A DNA stretch of 64,000 nucleotides from Levilactobacillus yonginensis (GTDB lineage Bacteria; Bacillota; Bacilli; Lactobacillales; Lactobacillaceae): positions 62,001 to 126,000 of the forward strand of contig NZ_OZ061549.1 in the NCBI RefSeq assembly GCF_964065165.1. Direction: 5' to 3'. Shown in pieces: positions 1 through 64,000 of this stretch (positions within the stretch are counted from its first letter, which is position 1; every line of letters begins with the position of its first letter). The notes below the pieces were generated by a model. It was given only the letters and a program-made list of their open reading frames with translations. It was not told where the DNA came from and searched no databases. The position numbers and the translations under genes were made by a program.

Positions 1-302
1 ACAGATTTGAGGCTGGACTTTTGTCCCCTGAGGAAACTATCGGCTTTTACAAGGCCAATGCCATCAAGTATCTAACTCGCGAAGCGGATAAAAATGGCGA
101 AGAGGACTTAGATAAGGCCTTGACTTACATTGGTCGGCTAAAACAGTTTAAGTATCCGAAGAATGTTGATACAACTACCGATGAGACGCGCGGAAATTAT
201 AAGTTTGATAATGATCGTTACCGAAAACATCAGGAATTAGTTGCTCAGGCATGGCTGGACGGGTATCAAGTGGAGGCACAGCATGACACACGAACAGATT
301 GA
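1..302 (+). CDS. DUF3310 phage protein, 5' end outside window
   Basis: The reading frame is open from the first bases of the window, so the gene starts upstream; the TTG at 21 is only the first possible start inside the window. The visible part carries the DUF3310 signature GFYKANAIKYLTRE followed by NGEEDLDKALTYI. DUF3310 proteins are common in early or replication regions of Firmicutes phages and are annotated as possible nucleotide-kinase-like proteins; their biochemical role is not established. The gene is followed within 20 bases by another phage gene whose start lies inside it, which is typical of a tightly packed early phage operon. Confidence 0.75.
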   Translation, partial: RFEAGLLSPEETIGFYKANAIKYLTREADKNGEEDLDKALTYIGRLKQFKYPKNVDTTTDETRGNYKFDNDRYRKHQELVAQAWLDGYQVEAQHDTRTD

Positions 303-480
303 GTATCGCAAATACGTGCTGCAAGGCATGGCAAGCTATGGTGGCGATGTGGCACAGGCGTTAGTGTGGTGCGGCAATCACTTTATCAAGCTGGGCGATA
401 GCCAACGCAACGCGATTAACAAGTTATCAGCGAAGGAACGCAACCAGGTTATTCATGAGCTGACAATGGCGGTGTATTGA
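283..480 (+). CDS. small phage protein, unknown function
   Basis: A 65-residue protein beginning MTHEQIEYRKYVLQG. I chose the ATG at 283 because a GGAGG (272-276) sits 6 bases upstream; the frame is open further left but without a ribosome site. It overlaps the end of the DUF3310 gene, so translation is probably coupled. The C-terminal half (NKLSAKERNQVIHELT) resembles the end of the next tiny frame (GMLSNAEVNNVLHELT), suggesting duplicated small proteins. I do not recognise a family. Short helical protein with no membrane segment. Confidence 0.6.
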   Translation: MTHEQIEYRKYVLQGMASYGGDVAQALVWCGNHFIKLGDSQRNAINKLSAKERNQVIHELTMAVY

Positions 481-608
481 TAGGAATAGCTGAGTTTCAA
501 TCCAGATTAAGCGATCACAGCGTGCCTAAGGAAGTTTACATTGCTTTGGGTATGCTGAGCAATGCTGAGGTTAATAACGTGCTACACGAGCTTACACGGC
601 CATTTTAG
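477..608 (+). CDS. 43-residue small ORF, possible paralogue of upstream gene
   Basis: Starts at a TTG that overlaps the stop codon of the preceding gene and ends at TAG 606-608. The product ends GMLSNAEVNNVLHELTRPF, similar to the C-terminus of the preceding protein (KLSAKERNQVIHELT). The ribosome site is weak (GGCGG), so expression would rely on translational coupling. It could be real or the remnant of a duplicated gene. Confidence 0.4.
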   Translation: MIGIAEFQSRLSDHSVPKEVYIALGMLSNAEVNNVLHELTRPF

Positions 609-612
609 ATAG

Positions 613-641
613 CAAAAAAGGGCCGCCCAGCAGCAGCCCTT
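613..641 (-). terminator. hairpin with T-run on the minus strand
   Basis: AAGGGC (618-623) pairs with GCCCTT (636-641). The six As at 614-619 give a T-run only on the minus strand, so this would stop antisense transcription coming from the right. On the plus strand it lacks a T-tract and would at most be a weak pause. Confidence 0.35.
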
Positions 642-704
642 ACCCAAATTATGCTTACTCAATGGTCAACACATTAATTATACCATTGATAGGGGCTGAA
701 AGGG

Positions 705-1172
705 TTGGCTGAATTGGATTTTGACAATGTGAATATGGGAAGTCTCTTCCCAGAGGTAGATGTTGGAGCAACTTTGCAAAACGTGACACACTTTTTATCT
801 GTAGTATTGCCTAAGATGGTCCGTATCAGTGGACAGTCAATGAGCGACTTAAAATCACCTGGCTATGATGGAATGCCAAAATCTCAGCCATCAGGTAATG
901 CGACAGATTCAAGAATTGTGCGGCGGTTATATGCCGAAGAAGTCGTTAAACGGACAATCCAAGCAATTAAACACTGTGATAAAGATTGCCAGAATATCCT
1001 AGATGAACTATATCTACAAGAACTATCAGATACCATGTGCTTTATGGACTTAGGATTTTCTGAGTCCAGCTATTTCCACGTTTGGAAGCCCAAAGCACTA
1101 TTGCAGTTTGCCGATTGCTACATGCTGGATGATCTCCATATTTTTAAAAAAAGCAGTTTTGATGCAGTTTGA
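705..1172 (+). CDS. ArpU-family late transcription regulator
   Basis: A 155-residue soluble protein with the layout of ArpU/autolysin-regulator proteins. These sit just before terS in Firmicutes phages and switch on the packaging, morphogenesis and lysis genes. Visible features are the central VRRLYAEEVVKRTIQAI segment and the C-terminal sigma-like helix-turn-helix region around LGFSESSYFHVWKPKALLQFA. The start is a TTG at 705, with AGGGG at 691-695 as the likely ribosome site. The end of the gene runs into an array of five GCAG repeats at exact 11-base spacing, which may be its own or its target binding region. Position before the structural genes fits late-gene activation. Confidence 0.7.
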   Translation: MAELDFDNVNMGSLFPEVDVGATLQNVTHFLSVVLPKMVRISGQSMSDLKSPGYDGMPKSQPSGNATDSRIVRRLYAEEVVKRTIQAIKHCDKDCQNILDELYLQELSDTMCFMDLGFSESSYFHVWKPKALLQFADCYMLDDLHIFKKSSFDAV

Positions 1173-1200
1173 GTGCAGTTTTTGTGCAGTCGGACTGCAG
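1153..1200 (+). repeat. five GCAG motifs at exact 11-bp spacing
   Basis: GCAG starts at 1153, 1164, 1175, 1186 and 1197, each 11 bases apart. The first three units read GCAGTTT and the fourth GCAGTCG. The array covers the last codons and stop of the ArpU-like gene and continues into the intergenic region. An 11-base period places each copy on nearly the same face of the helix, as expected for cooperative binding of a protein. A candidate -10 (TATTCT, 1222-1227) lies just downstream without a good -35, which fits an activator-dependent late promoter. Confidence 0.6.
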
Positions 1201-1252
1201 GCACCAGCCATATTTAAGGGTTATTCTAGTATCATCGAAAGAATTAAGAAAA

Positions 1253-1319
1253 ACACGCATAGCTCAATGGCAGAGCAGGCAGTCATTGCCTGACGCGGGT
1301 TCGAACCCCGCTGCGTGCA
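1253..1319 (+). tRNA. degenerate tRNA-like gene
   Basis: Acceptor arms 1253-1259 and 1312-1318 pair at six of seven positions. The D arm is normal (GCTC/GAGC), and the T arm GCGGG-TTCGAAC-CCCGC is perfect. The anticodon part is shortened: only 18 bases separate the D and T arms and no standard stem with U33 can be drawn (the best is CAGGC/GCCTG with a loop lacking U33). I regard it as a decayed or specialised phage tRNA-like element; no amino acid can be assigned. Confidence 0.45.
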
Positions 1320-1364
1320 TTGTGGTGGAATGATGAACCGGCCACAAGATTACCTCCCTGAGTA

Positions 1365-1422
1365 ACGTGCATAGCTCAACGGCAGAGCAAAGAAGATACG
1401 GGTTCGAATCCTGTTACACGTA
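1365..1422 (+). tRNA. tRNA-like remnant lacking anticodon arm
   Basis: Acceptor arms 1365-1371 and 1415-1421, D arm GCTC/GAGC and T arm ACGGG/CCTGT are present, but only nine bases lie between the D and T arms, so there is no anticodon stem-loop. It resembles the element at 1253-1319 closely enough to be a truncated copy. Confidence 0.4.
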
Positions 1423-1476
1423 TTAGCCCGCCAAACTCCTTCATAAAATTGACCGGCCTGCATAACCGGTCATTAA

Positions 1477-1550
1477 GGACCTTTAACTCAGCTGGTTAGA
1501 GTAGATGGCTCATAACCGTTCGGTCGTAGGTTCGAATCCTACAAGGTCCA
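1477..1550 (+). tRNA. tRNA-Met (CAT)
   Basis: A complete cloverleaf: acceptor GGACCTT/AAGGTCC, D stem ACTC/GAGT, anticodon stem GATGG/CCGTT with loop CTCATAA (anticodon CAT), five-base variable loop, and T stem GTAGG/CCTAC. The 3' CCA is not encoded. This is the only intact tRNA of the phage cluster. A CAT anticodon could also be tRNA-Ile2 if C34 is modified by TilS; I cannot decide from identity elements alone. Confidence 0.85.
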
Positions 1551-1642
1551 TTGACCCTAAACAAATTTTTGCTTAACACTGGGTCATAAAACTAACCTGA
1601 AAAGAGGTGAAAACTTCTCTCAGTTTAGTTTGAAATTAGTCC

Positions 1643-1677
1643 GAGGGGCCGTCTGTGGTAGAGCGGCTCTTTTTTTG
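1643..1677 (+). terminator. rho-independent terminator after the tRNA cluster
   Basis: GAG-GCCG (with a two-G bulge) pairs with CGGCTC, followed by a run of Ts at 1670-1677. It closes the tRNA transcription unit before the hicA promoter. Confidence 0.6.
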
Positions 1678-1697
1678 TTACATACGAATATTTTTCG

Positions 1698-1726
1698 TTG
1701 CTAAGTGTGTATTCAATGTGTATAAT
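1698..1726 (+). promoter_or_regulatory. promoter of hicAB
   Basis: TTGCTA (1698-1703) and a perfect TATAAT (1721-1726) separated by 17 bases, lying 30 bases before the hicA ribosome site. The module is therefore transcribed on its own, as expected for a lysogen-expressed toxin-antitoxin moron. Confidence 0.7.
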
Positions 1727-1756
1727 GTGATTATCGATAATAAAGAGGTGAGTAGT

Positions 1757-1954
1757 ATGCCGATGAAGCCACGACAGATGGTTAAACTGTTGAAAGAACA
1801 TGGCTTTATCGAGAAATCGCAGAATGGATCATCACATTTAAAACTCTACAACACCCAAAGCAATATTACTGTCATGGTACCGATTCATGCTAAGGAACTC
1901 GGAAAAGGGTTGAAGCGCGCGATTTTGAGAGAAGCAAATATAGAGAAACCATAG
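1757..1954 (+). CDS. hicA: HicA-family mRNA interferase toxin
   Basis: A 65-residue basic protein of the HicA/YcfA family, a double-stranded-RNA-binding-fold ribonuclease toxin. It shows the family core: MVKLLKEHGFIEKSQNGSSHLKLYN, with the catalytic His in GSSHLKL, then VMVPIHAKELGKGLKRAILREANI. The ATG at 1757 follows GAGGTG (1745-1750); the frame runs further upstream but that part is not protein-like. It is followed by the HicB-like gene after 116 bases. That gap is larger than usual for hicAB and holds its own promoter-like extended -10. Confidence 0.85.
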   Translation: MPMKPRQMVKLLKEHGFIEKSQNGSSHLKLYNTQSNITVMVPIHAKELGKGLKRAILREANIEKP

Positions 1955-1990
1955 TGTTTCTTTATTGCGGCCAAAATGAGTGATCGTTTT

Positions 1991-1998
1991 GGTATACT
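1991..1998 (+). promoter_or_regulatory. possible internal hicB promoter (extended -10)
   Basis: TGGTATACT matches an extended -10 (TGnTATAAT type) in the hicA-hicB gap; no good -35 at standard spacing. The 10-mer ACTAACCTGA occurs here (2006-2015) and again at 1591-1600 before hicA, so it might be a HicB operator half. A separate antitoxin promoter would keep the antitoxin in excess. Confidence 0.35.
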
Positions 1999-2070
1999 CT
2001 CAAATACTAACCTGATTTTTTCTCCCTGAAGTATGAAACTGACAAAGAAAACACAAAGGAGATCGACTCT

Positions 2071-2454
2071 ATGAAGAAGGATATGGTAATTTACCCTGCT
2101 ATTTTTAGCGAAGATGGGGACTATATTTTTGTTCGAGTCCCTGACCTAAAAGGCGGGTTTACGCAAGGAAACAATACCTTGGACGCCGTTGCTATGACTG
2201 AAGATTTGATTGGTAACTTATTAGAAGACCAATCGGACTATCCTAAACCATCAAATCCGGAAGATATTAAACTAGAAGATGGAGAATCTTTGGTTTATAT
2301 CTCAGTTGACTTAGCAGAATTTCGTATTAAGTATTCGCGAACCGTTCGCAAAAATGTGACTATTCCAGAGTATTTAAATGTAATTGCTAAGGAACGAAAA
2401 ATTAATGTTTCCCAGGTATTAACTGAAGCGTTAAGAACAAAATTGGAAGTATAG
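2071..2454 (+). CDS. hicB: HicB-family antitoxin
   Basis: A 127-residue protein. Residues 5-60 form the partial RNase-H-like HicB domain (YPAIFSEDGDYIFVRVPDLKGGFTQGNN), and the C-terminus has a ribbon-helix-helix or HTH-type DNA-binding segment (RKNVTIPEYLNVIAKERKINVSQ split across residues 95-120). It should bind and block the HicA toxin and repress the operon. The ribosome site is AAGGAGA just upstream. A terminator follows directly, so the pair is an isolated unit within the prophage. Confidence 0.85.
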   Translation: MKKDMVIYPAIFSEDGDYIFVRVPDLKGGFTQGNNTLDAVAMTEDLIGNLLEDQSDYPKPSNPEDIKLEDGESLVYISVDLAEFRIKYSRTVRKNVTIPEYLNVIAKERKINVSQVLTEALRTKLEV

Positions 2455-2466
2455 TTTCAAACGTAT

Positions 2467-2488
2467 AACGTCCTACGGGGCGTTTTTA
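2467..2488 (+). terminator. terminator after hicB
   Basis: AACGTCC (2467-2473), loop TACG, GGGCGTT (2478-2484), followed by TTTTTATTTT. Strong intrinsic terminator. Confidence 0.8.
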
Positions 2489-2516
2489 TTTTGCCCAAAA
2501 ATAGGAGGTGGCCGGC

Positions 2517-2687
2517 ATGGCCAGAATGATCAAAACAAAGTTCGGCCTTGTCAGCCGCACAGAGGCACGTTGCTTGGGCGACTTAGAGCGACAGCTTAAA
2601 GATGGATGGTGGCAGCGTAAAAAGCCACAGCGACCATTTAAACAGCGTATTACAGTATGGAGGAAGGACAATGCTAAAAAGCTATGA
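2517..2687 (+). CDS. small basic phage protein, unknown function
   Basis: A 56-residue protein starting MARMIKTKFGLVSRTEARCL, with an excellent AGGAGGTG ribosome site at 2503-2510. Very rich in Lys and Arg with a WW pair in the middle. It overlaps the next gene by 17 bases. I do not recognise the family; a small nucleic-acid-binding protein is possible from charge alone. Confidence 0.6.
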   Translation: MARMIKTKFGLVSRTEARCLGDLERQLKDGWWQRKKPQRPFKQRITVWRKDNAKKL

Positions 2688-2886
2688 CTTGTGGTACTGG
2701 GGCTATGACCCAGACAACCACGGTCAAAGCCAAATGCTACGCAAAGAGGTGCTGGTTTCGGAGACGACGCTTAAACGGTTCCTGTCACGTGCCAAGTACG
2801 ATTATTACGAATTCGTTATTGACGATGGTCAGAAGTGGATTGTGGCGTCCGACCTGGTGCTGCAGTTGAGAGAAAGGGTGGATTAA
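2671..2886 (+). CDS. small phage protein, unknown function
   Basis: A 71-residue protein beginning MLKSYDLWYWGYDPDN. The ATG at 2671 is preceded by GGAGGAAGG, so I prefer it to the upstream open frame. Rich in aromatic residues at the N-terminus, with a C-terminal DDGQKWIVASDLVLQL segment that looks like a small beta-fold. It is part of the tightly packed accessory gene run before terS. No family recognised. Confidence 0.6.
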   Translation: MLKSYDLWYWGYDPDNHGQSQMLRKEVLVSETTLKRFLSRAKYDYYEFVIDDGQKWIVASDLVLQLRERVD

Positions 2887-2888
2887 TC

Positions 2889-3116
2889 ATGGATTTTGGT
2901 GAAGCAATTAACCTGATAAAACAGAAGGAGAAACTTCGACGTTCTGACTGGGATCGTGAAAAATATGTACGTAGGTTTGATCCAGTTGACAATGACGGAA
3001 TGGCCAAAGAAGGAACACAACTGGTCATGAATGCAGGCAATGATGATTGGCTACTTGAACCCTATAATCCAACCACTAGAGATATGTTTGCTGATGATTG
3101 GGAGGTATTTAAATGA
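2889..3116 (+). CDS. DUF2829 / Tad2-like protein, candidate anti-Thoeris factor
   Basis: A 75-residue protein starting at ATG 2889, with GAAAGGGTGG upstream. It has the DUF2829 pattern: N-terminal FGEAINLIKQKEKLRRSDWD and C-terminal NPTTRDMFADDWEVF. Phage DUF2829 proteins include Tad2, which sequesters the cyclic ADP-ribose-type signal of the Thoeris defence system. The assignment here rests on motif resemblance only; whether this copy binds a signal molecule is an inference. Its place among small accessory genes next to the packaging module is usual for anti-defence genes. It overlaps the next gene at ATGA. Confidence 0.65.
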   Translation: MDFGEAINLIKQKEKLRRSDWDREKYVRRFDPVDNDGMAKEGTQLVMNAGNDDWLLEPYNPTTRDMFADDWEVFK

Positions 3117-3394
3117 AAAAGCAATTAAGTGATAAAGAAAAGGCCAAGCTGTGGGACGATCTGCCAAATTACATTACCGTCAATCAACCTAACGGGGAGC
3201 TGATTGCTTATATCCCGCTTAAGCCCGAAGCGGGTTTCAGTGATGGCATGATTGTCAACAAGGACTATATCTTCACAGAAAACTATAGCAAAGAAGAAGC
3301 TCATTTTGCTGATATTGATGGCAAAGTCTACTACAAAGGCGCCATGACGTGGGAAAACCACAAGCAGGCACAGGAGGTTGTTGATCGTGACTGA
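3113..3394 (+). CDS. phage hypothetical protein
   Basis: A 93-residue acidic soluble protein (MKKQLSDKEKAKLWDDLPNY start) whose ATG overlaps the stop of the DUF2829 gene; the ribosome site GGAGG lies inside that gene. It overlaps the following gene by 8 bases. No recognised domain; the content suggests a small beta-rich fold (LIAYIPLKPEAGF, DGKVYYKGAM). Given its neighbours it may be another accessory or anti-host factor, but that is only positional. Confidence 0.6.
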   Translation: MKKQLSDKEKAKLWDDLPNYITVNQPNGELIAYIPLKPEAGFSDGMIVNKDYIFTENYSKEEAHFADIDGKVYYKGAMTWENHKQAQEVVDRD

Positions 3395-3770
3395 TAAAGA
3401 AAACAAGCACTCAATCCGGGTTAGCGACGGTACATTTATTACCTTTTTTGACACTACAAAATTTCATATCTTCGTAAACGATGAAAAATTAGTTGGGCTT
3501 GATGGTGAAGTGGCTATAAGAATCATGGACTCTGAATCGAATTATATCGATAAATTGGTGAAAATAGGAGTCCCACTGGGCATGCCGTCGGATAAAATAT
3601 TGCGCGGATTGGTAAAAAAAGAGGAACCAATTCACTTGAAGATTCAGGATGATAACTTGGGTAATGTTTTTGAAAGCTGCTCTGGATATATCAGGCAAAG
3701 CCCTAACCTTGTTTATGGGAATGGATTTCCAATGGGCCAGTTTACAGTGGCCTGTGTATTTATGGATTAG
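3387..3770 (+). CDS. phage hypothetical protein
   Basis: A 127-residue protein. I chose the GTG at 3387 because GGAGG (3373-3377) is 9 bases upstream; the TTG at 3378 touches that site. The sequence is beta-rich (FITFFDTTKFHIFVNDEKLV) with no membrane segment and no motif I recognise. It is the last of the small gene run before terS and ends 11 bases before it, so it is in the same operon. Confidence 0.6.
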   Translation: MTDKENKHSIRVSDGTFITFFDTTKFHIFVNDEKLVGLDGEVAIRIMDSESNYIDKLVKIGVPLGMPSDKILRGLVKKEEPIHLKIQDDNLGNVFESCSGYIRQSPNLVYGNGFPMGQFTVACVFMD

Positions 3771-3781
3771 GAGGCGCCCCC

Positions 3782-4375
3782 ATGGGTAAAGGCAAGTATC
3801 AAGATTGGTTGACCCATGAGGGCTTGACCAAACTAGAAGGGTGGGCCCGAGATGGCCTAACCGATGAACAAATTGCTAATAATATTGGCATTGGTACAAC
3901 GACTCTTTACAATTGGAAAAAGCGTTATGTGGAGATTGTGGAGGCCCTAAAAAAGGGAAAAGAAGTCGTTGATCGTGAAGTCGAAGGTTCACTTTTGCGG
4001 CGTGCCAAGGGATATACGACAGTTGACCATCAGTACAAAGTAGTTGATGTTGATCCGGATGTGCTGCATGCGCGCCGTCGTAAGGTGGCCAATACTTACA
4101 AGTTAGACCATCCGGAAGCAACCAAGCAAGAGGTTGATGACTATGCTGCCGAGAAAGTCCCAACGCGGGAAAGCATCGAGTTGTTTCAGAATCAGCATGA
4201 GGTGCCACCAGACACTACAGCAGCTATCTTCTGGTTAAAGAATCGTAAGCCAGATGAATGGCGTGACCGTAAGGAAACAGAATTGTCCGGTGGTGTCGGT
4301 GTTCAAGTCAGTGACCCGTATAAGAATCTTTCAGAAGAGCAGCTAGCCAAGCTGGCTGATGATGACGATGGATAA
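3782..4375 (+). CDS. terS: terminase small subunit
   Basis: A 197-residue protein. The N-terminus holds a helix-turn-helix (LTDEQIANNIGIGTTTLYNWKK, residues about 26-47) that recognises the packaging site. The middle is helical for oligomerisation, and the C-terminus (NRKPDEWRDRKET) is typical of small terminases. It forms a ring that recognises phage DNA and hands it to the large subunit. GGAGG precedes the ATG, and the gene overlaps terL by 17 bases, the usual coupled arrangement. Confidence 0.85.
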   Translation: MGKGKYQDWLTHEGLTKLEGWARDGLTDEQIANNIGIGTTTLYNWKKRYVEIVEALKKGKEVVDREVEGSLLRRAKGYTTVDHQYKVVDVDPDVLHARRRKVANTYKLDHPEATKQEVDDYAAEKVPTRESIELFQNQHEVPPDTTAAIFWLKNRKPDEWRDRKETELSGGVGVQVSDPYKNLSEEQLAKLADDDDG

Positions 4376-5819
4376 GAACTTAATTCGTCAAGGCGCACGG
4401 GTTGAACTGGCTCGGCGCTATTTCTTTTCCTATGCTCGGTTAATGGCCCCAGACTTCTACAAGCGAAGCCGAGGTTACTTAGTTGAATTGTGTGACGCCT
4501 TGCAGGACTTCGTGGTGTCTGACGATGATGTGTTGGTCATCAACGAGCCGCCGCGTCACGGTAAATCACGAACGGCGGGGCTGTTTGTCCAATGGCTTCT
4601 AGGCAAGGACCCGTCGATAAAGGTCATGACCGGTTCATACAACGAAACGCTGTCGACCACGTTTTCTAAGGGAGTTCGTAATTCCATTCAGGAGGTCAAG
4701 GCTGACCCAAACATTCCGGTGTTTGCAGACGTCTTTCCTGGCGTAAGTATCAAGCAAGGTGACGGGGCCATGAACCTGTGGTCACTTAAAGGTGGATACA
4801 ACAACTACCTGGCCACTTCACCGACTGGTACTGCGACTGGGTTCGGGGCCGACGTCATGATTATTGACGACCTGATCAAGAACGCCCAGGAAGCCTTTAA
4901 CGAGGTCAAGTTGGACGAGCAATGGTCGTGGTTCGTAAATACCATGCTGTCACGACTAGAATCCGGCGGGAAAATCATTATCATTATGACACGGTGGTCA
5001 TCTCAAGACCTTGCAGGGCGTGCTGTGACCGAGTTGCCCGGATTAGGGTATAAGGTCAAGCACATCAGTATGAAAGCTCTCCAGGACGACGGAACCATGC
5101 TTTGCGAGGATATTCTGTCCCGTGCTCAGTATGAGCGGACATTTAAGACTCAATCGCCCGAGATTGCGGCGGCCAACTATCAGCAAAAACCAATTGATCA
5201 AGAAGGTCGGTTGTACAAGCACTTCAAAACTTATGACGAAATCCCACGAGATGAGCAGGGTAATCCGCTCTTTCGGGGGATTTTTTCATACACCGATACT
5301 GCCGACGAAGGCTCTGACTGGTTAGCCCATTACGTCTATGGGGTATATAACGATGAGGCCTACATCTTAGACGTAGTCTTCTCACAAGACCCAATGGAGA
5401 CGACGGAACCAGCTGTGGCCCGATCGCTATTCGAGAATAAGGTCAATGCGGCCACAATCGAATCTAACAATGGTGGGCGTGGGTTTGCTCGGCAGGTTGA
5501 ACGGCGATTGCGTGAGGAGTATCACAGCAACGTCACTAAGGTTCAATGGTTCCATAACGGGCAGAACAAGATTGCTCGGATTCTGTCGAACTCGACTTGG
5601 GTCATGGAACACATCTACTTCCCAGGAAATTGGCGTAATCGTTGGCCAGACTTGTTTGATTTTCTGACGCGATACCAGCGTGAGGGGAAGAATGAGCATG
5701 ATGACGCCCCTGATGCTCTCACTGGTGTGGCTGAATCGGTTCAAAACAAGGTAAACATCAGCAAGCGTCCTAGCCGTCGCAAGCAAGCCAAAACATTAAG
5801 AAGGATGGGATTAGTATGA
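4359..5819 (+). CDS. terL: terminase large subunit (packaging ATPase/nuclease)
   Basis: A 486-residue motor protein. Walker A-like motif PPRHGKSRT at about residues 66-74, Walker B VMIIDDL at about 167-173, and C-terminal RNase-H-like nuclease with the first acidic residue in SYTDTADEGSD (about 310-320) and a later acidic cluster HDDAPDALTG (about 448-457). It powers DNA translocation into the prohead and cuts the concatemer. Three in-frame ATGs (4359, 4362, 4368) lie in the overlap with terS; the exact start is uncertain by three codons. Full length for the family. Confidence 0.95.
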   Translation: MMTMDKNLIRQGARVELARRYFFSYARLMAPDFYKRSRGYLVELCDALQDFVVSDDDVLVINEPPRHGKSRTAGLFVQWLLGKDPSIKVMTGSYNETLSTTFSKGVRNSIQEVKADPNIPVFADVFPGVSIKQGDGAMNLWSLKGGYNNYLATSPTGTATGFGADVMIIDDLIKNAQEAFNEVKLDEQWSWFVNTMLSRLESGGKIIIIMTRWSSQDLAGRAVTELPGLGYKVKHISMKALQDDGTMLCEDILSRAQYERTFKTQSPEIAAANYQQKPIDQEGRLYKHFKTYDEIPRDEQGNPLFRGIFSYTDTADEGSDWLAHYVYGVYNDEAYILDVVFSQDPMETTEPAVARSLFENKVNAATIESNNGGRGFARQVERRLREEYHSNVTKVQWFHNGQNKIARILSNSTWVMEHIYFPGNWRNRWPDLFDFLTRYQREGKNEHDDAPDALTGVAESVQNKVNISKRPSRRKQAKTLRRMGLV

Positions 5820-6109
5820 CGAAGAAAATGGGCCACGTTAGCGCGATGGTTGCCAATGCACTGGACCGATACGCGTTAGGTCGCGATGGTGGTCAGATTA
5901 CTATTGTCGACCGTGAAATTGGTGAAGCGTTTGTACTAAAGCTATCTGGTAAGAAGGCCGACATAGTGTGGCAGGTGCTGATTAGCACACACCCTAATCG
6001 CGATATCGGTAAGATTGAATTCGGTACAAAGAAAGGGCCACGCACCATTGATGAGTTAATCAAGACGGGGCCAGACGGAACACTTAAATCGAAACTGGGG
6101 TTGATCTAA
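5816..6109 (+). CDS. phage hypothetical protein
   Basis: A 97-residue protein starting at an ATG overlapping the terL stop (ATGA). Contains SAMVANALDRYALGRDGGQITIVDREIGEAF; no family recognised with confidence. Proteins of this size are often found between terL and portal in lactobacillus phages. It ends in an overlap with the next small gene. Confidence 0.6.
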   Translation: MTKKMGHVSAMVANALDRYALGRDGGQITIVDREIGEAFVLKLSGKKADIVWQVLISTHPNRDIGKIEFGTKKGPRTIDELIKTGPDGTLKSKLGLI

Positions 6110-6378
6110 TGGCTGATGTACCTGTATTTGAGTGGAAGGGTGTTAGCATTGCTTCAATGAGTAAGCACGAGCTACTGGCGGCCATTAAAGATAATGAGCA
6201 AGGACGCAACTATCCGGATAGTGCCACAACAATCCTGTTGGGTGAAGCAATTAAGCGATTTCTTAATGAAGATGTTGATTTAGAAGATAAACGAGCTGAG
6301 GCACGAGAACGAGTGGTTAACGAAATGTTGGCCGGAACTGATGTGAAAGGGGATGAACTAGATGGCGGAAACGAATGA
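6109..6378 (+). CDS. phage hypothetical protein
   Basis: An 89-residue acidic, mostly helical protein (MADVPVFEWKGVSIASMSKH start). Overlaps its neighbours on both sides: its first base is the last base of the upstream gene, and the portal gene starts 17 bases before its stop, so all are translationally coupled. Function unknown; position suggests a packaging or portal accessory. Confidence 0.6.
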   Translation: MADVPVFEWKGVSIASMSKHELLAAIKDNEQGRNYPDSATTILLGEAIKRFLNEDVDLEDKRAEARERVVNEMLAGTDVKGDELDGGNE

Positions 6379-8086
6379 TCCACAAGCCCATGGCATGTCT
6401 TTACCGTGGCCTGATCGTAAGAGTATCTACATGCTTCGTGGTGGCTCACGCTTTGGATTCGATGCTAACCAAGATTATCAAATGCCAGCTGGTGAATGGA
6501 ATGCCATCAAAGCTAACCCAGACGCTATCAAGCCGATTCTTTCCTGGTTCGTTAACGACCATTACACCAACCAGCTTCCACGCTTGCTGACCCTCGAACG
6601 CTATTATCAGGCTGAAAATGACATTCACTTCTGGCGATCAGACAAGGCTCCTGACCGGGCTGACAACCGCATCACATCTGGTTTGCCACGGTACATTACG
6701 GACCAAAAGGTAGGCTATCAGTTTGGAAACCCACTAAAGTTTGCGTACAGTGACCCCGATAATCCTGACGACAGCGGAGAAGACATTGTGAACGCCATTG
6801 CGGCATTCAATGACGCGGTAGATGAGCCTTATCACGAGAAGGTGATGAGCAAGAACCTCAACAACACGGGCCGAGCGTACGAGTTGACCTACGTCAAACA
6901 GGGAACCAATGACTTAGCTTTGCGCGCTATTGATCCGGCCCACTGTTTTGTTGTATATGACACGACGATAGACCTAAACTCGTTGTTTGCCGTGCGTTAT
7001 TACATGGTCAATTTCATGAAGACTACGACTTACTATATCGAAGTATATACGGATAGCATGGTCTACTACTTCACCAGCACGGATAGCCCGAACGGTGAGT
7101 ACACGTTGACCGAACAGTCGCCACATTTCTTCGGCACGGTTCCAATCACCGAGTACAAGCTCAACGACGAGCGACTGGGTGCATGGGAGCCCAAGCTGGA
7201 CGAGATTGACGCTTACGACAAGTCCATTTCCGAGATGGCAAACAGCCAGGAGGATTTCAATAACGCCATTTTGGTCATCTCCGGAGACGTGGATGACGAT
7301 GACGACCTTGACGACGCGGAGCCGCTGACGAATGCTGACGGGGAGCAGATCACTAATTCAAATGGAGACCCCATCTACAAAGTTGACCGTGTCGACCCTG
7401 ATAAGCGAATCTTGTTCTTAAAGCCGCGACTTATCGACAACATCGGCGGCGCCCCGACTGTGATTCAGACCTCAGCCGAGTATTTGACTAAGGAGCTTAA
7501 CGCTCAGGGTTGGCAGACGTACAACGACCGATTACTTGCTGATATTCATAAGGACACTAACACACCAGATGTTACAGACCAAAACTTCGCGGCTAACGCC
7601 AGTGGTGTGGCCATGTCCTACAAGCTGTGGGGTTCTGACCAAGAACGGGCGACACAACAATCCTTATATACTCGGGGAATTAAGCGTCGAATCCGTTTGC
7701 TGGCCGCCTATTGGGCGAAGACGTCACTTATCAAGTACACAGACGAGGCTGAGCACGTCAACCCTAGCTATACGCCTAATCTACCGAAGAACGATAACGA
7801 AATCATTACGAACGCGGCCTTATTGCTAAAGACCGGTGCTATATCTAACCAGACGTTCTGGGAAGCGGTCGAATCAGCTACCGGGGTCAAACCTGATGGT
7901 GAAGAGAAGCGCATGAAAGACCAGAAGGCCCAGGACAAACAGGATGGATTAGATTACATGGATAAGATTGATGGCTCCGACCAAGATAAAGCTCAAGGTG
8001 GTGTAAGCGATGGCGAAGACGACAGTGACCGACCAACAGGAGGAACAGCGAATAAGCCAGCTCCTAAGCTCGGACAAACGATTTAA
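6362..8086 (+). CDS. portal protein, SPP1 gp6 type
   Basis: A 574-residue portal subunit. The body matches SPP1-type portals: QLPRLLTLERYYQAENDIHF near residues 54-73, then NRITSGLPRYITDQKVGYQFG, and a central acidic DDDDDLDDAEP insertion in the clip or wing region. The dodecameric ring forms the DNA entry vertex and docks the terminase. The C-terminal 25 codons overlap the minor head gene in another frame. The length is normal for the family. Confidence 0.9.
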   Translation: MAETNDPQAHGMSLPWPDRKSIYMLRGGSRFGFDANQDYQMPAGEWNAIKANPDAIKPILSWFVNDHYTNQLPRLLTLERYYQAENDIHFWRSDKAPDRADNRITSGLPRYITDQKVGYQFGNPLKFAYSDPDNPDDSGEDIVNAIAAFNDAVDEPYHEKVMSKNLNNTGRAYELTYVKQGTNDLALRAIDPAHCFVVYDTTIDLNSLFAVRYYMVNFMKTTTYYIEVYTDSMVYYFTSTDSPNGEYTLTEQSPHFFGTVPITEYKLNDERLGAWEPKLDEIDAYDKSISEMANSQEDFNNAILVISGDVDDDDDLDDAEPLTNADGEQITNSNGDPIYKVDRVDPDKRILFLKPRLIDNIGGAPTVIQTSAEYLTKELNAQGWQTYNDRLLADIHKDTNTPDVTDQNFAANASGVAMSYKLWGSDQERATQQSLYTRGIKRRIRLLAAYWAKTSLIKYTDEAEHVNPSYTPNLPKNDNEIITNAALLLKTGAISNQTFWEAVESATGVKPDGEEKRMKDQKAQDKQDGLDYMDKIDGSDQDKAQGGVSDGEDDSDRPTGGTANKPAPKLGQTI

Positions 8087-8954
8087 AGGCCAGACTGATA
8101 ACTTATACTACCAAACACTGAAACTAATCAGTGATAATATCAGGACTTTCTACGCTCGATATGCCAGTAGTAAGGGATTGACCGCTGATGTGGTTCGCGA
8201 ACGGGTCACTCACTGGGACTTAGACCAGTTCATGCACGCTATCGACCTGCTCACAGATGGTGATCAGTCCAGCGCTGACTTAAAGAAGCGGCTTAAGCTG
8301 ACAAAGTATCAAGCAGCTGGCGGTGACCATGCTGACGCAGTTGCGGCCCTTATCGGTGCAACCATTGCCGTCACAACTGAGAAAGTCCACAAGACTAGTC
8401 GCCAGCACCTCGCTAACGACTATGTGTCTGAGCAAAAGTATCAGCAAGTCATTGCATCGAAGCACCTCACTTGGACGCTTCCACGTACCCAAGACGCTCA
8501 AATCACACCAGCCATTGGCCATGCGGTCGATGGCTCGGACTGGTCAGACCGTTTGTGGGTGCGCTCAGATGACATGGTCGCCGACGTTCAGAAAGTGGTA
8601 CGCGATTCACTTAGTGGTGGATTAGATCAAGACCAGCTCGAAAAGCTCCTACATTTTGGCACTACAGGTATGGTACCAAAGGGTATTCAGGCAGCTGGTG
8701 AGACTGAAATGTGGATGGTCGACTGCCTTATTCGGACTGAATCGGCACGAGTAGTTGACAAGGCTACCATGGATTCGTTTAAAAGCCGACGCGTAAAACG
8801 CATTGATATTGTGACAGAGCCGGACGCCTGCGAAAAATGCCGCAAGCTGGCAGCTCAAGGACCGTTTTCGCTTAGTGAGTGTCCAGATTTACCATGGCAT
8901 CCTAATTGCCGATGTAAGAAACGAGAACATGTAGAAGAACCAGTACCTATTTAA
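8010..8954 (+). CDS. minor head protein, SPP1 gp7 family
   Basis: A 314-residue head morphogenesis protein. The last 50 residues carry the family signature with paired cysteines and histidine, DACEKCRKLAAQGPF then PWHPNCRC, likely a metal site. In SPP1 the homologue gp7 binds the portal and helps DNA ejection. It overlaps the portal gene by 77 bases in another frame. A terminator hairpin overlaps its stop codon. Confidence 0.9.
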   Translation: MAKTTVTDQQEEQRISQLLSSDKRFKGQTDNLYYQTLKLISDNIRTFYARYASSKGLTADVVRERVTHWDLDQFMHAIDLLTDGDQSSADLKKRLKLTKYQAAGGDHADAVAALIGATIAVTTEKVHKTSRQHLANDYVSEQKYQQVIASKHLTWTLPRTQDAQITPAIGHAVDGSDWSDRLWVRSDDMVADVQKVVRDSLSGGLDQDQLEKLLHFGTTGMVPKGIQAAGETEMWMVDCLIRTESARVVDKATMDSFKSRRVKRIDIVTEPDACEKCRKLAAQGPFSLSECPDLPWHPNCRCKKREHVEEPVPI

Positions 8955-8967
8955 GGTGCTTTTTTTA
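8942..8967 (+). terminator. terminator overlapping the minor head stop codon
   Basis: AGTACC (8942-8947) pairs with GGTGCT (8955-8960), including one G-T pair, followed by seven or more Ts. It could adjust the ratio of packaging to scaffold/capsid transcripts, as no strong promoter is obvious before the scaffold gene. Confidence 0.6.
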
Positions 8968-9048
8968 TGCCCTTTTTTCGGCCTGCGGGCTTTAAAGAAC
9001 AGCTGATGAGTTATGCCACTCTAACAAGCATTCAAGGAGGGATTCACT

Positions 9049-9699
9049 ATGCTAAATCGCATTTTGCAACACCAATTCTATGACGCTCCGGACGACAACA
9101 ATGGCGGCCAACACGATGACCACCAGCCGGATGATGGTAAGAAACCAGTTGACCCAGATCCAGACGACAAGCCTGGTGATGACAATGACCACAAGGTTCC
9201 AGCTAAGGACCAGCGCAAGATTCGGCAGGACGCGGTCAACCAATTCAAGAACTCCGATGAGTTCAAACAAATGATTGCCGAAACAATGGCTGAGGGCGAA
9301 AAGCGGGCCAAAATGTCCGCCGATGAAAAGGCTGAGGCCGACCGCAAGGCACAGGAAGAACGAGACCAGCAGGAACGAGACAAGTTCCACCGGGAACAAG
9401 CTCATTTTTACGCACAACAAGAGCTTGCCAATCGTAAATTGCCCGCTACGTTTGCCGATTACATCGCCGATCAAGACCACGACACCATGGTGGCCAACGC
9501 TGATGCCTTCGAGAAGTCCTTCACTGATGCGGTTCACGCCGAAACGTTGAAACGAATGCAAGGAGACCAAACGCCAGCGGCTGGTACTCAAACACCCGGT
9601 GCAACAGTCACACAAAAGGACTGGGACGCTATGAGTTTTACGGATCAATACACGTTGATGCAAAAGAATCCTGAGTTGGCAAAACAGTTTACGAAATAG
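9049..9699 (+). CDS. capsid scaffold protein (DUF4355 family)
   Basis: A 216-residue highly charged protein. The first 60 residues are Asp/His/Gln-rich and probably disordered, the middle (about 75-130) is a long charged helix (AEGEKRAKMSADEKAEADRK) of coiled-coil type, and the C-terminal part is small and likely binds the capsid protein. DUF4355 proteins lie directly before the major capsid gene and act as scaffolds for prohead assembly. Strong ribosome site AAGGAGGG at about 9035. Its antisense strand is also open but shows no ribosome site. Confidence 0.85.
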   Translation: MLNRILQHQFYDAPDDNNGGQHDDHQPDDGKKPVDPDPDDKPGDDNDHKVPAKDQRKIRQDAVNQFKNSDEFKQMIAETMAEGEKRAKMSADEKAEADRKAQEERDQQERDKFHREQAHFYAQQELANRKLPATFADYIADQDHDTMVANADAFEKSFTDAVHAETLKRMQGDQTPAAGTQTPGATVTQKDWDAMSFTDQYTLMQKNPELAKQFTK

Positions 9700-9716
9700 A
9701 AAAGGAGTGATTCACA

Positions 9717-10760
9717 TTGGCAGATAATTTCACACAACTGGCCGGCATGCTTCAATCACCATTGTTTGGTCAGAACGTCATTAACGAGTCCACCAAGACT
9801 AACCGATTCTTAGCGTCTGGTATTTTGACACCAGATGCACAGTTTGGTGCTCATTTACTGGATTCCACAGAGGATTACATGACTTTGCCATTCACCAATG
9901 ATTTAGCCGGCGATCCTGATCCATGGACTGATTTGGCCGATATCGAGGTAAGCAACGTCACGACTGGTAAGCAACGTGCTATGCGAATGCGGCTAGTTAA
10001 GGCGTTTGGCTACACTGATATTGCACAAGAATTCTCAGTATCTAACCCTGCAAATGTTATTGCAGCAAACTTTAGTGACTTCTGGGCTCGTGCAGAACAA
10101 AAAATGTTAGTGCAAATGTTGGCCGGTGTTTTTTCAAATACGGATATTGCCACAGCCAAGTTATTTGACGATTCAGCCAAGCAATTCGGTCCCCGTGGTT
10201 TCTTGGCAACCATCGGTCTATTAGGTGACTTGCAAGACCAAACGTTTAGCAAGATTGCCGTTAATTCCAGTGCTTATTCGGAAATGAAGGCACAACAGAT
10301 GATTGATACAGCTAAGCCAAATGAAGCTGTTGGTCCTTTCGGAAACTATAATGGCATGCAGATCGTTGTCGATGACGACTTGCCACTGGATGAAAACGGA
10401 GTGGCCACTAGTTACATTTTTGGTAATGGATCAGTTGGCTACTCCGTGGCCAACCCAGCTAGTTCTACCGAAGTTGAACGAGAAGCCCGCAAGAATGGTG
10501 GTCGTACCAATGTCATTAACCGGCGTGTTGAAACCATGCACGTTATGGGAACATCGGTGGTTCCTAGCTTCCATTCAGCAGGTCAAACAGTCACCATGGC
10601 CGAACTGGCGTCGCCAGATACTTGGGAAGTCGTCAAGGATGTTGATCCACGGAACATCAAGGTTGTGGCATATAAGGCTAAGGTATCAACCGAATTCTTG
10701 CCTAAGAAGAAGGCATCTAGTGGTTCTGGGTCAGGTTCTGGAACAACTACAGGTAAATAA
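9717..10760 (+). CDS. major capsid protein
   Basis: A 347-residue protein starting at TTG 9717 after AAAGGAGTGA. Position directly after the scaffold gene, length, and the sequence pattern (FGAHLLDSTEDYMTLPF; INRRVETMHVMGTSVVPSFH) identify the coat protein that forms the icosahedral shell, probably of HK97-like fold. The end is a Ser-Gly linker (SSGSGSGSG) followed by TTTGK, an unusual flexible tail. The codon use is strongly biased, as expected for the most abundant virion protein. Confidence 0.85.
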   Translation: MADNFTQLAGMLQSPLFGQNVINESTKTNRFLASGILTPDAQFGAHLLDSTEDYMTLPFTNDLAGDPDPWTDLADIEVSNVTTGKQRAMRMRLVKAFGYTDIAQEFSVSNPANVIAANFSDFWARAEQKMLVQMLAGVFSNTDIATAKLFDDSAKQFGPRGFLATIGLLGDLQDQTFSKIAVNSSAYSEMKAQQMIDTAKPNEAVGPFGNYNGMQIVVDDDLPLDENGVATSYIFGNGSVGYSVANPASSTEVEREARKNGGRTNVINRRVETMHVMGTSVVPSFHSAGQTVTMAELASPDTWEVVKDVDPRNIKVVAYKAKVSTEFLPKKKASSGSGSGSGTTTGK

Positions 10761-10773
10761 GAGGTGAACCGCA

Positions 10774-11124
10774 ATGGCCGATAACAAGACGACACTCGAT
10801 AAGCTAAAAAAGTACCCGCTGGCATCCGACCTGGACGATGATGAGTACCTACAACAGCTTATTGATGACTCGTGGACGACCGTACAGGCTGACCACATTA
10901 AGCCCGTTAAGCAGGAAGAGGCTAACCGCCTTCTGGTGCTTAGTGAGCTGTATGTGGACACCTTGGTGGCTAACGGCGGCGTTCAGTCTGCCAGCCATTT
11001 AGGTGAATCTCAGACCATGTTCGATTGGTCGAAAGGCAATGACCCGTACATGTTGCGGTACCAAGCCTTGGTCGATCAATTCGGACGTAGTTATCGCCGT
11101 GGTCGGGCATTCAGTCGGGATTGA
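10774..11124 (+). CDS. head-tail connector protein
   Basis: A 116-residue, mainly helical acidic protein (YPLASDLDDDEYLQQLIDDS near the start) immediately after the capsid gene. Size and position fit the gp6-like/SPP1 gp15-type connector that binds under the portal. Ribosome site GAGGTG 13 bases upstream. The exact family is inferred from gene order. Confidence 0.6.
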   Translation: MADNKTTLDKLKKYPLASDLDDDEYLQQLIDDSWTTVQADHIKPVKQEEANRLLVLSELYVDTLVANGGVQSASHLGESQTMFDWSKGNDPYMLRYQALVDQFGRSYRRGRAFSRD

Positions 11125-11133
11125 GGTGGTTAG

Positions 11134-11733
11134 GTGGCAAGCTTTAATCACATTTCAGAGTGGATTGAGCGATCTAAACGGCTTAATCAAACGGATTTAA
11201 TTGTTGGCGTTCCCATCGATGATTCGTTCTTACAGATGGTGGCCCGGGTCAATGAACATGGCATGGTTATTCGTGCCAAGAAGTCGTTTCTGACCATTCC
11301 CACTGCCGCAGCTAAGGGACGGAAGCCAAGTGAGATTCCTGGCCTGTTCCGTCCCAAGGGTGCACACAATCACGTCTTAGCGGTAGCTGATAAATCGGCA
11401 CCATACGGCATGACCATCATGTTCGTGCTGAAAGAGAGTGTCCGGATCCCGCCACGGCGATTCTTATGGATTGCCTACGAACGGAATCACGACGCTTGGA
11501 ACGAACTGATGGTTGCAGGGTTTTCGAAAGTAATGGACGGGAAGCAATCAGTGTCAGGGTTAGAAAGCCAACTCGGGCGCCGGATATCCAATGACATCAA
11601 GAAAACGATTAGAGACCTGCATACACCGCGTAATGCTGGCCTTACGGCAGACCGCAAAGGATTTGATGACCCGTTGCAAGATACGGGTAAATTAATCGGC
11701 TCAATCACTTGGGCCAACGAAAGGAAGTTATAA
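11134..11733 (+). CDS. tail completion / HK97 gp10-like protein
   Basis: A 199-residue protein starting at GTG 11134. Its N-terminal part (DLIVGVPIDDSFLQMVARVNEHGMVI) and the segment RIPPRRFLWIAYERN match the pattern of phage proteins that join the neck or terminate tails (HK97 gp10-type). The RIPPR-F motif, followed by a long helical part, is typical of this class. Positioned between connector and tail genes. Confidence 0.65.
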   Translation: MASFNHISEWIERSKRLNQTDLIVGVPIDDSFLQMVARVNEHGMVIRAKKSFLTIPTAAAKGRKPSEIPGLFRPKGAHNHVLAVADKSAPYGMTIMFVLKESVRIPPRRFLWIAYERNHDAWNELMVAGFSKVMDGKQSVSGLESQLGRRISNDIKKTIRDLHTPRNAGLTADRKGFDDPLQDTGKLIGSITWANERKL

Positions 11734-11736
11734 AGC

Positions 11737-12000
11737 ATGGCTGAACAATTAGCAATTTATAAGAAGGGCAGCACCGACCTGGTGGCTGCTGGTGATCCTG
11801 CTACTGGGGTTGCAATCACGGGATTAACGGCAGGGACAGTTGTCACAACTGGCGACTACCAAGCTGCAAAGTACGATGGGAACGCTAAGAAAAATACGTC
11901 CGGTCTGGTCGACGTACCAGGCTTTACGGTTCTGGGTGGCACTCCTAAGGACGTTACTTCTACCCCTACCGGTGATGGGGCAACTGTCACGGGCAAGTAG
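11737..12000 (+). CDS. small Ig-like virion protein
   Basis: An 87-residue protein rich in Thr, Gly and Val (ATGVAITGLTAGTVVTTGDY) with the look of a single Ig-like or fibronectin-like beta domain used for head decoration. The end TSTPTGDGATVTGK resembles a segment of the sheath protein (TATPTADGAKVTG). Stop codon overlaps the GTG start of the next gene. Confidence 0.55.
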   Translation: MAEQLAIYKKGSTDLVAAGDPATGVAITGLTAGTVVTTGDYQAAKYDGNAKKNTSGLVDVPGFTVLGGTPKDVTSTPTGDGATVTGK

Positions 12001-12461
12001 TGCCCAACTTTAAACAGCTGAACACGTTTCACTTCATGTTCGACAAGATGAAAGAACCCCTAACTATCACGCCCTATTTGGGCAAGGACGGGAGTGACCC
12101 GCTGGGATTGGGTGGCCAGGACTGGGGGACACCGCTTAAGGTTATCGAACCCATTACTCTGACTGCTAACCCGGGGATTACTTACCAATCGGGTTCAGGG
12201 GGCGACATGGAAGTCAGCATCCTGGTATGGTCCTCGCGTACGCCGGGATTCAAAAAGGGGACCAAGGTTCTACGAGAGCAAACGGGTGAAACGTACACGG
12301 TCACTGGTGAAGCGCCGCTGACGCATAGCCAACTGACCTACTACCAGCTTCAACGGAACGGGGGCGACAACGATGAACAACCGGCAGGTTCTAACAGCTC
12401 TGGTGACGGAGCTAAACAAGTACCCGATGAATCCGGGGGAGAAGATCCCCTGGGTCTATGA
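12000..12461 (+). CDS. head completion / minor capsid-type protein
   Basis: A 153-residue protein starting at a GTG that shares its first base with the preceding stop. The middle is beta-rich (MEVSILVWSSRTPGFKKGTK). The last 30 residues are low complexity (Gly, Ser, Asp) because that DNA also encodes the start of the next gene in another frame. Position suggests a head-tail joining protein. No firm family. Confidence 0.55.
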   Translation: MPNFKQLNTFHFMFDKMKEPLTITPYLGKDGSDPLGLGGQDWGTPLKVIEPITLTANPGITYQSGSGGDMEVSILVWSSRTPGFKKGTKVLREQTGETYTVTGEAPLTHSQLTYYQLQRNGGDNDEQPAGSNSSGDGAKQVPDESGGEDPLGL

Positions 12462-12858
12462 GAAGGAGCCTGACACCAAAGGTCAGGTTCCTTTTTTTAG
12501 TTGGTCCATTTCCAACCCTCATAAGCGGGTCACCTTCAAACATGTTGGTGAGGCTTATCTGAAACTGATTCAGTTAAAGGTTCACTGTGATGACCCACTG
12601 GAAGTCAACGATCGAGTTGAGTGGCTGCAGAATGTCTTAGGATCCATGCAGCCACTTGAAAACCTGGCCAAACTGGGTATCTCAGTCGTTGACGTGAGTG
12701 ACCCGGACCCACTCGATGAAGACTGGACGATTGAGGTTGAGAACCAAGTGGGCGTGACAATCACACTCATGGTCAACCCCAGTTATCAGGACCGGACGCA
12801 GGTCGGTGAGATCACGTCGGTCCAACCAAACTTCGAAATCAAAAAGGAGGAATCATAG
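12373..12858 (+). CDS. neck/tail terminator protein (LIC_12616-like)
   Basis: A 161-residue protein with the pattern of myophage neck proteins: N-terminal helix (VLTALVTELNKYP), then an aromatic beta segment (VPFFSWSISNP). It overlaps the upstream gene by 89 bases. An intrinsic terminator-like hairpin with a T-run lies inside its codons 31-42. It sits directly before the sheath gene, as expected for the protein that caps the tail tube. Confidence 0.65.
   Translation: MNNRQVLTALVTELNKYPMNPGEKIPWVYEKEPDTKGQVPFFSWSISNPHKRVTFKHVGEAYLKLIQLKVHCDDPLEVNDRVEWLQNVLGSMQPLENLAKLGISVVDVSDPDPLDEDWTIEVENQVGVTITLMVNPSYQDRTQVGEITSVQPNFEIKKEES
12464..12498 (+). terminator. intrinsic terminator embedded in the neck gene
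   Basis: AGGAGCCTGAC (12464-12474) pairs with GTCAGGTTCCT (12482-12492) over 11 bp with one G-T pair, followed by seven Ts. It comes just after the stop of the preceding gene (12459-12461) but within the overlapping neck gene, so it is read through whenever ribosomes translate that gene closely. This could tune head versus tail expression. Confidence 0.55.
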
Positions 12859-12861
12859 CTA

Positions 12862-13983
12862 ATGGCAATTACCAAAGTAATCAAGCAACCATCTGACTTG
12901 ATCATCAACACGACCATCAAGGCGGCTAGCTTGGGCGGTAACGTTGCGCCGGTCGCTTTATTGCGCCGGGGTACCGATACTACTGAAGATGCCATCTTGG
13001 TGCACGACATCGATGAAATGCCTGACTTAGGCTTCGGTGAGAACACTGAAGAATATGCCCTAGTCGAATCAATGTTTGACGTAGATGGGTTCGTAGGACC
13101 AGTTCAAATCGGGACGTTTGCTAATGCAGATGTACTCAGCCTGGATGACCTGACTGCGACCCCTACGGCAGACGGTGCCAAGGTCACGGGGATGGTACCA
13201 GGAGTTCAGAAGTGGCTTGAAGACCACATCTTTGACGGCCCTAAGTGGTATATCCCTGTAGGCATGACGGATGACGACATCAAGGCCGCTGCTGATGTGC
13301 TCTACGCCAACCAACGAGGCTTCCTGGTACACCAAGTTGAAACCATCGACGAACTTTCCAAATGGCACGATTATGCCGTATCTACGCAAAGCCTGAAGAA
13401 CCATGAAGGCCACTTCCACGCCGTCGTTGAAAAGAACGTCGAACACAAGGTCGCGGCCCAAGCTGTTGCCTTTGCTTCTACGACTGTTCTACTTGATTGG
13501 ATGCGTATTGGAAACCTGAATCGAGACACCTTTACGCCAGACGACTGGACGCAAACCGAGCGGGACATGATTGAATCCTTAAACGGCCTGACCGTCGAAG
13601 ACAAGGCTGGTGACTTCATGCTGTCCGGCAACATGGAATTGAACGGTGATTACATCGATAATGCCTTCAATGCCCAGTACAACACGGATTACATCCAGTT
13701 GAAGGGTCAAAAATGGCTCAACGGTAAGAAGTACACCACTTTCAACGATGACAACATCAATGAGTTAGTGGCAACTTTTGAAGCGGCTGGCGATGAGTTA
13801 TTCCAACAAGGAACTGTTGCCGCTGGGGATGATGGCAAAGCAGACTTCCACGTTACTGCTGTGGCGCGGGCTAATGTTTTGGCCTACGAAATTTCCAAGC
13901 GAACCTACAAGTCCGTAACTATTAAGCAGACTCTGCCGAATGCGTTTGAGAAGGTCTACATCGATAACCAGGTAACACTCTAG
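12862..13983 (+). CDS. contractile tail sheath protein (DUF3383 type)
   Basis: A 373-residue protein following the neck gene. Sequence features of DUF3383 sheath proteins: NVAPVALLRRGTDTTEDAI near the start, a central domain with KWYIPVG, and the conserved C-terminus ARANVLAYEISKRTYKSVTI that links neighbouring subunits. It polymerises around the tube and contracts at infection, which makes this phage a myovirus. Ribosome site AAGGAGG at about 12844. Confidence 0.85.
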   Translation: MAITKVIKQPSDLIINTTIKAASLGGNVAPVALLRRGTDTTEDAILVHDIDEMPDLGFGENTEEYALVESMFDVDGFVGPVQIGTFANADVLSLDDLTATPTADGAKVTGMVPGVQKWLEDHIFDGPKWYIPVGMTDDDIKAAADVLYANQRGFLVHQVETIDELSKWHDYAVSTQSLKNHEGHFHAVVEKNVEHKVAAQAVAFASTTVLLDWMRIGNLNRDTFTPDDWTQTERDMIESLNGLTVEDKAGDFMLSGNMELNGDYIDNAFNAQYNTDYIQLKGQKWLNGKKYTTFNDDNINELVATFEAAGDELFQQGTVAAGDDGKADFHVTAVARANVLAYEISKRTYKSVTIKQTLPNAFEKVYIDNQVTL

Positions 13984-13995
13984 GAGGTGGAATAA

Positions 13996-14472
13996 ATGAA
14001 CCAACGGATTCAATTAGATGACGGGACTTACTTCGCACTGAAGGATTCCCGATTCATTCACGTGTACGTGATCATTGATGGCGTCGCTACGGAACTTAAC
14101 GGGTTCCAATCCGGTGAAGCGGTCAACTGGTCAAAGAAAGATAACGACGTTGAAGTGGCGTCTGACTTCAAGGGTGTGCCTTTGGGATTGATTAACCATT
14201 CTAAGCTGGGTCAATTCGTGGCCCATCTTAATGACGGGGCGCCAGCCCATGACGTTATCTACGGTTGCTACTACCGTCAAATGAATCACGACGCAAGCGT
14301 TGTACCTACCTTCGGGTTCAAGGTGCAAAACGACAACAACGGTGAAGTTGTGAAGTCCTCGGTTTGCCTGATTCAAAAGATGCCTAATGGCTCCGTATCT
14401 AACGGGATCACCTCGCGTGATTGGACCATTCTTGCCTTACAATACGACGACAGTTTCGGGAACGCAGCCTAA
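13996..14472 (+). CDS. tail tube protein
   Basis: A 158-residue protein directly after the sheath, with AGGAGGTGG upstream. The beta-rich layout (NEW pattern VYVIIDGVATELNGFQSGEAVNW near the start) and length fit the small tube proteins of Gram-positive myophages (DUF3277-like). It builds the inner tube through which DNA passes. Confidence 0.8.
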   Translation: MNQRIQLDDGTYFALKDSRFIHVYVIIDGVATELNGFQSGEAVNWSKKDNDVEVASDFKGVPLGLINHSKLGQFVAHLNDGAPAHDVIYGCYYRQMNHDASVVPTFGFKVQNDNNGEVVKSSVCLIQKMPNGSVSNGITSRDWTILALQYDDSFGNAA

Positions 14473-14550
14473 CCAGCACGATAGAAGAGCTTACGACGGG
14501 TCTCCGGGCCCGCCTTGTACATACCCAAATTTGAAAGGATGGAATTTATT

Positions 14551-15174
14551 ATGACTGAAAAAATGGCAGCACCCAAGGTTGATGTAACGAAGCTTCAGGC
14601 TCTCGATACCAAGAAGACGATCGAATATGGGGAACCTGACAAAGACGGGAACCACAAGACTCAAGACGTCGTTTTCCGTGATCCTGGTTATGGCGTCCTC
14701 CTTCAAATTCGAGGGAAGCAAAACGTTGGGAACAACGAACGGGACTTTGGCGAAATGGCCAACATGATCAACGAAAACGTGATTATTAACCCGCGGTATG
14801 CCTTTGCTGACCTGAACAAGGCCGTCACCAAGCGTGACGAATCTAAGGAAGTTGAACTCGATGGTCGGCAAGGTAAGAAGCCTCACATTGTGATGAAATT
14901 TCCTGGGTTCCGAGAAGCCTTAAACCTCAGTGCTGATATCCGTGGGGTTAACGGTGCCGATGCATCACTGGAAGTTCTTCAAGAACTTAATCAAGACGTT
15001 TTCCGTCGGGCCGACAATCCGGACAAACCATTAGATATGCAATTCTGGTCCGAAAACGGTGGTGGGCTGCAAGCAATTCAAGAGGCCACTGACTACTTTA
15101 ACGAGGTCATGGATCGGAAGGGCTACGCAACAATTCTGGTGGAAGCCCTGACGTTTCTGCAACCACTCTTCTAA
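14551..15174 (+). CDS. tail assembly chaperone, upstream frame
   Basis: A 207-residue protein starting at ATG 14551 (GAAAGGATGG upstream; the earlier open frame lacks a site). It lies between the tube and tape measure genes, the position of the lambda G / T4-like tail chaperones. The protein ends EALTFLQPLF, and a second open frame without a start codon continues in the +1 frame, so a fraction of ribosomes probably shift to make a longer G-T type product. It would chaperone tape measure protein until the tube covers it. Confidence 0.7.
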   Translation: MTEKMAAPKVDVTKLQALDTKKTIEYGEPDKDGNHKTQDVVFRDPGYGVLLQIRGKQNVGNNERDFGEMANMINENVIINPRYAFADLNKAVTKRDESKEVELDGRQGKKPHIVMKFPGFREALNLSADIRGVNGADASLEVLQELNQDVFRRADNPDKPLDMQFWSENGGGLQAIQEATDYFNEVMDRKGYATILVEALTFLQPLF

Positions 15175-15442
15175 TGACTCTAAGTATTACAACTCGGAAG
15201 GTGAGTTTGATCAGAAGCAACTAGATCGAGACGTTGACCGACTCTACGAGATTTACGAGCCCGTTTTAGCGGGTGTGGCTGAAACGCCTGATGAGGTCAT
15301 GCACTGGCCCTTGGATAAACGAATCCTGATGGGCAACTTGGCACAAAGAATCATTGCAGAGAAAACGGATCAGCGGGCTGTCGCTGTGAATAACGGGATC
15401 GCCATGGCACTTGATTCAATCAACAAAGCCAATAAGAAATAG
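15152..15442 (+). CDS. tail assembly chaperone, frameshift extension (T frame)
   Basis: An open frame with no usable start codon or ribosome site, in the +1 (equivalently -2) frame relative to the chaperone gene. It reads on from SNDSKYYNSEGEFDQKQL to ALDSINKANKK. The frames overlap at 15152-15174. The sequence TTTC (15154-15157) lets tRNA-Phe slip from TTT to TTC by +1 without losing pairing; CTC-TTC-TAA at the end is an alternative. The helical charged content is typical of the downstream half of tail chaperones, and it ends just before the tape measure gene. Confidence 0.65.
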   Translation, partial: RFCNHSSNDSKYYNSEGEFDQKQLDRDVDRLYEIYEPVLAGVAETPDEVMHWPLDKRILMGNLAQRIIAEKTDQRAVAVNNGIAMALDSINKANKK

Positions 15443-15453
15443 GAGGTGTGGCA

Positions 15454-18400
15454 ATGGCTTGTGAAATTCGGCGTGAAGACGTCGGTATCGGATTCAACAT
15501 TGATTATCAGGAATTGGAGAAGCTCGACACCACAATCGACAAGGTTGTCGATAAGATTGCCACACTAGGGCACAAGTTTGAGCCAATCAACAAACAGGTG
15601 ACTAATTTTGGCCGAACTTTCGTCGATGCGATTGATAAAGACATTGGAGCTAATAATAGGTTGGCTGATTCTAACAAAGAAGTCAGCACCACCATGCAGA
15701 ACAACAGCCGGGTGGCGACGACGTTCCGCGACAAGATCGCGAACATCAACACAGTCACGGACTCCTATACCAGCTCGCAAACGCGCCACTACCACGAAGT
15801 TGGAGCCGCTTTAGATCAAGTCAACGTTCACGCAAACAAGGTCGGTAATACGCTTCGCGACCTGCCAAAGGAAACAACCACCAAGGTGGCATTCGACACC
15901 AACGGGGTCAAGACCGGGGCCGCAGAAGTTCAAACTCAAACCCGCAAGGTCGGGGGTGAGATGGACAAGACGGCTAAGAAGTCACGGCGCCTGCACGACA
16001 TTATTATGGGGACGTTTGTCGGGTCCGCCATTTCTAATGGGGTGATGGCCCTAACCAATGGGCTCCATGAAGCTGCTAAGGCTGGGATGGAGTACAACAA
16101 GGAACAAGACACGATGAAGACCGTGTGGAAGTCCTTGACGACTGAGGCACCCAAAGATGGTACCGGTCTGGTCAAGTACATCAACAGTATGTCCCAGCAC
16201 TCTATCTACGCCGCCGACGCGCTGAACAAGATGGCCCAATCCTTCTATCACGTTCACTCGAACGAGAAAGAGACCAAGAACTGGACCAACGACTTCATCG
16301 CGCTGGGCTCCACGCTTCACATGTCAAATGACGCGCTAGCCGAATCTGGCGAGCAATTTGCCAAGATTGTTGCCGGTGGTAAGGCCAGTTCTGAAGATAT
16401 GTCCGTCATGATTAACCGGTTCCCAATGTTTGGGGAAGCCCTACAGAAGGCAACCGGTAAATCAATGAAACAACTCTATGCCATGTCCGCCGCTGGTAAG
16501 TTGAGCGCTAAGCAATTCACCGAAACCTTGACTTACTTGGGTAAGAAATACCAAGGCGGGACTAAAGAGGCCATGACATCCTTCATGGGAATGAGCATGT
16601 ACCTCAAATCCCGCTTTAACACCTTGGCTGGGGATGTCATGAAGACCAGCTTCAACATGGACAAGACGACCGCTAAGTCGATGCGAGATTTGCTTAAAGA
16701 CGACATGATGAAGAAGTACGCCAAGGGCATTAGTTCAGCCCTGGGCGTAGTCACGGGCGCCGCTGTCGATGCAATTCAGTACCTGGATAAGCATAAAGAC
16801 ACCATCGTCGATATTTTCGGGAATATTGGTGACATTGCTGGTATTTTCGGTAAGGAAGTTTGGACGGACGCGGTCACTATTCTCAACGACATCGGTGGAG
16901 CATTTGGCTTAGTCGATAAGAATGGGAAGGCTGCTAAGGATCCATTAGACCGGTTAGATGCACTACTTAAAGGGATCGACAAGCACAAGGAAGGCATTAA
17001 GATTGCCGCTCGTGCTATGGTCGGTTTCTTTGCTGTTAAAAAGGCCAGCGAATTTCTGAAGATGCTGAAAGAAATTAATACGCAACTTAAGATTTCAACT
17101 GTTCTTGATTCTGCTGGCTCAATTGGTGGAAGTAAAGTTACAGAAAGCAAATCAGGGAAAGCGCTAGGTGCAGTTGCCAACAATTCATGGGTTCTTAATG
17201 GCGGTCTGAGTTCAAAGCGCACGAAGATGATTGCGGCCGAAGATGCTCCAAAAATTGGATCACGTCTTGAACGTTACTCTATGAGTGGCAAGGCATCACG
17301 GCTAGTTGCTGGAGTAGGCGCTAAAATTGCTGATTCTAAGGCAGGTACGTTATTACGTGGATCAAAGGTAGGATCCTTACTCAAGGGGACAAAGGCTCTA
17401 GGATCTAAAATTCCGTATTTAGATGTGGCATTGGCCGGTACTTCGTTGATTGGCATGAATAAGAAAAATGCCGGTGGGAAGATTGGTAACTTCGGTGGAT
17501 CTTTGGCAGGAATGGAAGGCGGTGCCGCCGTTGGCGCTTCCTTAGGATCATTCCTGCCTGGACCAGGTAATGTAATTGGCGGAGTAATTGGCGGCACAGT
17601 TGGCGGCATTGGTGGATCCAAGATTGGAAAGTTTATCGGTAAGAGTGTGCAAGGTGCACTTCCGGGAGTTAAACGAACTCTTTCACGAATGTTTGGCAGA
17701 CTAGGCAAGTGGGTGGGCAGCAAGCTAGGAACAGTATTTCGGGTTGGTGGAAAAATTGCCAAAGGTTCTGCCAAGTTGCTTGCCGCACCATTTGTGTTTG
17801 CCGTCGGACTTGGTACAAAGGCATTTAATAAATTAAAGAAACCTGTCAGTCGCGTGCTCGATTGGATTGGTAAACAGTGGAGTAATTTTTCTAAAAAAGT
17901 CGGAAAATACTGGAGTAAGATCACTGCACCGATTGGTCGGGCATGGTCAAAGGTGGCCACGAAAACTAAAAAAATATGGAATGGAATTTCTGACTGGCTT
18001 GGACAATATTTTTCGAAAACGGGAAAGTGGATTGGTCAGACATGGGACGGGATTGCTCATTTATTTAGTAAACCGCTGCATTTTATTAGCGATGAATTCC
18101 ATTCTATTTTTAGTGGAATTAAAAGTTTTGTTGGTGGTATTTTTGATTGGATTTCAAAAAAAGTTGGTAGTTTACTCGGTGGACTGAAGAAGTTTGGTCA
18201 AGGCGTAGGTAAAGTAATTAAAGGTATAGCTTCGTGGGCAGGAGATGTTTATAACACTGGGGAAAGTACGTTGAGTGGAAAAGGTCATGCTGCCGGTGGC
18301 CCAATTCGCAATAATGGACTTGCCATGGTTAATGAAGCAGGGCGAGAAATTGCCTACAACTCTCATAAGGGAACCTGGCGTTTTCTTGGTAATGGACCAA

Positions 18401-20868
18401 CTATCACAAAACTGATGGCAGGGGAACACGTCTTAAATGCACGGGACACCGCCAAGATTACTCACGGCGGATTGGGCACTGGTAAAGTTCTCCCTGGTTA
18501 TGCCAAGGGGACCACGACGCTGGGTAAAGGCTCCAAGACCACGGTAAATGTGGCTGGTGTTAATGATGCCACGCTCAAAAACAACGAGTATAAAACCAAA
18601 CGGTCCGCCGACAAGATTGGCGCCGATATTGCGAAGGGGTACTCCAAGGGAACCAAGGGCGCACAAAGCAAGCTGACCACGTTCGGTAAGAAATCAGGCC
18701 GGTCATTCCGCTCGATTACTTCAAATACCAACAAACAGACTGACCTGATCCGCAAGCAGACCATTGCCGATTTTGATGAACTACAGAAAAAGTCGGATAA
18801 ACAAATCGTTCAAATGAAGAAGTCCATGGCCAAGACCATGAGTGATATTCACGCGGGCATGAATTCGGAAACGAAGGCCATGGTCAGCGATTTTGGTGAC
18901 ATCATGGGTAAACTTGCGGGATTAGCCCATAAGGCCATGAGTGGCGCTATTACGTCCCTTAACGGAGGTTTTAGCGGTATTGATTCGGCTCTTAGTCAGT
19001 TTGGCGGGAACAGCTCAGTTCTGAAACCGATTCACTATGCCGAAGGTTCTAAGGGACCAATCGACAGTGACCAGCTGGCTGTTCTGAACGATGCTACGTC
19101 GGGACCACGACAAGAATTAGTCGCCCGTGGTGGCCAGCTGTTAAAACCAATGGGTAATAACGTGGCCGTTCACTTGAAGAAGGGTGACGAGGTCTTCAAT
19201 GGATCACAAGTTGACCGAGCGCGACCTTATCTCCCTCATTTCAAGAAAGGAACTGGGTCAAGCGACTCCAAGCTTCGTTCACTGGCGTCGGCCAATGCGG
19301 GTGCCCCTGACAAGGCGTTCAACACCGAGTTCACGGTCAACGTCAAGGCCAACGGTTCTACTCTGCAGAAGGGTGTCACGAACACTGCGAATGCTGGAGC
19401 AAAGACGGTTGGTGTCCCATGGGAAAATGCAATGTGGGGATATATCGAATCATTGATCAGTTCTGGTGGTGGCGTCGGTGGTGGCCCTGTATTGCATTCT
19501 CCTGGTGCCGGCTGGATGAAGACATCCGGATTTGGTAATCGTGGGGCTGTCGGCGGTGGATTTAGTTCTCATGATGGAAACGACTTCTCCGGTTCTAAGA
19601 CAGTTCACGCCATGCAGGATGCGGTTGTTACTGGTGCTGGTGGGGCCCCAAGTGGTTGGGGCGGTGGTAATGGTATTGGGGAGTACATTTCTACCAAAGG
19701 TGGAAACCTCTCACTCATTTACCAAGAACTCAACGGCAAGAGCAACTCTGGTGCTACTTTACTGGTACACAAGGGTGATCACGTTAAACGTGGTCAAGAA
19801 ATTGCCAAGTTAGGGCCGTCTGGTACTCACGTCCACGTTGGGGCATCGACTGAGGGGCTTTGGTCTCATGGTGGTGGCTCAACGCGTGGTTGGCTCGACG
19901 TTACGAAGCTTAATGGGAATTTCGGAAACAAGGAAGGCAAAGCTAAAAAGAACACCAAGATTAGTAAGGCGATGACCTCACTGGTTAAGTCTCAACTCGG
20001 CTCTACGGCCATCAAGTGGATCAAGAAGAACCTGCAAGAATCCGATGACGTTGGTAGCTTCGGTCTATCCGGAAGCATTGCCAGTCGGGCCCGCACCTTA
20101 GCAGCGGCCATCAAGAAGATTTATGGTTCAGCGACTAACGCCGGAATCGCTGCCGTGTTGGGTAACTGGGAATTTGAATCTGGTTTGAACCCTGGGGCCA
20201 TTAACCCCGGTGGTGGTGCGTCCGGACTTGGTCAGTGGCTGGGTGGTCGTAAGTCCGCCCTGATCAGCTATGCCCGAAAGCATGGCGGTAATTGGAAGAA
20301 CGCAGGCACTCAATTAGCCTTCGCCCTACATGGTGATGGTTCGGATAGTAACGTTCTGAAGAGTGTCCTACGCGGTTCCGGATCCATTGCGGCACTGGCC
20401 AATAAATTCTCTAGTCAATGGGAACGTGGTGGCTACAATGCACAACACGTTGCCGGGGCCCGGAAGATTGAGGCTGCACTGCATAATGACGGCGGCTGGT
20501 CTAAGTCAGGCAAGCTGAATGTCTTTGGTGAAAAGGATCGTGAAGTTGCAATTAACCCTAAAAAGGCTAGTGCCGATGGATTGATTCAAAGCGCCATTAA
20601 GGCCCGTGCCGGTGTTGACGGTAGTGGCTTGGCTGGGACACTTAGCCGGGCTATGTCTAACCGTCCAGCCGCTGAACGAATCCCACAGGCTAAGGCCAAC
20701 GGGACTAGTAGTCGTAATGTGACGATCAAGATGACCAATAACATCACGGTTCAAGGCGGCGACGGGCAAAACGTTGATAAGCAAATTATCAGTGCAATGC
20801 AAACAGTAATTGGTAAGATTCGACGCGCAATTGGTACCGACCAAGGCGAAGGGAGCATGATTATCTAA
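15454..20868 (+). CDS. tape measure protein with M23 peptidase and tail lysozyme domains
   Basis: A 1804-residue protein. I take ATG 15454 (MACEIRRED), 8 bases after AGGAGG, rather than the GTG at 15448. Order: coiled N-terminal part; tape measure core with YAADALNKMAQSFYHV (about 255-270) and helices; Gly-rich hydrophobic stretch (about 690-730, GGVIGGTVGGIGG); long amphipathic region. Then comes an M23/LysM-type endopeptidase (SSHDGNDFSG at about 1371-1380 and THVHVG at about 1464-1469), and a phage tail lysozyme domain (about 1550-1690, AVLGNWEFESGLNP, ASGLGQW). It sets tail length, and the two enzymatic domains would open the cell wall during DNA entry. Codon/AT content changes in the middle third. 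Confidence 0.9.
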   Translation: MACEIRREDVGIGFNIDYQELEKLDTTIDKVVDKIATLGHKFEPINKQVTNFGRTFVDAIDKDIGANNRLADSNKEVSTTMQNNSRVATTFRDKIANINTVTDSYTSSQTRHYHEVGAALDQVNVHANKVGNTLRDLPKETTTKVAFDTNGVKTGAAEVQTQTRKVGGEMDKTAKKSRRLHDIIMGTFVGSAISNGVMALTNGLHEAAKAGMEYNKEQDTMKTVWKSLTTEAPKDGTGLVKYINSMSQHSIYAADALNKMAQSFYHVHSNEKETKNWTNDFIALGSTLHMSNDALAESGEQFAKIVAGGKASSEDMSVMINRFPMFGEALQKATGKSMKQLYAMSAAGKLSAKQFTETLTYLGKKYQGGTKEAMTSFMGMSMYLKSRFNTLAGDVMKTSFNMDKTTAKSMRDLLKDDMMKKYAKGISSALGVVTGAAVDAIQYLDKHKDTIVDIFGNIGDIAGIFGKEVWTDAVTILNDIGGAFGLVDKNGKAAKDPLDRLDALLKGIDKHKEGIKIAARAMVGFFAVKKASEFLKMLKEINTQLKISTVLDSAGSIGGSKVTESKSGKALGAVANNSWVLNGGLSSKRTKMIAAEDAPKIGSRLERYSMSGKASRLVAGVGAKIADSKAGTLLRGSKVGSLLKGTKALGSKIPYLDVALAGTSLIGMNKKNAGGKIGNFGGSLAGMEGGAAVGASLGSFLPGPGNVIGGVIGGTVGGIGGSKIGKFIGKSVQGALPGVKRTLSRMFGRLGKWVGSKLGTVFRVGGKIAKGSAKLLAAPFVFAVGLGTKAFNKLKKPVSRVLDWIGKQWSNFSKKVGKYWSKITAPIGRAWSKVATKTKKIWNGISDWLGQYFSKTGKWIGQTWDGIAHLFSKPLHFISDEFHSIFSGIKSFVGGIFDWISKKVGSLLGGLKKFGQGVGKVIKGIASWAGDVYNTGESTLSGKGHAAGGPIRNNGLAMVNEAGREIAYNSHKGTWRFLGNGPTITKLMAGEHVLNARDTAKITHGGLGTGKVLPGYAKGTTTLGKGSKTTVNVAGVNDATLKNNEYKTKRSADKIGADIAKGYSKGTKGAQSKLTTFGKKSGRSFRSITSNTNKQTDLIRKQTIADFDELQKKSDKQIVQMKKSMAKTMSDIHAGMNSETKAMVSDFGDIMGKLAGLAHKAMSGAITSLNGGFSGIDSALSQFGGNSSVLKPIHYAEGSKGPIDSDQLAVLNDATSGPRQELVARGGQLLKPMGNNVAVHLKKGDEVFNGSQVDRARPYLPHFKKGTGSSDSKLRSLASANAGAPDKAFNTEFTVNVKANGSTLQKGVTNTANAGAKTVGVPWENAMWGYIESLISSGGGVGGGPVLHSPGAGWMKTSGFGNRGAVGGGFSSHDGNDFSGSKTVHAMQDAVVTGAGGAPSGWGGGNGIGEYISTKGGNLSLIYQELNGKSNSGATLLVHKGDHVKRGQEIAKLGPSGTHVHVGASTEGLWSHGGGSTRGWLDVTKLNGNFGNKEGKAKKNTKISKAMTSLVKSQLGSTAIKWIKKNLQESDDVGSFGLSGSIASRARTLAAAIKKIYGSATNAGIAAVLGNWEFESGLNPGAINPGGGASGLGQWLGGRKSALISYARKHGGNWKNAGTQLAFALHGDGSDSNVLKSVLRGSGSIAALANKFSSQWERGGYNAQHVAGARKIEAALHNDGGWSKSGKLNVFGEKDREVAINPKKASADGLIQSAIKARAGVDGSGLAGTLSRAMSNRPAAERIPQAKANGTSSRNVTIKMTNNITVQGGDGQNVDKQIISAMQTVIGKIRRAIGTDQGEGSMII

Positions 20869-22163
20869 TGGTTAAAAAGGTGAAACTGGATATCACTCTG
20901 CAAAGGAACGTTTCAAGTATCGTTAAAGCAGAGCTTAACCGTTATATCAAGACTGGCCATAAGGCCGTTTCACCCCCGTTATTCATAACGCCACCGGCCG
21001 ACCTAAGCGACAAGTCGTTGGATTCTCACGTTAAATCTTCAAGTCAGGCGGTGAAAACTGATGCATCTAAGATTGCGGCGGTCAAAAAAACGATCGCCGC
21101 CCAGAAAGGCATTATTGACAAGACCGACAACTATTTGAGTAAACAGAATGGTTATAAGACGCGAAAGGCCGCCTATGACCATGTGACTGGACAGATAACT
21201 GCCTTTGAGAAGAAATTGGCCAAGGCCAAAACCGCTAAGGATAAGAAATCTATTCAGGGCCAGATCGCCTCTAAGAAGAAGGACCAAAAGGCCGCTTTTT
21301 CGGATCTTCGCAAGGTTACTAGTTCTAAGACGTATCAGGCTCAGCTTACTAAGCAAAGTAAGGCCCGTTCCAAACTGAAGGGAACCAAAAACAAACTTGA
21401 TAGCCTGAATCTTAAAAAATCTCAGGATAAAAAGAAAGCGGCCGATTATAAAAAGGAGCAGAACAAGCGTAAGGCCGCGGCGCGCAGAAAAAAACAGGCC
21501 GAGAACCAGGATAAAATAAACAAAAAAATAGCCGATCAAAAAAAACAACCTCTCGTTGGGCATACCGCACTTTACCGCGCGGACCGAATGAGTACGGTTG
21601 TTTATTTTTTCGGCGAGGTTAAACCTACCGAAACCGATACGAGTGAGGTTACTTCGATTGGGGTTGATAACGCTGACCCGCGGGCCGGTAAATCGACTCG
21701 GACGAGCAAGGAGTTAACTGGAACGTATTTGATTTTCGGTAAGAACCCGGCCGCGGTGTACAAGCAGTTTGCGGACCTGCAAAAACTGCAGCGGTTAGAT
21801 ACTGAGTTTATTATTCGCGGTTTTTCTAATTGGAACCACGTCAAGATTTCTTCAATTGCCAAGACGGTGTCCGGGTTGGCCCGGGAGAACGCATTGGAGC
21901 TATCCATTACGTTTACCTATGTTAAGCAGGCCAACATCTTGTATGCCAAGAAGAAAAAGAAAACCAAGAAAAAAGGTGCTACTAAGAGCACCAAGAAGAA
22001 AGGGTCCGATAAGGGCAAGTACCGTAGCCATACCGTCAAGTCCGGCGATACGTACTGGGGACTGGCTCGGAAATACCATACAACGGTGGCTACATTGACC
22101 AAACTCAACGGGTCCCGGTTCAAAACGATGTTTCCGGGGCACAAGCTAAAAATTCCGAAGTAG
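20868..22163 (+). CDS. LysM-containing baseplate/tail protein
   Basis: A 431-residue protein. Residues about 50-225 are Lys/Ala-rich coiled coil (KKSIQGQIASKKKDQKAAFS), about 240-360 a beta domain (TALYRADRMSTVVYFFGEV), and the C-terminus is a LysM module (HTVKSGDTYWGLARKYHTT to GHKLKIPK). This is the XkdP/T4 gp53-type baseplate protein found after the tape measure in myophages and PBSX-like particles. The LysM may bind peptidoglycan or act structurally. Its start overlaps the tape measure stop (ATGG overlap). Confidence 0.8.
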   Translation: MVKKVKLDITLQRNVSSIVKAELNRYIKTGHKAVSPPLFITPPADLSDKSLDSHVKSSSQAVKTDASKIAAVKKTIAAQKGIIDKTDNYLSKQNGYKTRKAAYDHVTGQITAFEKKLAKAKTAKDKKSIQGQIASKKKDQKAAFSDLRKVTSSKTYQAQLTKQSKARSKLKGTKNKLDSLNLKKSQDKKKAADYKKEQNKRKAAARRKKQAENQDKINKKIADQKKQPLVGHTALYRADRMSTVVYFFGEVKPTETDTSEVTSIGVDNADPRAGKSTRTSKELTGTYLIFGKNPAAVYKQFADLQKLQRLDTEFIIRGFSNWNHVKISSIAKTVSGLARENALELSITFTYVKQANILYAKKKKKTKKKGATKSTKKKGSDKGKYRSHTVKSGDTYWGLARKYHTTVATLTKLNGSRFKTMFPGHKLKIPK

Positions 22164-22175
22164 GAGGGGAAGAGG

Positions 22176-22529
22176 ATGCCTAAACGCGACAGCATTGAGT
22201 TTGATTTGAATAACTTGCCAGACACGATCGAAGTCGAGTTTGAAAACGGTGTGTTCGACCTTACCTTGCAACGGAATAAATTATCAGGCCAACTCACGAT
22301 CGATATTGTTTCGGTTGACGACGACAGCCGCGCCATCTACGGGGAACCCATTACGTATGGCGTTCCGTTGTGGTACTGGTGCTCCTATGACTGGATTCCC
22401 GTTGAGCGGTTGATCCCGTTTGACGAAGCCGGATTAGAGTCTACCGTAACGCTCAGTAAACTTCAAAATAGTGTCTTCATCTTAGATGACGATAGCATTT
22501 GGGAGAGTGGTGACAACGATGGGGCTTAG
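22176..22529 (+). CDS. baseplate plug protein
   Basis: A 117-residue protein with the pattern of phage baseplate plug proteins: FDLTLQRNKLSGQLTIDIVS followed by YGEPITYGVPLWYWCSYD. Homologues close the tube near the hub before ejection. Ribosome site AGGAGGGG upstream; it overlaps the next gene by 11 bases. Confidence 0.7.
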   Translation: MPKRDSIEFDLNNLPDTIEVEFENGVFDLTLQRNKLSGQLTIDIVSVDDDSRAIYGEPITYGVPLWYWCSYDWIPVERLIPFDEAGLESTVTLSKLQNSVFILDDDSIWESGDNDGA

Positions 22530-23463
22530 TATTACTAATCCAGGCGGTAAGACCTGGTATGGGGCCAAGATTGAAGTCATCGTGTATGCCAAGAGTGGTA
22601 CTTATCGTTTTACCAATTTCCATCCTAAAGGCTACGGGGTAAGTATAACCGGAGAAATTAGTGGAGGTGACGGGGGTTCCCCGGCCACCAATACGATTAC
22701 TCTGGCCAACTTATCTAAGGCTCACGAGGCCGTCTTTAAAACTAGGCTGCATATCGTTGTGAAGGCCGGCGGCTACGATATCTTCGGTATTATCGCAGCT
22801 GGAAACATCACCAAAATTTCCCCGGTCGCACGTGACGGTGAAGACCGTACCATTTCAGTGACTTTCGTGGCCGGTAAAGATTATGCCAAAAATAAGAAGG
22901 TCTACAACCCATATTCCGGGAGCAAGGCGGTCAAGCATTCTTATAAGACGTCCAGTGGTCGAACGATTACTTGGACGACGTCGAAGAAGAAACTTATGGC
23001 CATCAAGTTTAAACGTAACACCAAGGCTAAGACAATTATTAAGCGAATTAGTCGTGAGGCCGGTATTCCAATTGCCGTGCTGCACCTTAAGAAGAATAAG
23101 GTGTACAAACATGGCTACTCGTTAACCAAAAAGCCAGAATCGGCCATTAAGGCCATTGTTAAGGATTGTGGTAGTCGCTTCCAGTATCGAATGGACGATA
23201 TCGTGATCGACTACGAGGAGAAGCCCAAGCTATACCAAACGCACCTTTATTTCACACTGAAGGATGGCTTGGTCAATATGCCTACGATCAACAAAGAAGA
23301 CGGCAAGAAAGTTACTTGGACGATTGTAACCTATCTCAATCCCCTGGTGGCCAATGGTTCCGTTTTTTACGTGGCCGAGAATATCAAATCACTAGTGCGG
23401 GTAAAGAATTACACGCATTCCTTAGATGACATGCAAACGACTTGTGAAGTGGAGGTGGTCTAG
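22519..23463 (+). CDS. baseplate hub protein (gp27/XkdQ type)
   Basis: A 314-residue protein. I use ATG 22519 inside the end of the plug gene; the earlier start lacks a ribosome site. Features are the late-control/hub layout: an N-terminal beta barrel (ITLANLSKAHEAVF) and a middle helical segment followed by FQYRMDDIVIDY. A basic stretch (KTIIKRISREAGIPIAVLHLKK) is typical of hub proteins of Gram-positive myophages. It forms the trimeric centre of the baseplate. Confidence 0.7.
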   Translation: MGLSITNPGGKTWYGAKIEVIVYAKSGTYRFTNFHPKGYGVSITGEISGGDGGSPATNTITLANLSKAHEAVFKTRLHIVVKAGGYDIFGIIAAGNITKISPVARDGEDRTISVTFVAGKDYAKNKKVYNPYSGSKAVKHSYKTSSGRTITWTTSKKKLMAIKFKRNTKAKTIIKRISREAGIPIAVLHLKKNKVYKHGYSLTKKPESAIKAIVKDCGSRFQYRMDDIVIDYEEKPKLYQTHLYFTLKDGLVNMPTINKEDGKKVTWTIVTYLNPLVANGSVFYVAENIKSLVRVKNYTHSLDDMQTTCEVEVV

Positions 23464-23840
23464 TGAGCCAGGATAGAAATGATGCACTAAAGCTGATTGT
23501 CGATGAACTCATGCCTTACTTTCAGGCCGGAGTTAGTGTCCACTTAAAATGCCGGGTCGTTAGCATTGAATGGGGATCGCCAATGTATGCCGACGTACAA
23601 CCAATTGCCGAGCAATCTGACGGAACAACCAGGGCAATGATTGGCGACTGTTTGGTGTCTGCCGCGGCCGCAGAGTATTTGAAGGATGGGAAGCCAACCA
23701 AACTTAAACGCGGTGATATTGTGGAAGTTTCCTTTGATGATCGTGACCAGGATAATTTTACCGGTTCCGGAGAGTATAGCCTGGCTAGTCGGCGAATGCA
23801 TAGTGTCAATGACGGGACCGTTGTGGGGGTGATTAGGTGA
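23463..23840 (+). CDS. baseplate spike/Gp138-like protein
   Basis: A 125-residue protein starting at GTG 23463, which overlaps the hub stop. Pattern: RVVSIEWGSPMYADVQPIAE then KLKRGDIVEVSFDDRDQDNF, the OB-fold of Gp138-type membrane-piercing spikes or DUF2577-like proteins. It should sit at the tip of the tail tube. Overlaps the next gene by 4 bases. Confidence 0.65.
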   Translation: MSQDRNDALKLIVDELMPYFQAGVSVHLKCRVVSIEWGSPMYADVQPIAEQSDGTTRAMIGDCLVSAAAAEYLKDGKPTKLKRGDIVEVSFDDRDQDNFTGSGEYSLASRRMHSVNDGTVVGVIR

Positions 23841-24223
23841 GTCAAGATTTACAGGTCGATGAAACAAACGACATCCAATTGGATCCGGATACTGGCGATT
23901 TCATTATGACCGATGATTCTGATCTAACCGAGGCAACTCGGATAGCCCTGGGTACCAATGCGGGCGAATTGGAATGGAATACCGGCTTTGGCCTAGATCA
24001 CTTAAACCTGCTATCTATGATTGACGACGAACCAGCCATGGAGGCCGAAATCAGCGATTATCTGGAGGCCCAGTTTGATAACTTTGTGAGTGCCGAGATT
24101 ACTAGTGTGACGCGTAAGCAACGAGTAGCCACGATTAGTCTGAAGGTAATTTATTCTGATGACAACGGTAATGAGACGACGGCCGAAACAGAAACGGAGG
24201 TGGAGACCAATGGGAATGAGTGA
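23837..24223 (+). CDS. baseplate wedge protein, gp25-like (DUF2634)
   Basis: A 128-residue protein with the DUF2634 signature: DIQLDPDTGDFIMTDDSDLTEA, then RIALGTNAGELEWNTGFGLDH. It is the gp25/W-like wedge protein that connects sheath and baseplate. Starts at GTG within an overlap with the spike gene and overlaps the J-like gene downstream; all baseplate genes are coupled. Confidence 0.8.
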   Translation: MSQDLQVDETNDIQLDPDTGDFIMTDDSDLTEATRIALGTNAGELEWNTGFGLDHLNLLSMIDDEPAMEAEISDYLEAQFDNFVSAEITSVTRKQRVATISLKVIYSDDNGNETTAETETEVETNGNE

Positions 24224-25439
24224 TGACAAAACCGGGTTTGATAAGCTTGAACTCGATGATGTCCGAGAACTGACCGACCAAGGTTTTAAAGACCACTTTG
24301 GCGAAGATGCACCAGTCGACGACGCGCATCATATGGGTCAATTATCTGGCGTGATGGCCGCCCGAGGTGAGGACGTTGAAGAGCTGGCCCAAACCGTCAG
24401 AAATGCTAATTCCATTCTTCGTGGACGTAATCAGGACTTGGATATCTTAGGGGCCGATGAAGCCGTTAATCGAAAGCCTGCAACCTCCGCCACCGTTTAT
24501 CTGCAAATCGACGCCGATGTGGGGACCATTATCCCGGCTGGTACGGAGTATAGCACTGGCGAAGAGGTCATCTTTAATACGCTAGATGATGTTGCAGTCG
24601 GTGAGGTGGCCACTATTAAAGGGGACGATGGGAAAGATGTTCCTCTGACCGATGACGACGGTAATGAACTTGGCCGGGTAACGGTTCAGGCGCAGGCCGA
24701 TGAACCAGGATCAACGGGCAACGTCGGGGCCAACACCATTACTGGTGAAGAGAGTAGCGACGGCATCGAAGGCGTCATGCGAGTAACCAATCCTGAGCCT
24801 TCCTCCGGTGGGGCCGATATTGAGTCCGAAGTTGATTATCGGGCCCGGCTGATGACTAATCACCTAGCTAAATCAGACTCCACGGAAGATGGTATGACGG
24901 CCAAGGTCGACAACGTCGCCGGCGTAATCCAGTGTAAGGTGACTGCTAACAACGAACTTACTACTGACGCGGCTGGCAATCCACCGAAAACAACTCACTT
25001 CTATGTAATCGGTGGGGCCGACCAAGATGTGGCCGATGCCATTTTTCACTCGATTGCATTACCCGGGCATACCTATGGCGAGGTCTCCAAGACGGTTCTT
25101 AACCATAGCGGCCAAGAACGGACCGTTTATTTCTCGCGGGCCAAGCTACAAACCGTGTACGTTCAAATTCACATTAAAACGGATGACGGTTATGACAGTG
25201 ATAACGGTATTGCCAACTTAAAGAATCAGGTTTTAGCTTATGACCACACCTTAACTATGGGTGACTCGCTACTTTACTCGAAACTATTTGAATATCTCTG
25301 GCAAGTTAGTGGAATCACCAGTATCGGCCTAACTGTAGGGACTGATAAGACCAAACTAGCGCTTGGTAACGTGACCGTGGACGAATACTCACTGGCCTAC
25401 ATTACGTCTGACGATATCGAGGTGATCCTTGATGACTGA
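24210..25439 (+). CDS. baseplate J-like protein (gp47/gp6 type)
   Basis: A 409-residue protein starting at ATG 24210 with CGGAGGTGG just upstream. It contains the baseplate J pattern: NSILRGRNQDLDILGADEAVNRKPA, ATVYLQIDADVGTIIPAGTEYSTGE, DIESEVDYRARLM, and a C-terminal VNVTVDEY-like strand region. It forms the wedge arms that bear the receptor-binding proteins. Confidence 0.9.
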   Translation: MGMSDDKTGFDKLELDDVRELTDQGFKDHFGEDAPVDDAHHMGQLSGVMAARGEDVEELAQTVRNANSILRGRNQDLDILGADEAVNRKPATSATVYLQIDADVGTIIPAGTEYSTGEEVIFNTLDDVAVGEVATIKGDDGKDVPLTDDDGNELGRVTVQAQADEPGSTGNVGANTITGEESSDGIEGVMRVTNPEPSSGGADIESEVDYRARLMTNHLAKSDSTEDGMTAKVDNVAGVIQCKVTANNELTTDAAGNPPKTTHFYVIGGADQDVADAIFHSIALPGHTYGEVSKTVLNHSGQERTVYFSRAKLQTVYVQIHIKTDDGYDSDNGIANLKNQVLAYDHTLTMGDSLLYSKLFEYLWQVSGITSIGLTVGTDKTKLALGNVTVDEYSLAYITSDDIEVILDD

Positions 25440-26151
25440 TGACCAATGGCAAGACCTATGGGAAGATCTTCAGGTCGACGATGATACGCTTCGTCAGAAG
25501 GTGATGAACGCCTTACCGGGCATGATGAATCAAAATCCGGATAGTACCAATCAAGCGGTTCTAGAGATTATCGCTGATGAGGTTGTACGTGAGGTGGATC
25601 GATTCCGGACAATCTGGAAGGAATATTTACTGGATAACCAGAGCGGTACCGTCCTTGATGCGACAGCGGCAGACTGGGGCATTAGTCGGATTGACAATGA
25701 TGACGACTTCCTTCGGTTCCAGATTCGGTTGTCCCGGATGCTGGCTCGAATGGGGGTCACGGAGAACGACATCATTGACCTGATTGCCTACATCTTACAG
25801 GCGGACCCGACCGAGTTCGATGTAATCACTGATCCGGAACAGCTGGGCGGGGATCCGGAGGCGGTGCGATTCACCAACATTCCGAATCGCTATAGTAAGT
25901 CTGCTCGTAAAAAGAACCTTCTGGTTAAAGCACTAGAGTCAGCCGTTATGCCAGAAGTAAAAATTGTCAGCGTTGACTTTCAAGCTGTCGCTACCCAGAC
26001 GCTATACGTGGCCACAGTCACTAAAAAGGAGCGTTCTCACTTTGCTGTTATGGATAGCATGAGAGACCGCGCACACACTACGGATGATAATACGACCGTG
26101 GCCACAGTCACTCAGCGGCAGCGGCTTCACCAAGTCTCTAAGGAGGGATAA
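25432..26151 (+). CDS. baseplate wedge protein, gp48/YmfQ-like
   Basis: A 239-residue protein starting at ATG 25432, overlapping the J-like gene. The segment LEIIADEVVREVDRFRTIWKEYLLDNQSG, followed by LDATAADWGI, is the typical beginning of DUF2313/gp48-like proteins that link the wedge to the tail fibre. It is directly followed, after 2 bases, by the receptor-binding protein gene. Confidence 0.7.
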   Translation: MTDDQWQDLWEDLQVDDDTLRQKVMNALPGMMNQNPDSTNQAVLEIIADEVVREVDRFRTIWKEYLLDNQSGTVLDATAADWGISRIDNDDDFLRFQIRLSRMLARMGVTENDIIDLIAYILQADPTEFDVITDPEQLGGDPEAVRFTNIPNRYSKSARKKNLLVKALESAVMPEVKIVSVDFQAVATQTLYVATVTKKERSHFAVMDSMRDRAHTTDDNTTVATVTQRQRLHQVSKEG

Positions 26152-26153
26152 AA

Positions 26154-28235
26154 GTGCAATTTGATACTACCTATTTGACCGAAGCTGGTCGATCACTGGC
26201 AACAGGCACACTTGGGGGCTTGGATAAAATCCAGTTCACCCGAGCAGTGGCCTCAAGCCATGATTACTCAGCTACTCCGGTCAACGATTTAAAAAAGCTC
26301 ACATCAATTGAAGATGTGCAACAAACGGTCGATTACTCACGAATCATTAAGAAGGATGACACTACCTTGACTATGCGGGTAGACTTTCCGTCTAAAGATG
26401 TAACAACGGCATACAGTCTCTATACAGTCGGCTTTTATGCACGACCAGAAAACGGGGATGAAATTCTGTATGGAGTACTGCCGAGCTCTCTACCAGACTA
26501 CATTGTTGCATATGACGGCAAGTCCAACTTAAATGATTCATTCCAGACTGATACAACGGTTAGTGATGCCGATAATGTTTTGATTACTGTCAGTCAGGCT
26601 GGGTCGCTTAATGAAGCCGACCTTGATGCAATCTTTGCATCAAAACACATTGCAACGGTTGAAGACATCAAGGATAACTTGCCGGATGACATCGCCAAGA
26701 CCAGCGAGGACAATACCTTCACGGGCACCAACACCTTTGAGAAGGACCCGGTGGATGCCGCGGGTGATCCGTATGTAACGGGTGCCGGAGCAATTGCAGC
26801 AGCCCAAGGCCACTTTGCTCAGGCGAGCGAATCTGGCGGAGTAACGATTGACGGCGTTGAACTGGGAGTAGACACCGCCGGAAAGCTCAAGTATGGCGAT
26901 GATTTAGTACTGATGGCGAATAAGCCGCAGGCACCAGGTTTCACCGTCGAAATGGACTTTTCCGTTGGTCAGCCACAATGGACGGTCACACTGCCTAAGA
27001 TTGATGGTGGGGCCTCGATCGTGTCTTCAACCGTGCAGTACCGTAAGAGCGGCGACACCGATTGGACCAGCATTCAATCTGCAGTATCCACGCTGACGGG
27101 CCATGTAACCGGGCTCACAGGCAACTCGGAGTATGAATTCCAAGCCTTCGTCACCAACTATGCCGGCGACAGCCCCTACTCAGAAGTGATGACCGTGAAG
27201 ACCATGGATGACCGATTTTTCGGCGCGTCTTGGGACATGAGTAGTGATCCGAAGCTAACCCGTACAGATGCCGCGGTCGGCTTGGTAGCAGGGATTAACG
27301 GAGCTCAGAACGACTTTGACACAGTTGGCCCTTGGGCAAAGATGGACAAGACTATCACGGACGATAAGGGCAACTCTTTCGTCCGAATTCCTAAGCTGTA
27401 TATCAAGAAAACTCAGACCGATAAGCTAGCGACCTGGCAAGTATCCTTGAGCAAAATCGATGATTCCTGGTATCTGCCAAAGTGTTTCTGGGACTTCACT
27501 AATCAAAAAGAGTTGGATTACGTGGACGTGGGTCGTTATGAAGGAACAATCAGTAGCGGCAAGCTACAATCTAAGAGTGGAGTAATGGCAACGGTTTCTC
27601 AATCGATTGGAACGTTCAGAACGGATGCTAAAGCCAACGGGACTGGGTATCAGTTGCTAGATGTTCATGTGATTGATGTTTGGCAAGTGCTATTTGTCAT
27701 TGAGTTTGCAACTATTAATTCTCAGAGTATCATGAACGGAATTTCTAGTGGGTCACAAGTGACAAACGGCTCTGGAACCAATCATGCTGGTTCTTCTGGA
27801 TTCCTGTCTCCAACGGGTGCAATGGATTATCGTGGGATTGAGAACCTGTATGGAAACATTTTTCAGTTTGCCGATGGCGTTAATATGGCCTCAACAAAGC
27901 CATGGGTATGTGATGATTCGTCTAAGTATCAATCAGATCTATTTGCCGCCCCTTATACTAGTTTGAACTATTCGGTAGCAGCAACAGGGTACTCTGAACA
28001 AATGGGATTAGACACCAATCATCCTTTTGCCCAGTTTGCGACGAAAACAGGGGGCAGTGAGTCCACCTATTACTCAGATTACAACTATACCCCAAGTGGT
28101 AACTGTGTAGCTCTTTACGGCGGCGACTGGAACAGGTCCGGCGGCGATGGCGTTTTCTGCTGGCATCTGTACGAGTCGTCTTCGGGCTTGTTTTCTGACT
28201 TCGGGTCGCGTCTCGTTAAAAAGGCTTTGGCTTAA
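26154..28235 (+). CDS. receptor-binding/tail fibre protein, DGR variable protein
   Basis: A 693-residue protein starting at GTG 26154. Residues about 1-170 are a baseplate-attachment domain (phage tail-collar type), 185-245 a connector, and 248-340 a fibronectin type III-like domain (KPQAPGFTVEMDFSVG to MTVKTMD). Residues about 350-693 form a formylglycine-enzyme/C-type-lectin-like fold with the end YGGDWNRSGGDGVFCWHLY, SSSGLFSDFGSRL. The last 95 coding bases before VKKALA are the variable repeat of a diversity-generating retroelement: positions 658, 661, 664, 669, 673, 678, 680 and 683 differ from the template. It should decide host receptor binding, and the DGR should rewrite its binding surface. 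Confidence 0.9.
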   Translation: MQFDTTYLTEAGRSLATGTLGGLDKIQFTRAVASSHDYSATPVNDLKKLTSIEDVQQTVDYSRIIKKDDTTLTMRVDFPSKDVTTAYSLYTVGFYARPENGDEILYGVLPSSLPDYIVAYDGKSNLNDSFQTDTTVSDADNVLITVSQAGSLNEADLDAIFASKHIATVEDIKDNLPDDIAKTSEDNTFTGTNTFEKDPVDAAGDPYVTGAGAIAAAQGHFAQASESGGVTIDGVELGVDTAGKLKYGDDLVLMANKPQAPGFTVEMDFSVGQPQWTVTLPKIDGGASIVSSTVQYRKSGDTDWTSIQSAVSTLTGHVTGLTGNSEYEFQAFVTNYAGDSPYSEVMTVKTMDDRFFGASWDMSSDPKLTRTDAAVGLVAGINGAQNDFDTVGPWAKMDKTITDDKGNSFVRIPKLYIKKTQTDKLATWQVSLSKIDDSWYLPKCFWDFTNQKELDYVDVGRYEGTISSGKLQSKSGVMATVSQSIGTFRTDAKANGTGYQLLDVHVIDVWQVLFVIEFATINSQSIMNGISSGSQVTNGSGTNHAGSSGFLSPTGAMDYRGIENLYGNIFQFADGVNMASTKPWVCDDSSKYQSDLFAAPYTSLNYSVAATGYSEQMGLDTNHPFAQFATKTGGSESTYYSDYNYTPSGNCVALYGGDWNRSGGDGVFCWHLYESSSGLFSDFGSRLVKKALA
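28120..28214 (+). repeat. DGR variable repeat (VR)
   Basis: Aligns without gaps to 28285-28379. Over the 93 bp from 28122, 11 of the 20 adenines of the template are changed (to G or T), while only one of 73 non-adenines differs (T to G at 28136). All changes alter codons: N to D, R, G, Y, G, F; Y to C; I to F. The 3' end (TCGGGTCGCGTCTC, 28201-28214) is invariant and is the likely IMH site that starts mutagenic homing. Confidence 0.95.
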
Positions 28236-28241
28236 GGAGGA

Positions 28242-28261
28242 CCGGGGGAGTTCTCCCCCGG
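28242..28261 (+). promoter_or_regulatory. GC-rich hairpin/cruciform downstream of VR
   Basis: CCGGGGGAG (28242-28250), TT, CTCCCCCGG (28253-28261): a perfect 9-bp stem, or 8 bp with a GTTC tetraloop, six bases after the stop codon. DGR target sites such as that of phage BPP-1 carry short GC-rich inverted repeats with 4-base loops just after VR that raise homing efficiency. A weak terminator role is possible, but only four Ts follow after a gap. Confidence 0.8.
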
Positions 28262-28284
28262 GAACTTTTGGGGATTTGTGGTGC

Positions 28285-28379
28285 GCGGCAACTGGAACAA
28301 TTCCGGCAACGATGGCGTTTTCTACTGGCATCTGAACGAGTCGTCTTCGAACTTGAATTCTGACATCGGGTCGCGTCTC
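28285..28379 (+). repeat. DGR template repeat (TR)
   Basis: Non-coding copy of VR in which all variable codons are AAC, AAT, TAC or ATC, i.e. adenine at mutable positions. In VR frame it reads NWNNSGND, VFYWHLNE, SNLNSDIGSRL. It should be transcribed into RNA and copied by the RT with adenine-specific errors. It sits 71 bases after VR and 157 bases before the RT gene; the whole element has the same orientation as the tail operon. Confidence 0.95.
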
Positions 28380-28536
28380 CTTATTTGATGAATGAAATTG
28401 CACTGCATCTTCCCTGCCACTTGGCAAAAATTAGGCTGCTCAAAGCAGGAGCTAGTAGGATATCTCGAAAGTTCTTGAAGCTAATAAGGAAAACAAATTG
28501 CATAAATGCACATTTTGAAAAGAAAGGAGGAGCCTA
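28380..28536 (+). ncRNA. TR-RT spacer, likely cDNA-priming RNA region
   Basis: 157 bases between TR and the RT start with no open frame of note. It can form small hairpins, e.g. CTGCT/AGCAG around 28431-28446 and TGCAT/ATGCA around 28499-28510. In BPP-1 the RNA between TR and the RT gene folds and primes cDNA synthesis; the same role is inferred here from position and length. Confidence 0.5.
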
Positions 28537-29586
28537 ATGAAGCGATATGGAAACTTGTTCGATAAAATTGTGAGTTCAGACAATCTGGGGCTTGCAATTG
28601 AAGAGGCCTCTAAGGGAAAACGCACCCGTAAGGGTGTTTCCCGTGTTCTGGATAACAAAGATTTCTACGTCATGCAGTTGCATGACATGCTAGTAGACCA
28701 TGAGTACGTGCCTAACCATGTGGTTCGGCGCGTTATCCGTGACAAGGTGAAAACACGAACAATTGCTAAGCCACAGTTCTACCCGGACCAGGTAATTCAG
28801 TGGGCAACGATGCTAGTGCTACAGCCCATTTTTCTTAAAGGCATGTATGAGTACAGTGTGGGCTCAATCCCTCATCGCGGCACTTCGATGGGCCAGAAGG
28901 CGGTTAAAAAGTGGTTGCAAAATGACCCGAAAAATACGAAGTACTGCTTAAAAATGGATGTGCATAAGTTTTACCCATCCATCAACACTTCTGTGCTAAA
29001 GTCCAAGTTCCGTCGGAAAATCAAAGACCAGGATATCCTTTGGCTGCTTGATACACTTGTAGACCAGTTCGATAAAGGCCTACCAATCGGATTTTACTCC
29101 AGTCAGTGGTTTGCCAACTTTTTCCTGCAGGACCTAGACCACTACATCAAAGACAATTTGCAAATTCCATACCTAGTGCGAAACATCGATGACTTAGTGC
29201 TGTTAGGGCCAAACAAGAAGAAGTTACACAAAGCGGAGCGAGCGATATCTAGCTACCTGGCTGCTGAAGACTTAGAAGTAAAGCCCAACTGGCAGGTCTT
29301 CAAGGTTAATTCACGTCCGATTGATTTTTTGGGAATGCGCCTTTACCGGGGCCACACGACTTTGCGGCGCCGTAACGCGTTAAAAATCAAGCGAAGAATG
29401 GCTAAGATTTCCAAGAAAGCAACGCTAAACCGTTTTGACGCGGCGAGCGTTATAGCTTACTGGGGCTGGCTAAAGCACACCAACTCATACGGCTTCTATC
29501 ATAAGTACGTGAAACCCAACTGTTCGATCAAAAAAGCAAAGGGGATTGTCAAACATGAAAACAATTTACGCAACCGCACCGACTGA
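28537..29586 (+). CDS. DGR reverse transcriptase
   Basis: A 349-residue RT with strong AAAGGAGGAG site. Motifs: RT1 KTRTIAKPQFYPDQVIQWA (72-90), RT2 YSVGSIPHRGTSMG (106-119), RT3 LKMDVHKFYPSI (catalytic D141), RT4 GLPIGFYSSQWFANFF (181-196), RT5 VRNIDDLVLLG (catalytic D218, D219), RT7 RPIDFLGMRL (260-269). The IGxxxSQ in RT4 is the mark of DGR RTs (others have QGxxxSP). The usual Tyr of YxDD is Asn216 here. A basic C-terminal tail (RRRNALKIKRRMAKISKK) probably binds RNA. It copies TR RNA into adenine-mutated cDNA. No Avd gene lies next to it. The end overlaps the next gene. Confidence 0.93.
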   Translation: MKRYGNLFDKIVSSDNLGLAIEEASKGKRTRKGVSRVLDNKDFYVMQLHDMLVDHEYVPNHVVRRVIRDKVKTRTIAKPQFYPDQVIQWATMLVLQPIFLKGMYEYSVGSIPHRGTSMGQKAVKKWLQNDPKNTKYCLKMDVHKFYPSINTSVLKSKFRRKIKDQDILWLLDTLVDQFDKGLPIGFYSSQWFANFFLQDLDHYIKDNLQIPYLVRNIDDLVLLGPNKKKLHKAERAISSYLAAEDLEVKPNWQVFKVNSRPIDFLGMRLYRGHTTLRRRNALKIKRRMAKISKKATLNRFDAASVIAYWGWLKHTNSYGFYHKYVKPNCSIKKAKGIVKHENNLRNRTD

Positions 29587-30025
29587 TAAGCCGGCCGGCT
29601 ATGCCGTGTATGCCTTAGATCCGGTGCCCTACGGGGCGGACAAATATATCGGTTGGAAGATGGTCAAGATGAAGCAAACACTGGCCCTAGATGATAATGG
29701 CAAACAAATCATAGGCTCGGACGGCAAGCCACAAATGTTGTGTGTGGATGATCCAGACGCCGAAGTAACTTATGACCCGCACACCCAGGTGCTTAAACAG
29801 GTTGACCAGCAGGGTGAGCAAATTGAGCAACAGACGAAAAACATTGAGTCATTGCAAACTGAAAATAAAAGCCTTAAGTCAGCCAATGAGTTAACGCAGC
29901 AAGGGCTGATGGAAGCCGTCGATTACTTGTCTTCAAAACTAACACCGGCTAGCACCACGACCGACACCGGCTCAGCTGCAACAAGTACAGCAGCCCCAGC
30001 TAGTTCGGCAGCGAGTGAATCCTAG
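29555..30025 (+). CDS. phage tail-region coiled-coil protein
   Basis: A 156-residue protein. I use ATG 29555 (AAAGGGG 11 bases upstream) rather than the TTG at 29546. N-terminal half: a small beta domain (AGYAVYALDPVPYGADKYIGW). Residues about 80-115 are a Gln/Glu coiled coil (VDQQGEQIEQQTKNIESLQT), and the tail is Ala/Ser/Thr-rich. Such proteins often follow the fibre gene and sit with XkdX/CD1375-type proteins. It overlaps the RT gene by 32 bases; it is not an obvious Avd homologue. Confidence 0.6.
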   Translation: MKTIYATAPTDKPAGYAVYALDPVPYGADKYIGWKMVKMKQTLALDDNGKQIIGSDGKPQMLCVDDPDAEVTYDPHTQVLKQVDQQGEQIEQQTKNIESLQTENKSLKSANELTQQGLMEAVDYLSSKLTPASTTTDTGSAATSTAAPASSAASES

Positions 30026-30037
30026 GAGGTGATGGCA

Positions 30038-30169
30038 ATGGAATATTCTGCATTGGCACAGATTTACGCGCAAGCAATTATTGATGGCACACGGACTATT
30101 GAAGCCGTACCAGTCCCGTTTCGGTCTGATACCCAAGCCGTTTTGACGCAGTTACAATCAAACAAATAA
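30038..30169 (+). CDS. CD1375-like small phage protein (copy 1)
   Basis: A 43-residue protein after AGGAGGTG. It carries the pattern LAQIYAQAIIDGTRTIEAVP found in CD1375/XkdX-like small proteins located after tail fibre genes of Firmicutes phages. Function unknown. The next gene encodes a close relative (LAAIYAANVLDGGRTIEEVP), so this is a tandem duplication. Confidence 0.7.
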   Translation: MEYSALAQIYAQAIIDGTRTIEAVPVPFRSDTQAVLTQLQSNK

Positions 30170-30183
30170 GGAGATAATAAACT

Positions 30184-30354
30184 ATGTTAAATTTCAAATT
30201 TTCAGCTTTAGCTGCTATCTATGCCGCAAACGTTTTGGACGGTGGTCGAACTATTGAAGAAGTCCCAGCCTACTTGCAGGACGATGTGAAGAATGTCCTT
30301 GGATCCGCAAAAAACTCTACCAGCATCTATTCATCTACTACGCCTGTGGCCTAG
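30184..30354 (+). CDS. CD1375-like small phage protein (copy 2)
   Basis: A 56-residue protein starting MLNFKFSALAAIYAANVLDG after GGAGATAA. The first 40 residues match the preceding gene; the last 16 (SAKNSTSIYSSTTPVA) do not. A canonical A-AAA-AAC slip site lies in frame at 30309-30315, and the -1 frame continues into a transmembrane-like peptide ending at 30404, so a longer membrane-anchored form is likely. Confidence 0.65.
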   Translation: MLNFKFSALAAIYAANVLDGGRTIEEVPAYLQDDVKNVLGSAKNSTSIYSSTTPVA

Positions 30355-30404
30355 GATTGATGATTGGTGCTTTTTTGATGGGATTTTTTGTGGGAAAGGG
30401 GTGA
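30309..30404 (+). CDS. -1 frameshift extension with a transmembrane segment
   Basis: An open frame without a start codon or ribosome site, in the -1 frame of the CD1375-like gene. From the slip site it reads KKLYQHLFIYYACGLGLMIG, then AFLMGFFVGKG and stop: basic residues followed by one clear membrane helix with glycine-zipper spacing. The zero-frame codons GCA AAA AAC contain A-AAA-AAC, the classic -1 slippery heptamer. No strong downstream hairpin was found by eye. Confidence 0.45.
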   Translation, partial: KKLYQHLFIYYACGLGLMIGAFLMGFFVGKG

Positions 30405-30409
30405 AGTAA

Positions 30410-30841
30410 TTGCATCGTATTAAAGATGGCCCGGTTCAACGGGCCTTTTCGCATTGGAATCATTTTTGTTTTGGCTTATTTTCAATGATAGGCGGCTTGT
30501 ATATTTGGTTTCATCAAGGCTATTTAGATGATCCACGGGTGACACCACCGCCACCACCTTCACCGGCTGAACATGCAATCTTTGCCTTTGCTGACGACTG
30601 GTGGTTTTCATTGTGGTTAATTATCTGTGGTCTCGCTATTCTGGTTGGCGTCTTTCACAACCGGCGGTTGTTACGTGATGGTGGCCTAGTCGCCCTATCA
30701 CCGGCAATGGGGGCCTTATCAGTGGCTTTTATTGTTCGGGGCTTGTTTGATGTGCGGTTTAACCTAACGTGGGTATTCGCCTTACTCATGCTGTTCTTGC
30801 TAGTCGGTACGTTGATTAGGGGGGACACACATGGATATTAA
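30410..30841 (+). CDS. phage membrane protein, unknown function
   Basis: A 143-residue protein starting at TTG 30410 after GGGGTGA. Four predicted membrane helices (about 18-34, 65-82, 93-110, 118-135), with a Pro-rich loop TPPPPPSPAEH between the first two. It belongs to the lysis-end cluster and may be a holin-like or superinfection-related membrane protein. No family recognised. Its end overlaps the next gene. Confidence 0.6.
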   Translation: MHRIKDGPVQRAFSHWNHFCFGLFSMIGGLYIWFHQGYLDDPRVTPPPPPSPAEHAIFAFADDWWFSLWLIICGLAILVGVFHNRRLLRDGGLVALSPAMGALSVAFIVRGLFDVRFNLTWVFALLMLFLLVGTLIRGDTHGY

Positions 30842-31193
30842 GTCCTGGACAGTTGCTTTAGGTGCGCTGGGAACGTTTGTAACCACTATCTGGGCTGTTA
30901 TTCATGGCTACCATTCTGACACACGGCAAGCTGACCAGGATCGCAAGGGCATGGAGAAGTACATTATGGAGCAAGTCAAAGCTGATAACGAATTGCTTCG
31001 TAAAGAACGCGAGAGTGATCAAGCGCAATACGCACGGAATCTGACCGACTTGAAGGCTAAGAAAGGTGCCATGGAACAAGAATTTAACCAGCAGATTGCC
31101 TTGAAGGTTAGTGAGAATAAAGCTTTGCGAAAACGCAACGCCGCTTTAGAACGTGAGAATCAAGCGTACTGGGAACGGTATGGTGATCTTTAG
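30831..31193 (+). CDS. membrane-anchored coiled-coil protein of the lysis cluster
   Basis: A 120-residue protein: one N-terminal membrane helix (WTVALGALGTFVTTIWAVIH, residues 6-25), then a long charged coiled coil (LLRKERESDQAQYARNLTDL). Such proteins commonly precede holins in lactobacillus and listeria phages and are annotated as hemolysin XhlA-like or DUF2730-like. A role in lysis timing is inferred from position. Confidence 0.6.
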   Translation: MDIKSWTVALGALGTFVTTIWAVIHGYHSDTRQADQDRKGMEKYIMEQVKADNELLRKERESDQAQYARNLTDLKAKKGAMEQEFNQQIALKVSENKALRKRNAALERENQAYWERYGDL

Positions 31194-31204
31194 GAGGAAA
31201 AAGC

Positions 31205-31723
31205 ATGAATGAATTTACGAAGATTATTAAATTACTCAACGACACCGGTATCTTAGGTGTCTTAATTTTTGCCTTAGTTGGCTGGTTTACCCGGATCAAT
31301 CCTGCTTTAAAGACCAAGATTGTGGCGAATAAGTCCGCTACTCAACGCGAAGTGTTGGGACTGTTAGACACATTAGCGTTCAGTGCTGTCAACCAGGTGG
31401 CCACTAATTATGAAATGCCAGGGGAAGAAAAGCGTGAGCAGGCGATTGCTGATGTAACAGGCCAAATGAAAGTATTTGGTCATGACAGTCTGGCACCGGC
31501 AATTATTTCAGCAGCCATCGAAAAAGCGTATCAGTCGATGACCACGACGGAGACGAAAGCCCAAGCAAAACAGGCTGAATACAATGCCGCTCTGGCGGAC
31601 ACAGAGCAAACGTTCGCTGATAAACAAGCACAACTGGACAAGCAAGCTGCGACAGTGCCCGCTGAACCAGCACCCTTAGATGTGCCAGAAGACGTGGCCG
31701 CTACGGAGGGAGATGTGAAGTAA
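31205..31723 (+). CDS. holin, LL-H family
   Basis: A 172-residue protein with AGGAGG upstream. One N-terminal hydrophobic helix (ILGVLIFALVGWFTRI, about 15-30) is followed by a helical soluble domain and an Ala/Glu-rich tail. The order and the internal segment VLGLLDTLAFSAVNQVATNYEMPG match the phage_holin_6 (LLH) family of lactobacillus phages. It should form membrane lesions that release the endolysin encoded right after it (stop-start overlap at 31723). Confidence 0.75.
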   Translation: MNEFTKIIKLLNDTGILGVLIFALVGWFTRINPALKTKIVANKSATQREVLGLLDTLAFSAVNQVATNYEMPGEEKREQAIADVTGQMKVFGHDSLAPAIISAAIEKAYQSMTTTETKAQAKQAEYNAALADTEQTFADKQAQLDKQAATVPAEPAPLDVPEDVAATEGDVK

Positions 31724-32775
31724 TGCCGCATTATGATGTTGTGGATACGTCCAATAACAATGGAATCATGACCGTTGCCAATTGGCGTTCAATGAAAAAG
31801 TATGGTGTCAAAGCCATGATAGCTAAGCTATCCGAAGGCACGTACTTCACTGACCAAACGGCCAAGCAAAGCATTCGTAACGCGGTATCTGCTGGCTTAC
31901 ACGTCAACGGCTATCACTTTGCCCGATTTACGACAGTGGCTGGGGCTAAGGCCGAAGCCCAGATGGCAGCCCGAAGTGCGCTTAAGGCAGGATTGGGCAA
32001 GAGCAGTGTGATCGTACTTGACTTTGAAGCCACCAACTCTGGTTGGAATCAGAACTCTAAAATTGTTAAGGCCTGGATTAACGAAGTTCATCGCATGGGC
32101 TATCCCAAAACGGATGTCTATACGATGGGTAGCTGGATTAATTCAGTGCCATTGAACAACTCGGGCCGTGGTGGTTGGGTAGCTAACTACCCTTATAACC
32201 CGTCAGGATTTAAGCTCTATACCGGATATAATGGTTGGCAATGGACATCAAGCATGCACTTCCCGGGCTGTTATGGAACATTTGATGTGTCCCAGATGTA
32301 CTCTAACTATTACTACGGCACCGCAACCAAGGCGGTTAAACCGAAGAAGGCCATCTATTACCGATACAATCCCAAGATGATCTATGCCCGGACGCCAATT
32401 AATCGCTACAAGGATGTTGCCTTCAAACACAAAGTAGACAGTTTCCCGGCCGGCACCGTATTTGCGATTGCTAAAGTGGTAACCTATGGTAAAATTACCC
32501 GGTTCCAGTTGGCCAACGGGTACTATATCACGTCTAACCAAGACAATGTAAATCGACTTTACTATGTGGCTGGTGGTGATGTCAAACGAGTGAAGTCTGT
32601 ACGCGGTACTCATCGGTACAAAGATAAGGCCCTCAAACATGTTGTGGACTGGCAGCCAGCCGGCGCTGAATTTGATGTCGCTAAGATCGTCAAGTATGGA
32701 TATACAACTCGGATTCAGTTGGCTAATGGATTATTTATTAGTGGCAACAAAAAGATTAACAGTTTTATCAAGTAA
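31723..32775 (+). CDS. endolysin, GH25 muramidase with two C-terminal SH3-like repeats
   Basis: A 350-residue protein without a signal peptide. Residues 1-195 form a GH25 lysozyme: VVDTSNNNG at the start, IVLDFEATNS carrying the catalytic Asp/Glu (about 102-111), and WQWTSS near 173. Two related repeats follow (about 220-280 and 290-350; YKDVAFKHKVDSFPAGTVF / YKDKALKHVVDWQPAGAEF), of the DUF5776/SLAP-like wall-binding type. It hydrolyses the glycan backbone at the end of infection. A terminator follows directly. Confidence 0.9.
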   Translation: MPHYDVVDTSNNNGIMTVANWRSMKKYGVKAMIAKLSEGTYFTDQTAKQSIRNAVSAGLHVNGYHFARFTTVAGAKAEAQMAARSALKAGLGKSSVIVLDFEATNSGWNQNSKIVKAWINEVHRMGYPKTDVYTMGSWINSVPLNNSGRGGWVANYPYNPSGFKLYTGYNGWQWTSSMHFPGCYGTFDVSQMYSNYYYGTATKAVKPKKAIYYRYNPKMIYARTPINRYKDVAFKHKVDSFPAGTVFAIAKVVTYGKITRFQLANGYYITSNQDNVNRLYYVAGGDVKRVKSVRGTHRYKDKALKHVVDWQPAGAEFDVAKIVKYGYTTRIQLANGLFISGNKKINSFIK

Positions 32776-32782
32776 CACACGA

Positions 32783-32815
32783 AGGCGCTCACTCCTGACG
32801 GGGTGGGCGCTTTTT
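32783..32815 (+). terminator. terminator after the endolysin
   Basis: GGCGCTCACTCC pairs with GGGGTGGGCGC across TGAC, followed by TTTTT. It ends the late transcript. Confidence 0.8.
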
Positions 32816-32830
32816 GAGTGTTTACGTTTT

Positions 32831-32893
32831 AACGATGAACAACGAGGATGGCGACCGGTACTGATTGTATCTAACAACGACTTTAATTTGATT
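32831..32893 (+). pseudogene. MazF/PemK-family toxin remnant
   Basis: Translation gives NDEQRGWRPVLIVSNNDFN, the typical N-terminal region of MazF/PemK endoribonucleases (the G-x-x-RPVLVVSN motif). No start codon, no ribosome site, and the following codons do not resemble the rest of MazF. It is a broken gene at the prophage edge. Confidence 0.6.
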
Positions 32894-32942
32894 CGAGAAC
32901 AGTCGTTCGATTGGCGGCTATTCATGAACCACGTAGGAAACA

Positions 32943-33029
32943 GAGGAAATTGCCATCGCGCATTTGCAGGAGAGGGCCAAAAAGGCGCTTGACCGAAAGA
33001 TTGAGATGGAATCTCGTCTATCAGAATAG
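32943..33029 (+). pseudogene. C-terminal fragment of an unidentified gene
   Basis: A frame ending in TAG 33027-33029 encodes EEIAIAHLQERAKKALDRKI and MESRLSE, a clean helical, protein-like tail with no start codon. It lies 50 bases after the MazF remnant but in a different frame. It probably marks deletion of the interior of an accessory gene. Confidence 0.35.
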
Positions 33030-33097
33030 TGCACTATAATAGAAGAAAAGTTGATGACCTAATGGGGTTATCTGGAATCCGGATCAGATGGTATAAA

Positions 33098-33172
33098 TTG
33101 GTATAAAGAAATATTTTTAGAAAAAAATCACCCAAAAAACGCCCATCCATAAATGGAATGCCTTTATACCAA
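33098..33172 (+). ncRNA. perfect 11-bp inverted repeat, structured leader or separate RNA
   Basis: TTGGTATAAAG (33098-33108) pairs perfectly with CTTTATACCAA (33162-33172). Next to it GGATAG (33173-33178) pairs with CTATCC (33185-33190). A TATAAT at 33035-33040 may be the promoter and a terminator lies at 33227-33256, so a transcript of about 210 bases is possible. Confidence 0.45.
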
Positions 33173-33226
33173 GGATAGAAAGCTCTATCCAGTCCCCACC
33201 TCCGGTATAAGAAGTTTCATCTCGGG

Positions 33227-33256
33227 AGTCATTGCATTCGGCAATGGCTTTTTTTT
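33227..33256 (+). terminator. strong terminator between the two structured blocks
   Basis: AGTCATTGC (33227-33235), loop ATTCG, GCAATGGCT (33241-33249), then eight Ts. Nine base pairs with one G-T. Confidence 0.8.
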
Positions 33257-33259
33257 GTT

Positions 33260-33810
33260 CTTAAGGATGGTAAGCCGTACTAGCTATGTTTCAACAGCTG
33301 TAGTAATGGTACTTGAATGGTGCGACCATCATGCATGATATGATCGGTACGCCCCAGCTGTTGGGTGAGAACCTGACAACGGGGGCGGTAATGTGTAGTA
33401 AAGCGGCTGCTATGTATTGGTTATTAGACAAAGAATTGAGTATGCAGGGTTGTTGAACTGTGACATGTTCGCAGTTGCCTCTGTGAAAACTGTTTTAGGT
33501 TTCCTAGTACCTGGCTGAGGGGGCTCTTCGGTACGATGGCAGAAAGGGAATCAACTAGGTAACTATTCAACAGAAGCTACCTAAATTTGGATTACACAGC
33601 AGTAGAAGCGTTTTAAAATGGTTTGGTTAGGACTAAGCTAAATCGTCTCAGGAGGTGCTTAGCAAGGTTTGAATGCTGTGTGGAGTGCTGATCACTGATT
33701 GTTTACCTTGGCTCAGCTGTATCTGGTTGGTAAAGTTCTTCAATTTGAATTTTAGTTTAACTCAAAATCCTCATCCATCGGTTCTGTAACTGGTGAATGA
33801 GGTTTTTTTA
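33260..33810 (+). ncRNA. candidate large structured RNA (GOLLD/ROOL-like)
   Basis: About 550 bases without a credible gene but with many perfect helices. GCCCC 33351/GGGGC 33382 encloses GTTG/CAAC and GGT-GAGA-ACC with a GNRA loop. Others are AACTG 33456/CAGTT 33472; CCTA 33503/TAGG 33556 around GTACC/GGTAC; AGGTA 33557/TACCT 33578; ACACAGC 33594/GCTGTGT 33675 enclosing CTAAGC 33633/GCTTAG 33657; and TTTACC 33702/GGTAAA 33729. It ends in a long terminator (33769-33809). GOLLD and ROOL are large ornate RNAs known from Lactobacillales and prophages, often near tRNAs; assignment to either class is inference from setting, size and structure. Confidence 0.6.
33769..33809 (+). terminator. terminator of the structured RNA
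   Basis: CCTCAT (33769-33774) pairs with ATGAGG (33797-33802) and the stem continues inward to GTT/AAC around loop CTGT; seven Ts follow. Confidence 0.8.
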
Positions 33811-34325
33811 TATGGTATGGAAAGCTATCGCATAAATAGCACGTGAAAATGACAGATATATCAAAAATCGACCTCGATAATTGACAGGACAGCGACTTTT
33901 ATATCTATTTTGGGGAAGTATACCTAAATGTAGAAAAAACGTTTAGAGAGGAAAATAGCGCGCTATTTTTACAAGTACGACTTTTGGCTAAATTGTTTGC
34001 TGTTCATTTTGGTAACTCCGGTCAGGGAAATCTTAAAGGGTGAGGAAATCGATTGGCAAACCAAGTGCTGCGATTACGTAAAGGTAATTTCTAATGGCTG
34101 CCTTCATCTTAAGATTTCGGGTGGTTGAATTATTAGGTTCATTTCGATCCAGGTGTGTTTAGCTGGCCTTTATGAGTTAAACAATGATTAGTACGATTAA
34201 GTGAGGGGGGTAAATCCGATAAGAGAGCAAGCTTGACCACTTGGCGGATTCAAGAGATTTTGTAGGTTTCTCTGTCACTAAACCACCGAGCAATTGTTTG
34301 ATAGAAATCCAAAATTCAGTGCATC
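33811..34325. other. gene-poor junction region
   Basis: About 500 bases without a full gene. The only protein-like stretch is on the minus strand at 34033-34107, encoding MKAAIRNYLYVIAALGLPID and FLTL, 24 residues, open upstream for some codons but without a ribosome site. It may be the tail of a decayed gene. The right attachment site of the prophage may lie here or in the RNA region, but it cannot be fixed without the left end. Confidence 0.4.
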
Positions 34326-34355
34326 AAAAAAGCCTAGCGGGACGGCTAGGCTTTT
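34326..34355 (-). terminator. terminator of the metalloprotease gene
   Basis: AAAAGCCTAGC pairs with GCTAGGCTTTT; the A-run at 34326-34331 is the T-run of the minus-strand transcript. It could act in both directions. Confidence 0.8.
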
Positions 34356-34395
34356 GCGGGTATTGCTATGTCAATATTAGATAGAGACTTTATTC

Positions 34396-34968
34396 TTATT
34401 CGCCGTAAGCTTCGTCCAAGCCAACCTTGTCTTGGTGGTCAATGGATGCGTAACGGTCGGATGCGTACATAACACTCTTCTTACTGGATGAGTGGCTCAA
34501 GCCGAGGGCGTGGCCAATTTCATGAGTAGCAACGTTTGTCCGTTGGTTCTTGGTGTAACCGTACTTAGTAAGTAAGCTACGGTTTAAAGTGGACTTAGCG
34601 GAAACAATTTGGTTATCATTGTTACCTTTGTTGATGTATGAGTAGTTAGTGTAACCGGCTAACTTGCCGCTCTTAGTGCTCAGTGAAGCGGAAGAAGTTA
34701 AGGTGATGTCAGCTTTTTCGCCGCTCTTAGCAGCTTTCAATTGAACAACGCCGACCTTGTTCCAACGCTTAACGGCGTCCTTCCAAACACCTTTGTAGTA
34801 AGAGGAAGTTTTGCTGGTCTTGTATGTAATCGTGGTGTCTTTCCAGCTACCCCATGAAGGTGTAACAGGTGCTTTGGCTGCGGCGAAGATGGTTGAGCTA
34901 CATGCTGCTAAGGTTAAGACGATGGTTGCGACGATTAAGACTGTCCCTTTAATAATTTTTTCTAACAT
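34396..34968 (-). CDS. secreted matrixin-like zinc metalloprotease
   Basis: A 190-residue protein. N-terminal signal peptide (TVLIVATIVLTLAACSSTIFAAA, split here as residues 9-31, with a possible lipobox LAAC at 19-22), then a catalytic domain with the metzincin motif HEIGHALGLSH (about 150-160) and the Met-turn SVMYA. Residues 40-60 give the usual first strand (ITYKTSKTSSYYKGVWKDAV). It is a short, prodomain-less M10-type protease, exported to the surface or medium. Substrate unknown. It sits alone with its own terminator. Confidence 0.85.
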   Translation of the reverse strand: MLEKIIKGTVLIVATIVLTLAACSSTIFAAAKAPVTPSWGSWKDTTITYKTSKTSSYYKGVWKDAVKRWNKVGVVQLKAAKSGEKADITLTSSASLSTKSGKLAGYTNYSYINKGNNDNQIVSAKSTLNRSLLTKYGYTKNQRTNVATHEIGHALGLSHSSSKKSVMYASDRYASIDHQDKVGLDEAYGE

Positions 34969-35378
34969 GATGAATACCCGCTTTCTTAAAATCCGAATTA
35001 TCTCTTTTTCAATTGCTTGCTATCTTATTGACTGACATAAGTATAGAACGGGTACCAAAGGAGTTGGACGGACACATAAGCGAGTATGGATAGTTTCTAG
35101 GGGACAATAATTCAATTGTGGACAAATGTTATCCCAGAAAGCCTTTTGTGTGGGGAAGAATGGTTACACATCAACGGTTGTGGCTATAAAGATAACTACG
35201 TAACCGGGTGTTCAATCTAACTTTTTTGGCCAAAATAAAATCCAGCCCGGTCTGCCGCAGTTTAGCGACTGATCTGACTGGATTGTTGGTATATTTCGGC
35301 AACTAATTCGAAGTGTAACGAACATTGCATGCAACACAATGGCGAAAGTGGCTAGTTTTTCGGATAAAATCCGAAAGA

Positions 35379-35699
35379 TTAGATAAATTTCACGGCGGTC
35401 CCATAAGCGGCTACGGATTGCATATCTGTCCCAATGGAACCGGAATCAAAACGCATCATAACGACCGCATCTGCTCCCATATTTACCGCATTCTGACGTA
35501 ACCGATCGACCGCAACGTTTCTGGCCTCGTCGAGCATATTGGTGTAGTCGCGGATTTCGCCACCCACAACGTTCTTTAGTGAGGCCCCAATATTTCTGAT
35601 CAGGTTTTTGGATTGAGTAGTGAGCCCGAAGACTTCACCGATTACTTCGTATTGACGGCCGGGAATATTCTCGGTTGTTGTGACTAAAATATCTGGCAT
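35379..35699 (-). CDS. YbjQ/UPF0145 family protein
   Basis: A 106-residue protein of the YbjQ family: ending of first strand [18 protein letters not shown], then [30 protein letters not shown], and the typical C-terminus AYGTAVKF. It forms a small pentameric dodecin-like or heavy-metal-binding fold in homologues; function is not established. AGGAGG upstream. A divergent relative lies at 54568. The 300 bases either side hold no other gene. Confidence 0.8.
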
Positions 35700-36021
35700 G
35701 CTAATTCCTCCTTTGATGATGTAGTTAATATACCCATATACGGCAGGAATAGCAACGACAACTGGCTAAAGGAAAAATAAGTTTAATCTCTTCAATTAGT
35801 CTATTTATATGACAAAAGTGCATGAAGGCGGAGCCATTTGGCTGTTTATGCAGCCTAATAGAAGCCCTGTGGAAATAAGATACATTATTTTGATGACAAG
35901 TCTAATTTTAAGGATTTTTGAAGTGCGGATTGTTAATAACTCGGACTATTAAGTTCGAGCTGAACGTGCTATCTTTAATTCTATCGTCAGCTTCTATTAA
36001 GGGCAGCGATGAGGAGAATTC
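35700..36021. other. intergenic, nothing recognised
   Basis: AT-rich spacer between two divergently placed genes. No RNA gene or repeat seen; promoters for both sides must be here but none stands out except general AT-richness. Confidence 0.4.
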
Positions 36022-36618
36022 ATGAATAAGAATACGAAGCTTCAATCTGATATGGGGGGCCATAATTTAGAAGCAGCCCCATCACCGTTTGATCACACAG
36101 CCATTAAGCTCGGAGCAGCTCATCAGAAAAATGTCATGGCATGTAAGCGATCCGAACAAGCTTTGTATGACTATCTCCCTGAAGCGGGGTGGACAGAATT
36201 TCGAAATCAACATCTACTCTATGAAGATATTCGCGATTTGACCTACTTTCGGCTCAACTTCTTTGCGGGTCCCGTCCAAAAACTAATTGACGTTTTGGGA
36301 ACGGACTATCAGTTGGAGGTATGGGACCGAAAGTCTCACCGCAAGCACAGTTTTACGAAGGACCGGTTGCGAGATGCCCGGTTTGTCCAAGCTGAGGAGG
36401 GAGATTTAGTAGAAACCCTTTTCTATCCGTTAGTGGGGTACCGCATTCGCCGCTCCTTTACGATTGTAGAGACGCGGATATATTGGAAGAAGACGCAATT
36501 CTTTATAAATGGAAAAAGAGTGTTAGTCGATGAGGGACTGATGCAACTGCAAAAACAAATCAATCAAGTGAAGGACTGGCCTCAGGGCCCTAATTTTCGG
36601 ATTGCTGACCTGACATAG
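36022..36618 (+). CDS. hypothetical protein
   Basis: A 198-residue soluble protein after GAGGAGAA. The middle is rich in aromatic and charged residues (LLYEDIRDLTYFRLNFFAGP) and the second half is beta-rich with RRSFTIVETRIYWKKTQFFI. I do not recognise the family. No signal peptide or membrane segment. Monocistronic, facing a terminator of the opposite gene. Confidence 0.6.
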   Translation: MNKNTKLQSDMGGHNLEAAPSPFDHTAIKLGAAHQKNVMACKRSEQALYDYLPEAGWTEFRNQHLLYEDIRDLTYFRLNFFAGPVQKLIDVLGTDYQLEVWDRKSHRKHSFTKDRLRDARFVQAEEGDLVETLFYPLVGYRIRRSFTIVETRIYWKKTQFFINGKRVLVDEGLMQLQKQINQVKDWPQGPNFRIADLT

Positions 36619-36676
36619 CTAGTCACTGGGGTCGATGTTCGTCCTCTGGTATAAGGTTCTGATTAATCGGAAAAAC

Positions 36677-36706
36677 AAAAAAGTCCAACCGGATGATGGC
36701 TGGACC
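36677..36706 (-). terminator. terminator of the 36709 gene
   Basis: On the minus strand GGTCCAGCC pairs with GGTTGGACT, followed by six Ts (the As at 36677-36682). The stop codon is adjacent. Confidence 0.75.
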
Positions 36707-36708
36707 AA

Positions 36709-37053
36709 TTAGTTAACAGAATAGTGTAGTGAGTCTTGGGCAATTAATCGTTGCTTAGTGGCTGTAATCTGTCCACGGAGCAAGTCCGTGTGGCTAACCG
36801 GGATAACGTTCCCGTTGCCTCCTTGATGGCCGCTAACCCGTAAAATTTGAGCATCAATGAGGTAGATGACATTGGGGTCAATCGTCAGATCCCAATGGTG
36901 TTCAGCTTGGATAGTGTCACCAGTGAGTTGTAAAGCCATTGCCAAATTTTGACAAAAGTGATCAATTAGGGCCGCATCTACAATTTGATTTCCGGTTAAG
37001 CTAGGCTGAAACTTACCGCTTAAGATGTCGCCAATCACTTTGATTTCCGTCAT
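36709..37053 (-). CDS. hypothetical protein
   Basis: A 114-residue protein. I start it at the ATG at 37053 (MTEIKVIGDIL), preceded by GGAGGAAC; the longer frame has no site. Contains DLTIDPNVIYLIDAQILRVSG, a strand-rich segment. Cytosolic. Function unknown. Same direction as the membrane protein gene upstream at 37155-37862, with a 100-base gap, possibly one transcript. Confidence 0.6.
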   Translation of the reverse strand: MTEIKVIGDILSGKFQPSLTGNQIVDAALIDHFCQNLAMALQLTGDTIQAEHHWDLTIDPNVIYLIDAQILRVSGHQGGNGNVIPVSHTDLLRGQITATKQRLIAQDSLHYSVN

Positions 37054-37154
37054 TTCCGTTCCTCCATTAACTAGATGATGCCCCATTCTAGCACAGCTTG
37101 CGGGTGAAACGAGTGTTCAATGATGGAGTTTAGCGAAACTTTAAAAGACTGGGG

Positions 37155-37862
37155 TTACAGAAGGATTAATAAACCAACAATCAGTTGGAAAATCCCAGTC
37201 GTGACCAAACGGTAGCGCTGATTCAGCCGACCTTGGAGCCACCAATGAGCGGCTGTTAGTAGAATAATCAGAACGATGTGCCAGCTGAATGGTAACCAGA
37301 ATAGCGTGAGCACGAAAATCAATGGGGTAATCAAACGTCGCCGCCAGTCTTGCGTGCCCGTGACGTAGTACGGCTCAAAGAATGCCAGGTAGCTGGCCAT
37401 TAACGGGATTAATGGTGTGAGAAATTGAACAGCCAGGTAGTGGTTTCTGAGAAAGAACAGGACCACGGGGACCCCTAAACCAGCGAGAAAACTAAAGACG
37501 ACTAGACCGTAGACTGATTGCAGACCTAGTTGTGGAATACAAGCTAATACGAGAAAGATGCAGATCAGAAGGGCAAAAAGTTGTACCAGGTGAGCTTGAG
37601 GGGCGGCGAGAAAGCCCATAGTCCCCGCAGCAACGACGAGAATTGGTCCAACCGTCGTTTGAAAGTGTCGCTTTAGAATCAAGAAGTAACCGGCTGCCAA
37701 AAAAACGCCATACACTAATAGGAAGAACTTGACGTCGGTTCCTAAAGGATTACCGGTGGAAGCCGTCGAACCAGCAATCCACCAAAGAATATTTTGACAC
37801 AGAGTAAAGATGAATAATTGTTGCACTGTGCGGTTTTTAAAGAAGGCCATGAGTGTGGTCAT
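37155..37862 (-). CDS. multi-pass membrane protein
   Basis: A 235-residue hydrophobic protein with about eight membrane helices, e.g. FFLLVYGVFLAAGYFLIL (about 46-63), LVQLFALLICIFLVLACI (90-107), TPLIFVLTLFWLPFSWHIVL. Ends LIVGLLILL, i.e. inside the last helix. No catalytic motif seen and no family recognised. The start is an ATG at 37862 just right of which lies the metK promoter region on the other strand. Confidence 0.6.
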   Translation of the reverse strand: MTTLMAFFKNRTVQQLFIFTLCQNILWWIAGSTASTGNPLGTDVKFFLLVYGVFLAAGYFLILKRHFQTTVGPILVVAAGTMGFLAAPQAHLVQLFALLICIFLVLACIPQLGLQSVYGLVVFSFLAGLGVPVVLFFLRNHYLAVQFLTPLIPLMASYLAFFEPYYVTGTQDWRRRLITPLIFVLTLFWLPFSWHIVLIILLTAAHWWLQGRLNQRYRLVTTGIFQLIVGLLILL

Positions 37863-37959
37863 GGAATCGCTCCGTTTCGACTGGTTATAGTATTGCCTTT
37901 TATCTTAGTGAAAATTGTGGGTTTGGTCAACGTTTCTTTTGAAAATTCACAGCCCTTCC

Positions 37960-37989
37960 TTGTTAAATCAGCCTGGTTTATGTTAAACT
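37960..37989 (+). promoter_or_regulatory. likely metK promoter
   Basis: TTGTTA (37960-37965) and TAAACT (37984-37989) with an 18-base spacer, 15-20 bases before the SMK box. Confidence 0.5.
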
Positions 37990-38005
37990 TCTTGAGTTAT
38001 GAGTC

Positions 38006-38108
38006 AATTCCCGATAGGATTCACGAGTTTAGTGAAGCTGCCTTGTAACCGAATGGCGACGAGATTATCGGTCAACTTGCCGTCAACACTATCTAGGGGG
38101 AATATCCA
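38006..38108 (+). promoter_or_regulatory. SMK box (SAM-III) riboswitch
   Basis: The segments match the SMK box: TTCCCGATAGGAT (38009-38021 region), GCTGCCTTGTAACCGAAT (about 38037-38054), and the Shine-Dalgarno AGGGGGAAT (about 38095-38103) that can pair with ATTCCC. The linker between CCGAAT and the SD is longer than in the shortest examples and contains an extra stem-like segment (38055-38084). When SAM is abundant the SD is masked and metK translation falls. Known mainly from Lactobacillales metK genes. Confidence 0.9.
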
Positions 38109-39308
38109 TTGCAAGAAAGACATTTATTTACTTCGGAATCTGTTTCTGAAGGCCATCCAGACAAAATCGCTGATCAAATCAGTGACGCCATTTTAGACGC
38201 GTTACTTGCACAAGATCCCGATTCACGGGTTGCCTGTGAAACTTCCGTTACGACGGGTCTCGTCCTGGTCTTTGGTGAAATTTCCACCAAGGCCTACGTC
38301 GACATCCAAAAGGTCGTTCGCCAAACAATTAAAGAAATCGGCTACACGGACGGTCAATATGGCTTCGACGGTGACAACTGTGCCGTTTTAGTTGCTATTG
38401 ATGAACAATCACCTGATATTGCGCAAGGGGTCGACGATTCCTTAGAAACGCGGAAGGGTGACGGGGATCCACTGGACCAAATCGGTGCCGGTGACCAAGG
38501 GTTAATGTTTGGATACGCAGTTGACGAAACACCTGAACTCATGCCACTGCCAATCATGCTGAGCCATGCCTTGATGCAACGGATCGCTAAGTTGCGGAAA
38601 ACTAACGAGATTGACTACCTAAGACCAGATGCTAAGGCTGAAGTTACGGTCGAATACGACGATAATGACAAGCCAATGCGGGTCGATACGGTGGTTCTGA
38701 GCACGCAGCATGATCCTGACGTGACGTTAGACCAAATTCGTCAAGATGTGATTGATCAGGTGGTTAAGGAAGTTATTCCTGCCAATTTGCTTGATGATCG
38801 GACGAAATACTTCATCAACCCAACTGGTCGGTTTGTTATTGGTGGTCCCCAAGGGGATGCTGGTTTGACTGGTCGAAAGATCATCGTTGATACGTACGGT
38901 GGAGCTGCTCACCATGGTGGTGGGGCCTTCTCAGGGAAGGATGCCACGAAGGTTGATCGTTCTGCTAGTTACGCAGCACGGTACATTGCTAAAAACATTG
39001 TTGCTGCCAAGTTGGCATCCGAATGTGAAGTGCAGATTGCCTACGCTATTGGTGTGGCCGAACCTGTTTCCGTTTACGTTAACACTTTTGGCACCGGGAC
39101 CGTGGCAGAAAGCAAGTTGTCCGCGGCTGTCCGTGACCTATTTGACCTTCGTCCAGCCGGAATCATCAAGATGCTCGACTTACAACGGCCAATCTACAAG
39201 CAAACTGCTGCTTACGGCCACTTTGGTCGGACTGACATTGATTTACCTTGGGAACACCTTGATAAGGTCGATGCTTTAAAGGCGGCCTGTGAAGTTGCAA
39301 CGAAATAA
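38109..39308 (+). CDS. metK: S-adenosylmethionine synthetase
   Basis: A 399-residue enzyme, full length. Starts at TTG 38109, set by the SMK box SD. Motifs: [20 protein letters not shown] at the start, the ATP-binding [12 protein letters not shown] (about 121-132) and GGGAFSGKD (about 272-280). It makes SAM from ATP and methionine. Regulated by the riboswitch directly before it; a terminator follows. Confidence 0.97.
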
Positions 39309-39325
39309 TTTTTAAAACTTGTAAG

Positions 39326-39361
39326 AGTTCCGATTGCCCATGGGGGTGACCGGAACTTTTT
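39326..39361 (+). terminator. metK terminator
   Basis: AGTTCCG (39326-39332) pairs with CGGAACT (39351-39357), followed by TTTTT. Confidence 0.8.
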
Positions 39362-39581
39362 AGTTGCCATTAAGAGAAGATACCAGTAGTTGGCCGGCTG
39401 TTTCGCATCGTAATCGGCGTGGCCTGGGGAACGGCTGGTAAAATAATTAAGCTTAAACTCTTGATATTTCAAGGATTACCCCTGATAATTAATCTATTAC
39501 TATCTCGAATAGAAATTGGGAAGTGGCAGTTTTTGGCCACTCAAATACGTTGTGTGGCGGGGCCAACGGTAGGAGGAAATT

Positions 39582-41051
39582 ATGGTTAAGAAACAAACTA
39601 ACGTTGGTATTGTTACCGGTGCTGTCTTCGTCGCAACTTTTATGTCCGCCATTGAGGGAACCATCGTCTCGACCGCTATGCCCACCATTGTCGGTGATTT
39701 GCACGGGGTGGCTTTGATGAACTGGGTTTTCTCAATTTTTCTGTTAACCAGTGCATTAGCCACTCCTGTTTATGGCAAGTTGGCTGACACAGTGGGTCGT
39801 AAACTCGTCTTCTTGGTTGGGTTGTTCGTCTTCGTATTGGGATCGATGCTGTCGGGGATGTCCCATAGCATGGAGACTTTAATTGCTTGGCGGGCTCTTC
39901 AGGGAATTGGGGCAGGCGCCATTATGCCCGTCTCATTTACGATTCTAGCCGACATTTATCCAGTTGAGAAGCGGGCCCGGGTCATGGGATTAAACGGCTC
40001 AGCGTGGGGAATAGCGGCTGTGGTTGCCCCGTTACTGGGTGGTTTTATCGTTGACCAACTTTCTTGGCACTGGATTTTTTTCATCAACATTCCCATTGGT
40101 TTGGTCACTATGGCATTGATTTGGTTCAATCTTAACGAGTCTACGCAACGCAAGGCGTTTACGATGGACTGGGGTGGATGTATCTGGCTTTCAGTTGGGT
40201 TACTAGCCATGATGTTAACGTTCCAGTTGTTGGGTGACGGTGGTATTAGTCTGACTTGGGTCGTTGTAGGTTTTATCGTGGCAATTGTAGCGTTTGGACT
40301 GTTTATCCGTCAGGAACGGCGGGTGGCGGATCCCTTGATCCCCATGTCATTATTTAAGGACCGCACGTTTGTTATTCAAAATTTAATTGCGGCACTGCTC
40401 AGTGGCTTTATCATGGGGTTTGAAGTGTACTTACCAACCTGGACGCAAGGCCTTCTTGGTCTGTTAGCGTCTCAAGCGGGGTTTGCTATCACGCCCAGTT
40501 CTTTGATGTGGATCGTCGGGTCGTTCATTGCAGGTAAACTGTTGTTAGACCGCTCTCCATATCAGATTGTTAATATTGCTTTGACACTGGTGATCATTGG
40601 TGCGGCTACGATGGCGGTTGTGCCTATGAGTACGCCATTCTGGAGTTTCTTCGTGATTGCGGCCATCTGTGGGACCGGGTTTGGAATTACCATTACTACG
40701 ACCACGGTGACCGTACAAAGCCACGTGGCTACTGACGAAGTGGGAGTCGCTACCTCATTCAACACGTTAGCACGAACACTGGGACAGACCATCATGGTTT
40801 CTATCTTTGGAATTATTATGAACGTTGCAATGACTCGTGGTGTAGCCAGTCATCCGGGTACAACCATGGCAATGATGAATAAATTGATCAATCCACAGAC
40901 GGCTAAGGATTTGCCAACGCAACTGGTACCGACGTTGCATGGGATTCTTTACCAGGGGCTACACGCTATTTTTATTGCGGGCGCCTTACTCATTGTTATT
41001 TCATTTTTGGTAAATATCTTAGACCGTCGAAGCACGCGGGACGTTGCTTAA
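39582..41051 (+). CDS. MFS multidrug exporter, DHA2 (14-TM) family
   Basis: A 489-residue transporter with 14 predicted membrane helices. Motif A-like GKLADTVGRK between TM2 and TM3, the antiporter motif in SAWGIAAVVAPLLGG, and a large cytosolic loop before RDRTFVI-like KDRTFVIQNL. DHA2 proteins exchange protons for drugs or metabolites. Ribosome site AGGAGGAA. Its regulator is not next to it; substrate unknown. Confidence 0.88.
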   Translation: MVKKQTNVGIVTGAVFVATFMSAIEGTIVSTAMPTIVGDLHGVALMNWVFSIFLLTSALATPVYGKLADTVGRKLVFLVGLFVFVLGSMLSGMSHSMETLIAWRALQGIGAGAIMPVSFTILADIYPVEKRARVMGLNGSAWGIAAVVAPLLGGFIVDQLSWHWIFFINIPIGLVTMALIWFNLNESTQRKAFTMDWGGCIWLSVGLLAMMLTFQLLGDGGISLTWVVVGFIVAIVAFGLFIRQERRVADPLIPMSLFKDRTFVIQNLIAALLSGFIMGFEVYLPTWTQGLLGLLASQAGFAITPSSLMWIVGSFIAGKLLLDRSPYQIVNIALTLVIIGAATMAVVPMSTPFWSFFVIAAICGTGFGITITTTTVTVQSHVATDEVGVATSFNTLARTLGQTIMVSIFGIIMNVAMTRGVASHPGTTMAMMNKLINPQTAKDLPTQLVPTLHGILYQGLHAIFIAGALLIVISFLVNILDRRSTRDVA

Positions 41052-41128
41052 GGGTGAGCGTAAATATTCCCGTTTTCAAATAACTTACGCTATAATAGTA
41101 GTAAATGACCGAAAGTGGAGGCGAGAAG

Positions 41129-41452
41129 ATGTTTGAAACCAATCATGCGCGGTATGCCAGCTATGGTACCGTTGCGGCCATGCCTGGTGACATGATCGAT
41201 GCCGTTTGGCAGATTATTGACCGCGACCTCCAAGGGCTATTTCCGTTGGATAACCTGCTGACGTTTAAGTTGCACAACAATCAGGGCAATACAACGTTCG
41301 AGTATGTTCAAACGGACGACAAACAGATGACGTTACGGGCGGGGTTTGATACCGAATTTGGTTATACCCCAGAACTCCCGGATACGGTTCTAGCTTATGA
41401 CGATGGTGACAGTCAGATTATTCTTTTACCATCTGAAACAGCTGATAGATAA
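41129..41452 (+). CDS. DUF960-like small protein
   Basis: A 107-residue protein, start at ATG 41129 after GGAGG (41117-41121). The pattern RYASYGTVAAMPGDMIDAVWQIIDRDL and DNLLTFKLHNNQGNTTFEYVQ fits DUF960, a small lactobacillus/streptococcus family of unknown role. A perfect TATAAT (41091-41096) just upstream suggests its own promoter. Ends before a bidirectional terminator shared with the kinase gene. Confidence 0.7.
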   Translation: MFETNHARYASYGTVAAMPGDMIDAVWQIIDRDLQGLFPLDNLLTFKLHNNQGNTTFEYVQTDDKQMTLRAGFDTEFGYTPELPDTVLAYDDGDSQIILLPSETADR

Positions 41453-41455
41453 GAC

Positions 41456-41493
41456 AAAAAGACCACAGGCCGGAATGGCTTGTGGTCTTTTTT
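41456..41493. terminator. bidirectional terminator
   Basis: AAAAAGACCACA pairs with TGTGGTCTTTTT, A-run on one side and T-run on the other, between convergent genes. Confidence 0.85.
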
Positions 41494-41500
41494 AAAGTTC

Positions 41501-42148
41501 TTAAACAGTAGCGTTGGAACGAATACCTTTTAAAGCGTCATCGATTTGTGCTAAAACAAGGTCAGTGTTGCCAGGTACGTCTAAGTCGTACTTTTGCAGG
41601 TCAATCTTGATCTTAGGACTAATATCGTAATCGGCGAACCAACCTTGGTAGGCGGTCCACATCTTCTTGTAGTAACTTTCCAGTTCTGGATTGTTATCGA
41701 ATTGTTCGTAGTCACGACCGCGCTTCTTGATACGGTGAAGGATTGTGTCAAAGTCAGCGTCGGCGTAAACTAACAAGTCTGGCGCTTTCTTTGGCAGTTC
41801 GTCCAGTTCATTCATCATGTTGTCGAGGAGGTTTAAGTAGACCTCAAGTTCAGTGTCCGTGATGTTCCCTTCAGCGTTGTTCTCGCGCGTGAAGAGGGCA
41901 TCTTCGTAGATGGAACGGTCGAGGACGTTGTTGTCGTCGGCGAGCGCTCGCTTGATCATACTGAAACGCTTGTTCAAGAAGTAAATTTGCAGTAAGAAAC
42001 CATATTGCTTAGGATCCCGGTAGTAAAGTGGCAGCACAGGGTTGTCACCAACGGGCTCGAAAAATGCCTGAGTTCCCAAGTGTGTCGCAATCTTTCCAGT
42101 AAGGGTCGTTTTACCGACACCAATCATTCCAGCTGTAATTATCACCAT
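41501..42148 (-). CDS. deoxynucleoside kinase (dGK/dAK family)
   Basis: A 215-residue enzyme. P-loop GMIGVGKTTLTGKIA at residues 7-21, the substrate-binding DRSIYED (about 77-83) and lid-region RIKKRGRDYEQ (about 151-161). It phosphorylates deoxyadenosine/deoxyguanosine for salvage. Lactobacilli often carry paired dAK/dGK genes; only one is present here, so substrate choice is uncertain. Ribosome site AAAGAGG upstream. Confidence 0.88.
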   Translation of the reverse strand: MVIITAGMIGVGKTTLTGKIATHLGTQAFFEPVGDNPVLPLYYRDPKQYGFLLQIYFLNKRFSMIKRALADDNNVLDRSIYEDALFTRENNAEGNITDTELEVYLNLLDNMMNELDELPKKAPDLLVYADADFDTILHRIKKRGRDYEQFDNNPELESYYKKMWTAYQGWFADYDISPKIKIDLQKYDLDVPGNTDLVLAQIDDALKGIRSNATV

Positions 42149-42296
42149 GATAGCCCCTCTTTAATTAGAAATACAAGATATAGTGTACCATAAAAATGCT
42201 CTGTACTACATCTGCCAGACAGATTTTTCTCCATTTCGTTAACTTTGGTTAGGCTGTATAATGGAACCATAGAGTTGTTGATTAGGAGGTTATGGT

Positions 42297-43067
42297 ATGT
42301 ATCAAGCAATTGTCTTTTTTGATTTAGATAGTACGTTGTTTGACGACGACAAGAACGTCTTGCCAGCCAGCATCGCCGCTATTCACGAGATGCAACAACA
42401 TCATATTTTACCAGTTATCGCAACTGGAAGAAACATTTTTGAGATTCAATATGTTTTAGACGCCACGGGAATTAATTCTGTGGTTGGGGCCAATGGCAGC
42501 TATGTCCAGTTAGAGGGCAAACGCCTGACCGCGTCCGTAATTGACCAGCAGACGCTAAATGATATCACAGCGTTTGCGAACGAGCAAGGGGACCCGTTGG
42601 CTTATTATACCAGCCAGGGGTTTCGGTTGAGTCAAGCCAATGCTGATACATCGGAGAATTTTCAGCTCTTGCGGTTGAATCCGGTGGTTGAAGCTGATTG
42701 GTATCAGAATCAAGAAATTAATTTTTTGAACGTCTTTAATCGAGATAAGGACCAAGCTTACCAGGCAAGGTTTGCAGGTAAGCTGGATCTCGTACGCAAT
42801 AATCCGCGTTGTTTAGACACTATGATTCACGGCGTTAGCAAGCAGTCTGGTATTCGCACGTTGATTGAGCAAGCTGGCTTACAGGGAATTAAGACCTATG
42901 CCTTCGGGGATGGTTACAACGACCTCCAAATGTTTGATGAGGTCGACGTGCCTATTTCCATGGGCAACGGTGTTCCCGAGGCCAAGGCGAAGGCTGCGTA
43001 CGTAACAACAACGAATACCACGGATGGCATCGTCCATGGTCTCCGGCACTTTGGTCTCATCAAGTAG
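42297..43067 (+). CDS. HAD-superfamily Cof-type phosphatase
   Basis: A 256-residue protein. HAD motif I FFDLDSTLFDDD (residues 7-18; the second Asp of the DxD is followed by Ser), motif II ATGRN (about 41-45), a C2-type cap, and motif IV GDGYNDLQMF (about 203-212). Such enzymes dephosphorylate sugar phosphates or flavin/pyridoxal phosphates. AGGAGG 8 bases upstream. Followed by a structured non-coding region. Confidence 0.85.
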   Translation: MYQAIVFFDLDSTLFDDDKNVLPASIAAIHEMQQHHILPVIATGRNIFEIQYVLDATGINSVVGANGSYVQLEGKRLTASVIDQQTLNDITAFANEQGDPLAYYTSQGFRLSQANADTSENFQLLRLNPVVEADWYQNQEINFLNVFNRDKDQAYQARFAGKLDLVRNNPRCLDTMIHGVSKQSGIRTLIEQAGLQGIKTYAFGDGYNDLQMFDEVDVPISMGNGVPEAKAKAAYVTTTNTTDGIVHGLRHFGLIK

Positions 43068-43106
43068 GTGAGCATCAGGATGGATGTGAATAGCCGCACT
43101 TCGAAT

Positions 43107-43405
43107 ACTAGGTTAGGACCTGTTGTGATGACGTTCCGGCTTCAAAACAGTGTCCGTTCGTTTTGAAGTCACGAAAATCGCATGTCTATAAGTTGGGCCT
43201 GATTCTAAGCCTGAGCCCAACACAGCTAACCTAGTAGTTTAGCTGATAATTGTTGGCCATGTTGGGAGAGTGCTCAACCTACGATTGTTATGACTAATAG
43301 CCCAGGAAGCGAGTCGTAGGTGGTCAGACGCAACCGCTGACTGTCGGCAGCTAACTAGTTCAATTTGTTTTAGGGAAAAGCTATGGCAGTGGCCATGGCT
43401 TTTTT
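43107..43405 (+). ncRNA. candidate structured RNA with terminator
   Basis: ACTAGGTTAG (43107-43116) pairs perfectly with CTAACCTAGT (43226-43235). It encloses CTTCAAAAC/GTTTTGAAG (43140-43148/43160-43168) and GTTGGGC/GCCCAAC (43192-43198/43215-43221), a junction-like fold. Downstream, ACCTACGA (43277-43284) pairs with TCGTAGGT (43314-43321), and a 12-bp terminator (43376-43403, loop AGTG, six Ts) ends the unit. No open frame of note. It could be an independent RNA, a long 3' UTR of the phosphatase gene, or, because of the terminal inverted repeat, a small mobile element. I do not recognise a known family. Confidence 0.5.
43376..43405 (+). terminator. terminator of the structured region
   Basis: AAAAGCTATGGC, loop AGTG, GCCATGGCTTTT with one G-T pair, then T-run. 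Confidence 0.8.
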
Positions 43406-43616
43406 GTTCGGGGGAATGGACACGTAAAGCAGCCTTAAAATGTTCCAAAGTGGGCGACAAATGAGGGTTGGATTTCGTTAGTAATAAATGAGTCGTTAAT
43501 TTAGGCCATCAGGGTAGAAAGTGGGGTGAGACAGAGGGCGGTTAGTCAATGAACATTAATATTGCTAGCCGAGTAATCTCGGTCTTAGGTTGTTTGTCTA
43601 GCGAGGTTAGGCGGAA

Positions 43617-43697
43617 TTGACTGCCTTTTTGACGTACGTTTCAAACATAGACATTCGGAGCGCAAAAAGGGTCCGAGACTTTTGTCTCGAACCCTTA
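43617..43697. repeat. dispersed repeat, copy A
   Basis: About 80 bases shared with 48927-49004 and 55725-55806: TTGACTGCCTTTTTG, ACGTTTC, TTCGGAGC-CAAAAAGGG, then a hairpin. Here the hairpin is AAGGGTCCGAGAC/GTCTCGAACCCTT with one mismatch. On the minus strand it is followed by TTTTTG and so also works as terminator for the pgmB operon ending at 43728. Confidence 0.75.
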
Positions 43698-43727
43698 ATG
43701 ACTAAGTGATTAATCTAAATGGACAAC

Positions 43728-44399
43728 TTAGCCTAATTTCTTTTCAATGTTTTCCAGGGTAACTTCAGCCGTATTGCTAAAGACCATGTCAGCAGCACCG
43801 AGTTCCTTGGCATCACCAATGCCCAAGGAAACTTCGCCAGCCGCGTTGATGGCGGCGACCCCAGCGGCAGCATCTTCCACACCAATACATTGTTCTGGTG
43901 GAAGGTTCAGGAGTTCAGCACCACGGGTGTAGATTTCTGGATTTGGCTTACCATGTGTCAATGTAGCGGGGTCGACGATTTTAGGGAAGTAATTGGCCAG
44001 TTGTAACTTGCCTAACACGCGTGGCGCGTTCTTTGAGGCAGAAGCCAATGATAGGTCGTAGCCCTTGGCCCGGAGGCTATCAAGAAAGTCCTTCATGCCG
44101 GGTAAAATGTTGGCTGGGGTCATCTTGTCGACTTCAGCGACGTAATTGGTGTTCTTTTGAGCGGCTAATTTTTCTTTCTCGGCTTGGGTGTAATCATTTT
44201 CCTTCCCACCAGCCTTTAGAATCATTTCCAAAGAGTCCATCCGGCTAATACCCTTGAGACCGTCACCCAGTTCTTTACTCCAAGCAACGCCAAGACTGTC
44301 AGCAAGTTGATGCCAAGCGGTTCCGTGGAGGATTGAGGTATCAGTAATGACCCCATCGAGGTCGAAGACGAATCCTTTAATATCAGCAAATTTTGTCAT
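43728..44399 (-). CDS. pgmB: beta-phosphoglucomutase
   Basis: A 223-residue HAD enzyme; I start it at the ATG 44399 (MTKFADIK) after AAGGAG, as the longer frame runs into the upstream gene. Motif I FVFDLDGVITDTS (residues about 9-21; nucleophile and acid Asp), GISRMDSLEMIL of the cap, SASKNAPRVL, and GVEDAAAGVAAI with the metal-binding Asp. It converts beta-glucose-1-phosphate from the GH65 phosphorylase into glucose-6-phosphate. Located 13 bases after that gene. Confidence 0.93.
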   Translation of the reverse strand: MTKFADIKGFVFDLDGVITDTSILHGTAWHQLADSLGVAWSKELGDGLKGISRMDSLEMILKAGGKENDYTQAEKEKLAAQKNTNYVAEVDKMTPANILPGMKDFLDSLRAKGYDLSLASASKNAPRVLGKLQLANYFPKIVDPATLTHGKPNPEIYTRGAELLNLPPEQCIGVEDAAAGVAAINAAGEVSLGIGDAKELGAADMVFSNTAEVTLENIEKKLG

Positions 44400-44412
44400 G
44401 TAAAAACACTCC

Positions 44413-47124
44413 TTAATAGGTAATAGTTTGCGAAACATCGGGTTTAAGTGAAACAGAATGGGTGCCAACCTTGATGGTGGCTGTGTGATCGGCCGTCACG
44501 GTAATTTTGTGATGGTCAATGTTGAAGGTGAATCGGGTTCCTCGTAAGAGTTGGTGGAACCGCACACGCTGCCAAGCTGCTGGCAGATGGGGGTTGACCG
44601 TTAACTCAGGAGCAAGTGAGTCAACCCCGGCATAGAACCGGGTAGACATCAGCGTGACGGCGCCCATAACACCAAGGTGAATGCCTTCGGCGGTGGTGCC
44701 ACCCTGAATATCATAGTAGTCAGAGAACAAAGCTTGTGAGAAGAAGCGCCATGATTGATCCATATTTCCAGCCATAGCGGTCAACGCTGCGTACACGATA
44801 CGAGAGAGGGTGGATCCGTGAGTGGTGCGATCTAGGTAGAATTGCAGGTTATTCAACAGCGCCTGTTGCGGTAAGTCATAGCCTAATTGCTTCAGCAAGG
44901 CCAATACCTGAGGCGCATCTAAGTTATAGAACGCCATTAGGGCATCTGCTTGTTTGGCCACTTGGTAGGCATCGGGCGTCTTTCCCTCCGCCTTCAGAAT
45001 GCGGTCCATCCGGGAGATGTCGCCATATTTTTGCCGGTACTTACCGAAGTCGAGGCGAGGGAGCTTAAAGTACCCCTCAAATTGGCCAATGATGCCGTCA
45101 CTATTGATGTCCAACTTAAGATGTTGTGCCACGTCGGCCTGCTTTTGTAAAAGTTCTGGAGTGACGGCCGTCTTTTGGTCAACCGTTGTCAGCGTTTCTT
45201 TCGAAAGTTGCTGGCGAATTTGTACCAACTGGTTAAACAACCAAGCGACCATTAAATTGGTGTAGGCGTTATTGGCCAGGCCAGTTGTATCAGAATTTGG
45301 ATAATTTTCGTGGAATTCGTCGGGGCCCATGACCTTGTCGATGGTGTAACGGTGATTGGATTGGTCAAGTTTAACTTTGCTCAACCAGAAGTGGGCAATC
45401 TCTTGTAGCATTTCCAAACCGTACTTCGCCATGAAGTCAAAGTCACCGGAAATGCGCGTGTACATGATGACATTGTAAGCAATGGCTAGGGAAACGTGAC
45501 GTTGCAATGAGGAGTAGTCAGGATCCCAGGTATTGGTGAGGGGATTTAGGTGGACAACTTGCGATTGCTCATCGCCAATTTCACCGGATTGCCAAGGATA
45601 CATGGCACCAGCGTAGCCAGCCGCCTGTGCATTTTTTTTAGCAGCGGGCAGGCGGCGGTACCGGTACATGAGTAGCTGTCGTGCTAATTTTGGATCATGC
45701 AGCGTGAAGACGGGAAGGTCAAACATTTCGTCCCAAAAGACGTGGCCCCGGTACGCTTCACCGTCAAGTCCTCGGGCATTGATAGAGGCATCAATTTTAC
45801 CGGAACGAATGGCTTGAACGGCTGAGAATAGGTGGTAGAGGTTAACACGGGTCAGTTTTTGCGAGGTAATATCGCCTTCGATTTGAATATCAGCGTCTGC
45901 CCAACGCTGCTTCCAGTAATGGGTACTACTTTGTAGCGTGTCATCATAGGAAGCAGACTGTAAGTCAGTCGTAGCTGTTTCTAGAAGGTCACGAGTGGTT
46001 TCACGGTTGGTGAAGAGGACGACGTTTTTTTCAAAAGTATACGTATGCTGCGGTTCAACACTAACGGAGCGCATTTGCCGAACCTGTTGGCCATCGACGG
46101 GTGAGTTGGCCGGGGCAGTTAATGCGTCACCGGGGCCACTGAGATGCGAACCAATGGCGAAGTGAACTTGCGAAGAGCGCGTTTCACCTTCCAGGAAAAT
46201 CCGGTCCGGTTGTTGACTGGTACCGGTAACCTGAATATGATGCTGGTCAAAGGCGTTGTACCGTGCAACGTTACCGTTAACGACGCCGCCATCAATGGTA
46301 GAGTAGACCTGTAAGGTACCGGCAAAATTGAGGGGCGTAATCTCGTATTTAATTGCGAGCCGGTGCCAATCTTTGAAGTTGGCTAATTTAGAGGTTCGAA
46401 TCCGTAGTGCATGACCAGTTGAAAGTTGAACCATCATGGTGGTTGTCAGCGTGCCAGTGTGCAAGTCCAGGCTTCTATAAATATCTTGAATATCGGCTGC
46501 TTTGATTTGAAAAGGATTTTGATGGTCGACACCAAATGAGAGGGCCTGGGCGTTTGGTAAATTGACCAAGTCTTCATTTTTAACCTGCCGGCCGTTGAGA
46601 TTGGTCGTCAGTTGATCATAGAGTCCTGCCGTGTACATGCCGGGATAGTTATCCGCGTCAGCATGAGCTTCCGTATAAGCCCCACGGAGACCGAAGAATC
46701 CATTACCAACGGTCAACATGGCTTCCTGACCATAGTTGCGTTTGCCAGTATACTGACCGTAATAATCAAGGTGCCAGCTAAGATAGTCGCGCTTGGCAGC
46801 TAAAGCTTGGGTCAGGCCATGTTCAGCGATGGCCTGATTGCTAACGACGGGGATGTTCAGCATGTTGGTGATAGCCAGGCCAATGTCGATGCGTTGGTGG
46901 TTGATGCCGACGACCGTATCTGAAAACGGGTAGCTGAGGGCGTTGTCAACGATGGCAGCGTTCACATCCAAGCCAGCGAGTTTGAGACGTAAATTTTCAA
47001 GGTTCTCACCGATGGTTTGTTCGGCATTATAAGCAATGATAAATTGACGTTGCCCGGACCGATCAGCGGGTTGGTAACTGACTTCTAAGGAGTCATCTAA
47101 GACGTGTAATGTAATGATTTTCAA
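44413..47124 (-). CDS. GH65 glycoside phosphorylase (maltose/kojibiose type) with N-terminal extension
   Basis: A 903-residue protein starting at TTG 47124 (AAGGATG upstream). Residues about 1-115 are an extra N-terminal domain not usual in maltose phosphorylases of about 750 residues. From about 117 the family part begins: HLDYYGQYTGKRNYGQEAML, then the beta-sandwich and the alpha/alpha barrel with the catalytic Glu in KVMGPDEFHEN (about 603-613) and WDEMFDLPVF, and HGSTLSRIVYA for phosphate binding. It splits a disaccharide by phosphate into glucose and beta-glucose-1-phosphate, which pgmB then uses. Substrate (maltose, kojibiose, nigerose, trehalose) cannot be decided by eye. Confidence 0.85.
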   Translation of the reverse strand: MKIITLHVLDDSLEVSYQPADRSGQRQFIIAYNAEQTIGENLENLRLKLAGLDVNAAIVDNALSYPFSDTVVGINHQRIDIGLAITNMLNIPVVSNQAIAEHGLTQALAAKRDYLSWHLDYYGQYTGKRNYGQEAMLTVGNGFFGLRGAYTEAHADADNYPGMYTAGLYDQLTTNLNGRQVKNEDLVNLPNAQALSFGVDHQNPFQIKAADIQDIYRSLDLHTGTLTTTMMVQLSTGHALRIRTSKLANFKDWHRLAIKYEITPLNFAGTLQVYSTIDGGVVNGNVARYNAFDQHHIQVTGTSQQPDRIFLEGETRSSQVHFAIGSHLSGPGDALTAPANSPVDGQQVRQMRSVSVEPQHTYTFEKNVVLFTNRETTRDLLETATTDLQSASYDDTLQSSTHYWKQRWADADIQIEGDITSQKLTRVNLYHLFSAVQAIRSGKIDASINARGLDGEAYRGHVFWDEMFDLPVFTLHDPKLARQLLMYRYRRLPAAKKNAQAAGYAGAMYPWQSGEIGDEQSQVVHLNPLTNTWDPDYSSLQRHVSLAIAYNVIMYTRISGDFDFMAKYGLEMLQEIAHFWLSKVKLDQSNHRYTIDKVMGPDEFHENYPNSDTTGLANNAYTNLMVAWLFNQLVQIRQQLSKETLTTVDQKTAVTPELLQKQADVAQHLKLDINSDGIIGQFEGYFKLPRLDFGKYRQKYGDISRMDRILKAEGKTPDAYQVAKQADALMAFYNLDAPQVLALLKQLGYDLPQQALLNNLQFYLDRTTHGSTLSRIVYAALTAMAGNMDQSWRFFSQALFSDYYDIQGGTTAEGIHLGVMGAVTLMSTRFYAGVDSLAPELTVNPHLPAAWQRVRFHQLLRGTRFTFNIDHHKITVTADHTATIKVGTHSVSLKPDVSQTITY

Positions 47125-47229
47125 GTTAATTCGTCATCCTTTCTGCTAAATGTTAGCGTATTCTTCACTATTTATCTTAGGCTACCATCAGACAATAAGC
47201 AATTAATCCCCTTCAATTTGTTAAAAATA

Positions 47230-47259
47230 ATTTTACTCATAAATGGCTAAACGGCGCAA
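47230..47259 (-). promoter_or_regulatory. promoter of the GH65-pgmB operon
   Basis: On the minus strand TTGCGC (47254-47259) and TAAAAT (47230-47235) with an 18-base spacer. The -35 touches the palindromic operator at 47261-47274, so a bound repressor would block RNA polymerase. Confidence 0.55.
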
Positions 47260-47260
47260 T

Positions 47261-47274
47261 TGCAACCGATTGCA
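47261..47274. promoter_or_regulatory. LacI/MalR-type operator
   Basis: TGCAACCGATTGCA, a near-perfect palindrome with the central CG typical of LacI-family repressors such as MalR. Lies just upstream of the -35. The regulator gene is not in the window. Confidence 0.6.
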
Positions 47275-47353
47275 GTACTTTGGCTTAGATGGGTAAAGTG
47301 CCTTACTAGTTGTCTCAACGTAGCTTAGCGGAATCAATTGAAAATATTTGACA

Positions 47354-47388
47354 CAAAAAGAGTCTGACACGGTTACGTCTCAGACTCT
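47354..47388 (-). terminator. terminator of the 2-hydroxyacid dehydrogenase gene
   Basis: AGAGTCTGA (47359-47367) pairs with TCAGACTCT (47380-47388); the As at 47355-47359 form the T-run on the minus strand. Confidence 0.7.
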
Positions 47389-47502
47389 AGAATGGATAAG
47401 TTTAAGTTGATTGAAATAAAATAGCATTAGCTGCGGTGGTTACGATTGCTGAAGTCATAGATGTCTGTGGCCAGTAAAATGATTACCACAAACATCAGGC
47501 GA

Positions 47503-48465
47503 TTAAGGATTGACGACGTATAACGGTTGCTCGCCTGTTGCAACTCTAACTGCATTGTTAGCCACGATGGCAGCCATGGCATCCCGAGCTTCAACGGTAG
47601 CATTGCCGACGTGGGGTGTCAAGATGACGTTGTTTAGCGTCTTAAAACCGTCGTCAACGTGTGGTTCCGCCTCGTAGACGTCCAGAGCAGCACCAGCTAA
47701 TTCGCCTTGTTGCAGGGCAGTTAATAACGCCGCTTCATTGATCACGGGACCACGCGCGGCGTTAATCAGCATTGCGGAGTTCTTCATTTGTTTGAAGGCC
47801 GTTGCCCCTAATAAGTGATGCGTGGCTTCAGTCAGAGGACAGTGAATGGTTAAGATATCACTCTGCGTTAAGACTTCATCTAATGTGCCATAAGAAGCGT
47901 GCATGCTGGCTTCCGTAGCGGCCGGTAGGGGATGGCGTTGGGTGTAGATGACCCGCATATCAAATGCAGCCAAGCGTTTTGCAACAGCCTGTCCAATCTG
48001 GCCCATGCCAATGATGCCTAGAGTCTTGCCTGCTAATTCGTGACCCAGGAAGAAGAGTGGGGACCAACCGGCAAACCCTTTAGTTCGCATCAGCTGGTCA
48101 CCTTCAACGATTCGGTGAGCTAGAGCGATAATCAAACCGATCGTCACCTCTGCTGTGGAAGTCGTGGAGACCTTGGGGGTATTGGTGACGGGAATGCCTT
48201 TGTTTTTGGCGTACGCTGTGTCGATGTTGTTAAAACCGGCACCGTAGTTAGCAATTAGCTTTAATTGGGGTGCCGCATCGATGATGTCTTGATCAACCTG
48301 AGTGGATAGTGGTGTAATCAGGACGTCAATGTTAGCAACGTGTTGCAAGAGTTCAGCTTTGGTAATTAAGCCATCACCGGTATAACTTTCAACTGTCAAG
48401 CCCGCCTGGTTTAAAATGTCGAGGGCCGACTGGGGAATTGGTGCGCTGACAAATACACGACTCAT
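47503..48465 (-). CDS. D-isomer-specific 2-hydroxyacid dehydrogenase
   Basis: A 320-residue enzyme; start at ATG 48465 (MSRVFVSAPI) after AAGGAGTG. Substrate domain with NYGAGFNNID (about 75-84), Rossmann GMGQIGQAVAKRL (about 151-163), and catalytic Arg in INAARGPVI, Glu in VYEAEPHV, His in LTPHVGNAT. It is closest by pattern to glyoxylate/hydroxypyruvate reductase-type members; it reduces a 2-keto acid with NAD(P)H. Substrate not decided. Monocistronic. Confidence 0.88.
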   Translation of the reverse strand: MSRVFVSAPIPQSALDILNQAGLTVESYTGDGLITKAELLQHVANIDVLITPLSTQVDQDIIDAAPQLKLIANYGAGFNNIDTAYAKNKGIPVTNTPKVSTTSTAEVTIGLIIALAHRIVEGDQLMRTKGFAGWSPLFFLGHELAGKTLGIIGMGQIGQAVAKRLAAFDMRVIYTQRHPLPAATEASMHASYGTLDEVLTQSDILTIHCPLTEATHHLLGATAFKQMKNSAMLINAARGPVINEAALLTALQQGELAGAALDVYEAEPHVDDGFKTLNNVILTPHVGNATVEARDAMAAIVANNAVRVATGEQPLYVVNP

Positions 48466-48612
48466 ACATGTCACTCCTTCATTGAATAGGTACTACTGCC
48501 ATTGTATTCGCTTTCATCGGAGAAAGCACGCCATCCGGGATTTATCGTCGAAATGTCGGGGCAAACGTGGTAAGCTTTTAACAGCGATTCTGAGAAAGGG
48601 GTGTGGAGAACC

Positions 48613-48831
48613 TTGAAAATTGTGACTATCGTGCTAATGGTTTTGCTGACTGCCGGTCTGGTGGGTGGCACCCTTTGGTTGATGCTGAGTTTACAGTTGG
48701 TTGCTTGGTTGGAAGCATTACTTGGGTTTGGTGGGTTAACACTCAGTACATTGGTCAATCTGGGATTATTCTGGTTTTTGTGGTCCCGGTCGACGTCACT
48801 TGAGTCTGAGGATTCAGACGAAGACGAATGA
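48613..48831 (+). CDS. small membrane protein
   Basis: A 72-residue protein. TTG 48613 is preferred (GTGGAG upstream); GTG 48601 is possible. Two membrane helices (VTIVLMVLLTAGLVGGTLWL and LEALLGFGGLTLSTLVNLGL) and an acidic tail SLESEDSDEDE. Unknown function. Divergent from the dehydrogenase gene. Confidence 0.5.
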   Translation: MKIVTIVLMVLLTAGLVGGTLWLMLSLQLVAWLEALLGFGGLTLSTLVNLGLFWFLWSRSTSLESEDSDEDE

Positions 48832-48926
48832 AATCAACAAGTAAGAGAGTGAACCAAAAGATGATCAGTCAATGAGCCTTATCATCGATGGGCGGATGGT
48901 CCTGGTCTTGGATGGGTTAAACGTAG

Positions 48927-49004
48927 TTGATGGTCCTTTGTTGCACGTTTCGATTATGTATGTTCGGAGCACCCAAGGGGTCCGATACTTTTGTTCCTGA
49001 CCCA
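48927..49004. repeat. dispersed repeat, copy B (degenerate)
   Basis: Shares TTGCACGTTTCGA, TGTATGTTCGGAGCACCCAA and GGGGTCCGATACTTTTGTTC with the copies at 43617 and 55725. The hairpin is damaged here (GTCCGATAC versus GTTCCTGAC) and there is no minus-strand gene directly to its right, so this copy is not simply a terminator of a neighbouring gene. Confidence 0.65.
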
Positions 49005-49006
49005 AT

Positions 49007-49037
49007 AAAAAAAGCCATTACGAGAAATCGCAATGGC
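49007..49037 (-). terminator. second minus-strand terminator
   Basis: GCCATT (49014-49019) pairs with AATGGC (49032-49037); seven As at 49007-49013 give the T-run on the minus strand. Confidence 0.6.
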
Positions 49038-49049
49038 CAAAGAGTAAGG

Positions 49050-49079
49050 TTACAACATAATTGGGGGATTATGTTGTAA
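49050..49079. repeat. perfect 12-bp inverted repeat with G5/C5 loop
   Basis: TTACAACATAAT, TGGGGG, ATTATGTTGTAA. Adjacent to a second hairpin with the same loop core at 49085-49116. Confidence 0.85.
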
Positions 49080-49177
49080 AAAAATTTCATCTACTTTGGG
49101 GGAGTAAAATGAAATCTGTCTGTTGAATGAGGACAGAAGCCTCACGAGTAAGCTAAACTTACCCGCAACCATATAGT
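49078..49177 (-). ncRNA. candidate small RNA with C-rich loop
   Basis: Read on the minus strand. A -10-like TAGAAT (49184-49189) is followed by hairpin GTAAG/CTTAC (49149-49163) and hairpin TGAGG/CCTCA (49129-49145). A longer hairpin ATTTCAT..ATGAAAT (49085-49116) has inner pairs ACT/AGT and the loop CCCCCA, followed by eight Ts (49078-49085). C-rich unpaired loops are used by many Firmicutes small RNAs to pair with Shine-Dalgarno sites. No gene overlaps it. The 5' end is an estimate. Confidence 0.45.
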
Positions 49178-49324
49178 ACCGCATTCTATATAAAAATGCT
49201 ATTAAAAAATAAATAATTCATAAAATCGATTTGACTAACTAATATAAAGCAACGTTTTGTCGCTTATTAATAGGCTTTACCCGAGTTAGTTAGCCAGCGT
49301 AACAAAAAAGAGAGGGCGAATATT

Positions 49325-50005
49325 GTGCAAAAGAATCAGCCAAAAGTCGGAGGTTTCATGAGTTGGGGTTGGATCATCCTAATGATATTTTTAGTAAGTG
49401 TGGTGCAACTACCACTACTTAAGCTAAACCACGGAACGACGCTTGATCGGGGAATGTGGGCGATAATTTACCTGTTAGGTTTCGCGGTAACGATTGCGAT
49501 TGGCGGGTGGCAGTATCATAGGTTACATCCCAAGTGGCAGCGTCTAACTGGCCAGGATTGGGGGTTAATGGTTAAGGGCTACGCGTTTATGATTTTCGCA
49601 GAAATTGTATTGGGATTGTTGAATAAACTGCTTTACCATGAAACGAGCACGCAGAACAATCAGACAATTACGACACTGATGGATCGGGGCACACTGACGA
49701 TGGTTCTCTTAGCGGTGACAGCGGTCTGTGCGTCGCCAATCATTGAAGAACTGACATTCCGAGGTCTGTTAATTGACGGGTGTTTCTCGGCGCAGTCGTT
49801 TTGGCTACCCATTGTGATTAGTGGGATTATCTTTTCCATTCCCCATGCCAGCAATAATCCCATAAGCTGGATTATTTACGCTGTGATGGGAGGGACCTTC
49901 GCCTACGTTTATAAACGTACTGATAAGTTGCAAAGTACGATTCTGATGCACGCATTTAATAACCTGATTGCAGTTGCTATCATGTTAACGACATTAGGGC
50001 ATTAA
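49325..50005 (+). CDS. CPBP (CAAX/Abi) family intramembrane protease
   Basis: A 226-residue membrane protein, GTG start after GAGAGGGCG. About seven to eight helices; the CPBP motifs are present: EELTFRGLL (about 140-148), HASNNPISW (about 178-186) and HAFNNLIAV (about 210-218), which hold the catalytic Glu and His residues. Members process prenylated or other membrane proteins and include bacteriocin immunity proteins; no bacteriocin gene is seen beside it. Confidence 0.85.
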   Translation: MQKNQPKVGGFMSWGWIILMIFLVSVVQLPLLKLNHGTTLDRGMWAIIYLLGFAVTIAIGGWQYHRLHPKWQRLTGQDWGLMVKGYAFMIFAEIVLGLLNKLLYHETSTQNNQTITTLMDRGTLTMVLLAVTAVCASPIIEELTFRGLLIDGCFSAQSFWLPIVISGIIFSIPHASNNPISWIIYAVMGGTFAYVYKRTDKLQSTILMHAFNNLIAVAIMLTTLGH

Positions 50006-50130
50006 TCAGGAAATTGCGTCAGAAATTAGGCTAGGTGTTGACTGTTGGTTTGGGTTTCGGCAACAAGGTCAAGATAGTGTGGCTATCGTGCAATTATCGC
50101 TTGAGAGGAAACCGAATAGTCTAAAATGAG

Positions 50131-50163
50131 TTAGCGGGTCAGTGAGGGGTCCGCTTTTTTAGT
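50131..50163 (+). terminator. terminator after the CPBP gene
   Basis: AGCGG pairs with CCGCT around a GTCAGTGAGGGGT loop, followed by six Ts. Confidence 0.55.
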
Positions 50164-50239
50164 GCCAACAGCTGACTGCCGGAACGATGGGGTTAACTGG
50201 CTTCAGAATCTGGTGGCTAGTATGGAACGCTTAACGAGT

Positions 50240-50280
50240 AAAAAAATAGGAATCAGCGACCGAATGGTCGTTGGTTCCTA
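50240..50280 (-). terminator. terminator of the ohrR-like gene
   Basis: AGGAA-CAGCGACC pairs with GGTCGTTGGTTCCT around GAAT; A-run at 50241-50247 is the T-run on the minus strand. Confidence 0.8.
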
Positions 50281-50284
50281 AAAA

Positions 50285-50761
50285 CTAATCTTTGTCGACT
50301 TCTTTAGCAATCAGTCGTTGGTGACTTACGGTATCCAGTTGATCTTTGACGGTGACTAATTCGGTCATCATACTGTCGATCTCGTTGTCCGTCATTCCTA
50401 ATAATGTCTGGCATTGGCCAATCCGGGAGTAGACTTCATCACGCTTAGCTTCAGCGGTTTCGGTCAAGTGAATGAGCACTTGACGCTCGTCGGTTCGACT
50501 CCGAACACGTGTGACCCATCCTTGCTTCTCAAGGCGCTTGAGAAGAGGGGTTAATGTCCCACTATCAAGCTCAAGGCGTTCGCCAAGTTGATGAACCGTC
50601 AACGGTGCATCTTCCCAGAGCACCAGCATTGCGATGTACTGCGGATAAGTTAAACCAAAAGGTGCCAACGCACTTTGGTAAAAGTGATTAAATTTCTTGC
50701 TGGCCGAGTAGATAGAGAAACATAACTGTTCGTCCAGTAAAACTGGGGAAACTTTGGGCAT
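50285..50761 (-). CDS. ohrR: MarR-family regulator, OhrR type
   Basis: A 158-residue winged-helix protein. It has the OhrR pattern: LDEQLCFSIYSASKKF with the peroxide-sensing Cys14, then LTYPQYIAMLVLWEDAPLTV, ERLELDSGTLTPLLKRLEKQ (recognition helix) and RTDERQVLIHLT (wing). OhrR senses organic hydroperoxides through this Cys and represses ohr. An almost exact OhrR box lies just upstream, so it is autoregulated. No ohr peroxidase gene is next to it here. Confidence 0.85.
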   Translation of the reverse strand: MPKVSPVLLDEQLCFSIYSASKKFNHFYQSALAPFGLTYPQYIAMLVLWEDAPLTVHQLGERLELDSGTLTPLLKRLEKQGWVTRVRSRTDERQVLIHLTETAEAKRDEVYSRIGQCQTLLGMTDNEIDSMMTELVTVKDQLDTVSHQRLIAKEVDKD

Positions 50762-50795
50762 GGCACAGGCCTCCTTTCAGGTACTTTCGAAGAGT

Positions 50796-50816
50796 ATTGT
50801 ATACAATTAAATTGTT
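50796..50816. promoter_or_regulatory. OhrR operator
   Basis: TACAATTAAATTGTT (50802-50816) nearly equals the known OhrR box TACAATT-AAATTGTA. It overlaps the palindrome ATTGTATACAAT (50796-50807), which may include the -10 of the gene. Confidence 0.7.
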
Positions 50817-51367
50817 GCTGGCAAGCAATAAACCTTTAATTATTGATATTCTAATGAACCGTTAACGAAAAAGCACTGATGCATGACCACAATTTCACGA
50901 TAACGTAACCTCAGAATAATTGTATGGCAGAATGATAACTAATCACAATGATTATTGATGAAATAAGATTTTATTTATCAAAAAGCTTGTTTTAGGGCAT
51001 TTTTGTCGTGACAATCGGCTAAGATATCGTGGAAATTAACGTTTATTCAACCAAATAATCTCGATTGAATTTATTTCTAAAGACTCCCATCGTCACTGTA
51101 ACGAATTATCAAAAATGACACTAAGAATAAGCTAGCATCAGTCTAAGTTAGTTATCTTTCTAACCATTCTAAGTATAGCAGACCTATTGTAAAAGAAAAG
51201 TAAAATCAGTGAAATTATATAAAGAAATCCCGTCCTGAGTGACTTCCTGACAAAATCGGCCTCACAATGTGAAAACTTTATCAGGCGATAGTTTTGCTTG
51301 CCATTAGAGATTGTTAATATTCGTTAAGTAACATGGGGGTATCAGTTATGTGCCTATACAATTATGC
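50817..51367. other. long AT-rich intergenic region
   Basis: About 550 bases between ohrR and the surface protein promoter. No gene, tRNA or clear repeat is seen. Its length before a surface protein gene suggests regulatory DNA, but no site can be named. Confidence 0.4.
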
Positions 51368-51395
51368 TTGATATTTACTATAAATCAGGTAGAAT
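51368..51395 (+). promoter_or_regulatory. candidate promoter of the surface protein gene
   Basis: TTGATA (51368-51373) and TAGAAT (51390-51395), spacer 16, giving a leader of about 170 bases before the start codon. Confidence 0.5.
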
Positions 51396-51570
51396 AAGGG
51401 TGTAATCAAACTATCCAAATCAGTAAATGTGTGAGCAAAATGTTTTATGAATTATTCGATTTAGAAAGTTGTGCTTGATCAGATATCTGCCAACTCGATT
51501 AGTTTAATCTATGTGCTTACTAGGGAAGCCACTTACATATAGTGGCAGACTTCACAAGGAGGATGCTATC

Positions 51571-53874
51571 ATGAAACGGCGTGTTTTGGGTGAAACGAAG
51601 CAACATTACAAGAGCTACAAGGCAGGCAAACGCTGGGTTTTTGCCAGCATTACAGTTATTTCATTAGGACTAGGTGTGACAGGTATCAGTACGACTGCCA
51701 AGGCGGATGCGGCTACGGACGGCACGGCTGAATCGGCTGCAGTTGGTGATCAAGCGGCTAAGCCTAAACAACAAGTTACCCTGCCTAAAGTTGGTGATCA
51801 AGCGGGAGCAACTGAACAGAATCAAAATGAAGGTTCTGGACAGGATCAAAATGAAAGCGCTAACGACAATGTGCCAGCAACGACGGAATCCAAGTCAGAG
51901 CAACAATCAGTTGTTTCTGAAGCAGGGGACACGCAACCGTCACAAGAGAAACCAGTGGTTAATCCGGTAAAGGAAGAACAATCTGTTCAGAATGGTGATA
52001 ACTTTAAGCAAGGTAGCGAGAATGTCATACCTGAGAATGAGCGACAAACAGCCCCTAAAAAGATGGCCAAAATGGCAGCACCAGCAGCGCCTGTTTTATT
52101 AGGGACTGTAGCTGGTGACCAGGCAGATATTTATAATCAAGATGCGTCAATTTGGTTGCCGGATGCAAACCTTCGTCAGTTAATTGAAGATAATTTGAAC
52201 TACCAATATTACAGTGGGACTCAAGCCATCAATGACAGCAACTTGTGGACTTGTGTGAACTACGCTGGGTTTAAGGCCGGCGTCAACGTTCGTGAGGTTG
52301 GAGTCGCTGCAAAGGGACCAATTACCGACTTGACTGGACTGGAGTACTTTACTGTTTTGAATCAATTTATTTTAAGCGCGAATACATTCCAAGTGCCTGA
52401 ATCAGAAATGATTTCATTCGCATTTGCTCAGAATCTGATATCTTTCCAGATTGACTTTAGCGGGACGACTTGGAACTCATCGGCTAATGAGATCGTCCAA
52501 AAGTACCTGTCTGGTAATCAGAAGCTTCAGTTCTTAGGTCTAACGCATTTGGACAATACGGCGGCCGTAGCCGATGTGATGCCAGACCTGTCTAGTTACC
52601 AAGATTTGGAATTTGTTGACCTTAATCACGCTAACTTAAAGGGCACGATTGTTCCATACGCTTATCTGCCGAAGCTAAGTTTCTTCAGAGTAAACAATAA
52701 CCAATTGACTGGGAGCATCCCGGCAATCGGAACGTGGACGCCAGAATTGACCACCGTAGACTTCAGCGATAACTTGTTGACTGGAGACTTGCCAGACTTA
52801 AGTGCTGCTAACTTGCACTCCGTCGACTACGCTCGGAACATGATTTCAATGGGACTTTCACCAGAGTCAATTGCAAGCAAGGAGTACGGTGACGTTCGTG
52901 CAAGTGGTCAATCCTTAAATGCCGGTAAGTTTACATTGACGAACAGTCAATCAAGCCTTGACCCAGTTACTAATGTCATCAGTTATCAGGACTTTACGAC
53001 TGGTCAGGTAGACAAGACTGTGAAGAACACCCTTGGCAACTTTGGCAACGGTGTGACGATTGTTTACACGAGTGGCAATACGGCTGGTATCACAGATTAT
53101 CCAGCTTGGGCTGCGACGCAAACGGATGCATCCAATTGGTTTACGGTAGTGGCTGATCCGAAGAATGCGCAAGGATTCTCACTGTTAGCTAACGGTAAGG
53201 CGAAGTCCGGCAACTATGTTGTTCGGGTGATGACGGCCGGTGATGCCGGTGGTCAGTACAATGCTTGGGTGGCCTTTACCGTTGAGAACCAAATGACGAC
53301 ACCACCGGTTGATCCGGGGACGCCAGAAACGCCTAAACCGGGTGAAACACTGGGAACAGTCACAATCATTAACGTTGACCAAAATGGTAACGTACTCAGC
53401 AAACGGGTTCAAACTGGTGCGGTTGGCGACAGCTACACGGTTAATGCAGACAGTATCGATGGTTATCAGGTTAATGGCAGTGGTCAAGCTTCCGGAATTT
53501 ACACGGCTAATGGTACGACGGTTACCTTTACCTATAGCGCTGTCACGGCTGGTGGCGGTGCAGCCACGGTTGATCCAGCAGATAAGCCAACGGCTAAGCA
53601 GAAGGGTCAAACTGAGAAGACGCGTACTGACGGACAAGCTGCAGTGATTGCTAGTGCTCACCAAAAGGGGCAGAGCACGGTTGCTCGTGCCGGGCAGGGC
53701 GCTCAGACAGTCAACCTGGCAACCGGGAGTCAGAGTGTGGCTCAGCAGCAGTCAGCTAAGACGACCTTGCCACAAACCAATGAACAATCTAGTGTTGGTA
53801 TCGTGGCGGCGGGATTAGCCTCCCTGATGGGGGTACTAGGTTTAGCTGGTTGGCAAAAGCGACGTCATGAATAG
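51571..53874 (+). CDS. LPxTG-anchored surface protein with KxYKxGKxW signal, LRR-like and MucBP domains
   Basis: A 767-residue protein; ATG 51571 follows AGGAGG. N-terminus KQHYKSYKAGKRWVFASITV is a KxYKxGKxW-type signal peptide, cut near TTAKAD. Residues about 45-180 are Gln/Glu/Asn-rich and low complexity. About 200-420 form an LRR-like solenoid (LSFFRVNNNQLTGSIPAIG, DFSDNLLTGDLPDL). About 590-680 contain a MucBP-type repeat (GTVTIINVDQNGNVLSKRVQ), then a linker and the sorting signal LPQTNEQSS followed by a helix and KRRHE. It is displayed on the wall by sortase and probably binds mucus or other surfaces. Confidence 0.9.
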   Translation: MKRRVLGETKQHYKSYKAGKRWVFASITVISLGLGVTGISTTAKADAATDGTAESAAVGDQAAKPKQQVTLPKVGDQAGATEQNQNEGSGQDQNESANDNVPATTESKSEQQSVVSEAGDTQPSQEKPVVNPVKEEQSVQNGDNFKQGSENVIPENERQTAPKKMAKMAAPAAPVLLGTVAGDQADIYNQDASIWLPDANLRQLIEDNLNYQYYSGTQAINDSNLWTCVNYAGFKAGVNVREVGVAAKGPITDLTGLEYFTVLNQFILSANTFQVPESEMISFAFAQNLISFQIDFSGTTWNSSANEIVQKYLSGNQKLQFLGLTHLDNTAAVADVMPDLSSYQDLEFVDLNHANLKGTIVPYAYLPKLSFFRVNNNQLTGSIPAIGTWTPELTTVDFSDNLLTGDLPDLSAANLHSVDYARNMISMGLSPESIASKEYGDVRASGQSLNAGKFTLTNSQSSLDPVTNVISYQDFTTGQVDKTVKNTLGNFGNGVTIVYTSGNTAGITDYPAWAATQTDASNWFTVVADPKNAQGFSLLANGKAKSGNYVVRVMTAGDAGGQYNAWVAFTVENQMTTPPVDPGTPETPKPGETLGTVTIINVDQNGNVLSKRVQTGAVGDSYTVNADSIDGYQVNGSGQASGIYTANGTTVTFTYSAVTAGGGAATVDPADKPTAKQKGQTEKTRTDGQAAVIASAHQKGQSTVARAGQGAQTVNLATGSQSVAQQQSAKTTLPQTNEQSSVGIVAAGLASLMGVLGLAGWQKRRHE

Positions 53875-53897
53875 ATTGATGAATTTGTAACCATGGG

Positions 53898-53925
53898 AGT
53901 CGGGACAATGGTCTCGGCTTTTTTT
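53898..53925 (+). terminator. terminator of the surface protein gene
   Basis: AGTCGGGAC (53898-53906), loop AATG, GTCTCGGCT (53911-53919), then seven Ts. Confidence 0.8.
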
Positions 53926-54034
53926 GTGGTGATTACACTAGCAAAGATAAGTACCGGCGAGGAAAGGTGACTGGTTTTTCTTATTGTCGCTGGCTGAAGA
54001 AGTCGGTATACTATAAATATTGAGGAGGGTGCGT

Positions 54035-54532
54035 ATGAATCGTTGGTTACCGTATGGTGTTGTCAGTCTGATTTGGGTCAGCTTGATTTTTCGGACAATC
54101 TCACGCCGACAGTACCGGCAAGCGTTGTGGTGGCTGGGGTGTTGGGGACTAGCTACCTTAACCTGGACGCCCGTGGCTCTGAACTTCGGCGGCACCGTTG
54201 GTGAAATTACGACGCACTGGTGGTTGGGAGGAATCTGGGTCATCCACCCCTTACAGGCCGCTAGCATGGACGCCTCGTTTTGGTTGAACATTTTGATGAC
54301 AGTACCTCAAGGCATACTGTGGCAGTTAAACCATCGCCGGAGCCGTTGGCGACAGTGGTTTGCAGTTGGTCTGGCAACTGGGCTGACACTGGAAGCTGGT
54401 CAGGCCCTTGGCAATTGGGTCGTCAGTTTAGGCCGGTGGGTCGACATTAATGATGTGATTACCAATTGTTTGGGCGTTATGATTGGAGCAGCAGGCTGGT
54501 GGTTCGTTCAACGTCACCAGCAACAAAATTGA
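54035..54532 (+). CDS. VanZ-like membrane protein
   Basis: A 165-residue protein starting at ATG 54035 after GAGGAGGG. Four to five membrane helices. The VanZ-like pattern is visible in ALNFGGTVGEITTHWW, TGLTLEAGQALGNWVV and the end VDINDVITNCLGVMIGAAGW (the conserved D-x-x-D-x-x-x-N segment). VanZ-like proteins occur widely in lactobacilli; function beyond teicoplanin resistance of the archetype is unknown. Confidence 0.8.
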   Translation: MNRWLPYGVVSLIWVSLIFRTISRRQYRQALWWLGCWGLATLTWTPVALNFGGTVGEITTHWWLGGIWVIHPLQAASMDASFWLNILMTVPQGILWQLNHRRSRWRQWFAVGLATGLTLEAGQALGNWVVSLGRWVDINDVITNCLGVMIGAAGWWFVQRHQQQN

Positions 54533-54567
54533 GCGTGTGTTGATTAGCGTTGTGAGGAGGAGATAGA

Positions 54568-54861
54568 ATGTTTATGACCACTGGTGGGTTGAACCGGGCC
54601 CACGCAATTCAAGGGATTTTAACGGCGACAGCCCATACGATGTTACGGTCGGAGAAACCGGATGAATTTTCCCTGTTCGATGGGTTATTTGATGAGGTAA
54701 AGCAAGATTTGATGAAGCAGGCTCAGGCAATGGGAGCAGATGGTTTGATTGAGGTGCGGTTCAATACTGAAATTGCTCAAATGAACGTCGCTCCTAAGTT
54801 TATCGTGGTTCACGGTTACGGAACGGCGGTCAAATTTCCAAATCAAAAAAAATCTGAATAA
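54568..54861 (+). CDS. YbjQ-like protein (divergent)
   Basis: A 97-residue protein. The C-terminal half AQAMGADGLIEVRFNTEIA then HGYGTAVKF matches the YbjQ family, as does the gene at 35379, but the N-terminal half is different (TTGGLNRAHAIQGILTATAH). Cytosolic. Function unknown. GAGGAGGA upstream; it may share a transcript with the VanZ-like gene. Confidence 0.65.
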   Translation: MFMTTGGLNRAHAIQGILTATAHTMLRSEKPDEFSLFDGLFDEVKQDLMKQAQAMGADGLIEVRFNTEIAQMNVAPKFIVVHGYGTAVKFPNQKKSE

Positions 54862-54912
54862 GGGGTTCCATTTTATACAGACTTAGTGTAATATATTATT
54901 TGTTGTTGAGTT

Positions 54913-54996
54913 GCCCCGATGGCGGAACTGGCAGACGCGCAGCGTTCAGGTCGCTGTTTGGGAGACCAAGTACAGGTTCGAATCCTGCTCGGGGCA
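54913..54996 (+). tRNA. tRNA-Leu (CAG)
   Basis: 84 bases with the long variable arm of class II tRNAs. Acceptor GCCCCGA/TCGGGGC, anticodon stem CAGCG/CGCTG with loop TTCAGGT (anticodon CAG), T arm CAGGTTCGAATCCTG. CCA not encoded. A terminator follows. Confidence 0.93.
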
Positions 54997-55013
54997 TCAT
55001 GAATAACTAATAA

Positions 55014-55053
55014 AAAGTCGTTCGTTGAATTTATTCAGCGAGCGACTTTTTTT
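55014..55053 (+). terminator. terminator after tRNA-Leu
   Basis: AAGTCGTTCGTTGAAT pairs with ATTCAGCGAGCGACTT around TT, followed by seven Ts; very stable. Also faces the lipoprotein gene from the right. Confidence 0.85.
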
Positions 55054-55072
55054 GCGTATTTAGGGAAATAGG

Positions 55073-55555
55073 TTAAACGACGACTTCAGGCACAATGTCC
55101 TTACCATTTCGGGATTCGGCAATGACAGCGATACTGTTGGAAGTTTTGACCGTGTAACCTAATAACAGCACATCGTGGCCTTTTAATTGTAGCGCAGCCT
55201 CGCTAATGATCCGTTGATAGTTCCGAACCAGGCGTTTTTCAGCCTTGGTAGCACTGTTATTTTGAAGATTGGTCCGGGCAGCTTCGACCTTTTTGATGGT
55301 GGCATGGTTTTTAAAGATGACCTGAATCTGTTGATGAGGGAGTTGGTCTCCTCGTTTGTCCTTTTTGGATTGATTGTCGACAACATCCGTTTCAACCTTA
55401 GCTGTGACTTCTGAGTGGCCAAGTTTCTTCACTACGTTGCGGGCGATTCGTTGGTTAGTTGCACTGGGTTTGCCGGCCGATTTCACCTGGCTGGTGCAGC
55501 CCGTCAAAGAAAAGAGGATGATGACAGCGAATAATGTTGATAGCCATTTGTTCAT
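55073..55555 (-). CDS. lipoprotein, unknown function
   Basis: A 160-residue protein with a type II signal peptide: TLFAVIILFSLTGCTSQ, lipobox LTGC with Cys20. The mature part is basic with helical segments (KKVEAARTNLQNNSATKAEK) and a final strand region (HDVLLLGYTVKTSNSIAVIA). It should be anchored to the outer face of the membrane. No family recognised (YhcN/YlaJ-like spore lipoproteins are a distant possibility). Confidence 0.7.
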   Translation of the reverse strand: MNKWLSTLFAVIILFSLTGCTSQVKSAGKPSATNQRIARNVVKKLGHSEVTAKVETDVVDNQSKKDKRGDQLPHQQIQVIFKNHATIKKVEAARTNLQNNSATKAEKRLVRNYQRIISEAALQLKGHDVLLLGYTVKTSNSIAVIAESRNGKDIVPEVVV

Positions 55556-55724
55556 GAGTGAGCGTCTCCTTATGTAAGTGTAATTATGAATATGATGTCT
55601 TGCTCGGTAGTTTATCAGTCAAGATAAGTCTATTCTAGATTCCTATTGTTAAGCATATCAAAAATATCCGCCAATAGGGTGACAAAATTATAAGTCGACT
55701 TATTTGGACAGAACTTTATCGCTA

Positions 55725-55806
55725 TTGACTGCCTTTTGGCACACGTTTCGACCATGTATGTTCGGAGCACAAAAAGGGGGTTGGGACTTTCGTCCCAACC
55801 CCCTTT
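55725..55806. repeat. dispersed repeat, copy C
   Basis: TTGACTGCCTTTTGG, CACGTTTCGACCATGTATG, TTCGGAGCACAAAAA, then the 15-bp perfect hairpin AAAGGGGGTTGGGAC/GTCCCAACCCCCTTT with loop TTTC. The stem sequence differs from copy A but stays paired (compensatory change). On the minus strand it is also the terminator of the gene ending at 55816. Confidence 0.8.
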
Positions 55807-55815
55807 ATATTTAAA

Positions 55816-56052
55816 TTAAAGTTTCTTGGAAACAGTGTAGCGTTCCGTCGTTGACGGTTGCTTCTGGTCTTTTAGTTGTTGTTCAGCTAAAAAGATATCA
55901 AATGAAGGTTCGCCGTGTTCGCTCTTAACGACTAGGACGTGGCCAGAATCAAGATGCCGATCACGGTAAATCTGGGCCGTCTGCACGGCTTCGTGATAAT
56001 CATGAAAGTTACCAATTGAATTACCTGGGTTGAATAATACTACTTCATCCAT
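55816..56052 (-). CDS. small hypothetical protein
   Basis: A 78-residue protein; the ATG at 56052 (MDEVVLFNPGNSIG) is preferred because GAAAGGAA lies about 9 bases upstream of it, too close to the ATG at 56061. Contains DYHEAVQTAQIYRDRHLDSGH and VVKSEHGEPSFDIFLAE, a compact alpha-beta fold. Lactobacillus-specific family of unknown role as far as I can tell. Confidence 0.6.
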   Translation of the reverse strand: MDEVVLFNPGNSIGNFHDYHEAVQTAQIYRDRHLDSGHVLVVKSEHGEPSFDIFLAEQQLKDQKQPSTTERYTVSKKL

Positions 56053-56121
56053 CGTTATCATTCCTTTCGAAGCTAGCTGCTGATTTCATTATAGCGCATT
56101 TGGCGTGAAAACGATATCAAT

Positions 56122-57531
56122 TTACAGGTTCTGGTCCATCGTGAAGGTCAGTTGGGACTGCTCGGCGTTGGCCTGGACGAGTTTTGCGGTCTGTTGGTGG
56201 ATAGCCTGTGCTAGTTCATCAGCCGTAGCCGCGTTGAACGATCCCAGGGTAGTTGGCGTTGGTTGCTCGACGGCGTCACCGGTTGTTAATCGATGTAGGC
56301 CAGCAATCTGGGTTTTCTTTTGAAAGTCAGAGAGCAACTTGCGATTCTGGTGGAAGTGATCTTCACTCAACACGTCAAGCAGTTTGGCTGCCCAGTATGG
56401 GTTGGTCGGACTGTAGTCAGTGTTAATAGCCGACCAATCCGTGCCAAATTGGTCGCCAGCTGCGTAGAAAGGCACATACGGGCTGAACGCAGGGTTACCC
56501 AAACACTGCCAAATAATACCGGTCAGGAGGGGTGAAACGTGGCGTCGTAGTTGAAGGATGTGGGAGTTTTGCGTACGGGCCAGTCCGACGGCTCTGAACC
56601 GATGCCGTTCTTCATCCGTCCCGTGTCCCAGCGGATCAAACGGCGTTTCTTGGTAGTGGGATCCCAGGAAGGCTTCAACTTCCTCGACGCTGATTTTATG
56701 TTCGGCATGTTGAATGAAGGGCAGTTCCATACTGATGGGTTCTTCGAAAGCACTGGGCGTGAAGAGTTTGTGACCGTACCAGACACGGGGCGTATTGTAG
56801 TGTGCGTCGTCAGTGTTGTGGGTGCCAAAAATATGCCGCGAGTTGAAGCGGTTACCGTCCGGGTTTAAACGGTTGGCCTGAACAAAGTGGCGGATGTCTG
56901 GTGAGGTCATGAAGTTGTGGGTGTTTGTGAAGTCGATGTCTTCAATGGCTAATTGATTAGCTACCACAGCGTAGGAATCATCTGGGATACGCTGTGCGAC
57001 CCAGTGATGGCCGCTGACGATTTCCATGTACCAGACTTCCTCGGTATCGCTGAAGAGTACGCCGTTGGTTTCGGCTGCACCATTGTTCGTGACCAGGTTG
57101 CCCAGTCGTTGGATTCCAGCCCGGGCCGAATCGACGTAGGGGAGGACGACCGTCAACATGGCGTCTTCGGCAATGCCATCGGTGACCAACGGATCGATGC
57201 CAAGGACGTGGCTGTTGGTATAGGCGCTTTCGGTGGCACTCATGGCCACGTTCTGGTCGTTGATGCCGCTCTCTTCATAGTAACCTTCGCTGGAGTCGGT
57301 GTCGGGTGTGGCGGTGTAGGCAAAGCGATGAGTTGGAAGCTGGGTGTGAAAGCCATTATTTTTGGAAATAAAGTCTGAATCATTGATTGCGCCAGCTGCG
57401 TGTTTCAGGGCTCGTTTGGGCCAAATGGCGACGAAGTTATCTTCATTACGTGCAATCAAGGTACTGCCATCAATGGTGGCGAGCTTGCCAGCTAAAAATG
57501 AAGTGCAGGCTTGATGGGTGTGGCGGTTCAT
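56122..57531 (-). CDS. pepD: C69-family dipeptidase
   Basis: A 469-residue peptidase. N-terminal nucleophile hydrolase: the Cys of QACTSFLAGK (Cys9) is the expected nucleophile after removal of the first residues; SDTEEVWYMEIVSGHHWVAQRIPD (in two parts, about 180-205) is typical of PepD. It cleaves dipeptides in the cytosol. Lactobacilli have several paralogues. AGGAGG precedes the ATG at 57531. Monocistronic. Confidence 0.9.
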   Translation of the reverse strand: MNRHTHQACTSFLAGKLATIDGSTLIARNEDNFVAIWPKRALKHAAGAINDSDFISKNNGFHTQLPTHRFAYTATPDTDSSEGYYEESGINDQNVAMSATESAYTNSHVLGIDPLVTDGIAEDAMLTVVLPYVDSARAGIQRLGNLVTNNGAAETNGVLFSDTEEVWYMEIVSGHHWVAQRIPDDSYAVVANQLAIEDIDFTNTHNFMTSPDIRHFVQANRLNPDGNRFNSRHIFGTHNTDDAHYNTPRVWYGHKLFTPSAFEEPISMELPFIQHAEHKISVEEVEAFLGSHYQETPFDPLGHGTDEERHRFRAVGLARTQNSHILQLRRHVSPLLTGIIWQCLGNPAFSPYVPFYAAGDQFGTDWSAINTDYSPTNPYWAAKLLDVLSEDHFHQNRKLLSDFQKKTQIAGLHRLTTGDAVEQPTPTTLGSFNAATADELAQAIHQQTAKLVQANAEQSQLTFTMDQNL

Positions 57532-57835
57532 AGAATTCCTCCTTAAAGGTGGTTAAGTGTTAGCGAGTTATATGATAGTCCAATTTAAATCTGTTGGGTT
57601 GTGTCTGCACCGTTTCAGTTCATAGCTAGCGGCCGGTAAGACACAAGAAAACACTAATGTTTTTATAAAAAGTTCAATTGGCAGTCGAAGTTTTCAACAG
57701 TTAGTACTATAGCATAAATGAGATTGTTGAGCGGATTTAACCGGTTCCCCGATTTAGTTTGCTATTATGAGTATAATGATGGTGAGGCCACTAGGACTGT
57801 GGCTTCACTGGTTATTTAGAAAGGGAGATGTCGTC

Positions 57836-58537
57836 ATGGATCACGCGCACCAGCATGAACATTCGATTGAACGGGAATTAGAGTGTGTTTCACAGGTGCC
57901 TATTTTTCAGCGCTTGGCCGATGAACAACTGATTTCCGTTGCCCAGGTCACGCGCCCGATTCACGCTGCTAAGGGGGGGACCGTCTTCAGTACGGGAGAA
58001 GTGTCCCAGACCCTATACATCGTCAACACTGGTCAAGTTCGACTCTATCATTTAGGGGACGATGGTCGTGAACAGGTCTTACGGGTTCTGAATCCTGGCG
58101 ACTTTATTGGTGAGATTGCCTTATTTACTGATGAAATCCATTCGTCTTACGCTGAAGCGACTAAGAAGACGGAACTCTGCACAATTTCCCGTCAGTCACT
58201 GACCAAGCTGATTGCGGGGATGCCAGAACTCTCTATGAACTTACTGGGGGCCCTAGCAGACCGGCTGAAGTCGGCTGAGCGGCAAGCAACACTGCTGGCT
58301 ATTCCAGATGCCTTGCCTCGACTCGCAGGCTACCTGCAGGAGTTGAGTGGCCACCAGACGGGGACGTTTGACTTGCCGATGAGTAAGCAGGACTTAGCTG
58401 CTTATTTGGGCATGACGCCCGAATCGTTGAGTAGAAAGTTGCGGCAATTAACCACTGATGGGGTAATCGAAACGGTTGGTCGGCGTCAAGTGCGGGTGAC
58501 GAACGCTGATGAATTAGCTGCCGTAGCCCCAGAATAG
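57836..58537 (+). CDS. Crp/Fnr-family regulator
   Basis: A 233-residue protein; ATG 57836 follows AAAGGGAGA. The N-terminus MDHAHQHEHS is histidine-rich. Cyclic-nucleotide-type fold (GTVFSTGEVSQTLYIVNTGQ, LNPGDFIGEIALF) with Cys in ELECVSQVPIF and ELCTIS, then a C-terminal HTH (MSKQDLAAYLGMTPESLSRKL). FLP-like regulators of lactobacilli sense redox state through two Cys. The His-rich start could bind metal. Target genes unknown; asnB-like gene follows. Confidence 0.83.
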   Translation: MDHAHQHEHSIERELECVSQVPIFQRLADEQLISVAQVTRPIHAAKGGTVFSTGEVSQTLYIVNTGQVRLYHLGDDGREQVLRVLNPGDFIGEIALFTDEIHSSYAEATKKTELCTISRQSLTKLIAGMPELSMNLLGALADRLKSAERQATLLAIPDALPRLAGYLQELSGHQTGTFDLPMSKQDLAAYLGMTPESLSRKLRQLTTDGVIETVGRRQVRVTNADELAAVAPE

Positions 58538-58578
58538 GGAATCAATAGCTATCCCTTAAGAATCCTTAATAATATGGT

Positions 58579-58616
58579 ATTCACAAATTAAATTTGCTAA
58601 AATGGGAATTGTGAAT
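58579..58616 (+). promoter_or_regulatory. promoter region of the wall cluster with inverted repeat
   Basis: ATTCACAA (58579-58586) and TTGTGAAT (58609-58616) flank a -10-like TAAAAT (58598-58603). A dimeric regulator bridging these arms would occlude the promoter. TTGTGA half-sites resemble those of Crp/Fnr-type proteins, and such a gene lies just upstream. Confidence 0.45.
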
Positions 58617-58681
58617 TATTTAAGTTTAACGAACAACTAATTAAGTCGTAAGATTTTACGTATGAAAAAGGGGATACGCAC

Positions 58682-60565
58682 ATGTGTGGATTCGTTGGCT
58701 ATGTTAATCAAAAGGACGTTCCGACCACAACAATTAATGATATGGCGGATCGGATCAAGCACCGGGGGCCCGATGATGAGGCCTACTTCCATGATGAACA
58801 AGCCGTAATGGGTTTCCGGCGCCTGTCAATTATTGACTTGGCGCATGGTAAGCAGCCCATGTATAACAATGATCAAACAAAAGTTTTAACCTTTAATGGT
58901 GAAATTTATAACTACCAAGAAATTCGGGCAGAATTATTGAAGCTTGGTTATAAGTTCCAAACGGACGTGGACTCAGAAGTTCTGATTCACGGGTACGACG
59001 CTTGGGGTCCTAAGTTGTTGGACCGGTTACGGGGGATGTACGCCTTCGTCATCTACGATCAAGTTAAAAATGAAGTTTTTGGTGCCCGGGACCACTTTGG
59101 TATCAAACCCCTTTACTATTACGATGACGGTGAGTCATTCATGTGGGGCTCAGAAATCAAGTCATTCTTGGAACACCCTAACTTTAAGAAGGAATTCAAT
59201 GAAGCACTCTTACCAATTCACTTGAGTTTTGAGTTTATTCCTTCACGGGATACCATGTTCAAGAATGTTTACAAGGTATTGCCTGGTCAATACTTCTTGC
59301 ACCATGCCAATGGTGAAACTGAGACGCATCGTTACTTCAAGTTTAGTTATGATCATATCGACAACAGCCAAACGATTGAAGAAGATGCTAAGAAGATTCG
59401 TGGGATCGTTGATGAATCTGTTAAGGCACATATGATTGCCGACGTTGAAGTTGGGAGTTTCTTATCCAGTGGGATCGATTCTTCTTACGTTTTGAATGAA
59501 GCTTCTAAACTACAACCAATTCAATCGTTCTCCCTAGGGTTTAAGAACTCTAAGTACAGTGAATTGAGCTGGTCTTCAGAATTTGCTAAGGAAATCAAGC
59601 AGAAGAACACGCCACTGTACATGACCGGTGATGATTACTTTGATATCTTGCCAACGATTATGTACTACATGGATGAACCTTTATCTAACCCTTCAGCTAT
59701 GCAATTGTATTACCTGTCGAAGGGGACGCGTGAGTCCGTGAAGGTGGCCTTATCTGGTGAAGGTGCTGATGAATTCTTTGGTGGGTACAACACCTACCTC
59801 GAAGCTATTCCATTCGAACGTTACCAGAAGTGGGTTCCTAAAGGGATTCGAAAGATGCTTGGGGGGATTGCTGAAAAGTTCCCTCGGTTCCATGGTCGGC
59901 GGTTCTTGGTCCGTGGTGCGCAACCATTGAGTGAACGTTACTACCGGGTCAATTATGTCTTTGACTATCATGACCGGAACAAGATTCTGAAGAATCCTAG
60001 TCTCAACCAAGATGCTGGTGCTTACACCAAGCACTTCTTTGATGACGTTAAGGATTTAGATGAAATGACGCAAATGCAATACTTTGATATCAATACGTGG
60101 TTGCCTTTTGATATTTTACACAAAGCTGACCGCATGAGTATGGCAAACTCGCTGGAAGTACGGACACCATTAGTCGATAAAGAAGTGGCGAAGTTTGCTG
60201 CTACAATGCCGGTTAAGACGCGGATTCGGGCTGATGAGACCAAGATTTCTCTGCGGACAGCGGCTGAGGCAGAGTTGCCTGAGCGGGTTGCTAAGAAGGA
60301 AAAGATGGGCTTCCCATCACCAATTGCAACGTGGATCAAGACGGAACCTTACAAGTCCCGAATCATCGAAGCGTTTAATTCTGACGTGGCCCACAAATTC
60401 TTTAACACGGACGCCTTGATGGACATTCTTCACGAACACATCAACGGTAAGTCTAGCATGCAAAAGATCTTTACAATTTACACGTTTATCCTCTGGTATG
60501 AAGTCTACTTCCCAGAAGAGACGACGGCTAAGACGGTGGACTTGGTTCGCCGCACACAAGTTTAA
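58682..60565 (+). CDS. asnB: asparagine synthase-like amidotransferase (AsnB/AsnH type)
   Basis: A 627-residue enzyme. Glutaminase domain with nucleophile Cys2 (MCGFVGYVN), then the synthetase domain with PP-loop SSGIDSSYVL (about 263-272) and ALSGEGADEFFGGY (about 357-370). Such enzymes make Asn from Asp, but in Lactococcus and lactobacilli AsnH amidates D-Asp of the peptidoglycan cross-bridge. The genes that follow (D-Asp ligase, Asp racemase) favour that second role. Some 230 bases with a terminator separate it from them. Confidence 0.88.
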   Translation: MCGFVGYVNQKDVPTTTINDMADRIKHRGPDDEAYFHDEQAVMGFRRLSIIDLAHGKQPMYNNDQTKVLTFNGEIYNYQEIRAELLKLGYKFQTDVDSEVLIHGYDAWGPKLLDRLRGMYAFVIYDQVKNEVFGARDHFGIKPLYYYDDGESFMWGSEIKSFLEHPNFKKEFNEALLPIHLSFEFIPSRDTMFKNVYKVLPGQYFLHHANGETETHRYFKFSYDHIDNSQTIEEDAKKIRGIVDESVKAHMIADVEVGSFLSSGIDSSYVLNEASKLQPIQSFSLGFKNSKYSELSWSSEFAKEIKQKNTPLYMTGDDYFDILPTIMYYMDEPLSNPSAMQLYYLSKGTRESVKVALSGEGADEFFGGYNTYLEAIPFERYQKWVPKGIRKMLGGIAEKFPRFHGRRFLVRGAQPLSERYYRVNYVFDYHDRNKILKNPSLNQDAGAYTKHFFDDVKDLDEMTQMQYFDINTWLPFDILHKADRMSMANSLEVRTPLVDKEVAKFAATMPVKTRIRADETKISLRTAAEAELPERVAKKEKMGFPSPIATWIKTEPYKSRIIEAFNSDVAHKFFNTDALMDILHEHINGKSSMQKIFTIYTFILWYEVYFPEETTAKTVDLVRRTQV

Positions 60566-60602
60566 TAGACCAAGCACCGGCAACGGTTTGCTAATCACGA
60601 TG

Positions 60603-60637
60603 AAAAACTGCCGGTAGAGCTTTACTGGCAGTTTTTA
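60603..60637 (+). terminator. terminator after asnB-like gene
   Basis: AAACTGCCGGT pairs with ACTGGCAGTTT around AGAGCTTT; T-run follows. Confidence 0.8.
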
Positions 60638-60683
60638 TTGTATCTGTGACGCCTATTTTATAATGTGTTTAATTATTGGTGTG

Positions 60684-60732
60684 GTGAAGAACCTTGCTCT
60701 GGCGGGATTCTTCACGAGAAGCCTGCGGGCTT
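60684..60732 (+). promoter_or_regulatory. two hairpins in the leader of the D-Asp ligase gene
   Basis: GTGAAGAA (60684-60691) pairs perfectly with TTCTTCAC (60708-60715), and AAGCC (60719-60723) with GGCTT (60728-60732, loop TGCG). They lie 65 bases before the start codon and lack a T-run, so they are more likely a leader element than a terminator. Not a riboswitch class I recognise. Confidence 0.4.
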
Positions 60733-60797
60733 AGCACGTATTTAATTCAGGTTATCAGTCATTAAAATCTAGTTATCACGAAGGGACTTTACTCGTT

Positions 60798-62057
60798 ATG
60801 GAAACCAAAGATGGAAAAAAATTCACCCCGATTCTCTTAGGTAGTGACTTCAACGTTTATGGGATGGCCCGGTCATTCTACGAACTCTACCATGAACCTG
60901 TTCAAGCCTTTGCCAGTATTCAGTTAGCGCCAACGCGTTACACGAAGGTGGTCAACTTGGAATTAATTCCAGGTTTTGACGAAGATCCCGTTTGGATCGA
61001 ATCCATGCGGAAACTGAAGGAACGGTACGCTAACCATCCAGAACCCGTTATTTTGATTGGTTGTGGAGATGGGTATGCCGATCTGATCAGTCGTCACAAG
61101 GCTGAACTAGAAGACGTCTTCATCTGCCCATACATTGATCATGATTTGTTGATCACCTTGAGTGAAAAGCGGAGCTTCTACGATGTCTGCGAAAAGTATG
61201 GCTTGCCATACCCAGCTACGCGAATCATTACAAAGGCCGATGTTGAGGGCGATAAGCCAGTTGATCAACCTTTTGACTACCCAGTGGCGTTAAAGCCTGC
61301 TAACAGTGTTGAATGGTTAGACATCCACTTCGATGGTCGGAAGAAAGCTTACCGGATTCAATCCGAAGCTGAATTCCGGGACATCCTGAAGAAGGCTTAT
61401 GACGCTGGCTACACCTCTGAAATGATTTTGCAAGACTTCATTCCTGGGGATGACAGTCGGATGCGTGTGGTTAATGCTTACGTTGACCAACACCATCATG
61501 TGAAGATGATGTGTTTGGGTCATCCATTATTGGAAGATCCCGCACCATCAGCTATCGGAAATTACGTTGCGATTATTCCTGAATACAATGACACCATCTA
61601 TGATCAAATTCAGAAATTCCTTGAATCCATTGAATTCACTGGTTATGCAAACTTCGATATGAAGTACGATGACCGTGATCAGACCTTTAAGTTGTTTGAT
61701 ATCAACTTACGTCAGGGTCGGAGTAGTTTCTTCGTGACCTTAGCCGGGTATAACTTGGCTGATTGGGTCGTGAAGGATTATGTTAAGGGTGAATTAGTTG
61801 ATGCGCCAACGGTTCGGGCTAACAAAGACGAGAAGACCCATGCTTTATGGATGGGTGTTCCTGTCAAGGTCTTCAAGCAGTACACCCGTGAAAATGCGGA
61901 CAAAGATCGTGCTTTAAAACTGATTGCCGCTGGTAAATACGGCACTACTTATCGGTATGACGAAGATATGAACCTGAAGCGCTGGGCGTTGATCCAATGG
62001 ATGCAACATAATTACACAGTTAACTTCAAAAAATACTTTGCAGAAAATAAGGGGTAA
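60798..62057 (+). CDS. D-aspartate ligase, ATP-grasp (Aslfm-like)
   Basis: A 419-residue ATP-grasp enzyme. N-terminal preATP part with LLGSDFNVYGMARSFYE; grasp domain with PVALKPANSVEW (about 157-168) and FANFDMKYD-like YANFDMKYDDRDQTFKLFDI, and INLRQGRSSFF with the metal-binding acidic and Asn residues. Enterococcus faecium Aslfm of similar length adds D-Asp to the Lys of UDP-MurNAc-pentapeptide. The adjacent aspartate racemase gene strongly supports this role in building the L-Lys-D-Asp cross-bridge. Confidence 0.78.
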   Translation: METKDGKKFTPILLGSDFNVYGMARSFYELYHEPVQAFASIQLAPTRYTKVVNLELIPGFDEDPVWIESMRKLKERYANHPEPVILIGCGDGYADLISRHKAELEDVFICPYIDHDLLITLSEKRSFYDVCEKYGLPYPATRIITKADVEGDKPVDQPFDYPVALKPANSVEWLDIHFDGRKKAYRIQSEAEFRDILKKAYDAGYTSEMILQDFIPGDDSRMRVVNAYVDQHHHVKMMCLGHPLLEDPAPSAIGNYVAIIPEYNDTIYDQIQKFLESIEFTGYANFDMKYDDRDQTFKLFDINLRQGRSSFFVTLAGYNLADWVVKDYVKGELVDAPTVRANKDEKTHALWMGVPVKVFKQYTRENADKDRALKLIAAGKYGTTYRYDEDMNLKRWALIQWMQHNYTVNFKKYFAENKG

Positions 62058-62062
62058 TAATC

Positions 62063-62776
62063 ATGAAAAAATTCTTTACGATTCTCGGCGGTATGGGTAC
62101 CATGGCTACAGAAAGTTACATTCATCTGTTGAACAAGCGGACTCCTGCACATGCGGATCAAGAATATTTAGATTATGTTCTGGTAAACCATGCCACTGTG
62201 CCTGACCGCACGGCTTACATTCTGGATCACAGCAAGCCTAACCCATCAGTTGACTTGCTTGAAGATATTCGTCAACAAGCGCAATTTGGCCCTGAATTCT
62301 TCACACTACCTTGCAACACGGCCCACTACTTCTACGACGAATTACAGGCTGCTACGGATGTTCCTATCCTGCATATGCCTCGTGAAACGGTCAAAGAAGT
62401 TCAACGTCGTTTCCCTAATGCCAAGAAGATTGGGATTACTGGGACACAGGGGACCATCACTGACAAAGTTTATGAAGATGAAATTAATAAGGCTGGGTTG
62501 ACTCCCGTTCTGCCTACGAAAGAAATCGAAGCAGAAACCATGCAACTAATCTACGATGACATCAAAGAGAAGGATACTGTTGATGCAAAATTATTCCACC
62601 ACATCATTCGTGAAATGATTGAAGATCAAGGGGCTGACATTGTTATCTTAGGTTGCACCGAATTATCATTAGCTCAAGAACGTGAACCCGAAACTGAATT
62701 ACCAGTTGTCGATGGTCAATCTGTCTTAGTTGACCGGACTATTGAAATGGCAATGAAGAGTCGTCAAGAAGCCTAG
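62063..62776 (+). CDS. aspartate racemase
   Basis: A 237-residue member of the Asp/Glu racemase family. N-terminal LGGMGTMATESYIHLLNKRT, first catalytic Cys in LPCNTAHYFYDEL (about 80-90), second Cys in VILGCTELSLAQE (about 192-204). It makes D-Asp for the ligase encoded 5 bases upstream (the Racfm role in E. faecium). Start ATG 62083-region is well placed after AAGGGG. Confidence 0.88.
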   Translation: MKKFFTILGGMGTMATESYIHLLNKRTPAHADQEYLDYVLVNHATVPDRTAYILDHSKPNPSVDLLEDIRQQAQFGPEFFTLPCNTAHYFYDELQAATDVPILHMPRETVKEVQRRFPNAKKIGITGTQGTITDKVYEDEINKAGLTPVLPTKEIEAETMQLIYDDIKEKDTVDAKLFHHIIREMIEDQGADIVILGCTELSLAQEREPETELPVVDGQSVLVDRTIEMAMKSRQEA

Positions 62777-62922
62777 TTTTTTAATGAAACTAACGGATTC
62801 TAGACAACTATCTGGTGATTGCTAGCGTAGGCACTGGTCAAATTGGATGGATTTTAACTGGGGGTGACCCCTAAATTACCCATCGTTCACAAGTCAACAA
62901 ATTCAGGAATAATCGCATAAAA

Positions 62923-62956
62923 GCGGGCTTTCTCTTGCAGAGAAGGCCTGTTTTTT
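62923..62956 (+). terminator. terminator of the wall cluster
   Basis: GCGGGCTTTCTC pairs with GAGAAGGCCTGT around TTGCA; six Ts follow. Confidence 0.75.
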
Positions 62957-62988
62957 GCTATCCTTGTGATGTAAGCGTAAGTGAAAGA

Positions 62989-63028
62989 GTGCACTTCTTG
63001 CACTGACAGCGTGTGCACTAGTTGCACT
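62989..63028 (+). promoter_or_regulatory. two dyad operators GTGCA-N5-TGCAC
   Basis: GTGCA-CTTCT-TGCAC (62989-63003) and GTGCA-CTAGT-TGCAC (63013-63027), starts 24 bases apart, i.e. on similar helix faces. They lie immediately before the PTS promoter and are likely bound by the specific regulator of this operon, which is not in the window. Confidence 0.65.
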
Positions 63029-63056
63029 TGGAAACGCTTTCCGTACGGTCTAAAGT
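63028..63056 (+). promoter_or_regulatory. PTS operon promoter overlapped by a cre site
   Basis: TTGGAA (63028-63033) and TAAAGT (63051-63056) with a 17-base spacer. TGGAAACGCTTTCC (63029-63042) is a near-consensus cre site over the -35, so CcpA should repress the operon on preferred sugars. Confidence 0.7.
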
Positions 63057-63089
63057 ATGAGGTGTCTTAAGAAGCGGAGGTTGACTAGA

Positions 63090-63536
63090 ATGTTAGAAAC
63101 GTTATTGACACCCGATACTGTCCAAGTACGACAGGCCGGCGATATTGATTGGAAGGAGGCAATTCAACTGGCAGCAACGCCCTTGTTAACTGCAGGGAAG
63201 GTTGAACAATCCTACGTTGATGCAATGATTAATGTTGTTGAGAAGAATGGGCCGTTCATCAACATTGGTCCCCACATTGCTTTAGCTCACGCACGTCCCG
63301 AAAATGGGGTCAACGAAATGGGCATGGCACTGATGAAGGTCGATCCGGCTATCAATTTGGTCAGTGATGAACATCCGATTACGTTGTTCTTTGTTCTGGC
63401 AGCAAGTGATAACACCAAGCATTTGGAAGCGCTACAAGAATTAGCAACGAAGCTTCAAGATGCTGACAGCTTTGCCAGAATGGAAAAGGCAACGACTGTT
63501 GACGAACTGGTTAACGAATTCAAAGGAGTGGAATAA
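63090..63536 (+). CDS. PTS EIIA component, ascorbate/SgaA (fructose-mannitol EIIA fold)
   Basis: A 148-residue protein; ATG 63090 follows GCGGAGG. Active-site His is in IALAHARPENGV (about 66-77), the pattern of UlaC/SgaA-type EIIA. It takes phosphate from HPr and passes it to the EIIB encoded next. In L-ascorbate-type systems A, B and C are separate proteins as here. The true substrate in lactobacilli may be ascorbate or another sugar acid. Confidence 0.85.
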   Translation: MLETLLTPDTVQVRQAGDIDWKEAIQLAATPLLTAGKVEQSYVDAMINVVEKNGPFINIGPHIALAHARPENGVNEMGMALMKVDPAINLVSDEHPITLFFVLAASDNTKHLEALQELATKLQDADSFARMEKATTVDELVNEFKGVE

Positions 63537-63538
63537 TA

Positions 63539-63838
63539 ATGAAAATTGCAGCGGTATGTCAATCAGGTTTAGGTTCTAGCTTCATGATTCAAATGAATAT
63601 TGATAGCGTTCTCAAGGCTGAGAACGTTGACACGGATAACATCGAAGTTACCCACTTTGATACTGGTGGTATGAATGTAAACGCTGCCGATTACTTCTTC
63701 TTAGGCAGTGATTTAGCAGAACAAGCTTCAGACATGCCTCAGGAAAAAGTATTCGTTCTGAAGAGCATTATCGATAAGGATGAATTAAAAGAAAAGCTTA
63801 ACGTATTACTCGACAAGGAAGGCATTAAGCACGATTAG
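63539..63838 (+). CDS. PTS EIIB component, ascorbate/galactitol type
   Basis: A 99-residue protein. The phosphorylated Cys7 lies in AVCQSGLGSSFMIQMNID, the P-loop-like CxxGxGxS motif of UlaB/GatB proteins. It receives phosphate from EIIA and gives it to the incoming sugar in the EIIC. It starts two bases after the EIIA stop. Confidence 0.88.
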   Translation: MKIAAVCQSGLGSSFMIQMNIDSVLKAENVDTDNIEVTHFDTGGMNVNAADYFFLGSDLAEQASDMPQEKVFVLKSIIDKDELKEKLNVLLDKEGIKHD

Positions 63839-63871
63839 TGTTTATATCGTTTGATTGGAGGAATAGCTATT

Positions 63872-64000
63872 ATGCAAGCAGTTATTAATTTTATTGTTTC
63901 TATCGTTAGTACGCCTGCCATCTTAGTTGGGTTAATCGCCTGTCTAGGGTTGGCACTACAAAAGAAGCCTGGTACCAAGATTATGGAAGGTACTGTTAAG
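63872..64000 (+). CDS. PTS EIIC component, SgaT/UlaA type (5' part only)
   Basis: The first 43 codons of a membrane protein, cut by the window end. ATG 63872 follows GGAGGA. Visible: FIVSIVSTPAILVGLIACLG as first membrane helix and LQKKPGTKIMEGTVK, the typical start of UlaA/SgaT permeases. It forms the transport channel for the system whose A and B parts are encoded upstream. Confidence 0.85.
   Translation, partial: MQAVINFIVSIVSTPAILVGLIACLGLALQKKPGTKIMEGTVK

What the first reader, a model, noticed from the sequence alone, without database searches (positions are those of the whole stretch)
28120..29586. Complete diversity-generating retroelement in a Lactobacillaceae myoprophage
VR (28120-28214) at the 3' end of the receptor-binding protein gene and TR (28285-28379) align without gaps. 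From the first shared codon, 11 of 20 template adenines differ (8 codons changed) against 1 of 73 other bases. A GC-rich 9-bp hairpin follows VR, an invariant GC-rich 3' end fits the IMH, and an RT with DGR-type IGxxxSQ follows. The element would diversify the phage's host-binding surface. A one-VR element set inside the late operon of a lactobacillus phage is rare enough to deserve study.
Basis: partly seen in the sequence, partly recalled or inferred. Interest (0 to 1): 0.97.

Follow-up and report, generated by a model that had tools for sequence, protein, structure and literature searches.

The report
Lactobacillus phage tail-gene mutator cassette
A prophage in a bacterium that is very likely a Levilactobacillus carries a complete retroelement cassette whose two repeats differ almost only at adenines; it is predicted to keep rewriting the tip of a tail protein that likely binds the host, and its copying enzyme has asparagine at an active-site position where the 140 related proteins compared outside its own branch have tyrosine.

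Summary

RT-18 is very probably the structured part of the template RNA of these Avd-less DGRs. (2) The catalytic YxDD motif is N[I/V]DD in this branch (12 of 12 rows, one clade; tyrosine in 140 of 140 others). The RTs are under strong purifying selection and VRs beside identical TRs differ almost only at adenines, so the altered enzyme very likely works. (3) None of 54 changes is A-to-C, but against the sister clade, with sequence context controlled, this is not significant.

The earlier phage LBR48 carries the same kind of RT. New variant of a known kind.

The parts
26154..28235 (+). target gene: tail / likely receptor-binding protein, 693 aa
   Evidence: phrog_5302 tail 9.2e-58 over residues 398-691; Fn3-like middle, below the Pfam cut-off
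27336..28232 (+). C-terminal domain (residues 395-693) predicted to have the C-type-lectin / FGE fold of DGR variable proteins
28120..28214 (+). variable repeat (VR), ending in 14 bases shared exactly with TR (28201-28214, candidate IMH)
28242..28261 (+). GC-rich hairpin 27 nt after VR, 8-bp stem and 4-base loop, same geometry as in BPP-1
   Evidence: in 45 of 61 unique VR/TR pairs a stem of 6 bp or more lies within 60 nt after VR, in 3 of 61 after TR, 5.8% of shuffles
28285..28379 (+). template repeat (TR), intergenic
28415..28491 (+). Rfam RT-18 RNA (RF03021): structured spacer of the predicted TR transcript
   Evidence: 66.6 bits, gathering 41.3; covariation
28537..29586 (+). DGR reverse transcriptase, 349 aa
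29083..29106 (+). RT motif PIGFYSSQ (residues 183-190); Ser188 is Thr in 135 of 140 relatives
29182..29193 (+). RT catalytic motif NIDD (residues 216-219) in place of YxDD
33194..33210 (+). attR core CCCCACCTCCGGTATAA; attL is the 3' end of tRNA-Leu(caa) at G000:C1:48108-48124, beside the integrase gene

Best explanation
This is a complete phage diversity-generating retroelement, with VR, hairpin, TR, RT-18 RNA and an RT bearing NIDD in place of YxDD, that is predicted to copy the TR transcript with errors at adenines and paste the copy over VR, which would vary the tip of a tail protein likely to bind the host. Shown from sequence: the VR/TR differences almost only at A, the conserved structured RNA, the DGR kinship of the RT, the one-clade Tyr-to-Asn change under purifying selection, and VRs that differ almost only at template adenines between phages with the same TR. 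Inferred: that TR and the RT-18 element lie on one transcript; that RT-18 holds the RT on the template and primes cDNA, as the BPP-1 spacer does; that the RNA makes an Avd protein unnecessary; that the hairpin marks VR for replacement; and that the changed residues face the host receptor.
For: VR/TR bias, p 2.3e-8, on a pair found without regard to adenines. Over 61 unique VR/TR pairs near related RTs: 854 changes at 1560 template A, 34 at 5137 other sites, but that scan penalises non-A mismatches more, so part of this contrast is built in. Tree: DGR RTs with BPP-1 at 98/97, apart from 13 group II-like and 8 retron-like RTs. The best PDB relative is a DGR RT by sequence and by fold. RT-18 above gathering in 12 of 12 (L002-L013) and 16 of 16 (L016-L031) loci, and in the same 9 of 397 Lactobacillaceae genomes as this RT, in none of the 25 with only distant RTs; 15 of 16 pairs have two-sided changes and 91.5% of cells pair, against 31-45% when slid. 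TaqVP-like fold. Same-TR pairs: 10 of 11 and 16 of 16 VR differences at A. NIDD-branch RT dN/dS 0.019-0.055 in 7 pairs.
Against: No retrohoming, RNA or host-range measurement exists here. Recombination has shuffled the cassette, so a VR may have been mutated next to a different RT. The deposited LBR48 genome lacks VR although it keeps TR, RT-18 and RT. The Tyr-to-Asn change sits at a position that is otherwise invariant in 140 of 140 relatives, which alone would suggest impaired catalysis. 11 of 16 loci and 8 of 15 have no RT-18, RT-17 or RT-9 above gathering, so the RNA belongs to a branch, not to all DGRs.
Confidence: 0.92

Rival explanations
1. A decayed DGR: the Tyr-to-Asn change disabled the RT and the VR/TR differences are a fossil of earlier activity.
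For: Tyr is invariant in 140 of 140 relatives; DiGReF names only Phe as a replacement (14%) in the passage I saw; the LBR48 record has no VR.
Against: The change is fixed in 12 of 12 rows of a clade whose members are as little as 70-71% identical to the window's RT, with dN/dS 0.019-0.055 at dS up to 1.9 (7 pairs). Two pairs with identical TRs have VRs differing at template A in 10 of 11 and 16 of 16 cases. The two TR types, 57-58 of 95 positions apart in a gapless comparison, each match their own VR outside adenines but for 1 base.
Confidence: 0.06
2. A group II intron or retron RT that happens to lie beside a duplicated gene end.
For: The best NCBIfam hit is the group II RT model, 83.4 bits, but its cut-off is 300.
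Against: Tree, PDB kinship, GxxxSQ motif, adenine bias, VR hairpin.
Confidence: 0.01
3. The Asn motif is an active-site retuning that changed the mutation spectrum, so that dG is no longer placed opposite template A (no A>C).
For: 0 of 54 changes are A>C in 5 NIDD loci, against 178 of 783 in 55 others (p 2.7e-6); 5 of 5 loci have none, against 5 of 53 others with at least 7 changes (p 5.5e-5).
Against: The sister clade with YMDD is already low (10 of 94, p 0.014); at A before C, where the BPP-1 RT favours dG, 0 of 54 against 3 of 58 is not significant (p 0.24), nor is 0 of 54 against 6 of 193 in the more distant pairs (p 0.34). Spectra differ between lineages anyway: the L038-L051 branch has 6 A>G in 146. 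Sites and loci are not independent, and there was one evolutionary change, so cause cannot be told.
Confidence: 0.2

Closest known systems
Bordetella phage BPP-1 DGR (NC_005357)
   Same: Order VR, TR, RT near the lysis genes; VR/TR differences at A only (17 of 23 A, 0 non-A); 8-bp/4-base hairpin 19 nt after VR; structured RNA between TR and RT; C-type-lectin target (Mtd fold match)
   Different: BPP-1 has Avd between VR and TR and the RNA family RF03022 Phage_DGR; this element has 70 bases there, no Avd found, RT-18 RNA instead, and NIDD for YMDD. RTs 32% identical.
Lactobacillus phage LBR48 (GU967410, genus Anamdongvirus), mitomycin-induced myophage of L. brevis
   Same: RT 85.6% identical with RNIDD, RT-18 RNA, a TR, the same genes downstream up to the lysozyme
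   Different: As deposited, no VR and no full hairpin; TR of the other type; only 17% of window 15000-32800 is near-identical DNA. The two held papers that I searched for it show neither 'retroelement' nor 'reverse transcriptase'.
DGRs in Levilactobacillus lanxiensis (L003), tangyuanensis (L004) and brevis CD0817 (L005)
   Same: Same layout, RNIDD, RT-18, hairpin
   Different: Different VRs; two TR types; mosaic RT
Rfam RT-18 (RF03021), RT-17 (RF03020), RT-9 (RF03080) RNAs
   Same: The spacer is RT-18 above the gathering score; RT-17 lies in front of the RTs of L033 and L188, RT-9 in L189
   Different: The Rfam names as printed do not tie them to DGRs; the source paper, Weinberg 2017 (recalled as the source), is not held and may say so

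Membership tests
Diversity-generating retroelement (DGR) | RT belongs to the DGR RT clade | tested here: met
   With BPP-1 RT at 98/97, apart from group II-like and retron-like RTs; PDB 8ub7
Diversity-generating retroelement (DGR) | TR/VR pair near the RT with mismatches at template adenines | tested here: met
   11 of 20 A, 1 of 75 non-A
Diversity-generating retroelement (DGR) | VR at the 3' end of a gene for a C-type-lectin-fold protein | tested here: met
Diversity-generating retroelement (DGR) | IMH-like shared 3' end and downstream hairpin | tested here: met
Diversity-generating retroelement (DGR) | Mutagenic retrohoming takes place | tested here: inconclusive
   Natural VR differences at A between phages with one TR fit it; no experiment
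BPP-1-type DGR | Avd accessory protein | tested here: not met
   phrog_3206 in 0 of 11 genomes with this element, 1 of 1 BPP-1 control; Pfam bAvd not in own genome, found in BPP-1
BPP-1-type DGR | RF03022 Phage_DGR spacer RNA | tested here: not met
   RT-18 instead
BPP-1-type DGR | YxDD catalytic motif | tested here: not met
   NIDD
Rfam RT-18 RNA | Covariance-model score above gathering, structure conserved | tested here: met
   66.6 against 41.3 bits
Anamdongvirus (LBR48) | Genome-wide similarity | not tested
   Only window 15000-32800 was compared: 17% covered at 90%

The most novel reading that the evidence does not exclude
A whole branch of Lactobacillus phage DGRs runs without Avd on just two parts, an RNA (RT-18) and an RT whose catalytic tyrosine has become asparagine; the structured RNA does the job of the protein, and the rebuilt active site still misreads adenine while no longer placing dG opposite it.
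Probability: 0.28. Interest if true: 0.8.

Novelty: new variant of a known kind. Interest (0 to 1): 0.58.

Why it matters
Why DGR enzymes misread only adenine is an open question. A natural enzyme under selection with asparagine at the YxDD tyrosine, in a small system without a recognisable Avd and with a compact RNA, is a natural experiment on active-site chemistry and on what the RNA alone can do. It also gives a likely function to an Rfam RNA family that bears only a number, and suggests that phages of food lactobacilli can vary their tail tips.

Tried and rejected
A 50-aa ORF in the spacer (28387-28536) that abuts the RT start: among 40 loci listed it recurs only in L003, so not a protein gene. 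Avd: none in the genomes tested; the first try with PF05635 rang in no control and shows nothing; a 124-aa ORF between VR and TR in L037 matched no Avd family. A link between NIDD and loss of A>C: strong at first, weak after adding the sister clade and context. More NIDD loci with DNA: a codon-pattern scan and two protein scans of IMG/VR, a genus and an order search gave none beyond those in hand; one plasmid hit at 52.5% (Apilactobacillus) was not examined for its motif. So only 5 VR/TR pairs carry that test. RT-17 in 329 genomes of the phylum: only the window itself, below gathering. No held paper has both 'diversity-generating retroelement' and 'Levilactobacillus', or names RT-18 RNA, RT-17 RNA, RF03021 or RF03020. 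In PMC8143477 the Weinberg paper appears in the reference list in the one passage shown; why it is cited there I did not read. Where the varied residues lie on the model was not examined.

Rows left out: the tree left out RTs under 300 aa (L012, L050), five loci without a hit (L080, L081, L085, L087, L088) and L089, L090, counted L086 with the retrons, and took only part of the loci in hand. In one search, of 142 loci, 16 had no VR/TR over the threshold (four of them LBR48 copies); the other 126 collapsed to 61 unique pairs including BPP-1, with 55 distinct TR cores, so pairs are not all independent. Group counts leave BPP-1 out. L014 and L015, copies of L004 and LBR48, were not given to Rfam.
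Full report
OBSERVATION. VR (28120-28214) and TR (28285-28379) align without gaps; a plain repeat search found them. Over 95 positions, 11 of 20 template adenines differ (7 A>G, 4 A>T) and 1 of 75 other bases does; Fisher p = 2.3e-8. Eight codons change. The last 14 bases are identical, and the repeats part company just after (G in VR, C in TR at the next base). A perfect 8-bp stem with a 4-base loop follows VR at 28242-28261.

SETTING. The window is 64 kb of a 2.65-Mb contig of a 2.88-Mb genome. Its genus is inferred to be Levilactobacillus: genomes that the tool calls 'same genus' include G337 and G234, whose RTs lie at the same contig positions as those of L. lanxiensis and L. brevis CD0817. 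A 17-bp repeat, CCCCACCTCCGGTATAA, lies at the 3' end of tRNA-Leu(caa) (G000:C1:48108-48124), beside an integrase gene (48286-49470, minus strand; Pfam Phage_integrase 6.1e-25), and again at window 33194-33210. This bounds a prophage of about 47.1 kb. In it lie a large terminase, tail sheath, tape measure, baseplate hub, baseplate J, holin and endolysin, so it is a myoprophage that looks complete; not every gene was checked. The genome has one RVT_1 match, this RT.

AN ALTERED CATALYTIC MOTIF. Where DGR RTs have YxDD, this one has NIDD. Six aligned RTs have RNIDD (window, LBR48, L. lanxiensis, tangyuanensis and brevis loci, and the metagenomic viral contig L013); 26 other aligned DGR RTs have RYxDD. 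Of the best 120 of 2486 database relatives the six closest have RN[I/V]DD and 114 keep tyrosine. In a joint alignment the residue is Asn in 12 of 12 and Tyr in 140 of 140; five more residues mark the branch, including Ser188 for Thr inside the GxxxSQ motif. The 12 rows are one clade at 100/99, sister to eight rows with YMDD, mostly from Lactobacillaceae. A DGR survey gives Phe as the replacement of this Tyr in 14% of cases and says the aspartates are invariant (PMC3521204, passages). That the tyrosine lies at the active site is established knowledge of RTs.

IS THE ALTERED ENZYME ACTIVE? Sequence says very likely. RT dN/dS is 0.019-0.055 in seven pairs of the branch. The window and L003 share an identical TR but differ at 11 VR positions, 10 of them at template A, against 5 differences in the 300 bases before; L004 and L013 share a TR and differ at 16, all at A. 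The two TR types differ at 57-58 of 95 positions in a gapless comparison, yet each matches its own VR outside adenines, but for one base in the window. Against this: the cassette is a mosaic. The window is nearly identical to L003 from 300 bases before to 200 bases after the RT start, and identical to L013 for RT bases 500-900, so a given VR need not have been mutated by the RT now beside it, though every RT of this branch seen so far has the Asn motif.

MUTATION SPECTRUM. In the five NIDD pairs no change is A>C (35 G, 19 T, 0 C), against 178 of 783 in 55 other pairs. This looked like a trait of the altered motif, but the YMDD sister clade is already low (10 of 94; p 0.014), and at adenines before C, where the BPP-1 RT prefers dG (PMC12875486, section 7 read whole), 0 of 54 against 3 of 58 is not significant, nor against 6 of 193 in the more distant pairs. 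Against Bacillales-like relatives it is (0 of 54 against 20 of 91, p 7e-5). The deficit may predate the motif change; it is a lead.

THE RNA. The 157-base spacer between TR and RT holds Rfam RT-18 at 66.6 bits (gathering 41.3). RT-18 lies just before the RT in 12 of 12 loci L002-L013 and 16 of 16 loci L016-L031 (some are copies of one contig), in 4 of 16 and 5 of 15 further loci; of the rest of those two calls, two carry RT-17, one RT-9 and 19 none of the three (L037, L038, L042 and L045 are in both calls). In 397 Lactobacillaceae genomes RT-18 occurs in 9, the same 9 that have this RT at E < 1e-80; none of the 25 genomes with only distant RTs has it (stricter filters, which can lose weak matches). 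In 329 genomes of the phylum both hits outside the window (one below gathering) also sit in a DGR with RT, TR and VR. On a MAFFT alignment of 33 spacers (31 distinct) RNAalifold on its own found 10 pairs, 9 with two-sided changes. For the Rfam structure 15 of 16 pairs have two-sided changes (5 of 500 shuffles reach that), the covariation score is reached by 0 of 500, and 91.5% of cells pair, against 31-45% when slid. BPP-1's spacer matches a different family, RF03022, named Bacteriophage Diversity-Generating Retroelement RNA (104.7 bits). The BPP-1 spacer recruits the RT-Avd complex and primes cDNA from an internal adenine (PMC12875486, passages). I infer that RT-18 does the same here. A 50-aa ORF in the spacer is not conserved.

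NO AVD FOUND. In this element 70 bases separate VR from TR, against 437 with avd in BPP-1. The Avd profile matches 0 of 11 genomes that carry this type and does match the BPP-1 control; Pfam bAvd is not found in the own genome. An unrelated helper cannot be excluded.

WHAT IS KNOWN. DGRs are well known, in phages of Firmicutes too (PMC8144416, passages; it does not use the string 'Lactobacill' in its main text). LBR48, a mitomycin-induced L. brevis myophage, carries an 85.6% identical RT; the two held papers on L. brevis phages that I searched do not use 'retroelement' or 'reverse transcriptase' (passages). So the element is a variant of a known kind: without a recognisable Avd, with RT-18 RNA and an Asn motif. 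Whether Weinberg 2017 already tied RT-18 to DGRs I could not read.

Noticed in passing
L002 (GU967410.1) about 520-545: The deposited LBR48 genome runs from RBP codons just before VR straight into the 3' arm of the hairpin and the TR flank: VR, stop codon and the hairpin's 5' arm are missing, with Ns nearby. Deletion or assembly error.
   Followed up: partly
window 28240-29440 compared with L003 and L013: The cassette is a mosaic: nearly identical to L003 around TR, RNA and RT start, and identical to L013 over RT bases 500-900. The RT C-terminus resembles, by eye, that of the YMDD sister clade (P0007).
   Followed up: partly
L038-L051 (11 IMG/VR pairs: L038, L039, L041-L045, L047-L049, L051): A group of DGRs with YMDD whose VRs almost never show A>G (6 of 146; 74 T, 66 C), and without RT-18 in those scanned: DGR spectra are lineage-specific.
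   Followed up: no
L188, L033 and L189, just before the RT: Rfam RT-17 (L188, L033) and RT-9 (L189) also sit between TR and RT of DGR-like elements, so more numbered RT RNAs may be DGR RNAs.
   Followed up: partly
window 28257-28299: The flank before TR reads PGNFWGFVVRGNWN in VR's frame, resembling the target's SGNCVALYGGDWN: TR probably arose as a copy of the gene's end, and the hairpin's 3' arm lies in that copy (read by eye).
   Followed up: no
window 1655-2454: A HicA toxin-like gene (1655-1954; Pfam HicA_toxin 1.3e-14) followed by a HicB-like antitoxin gene (2071-2454), inside the prophage.
   Followed up: partly
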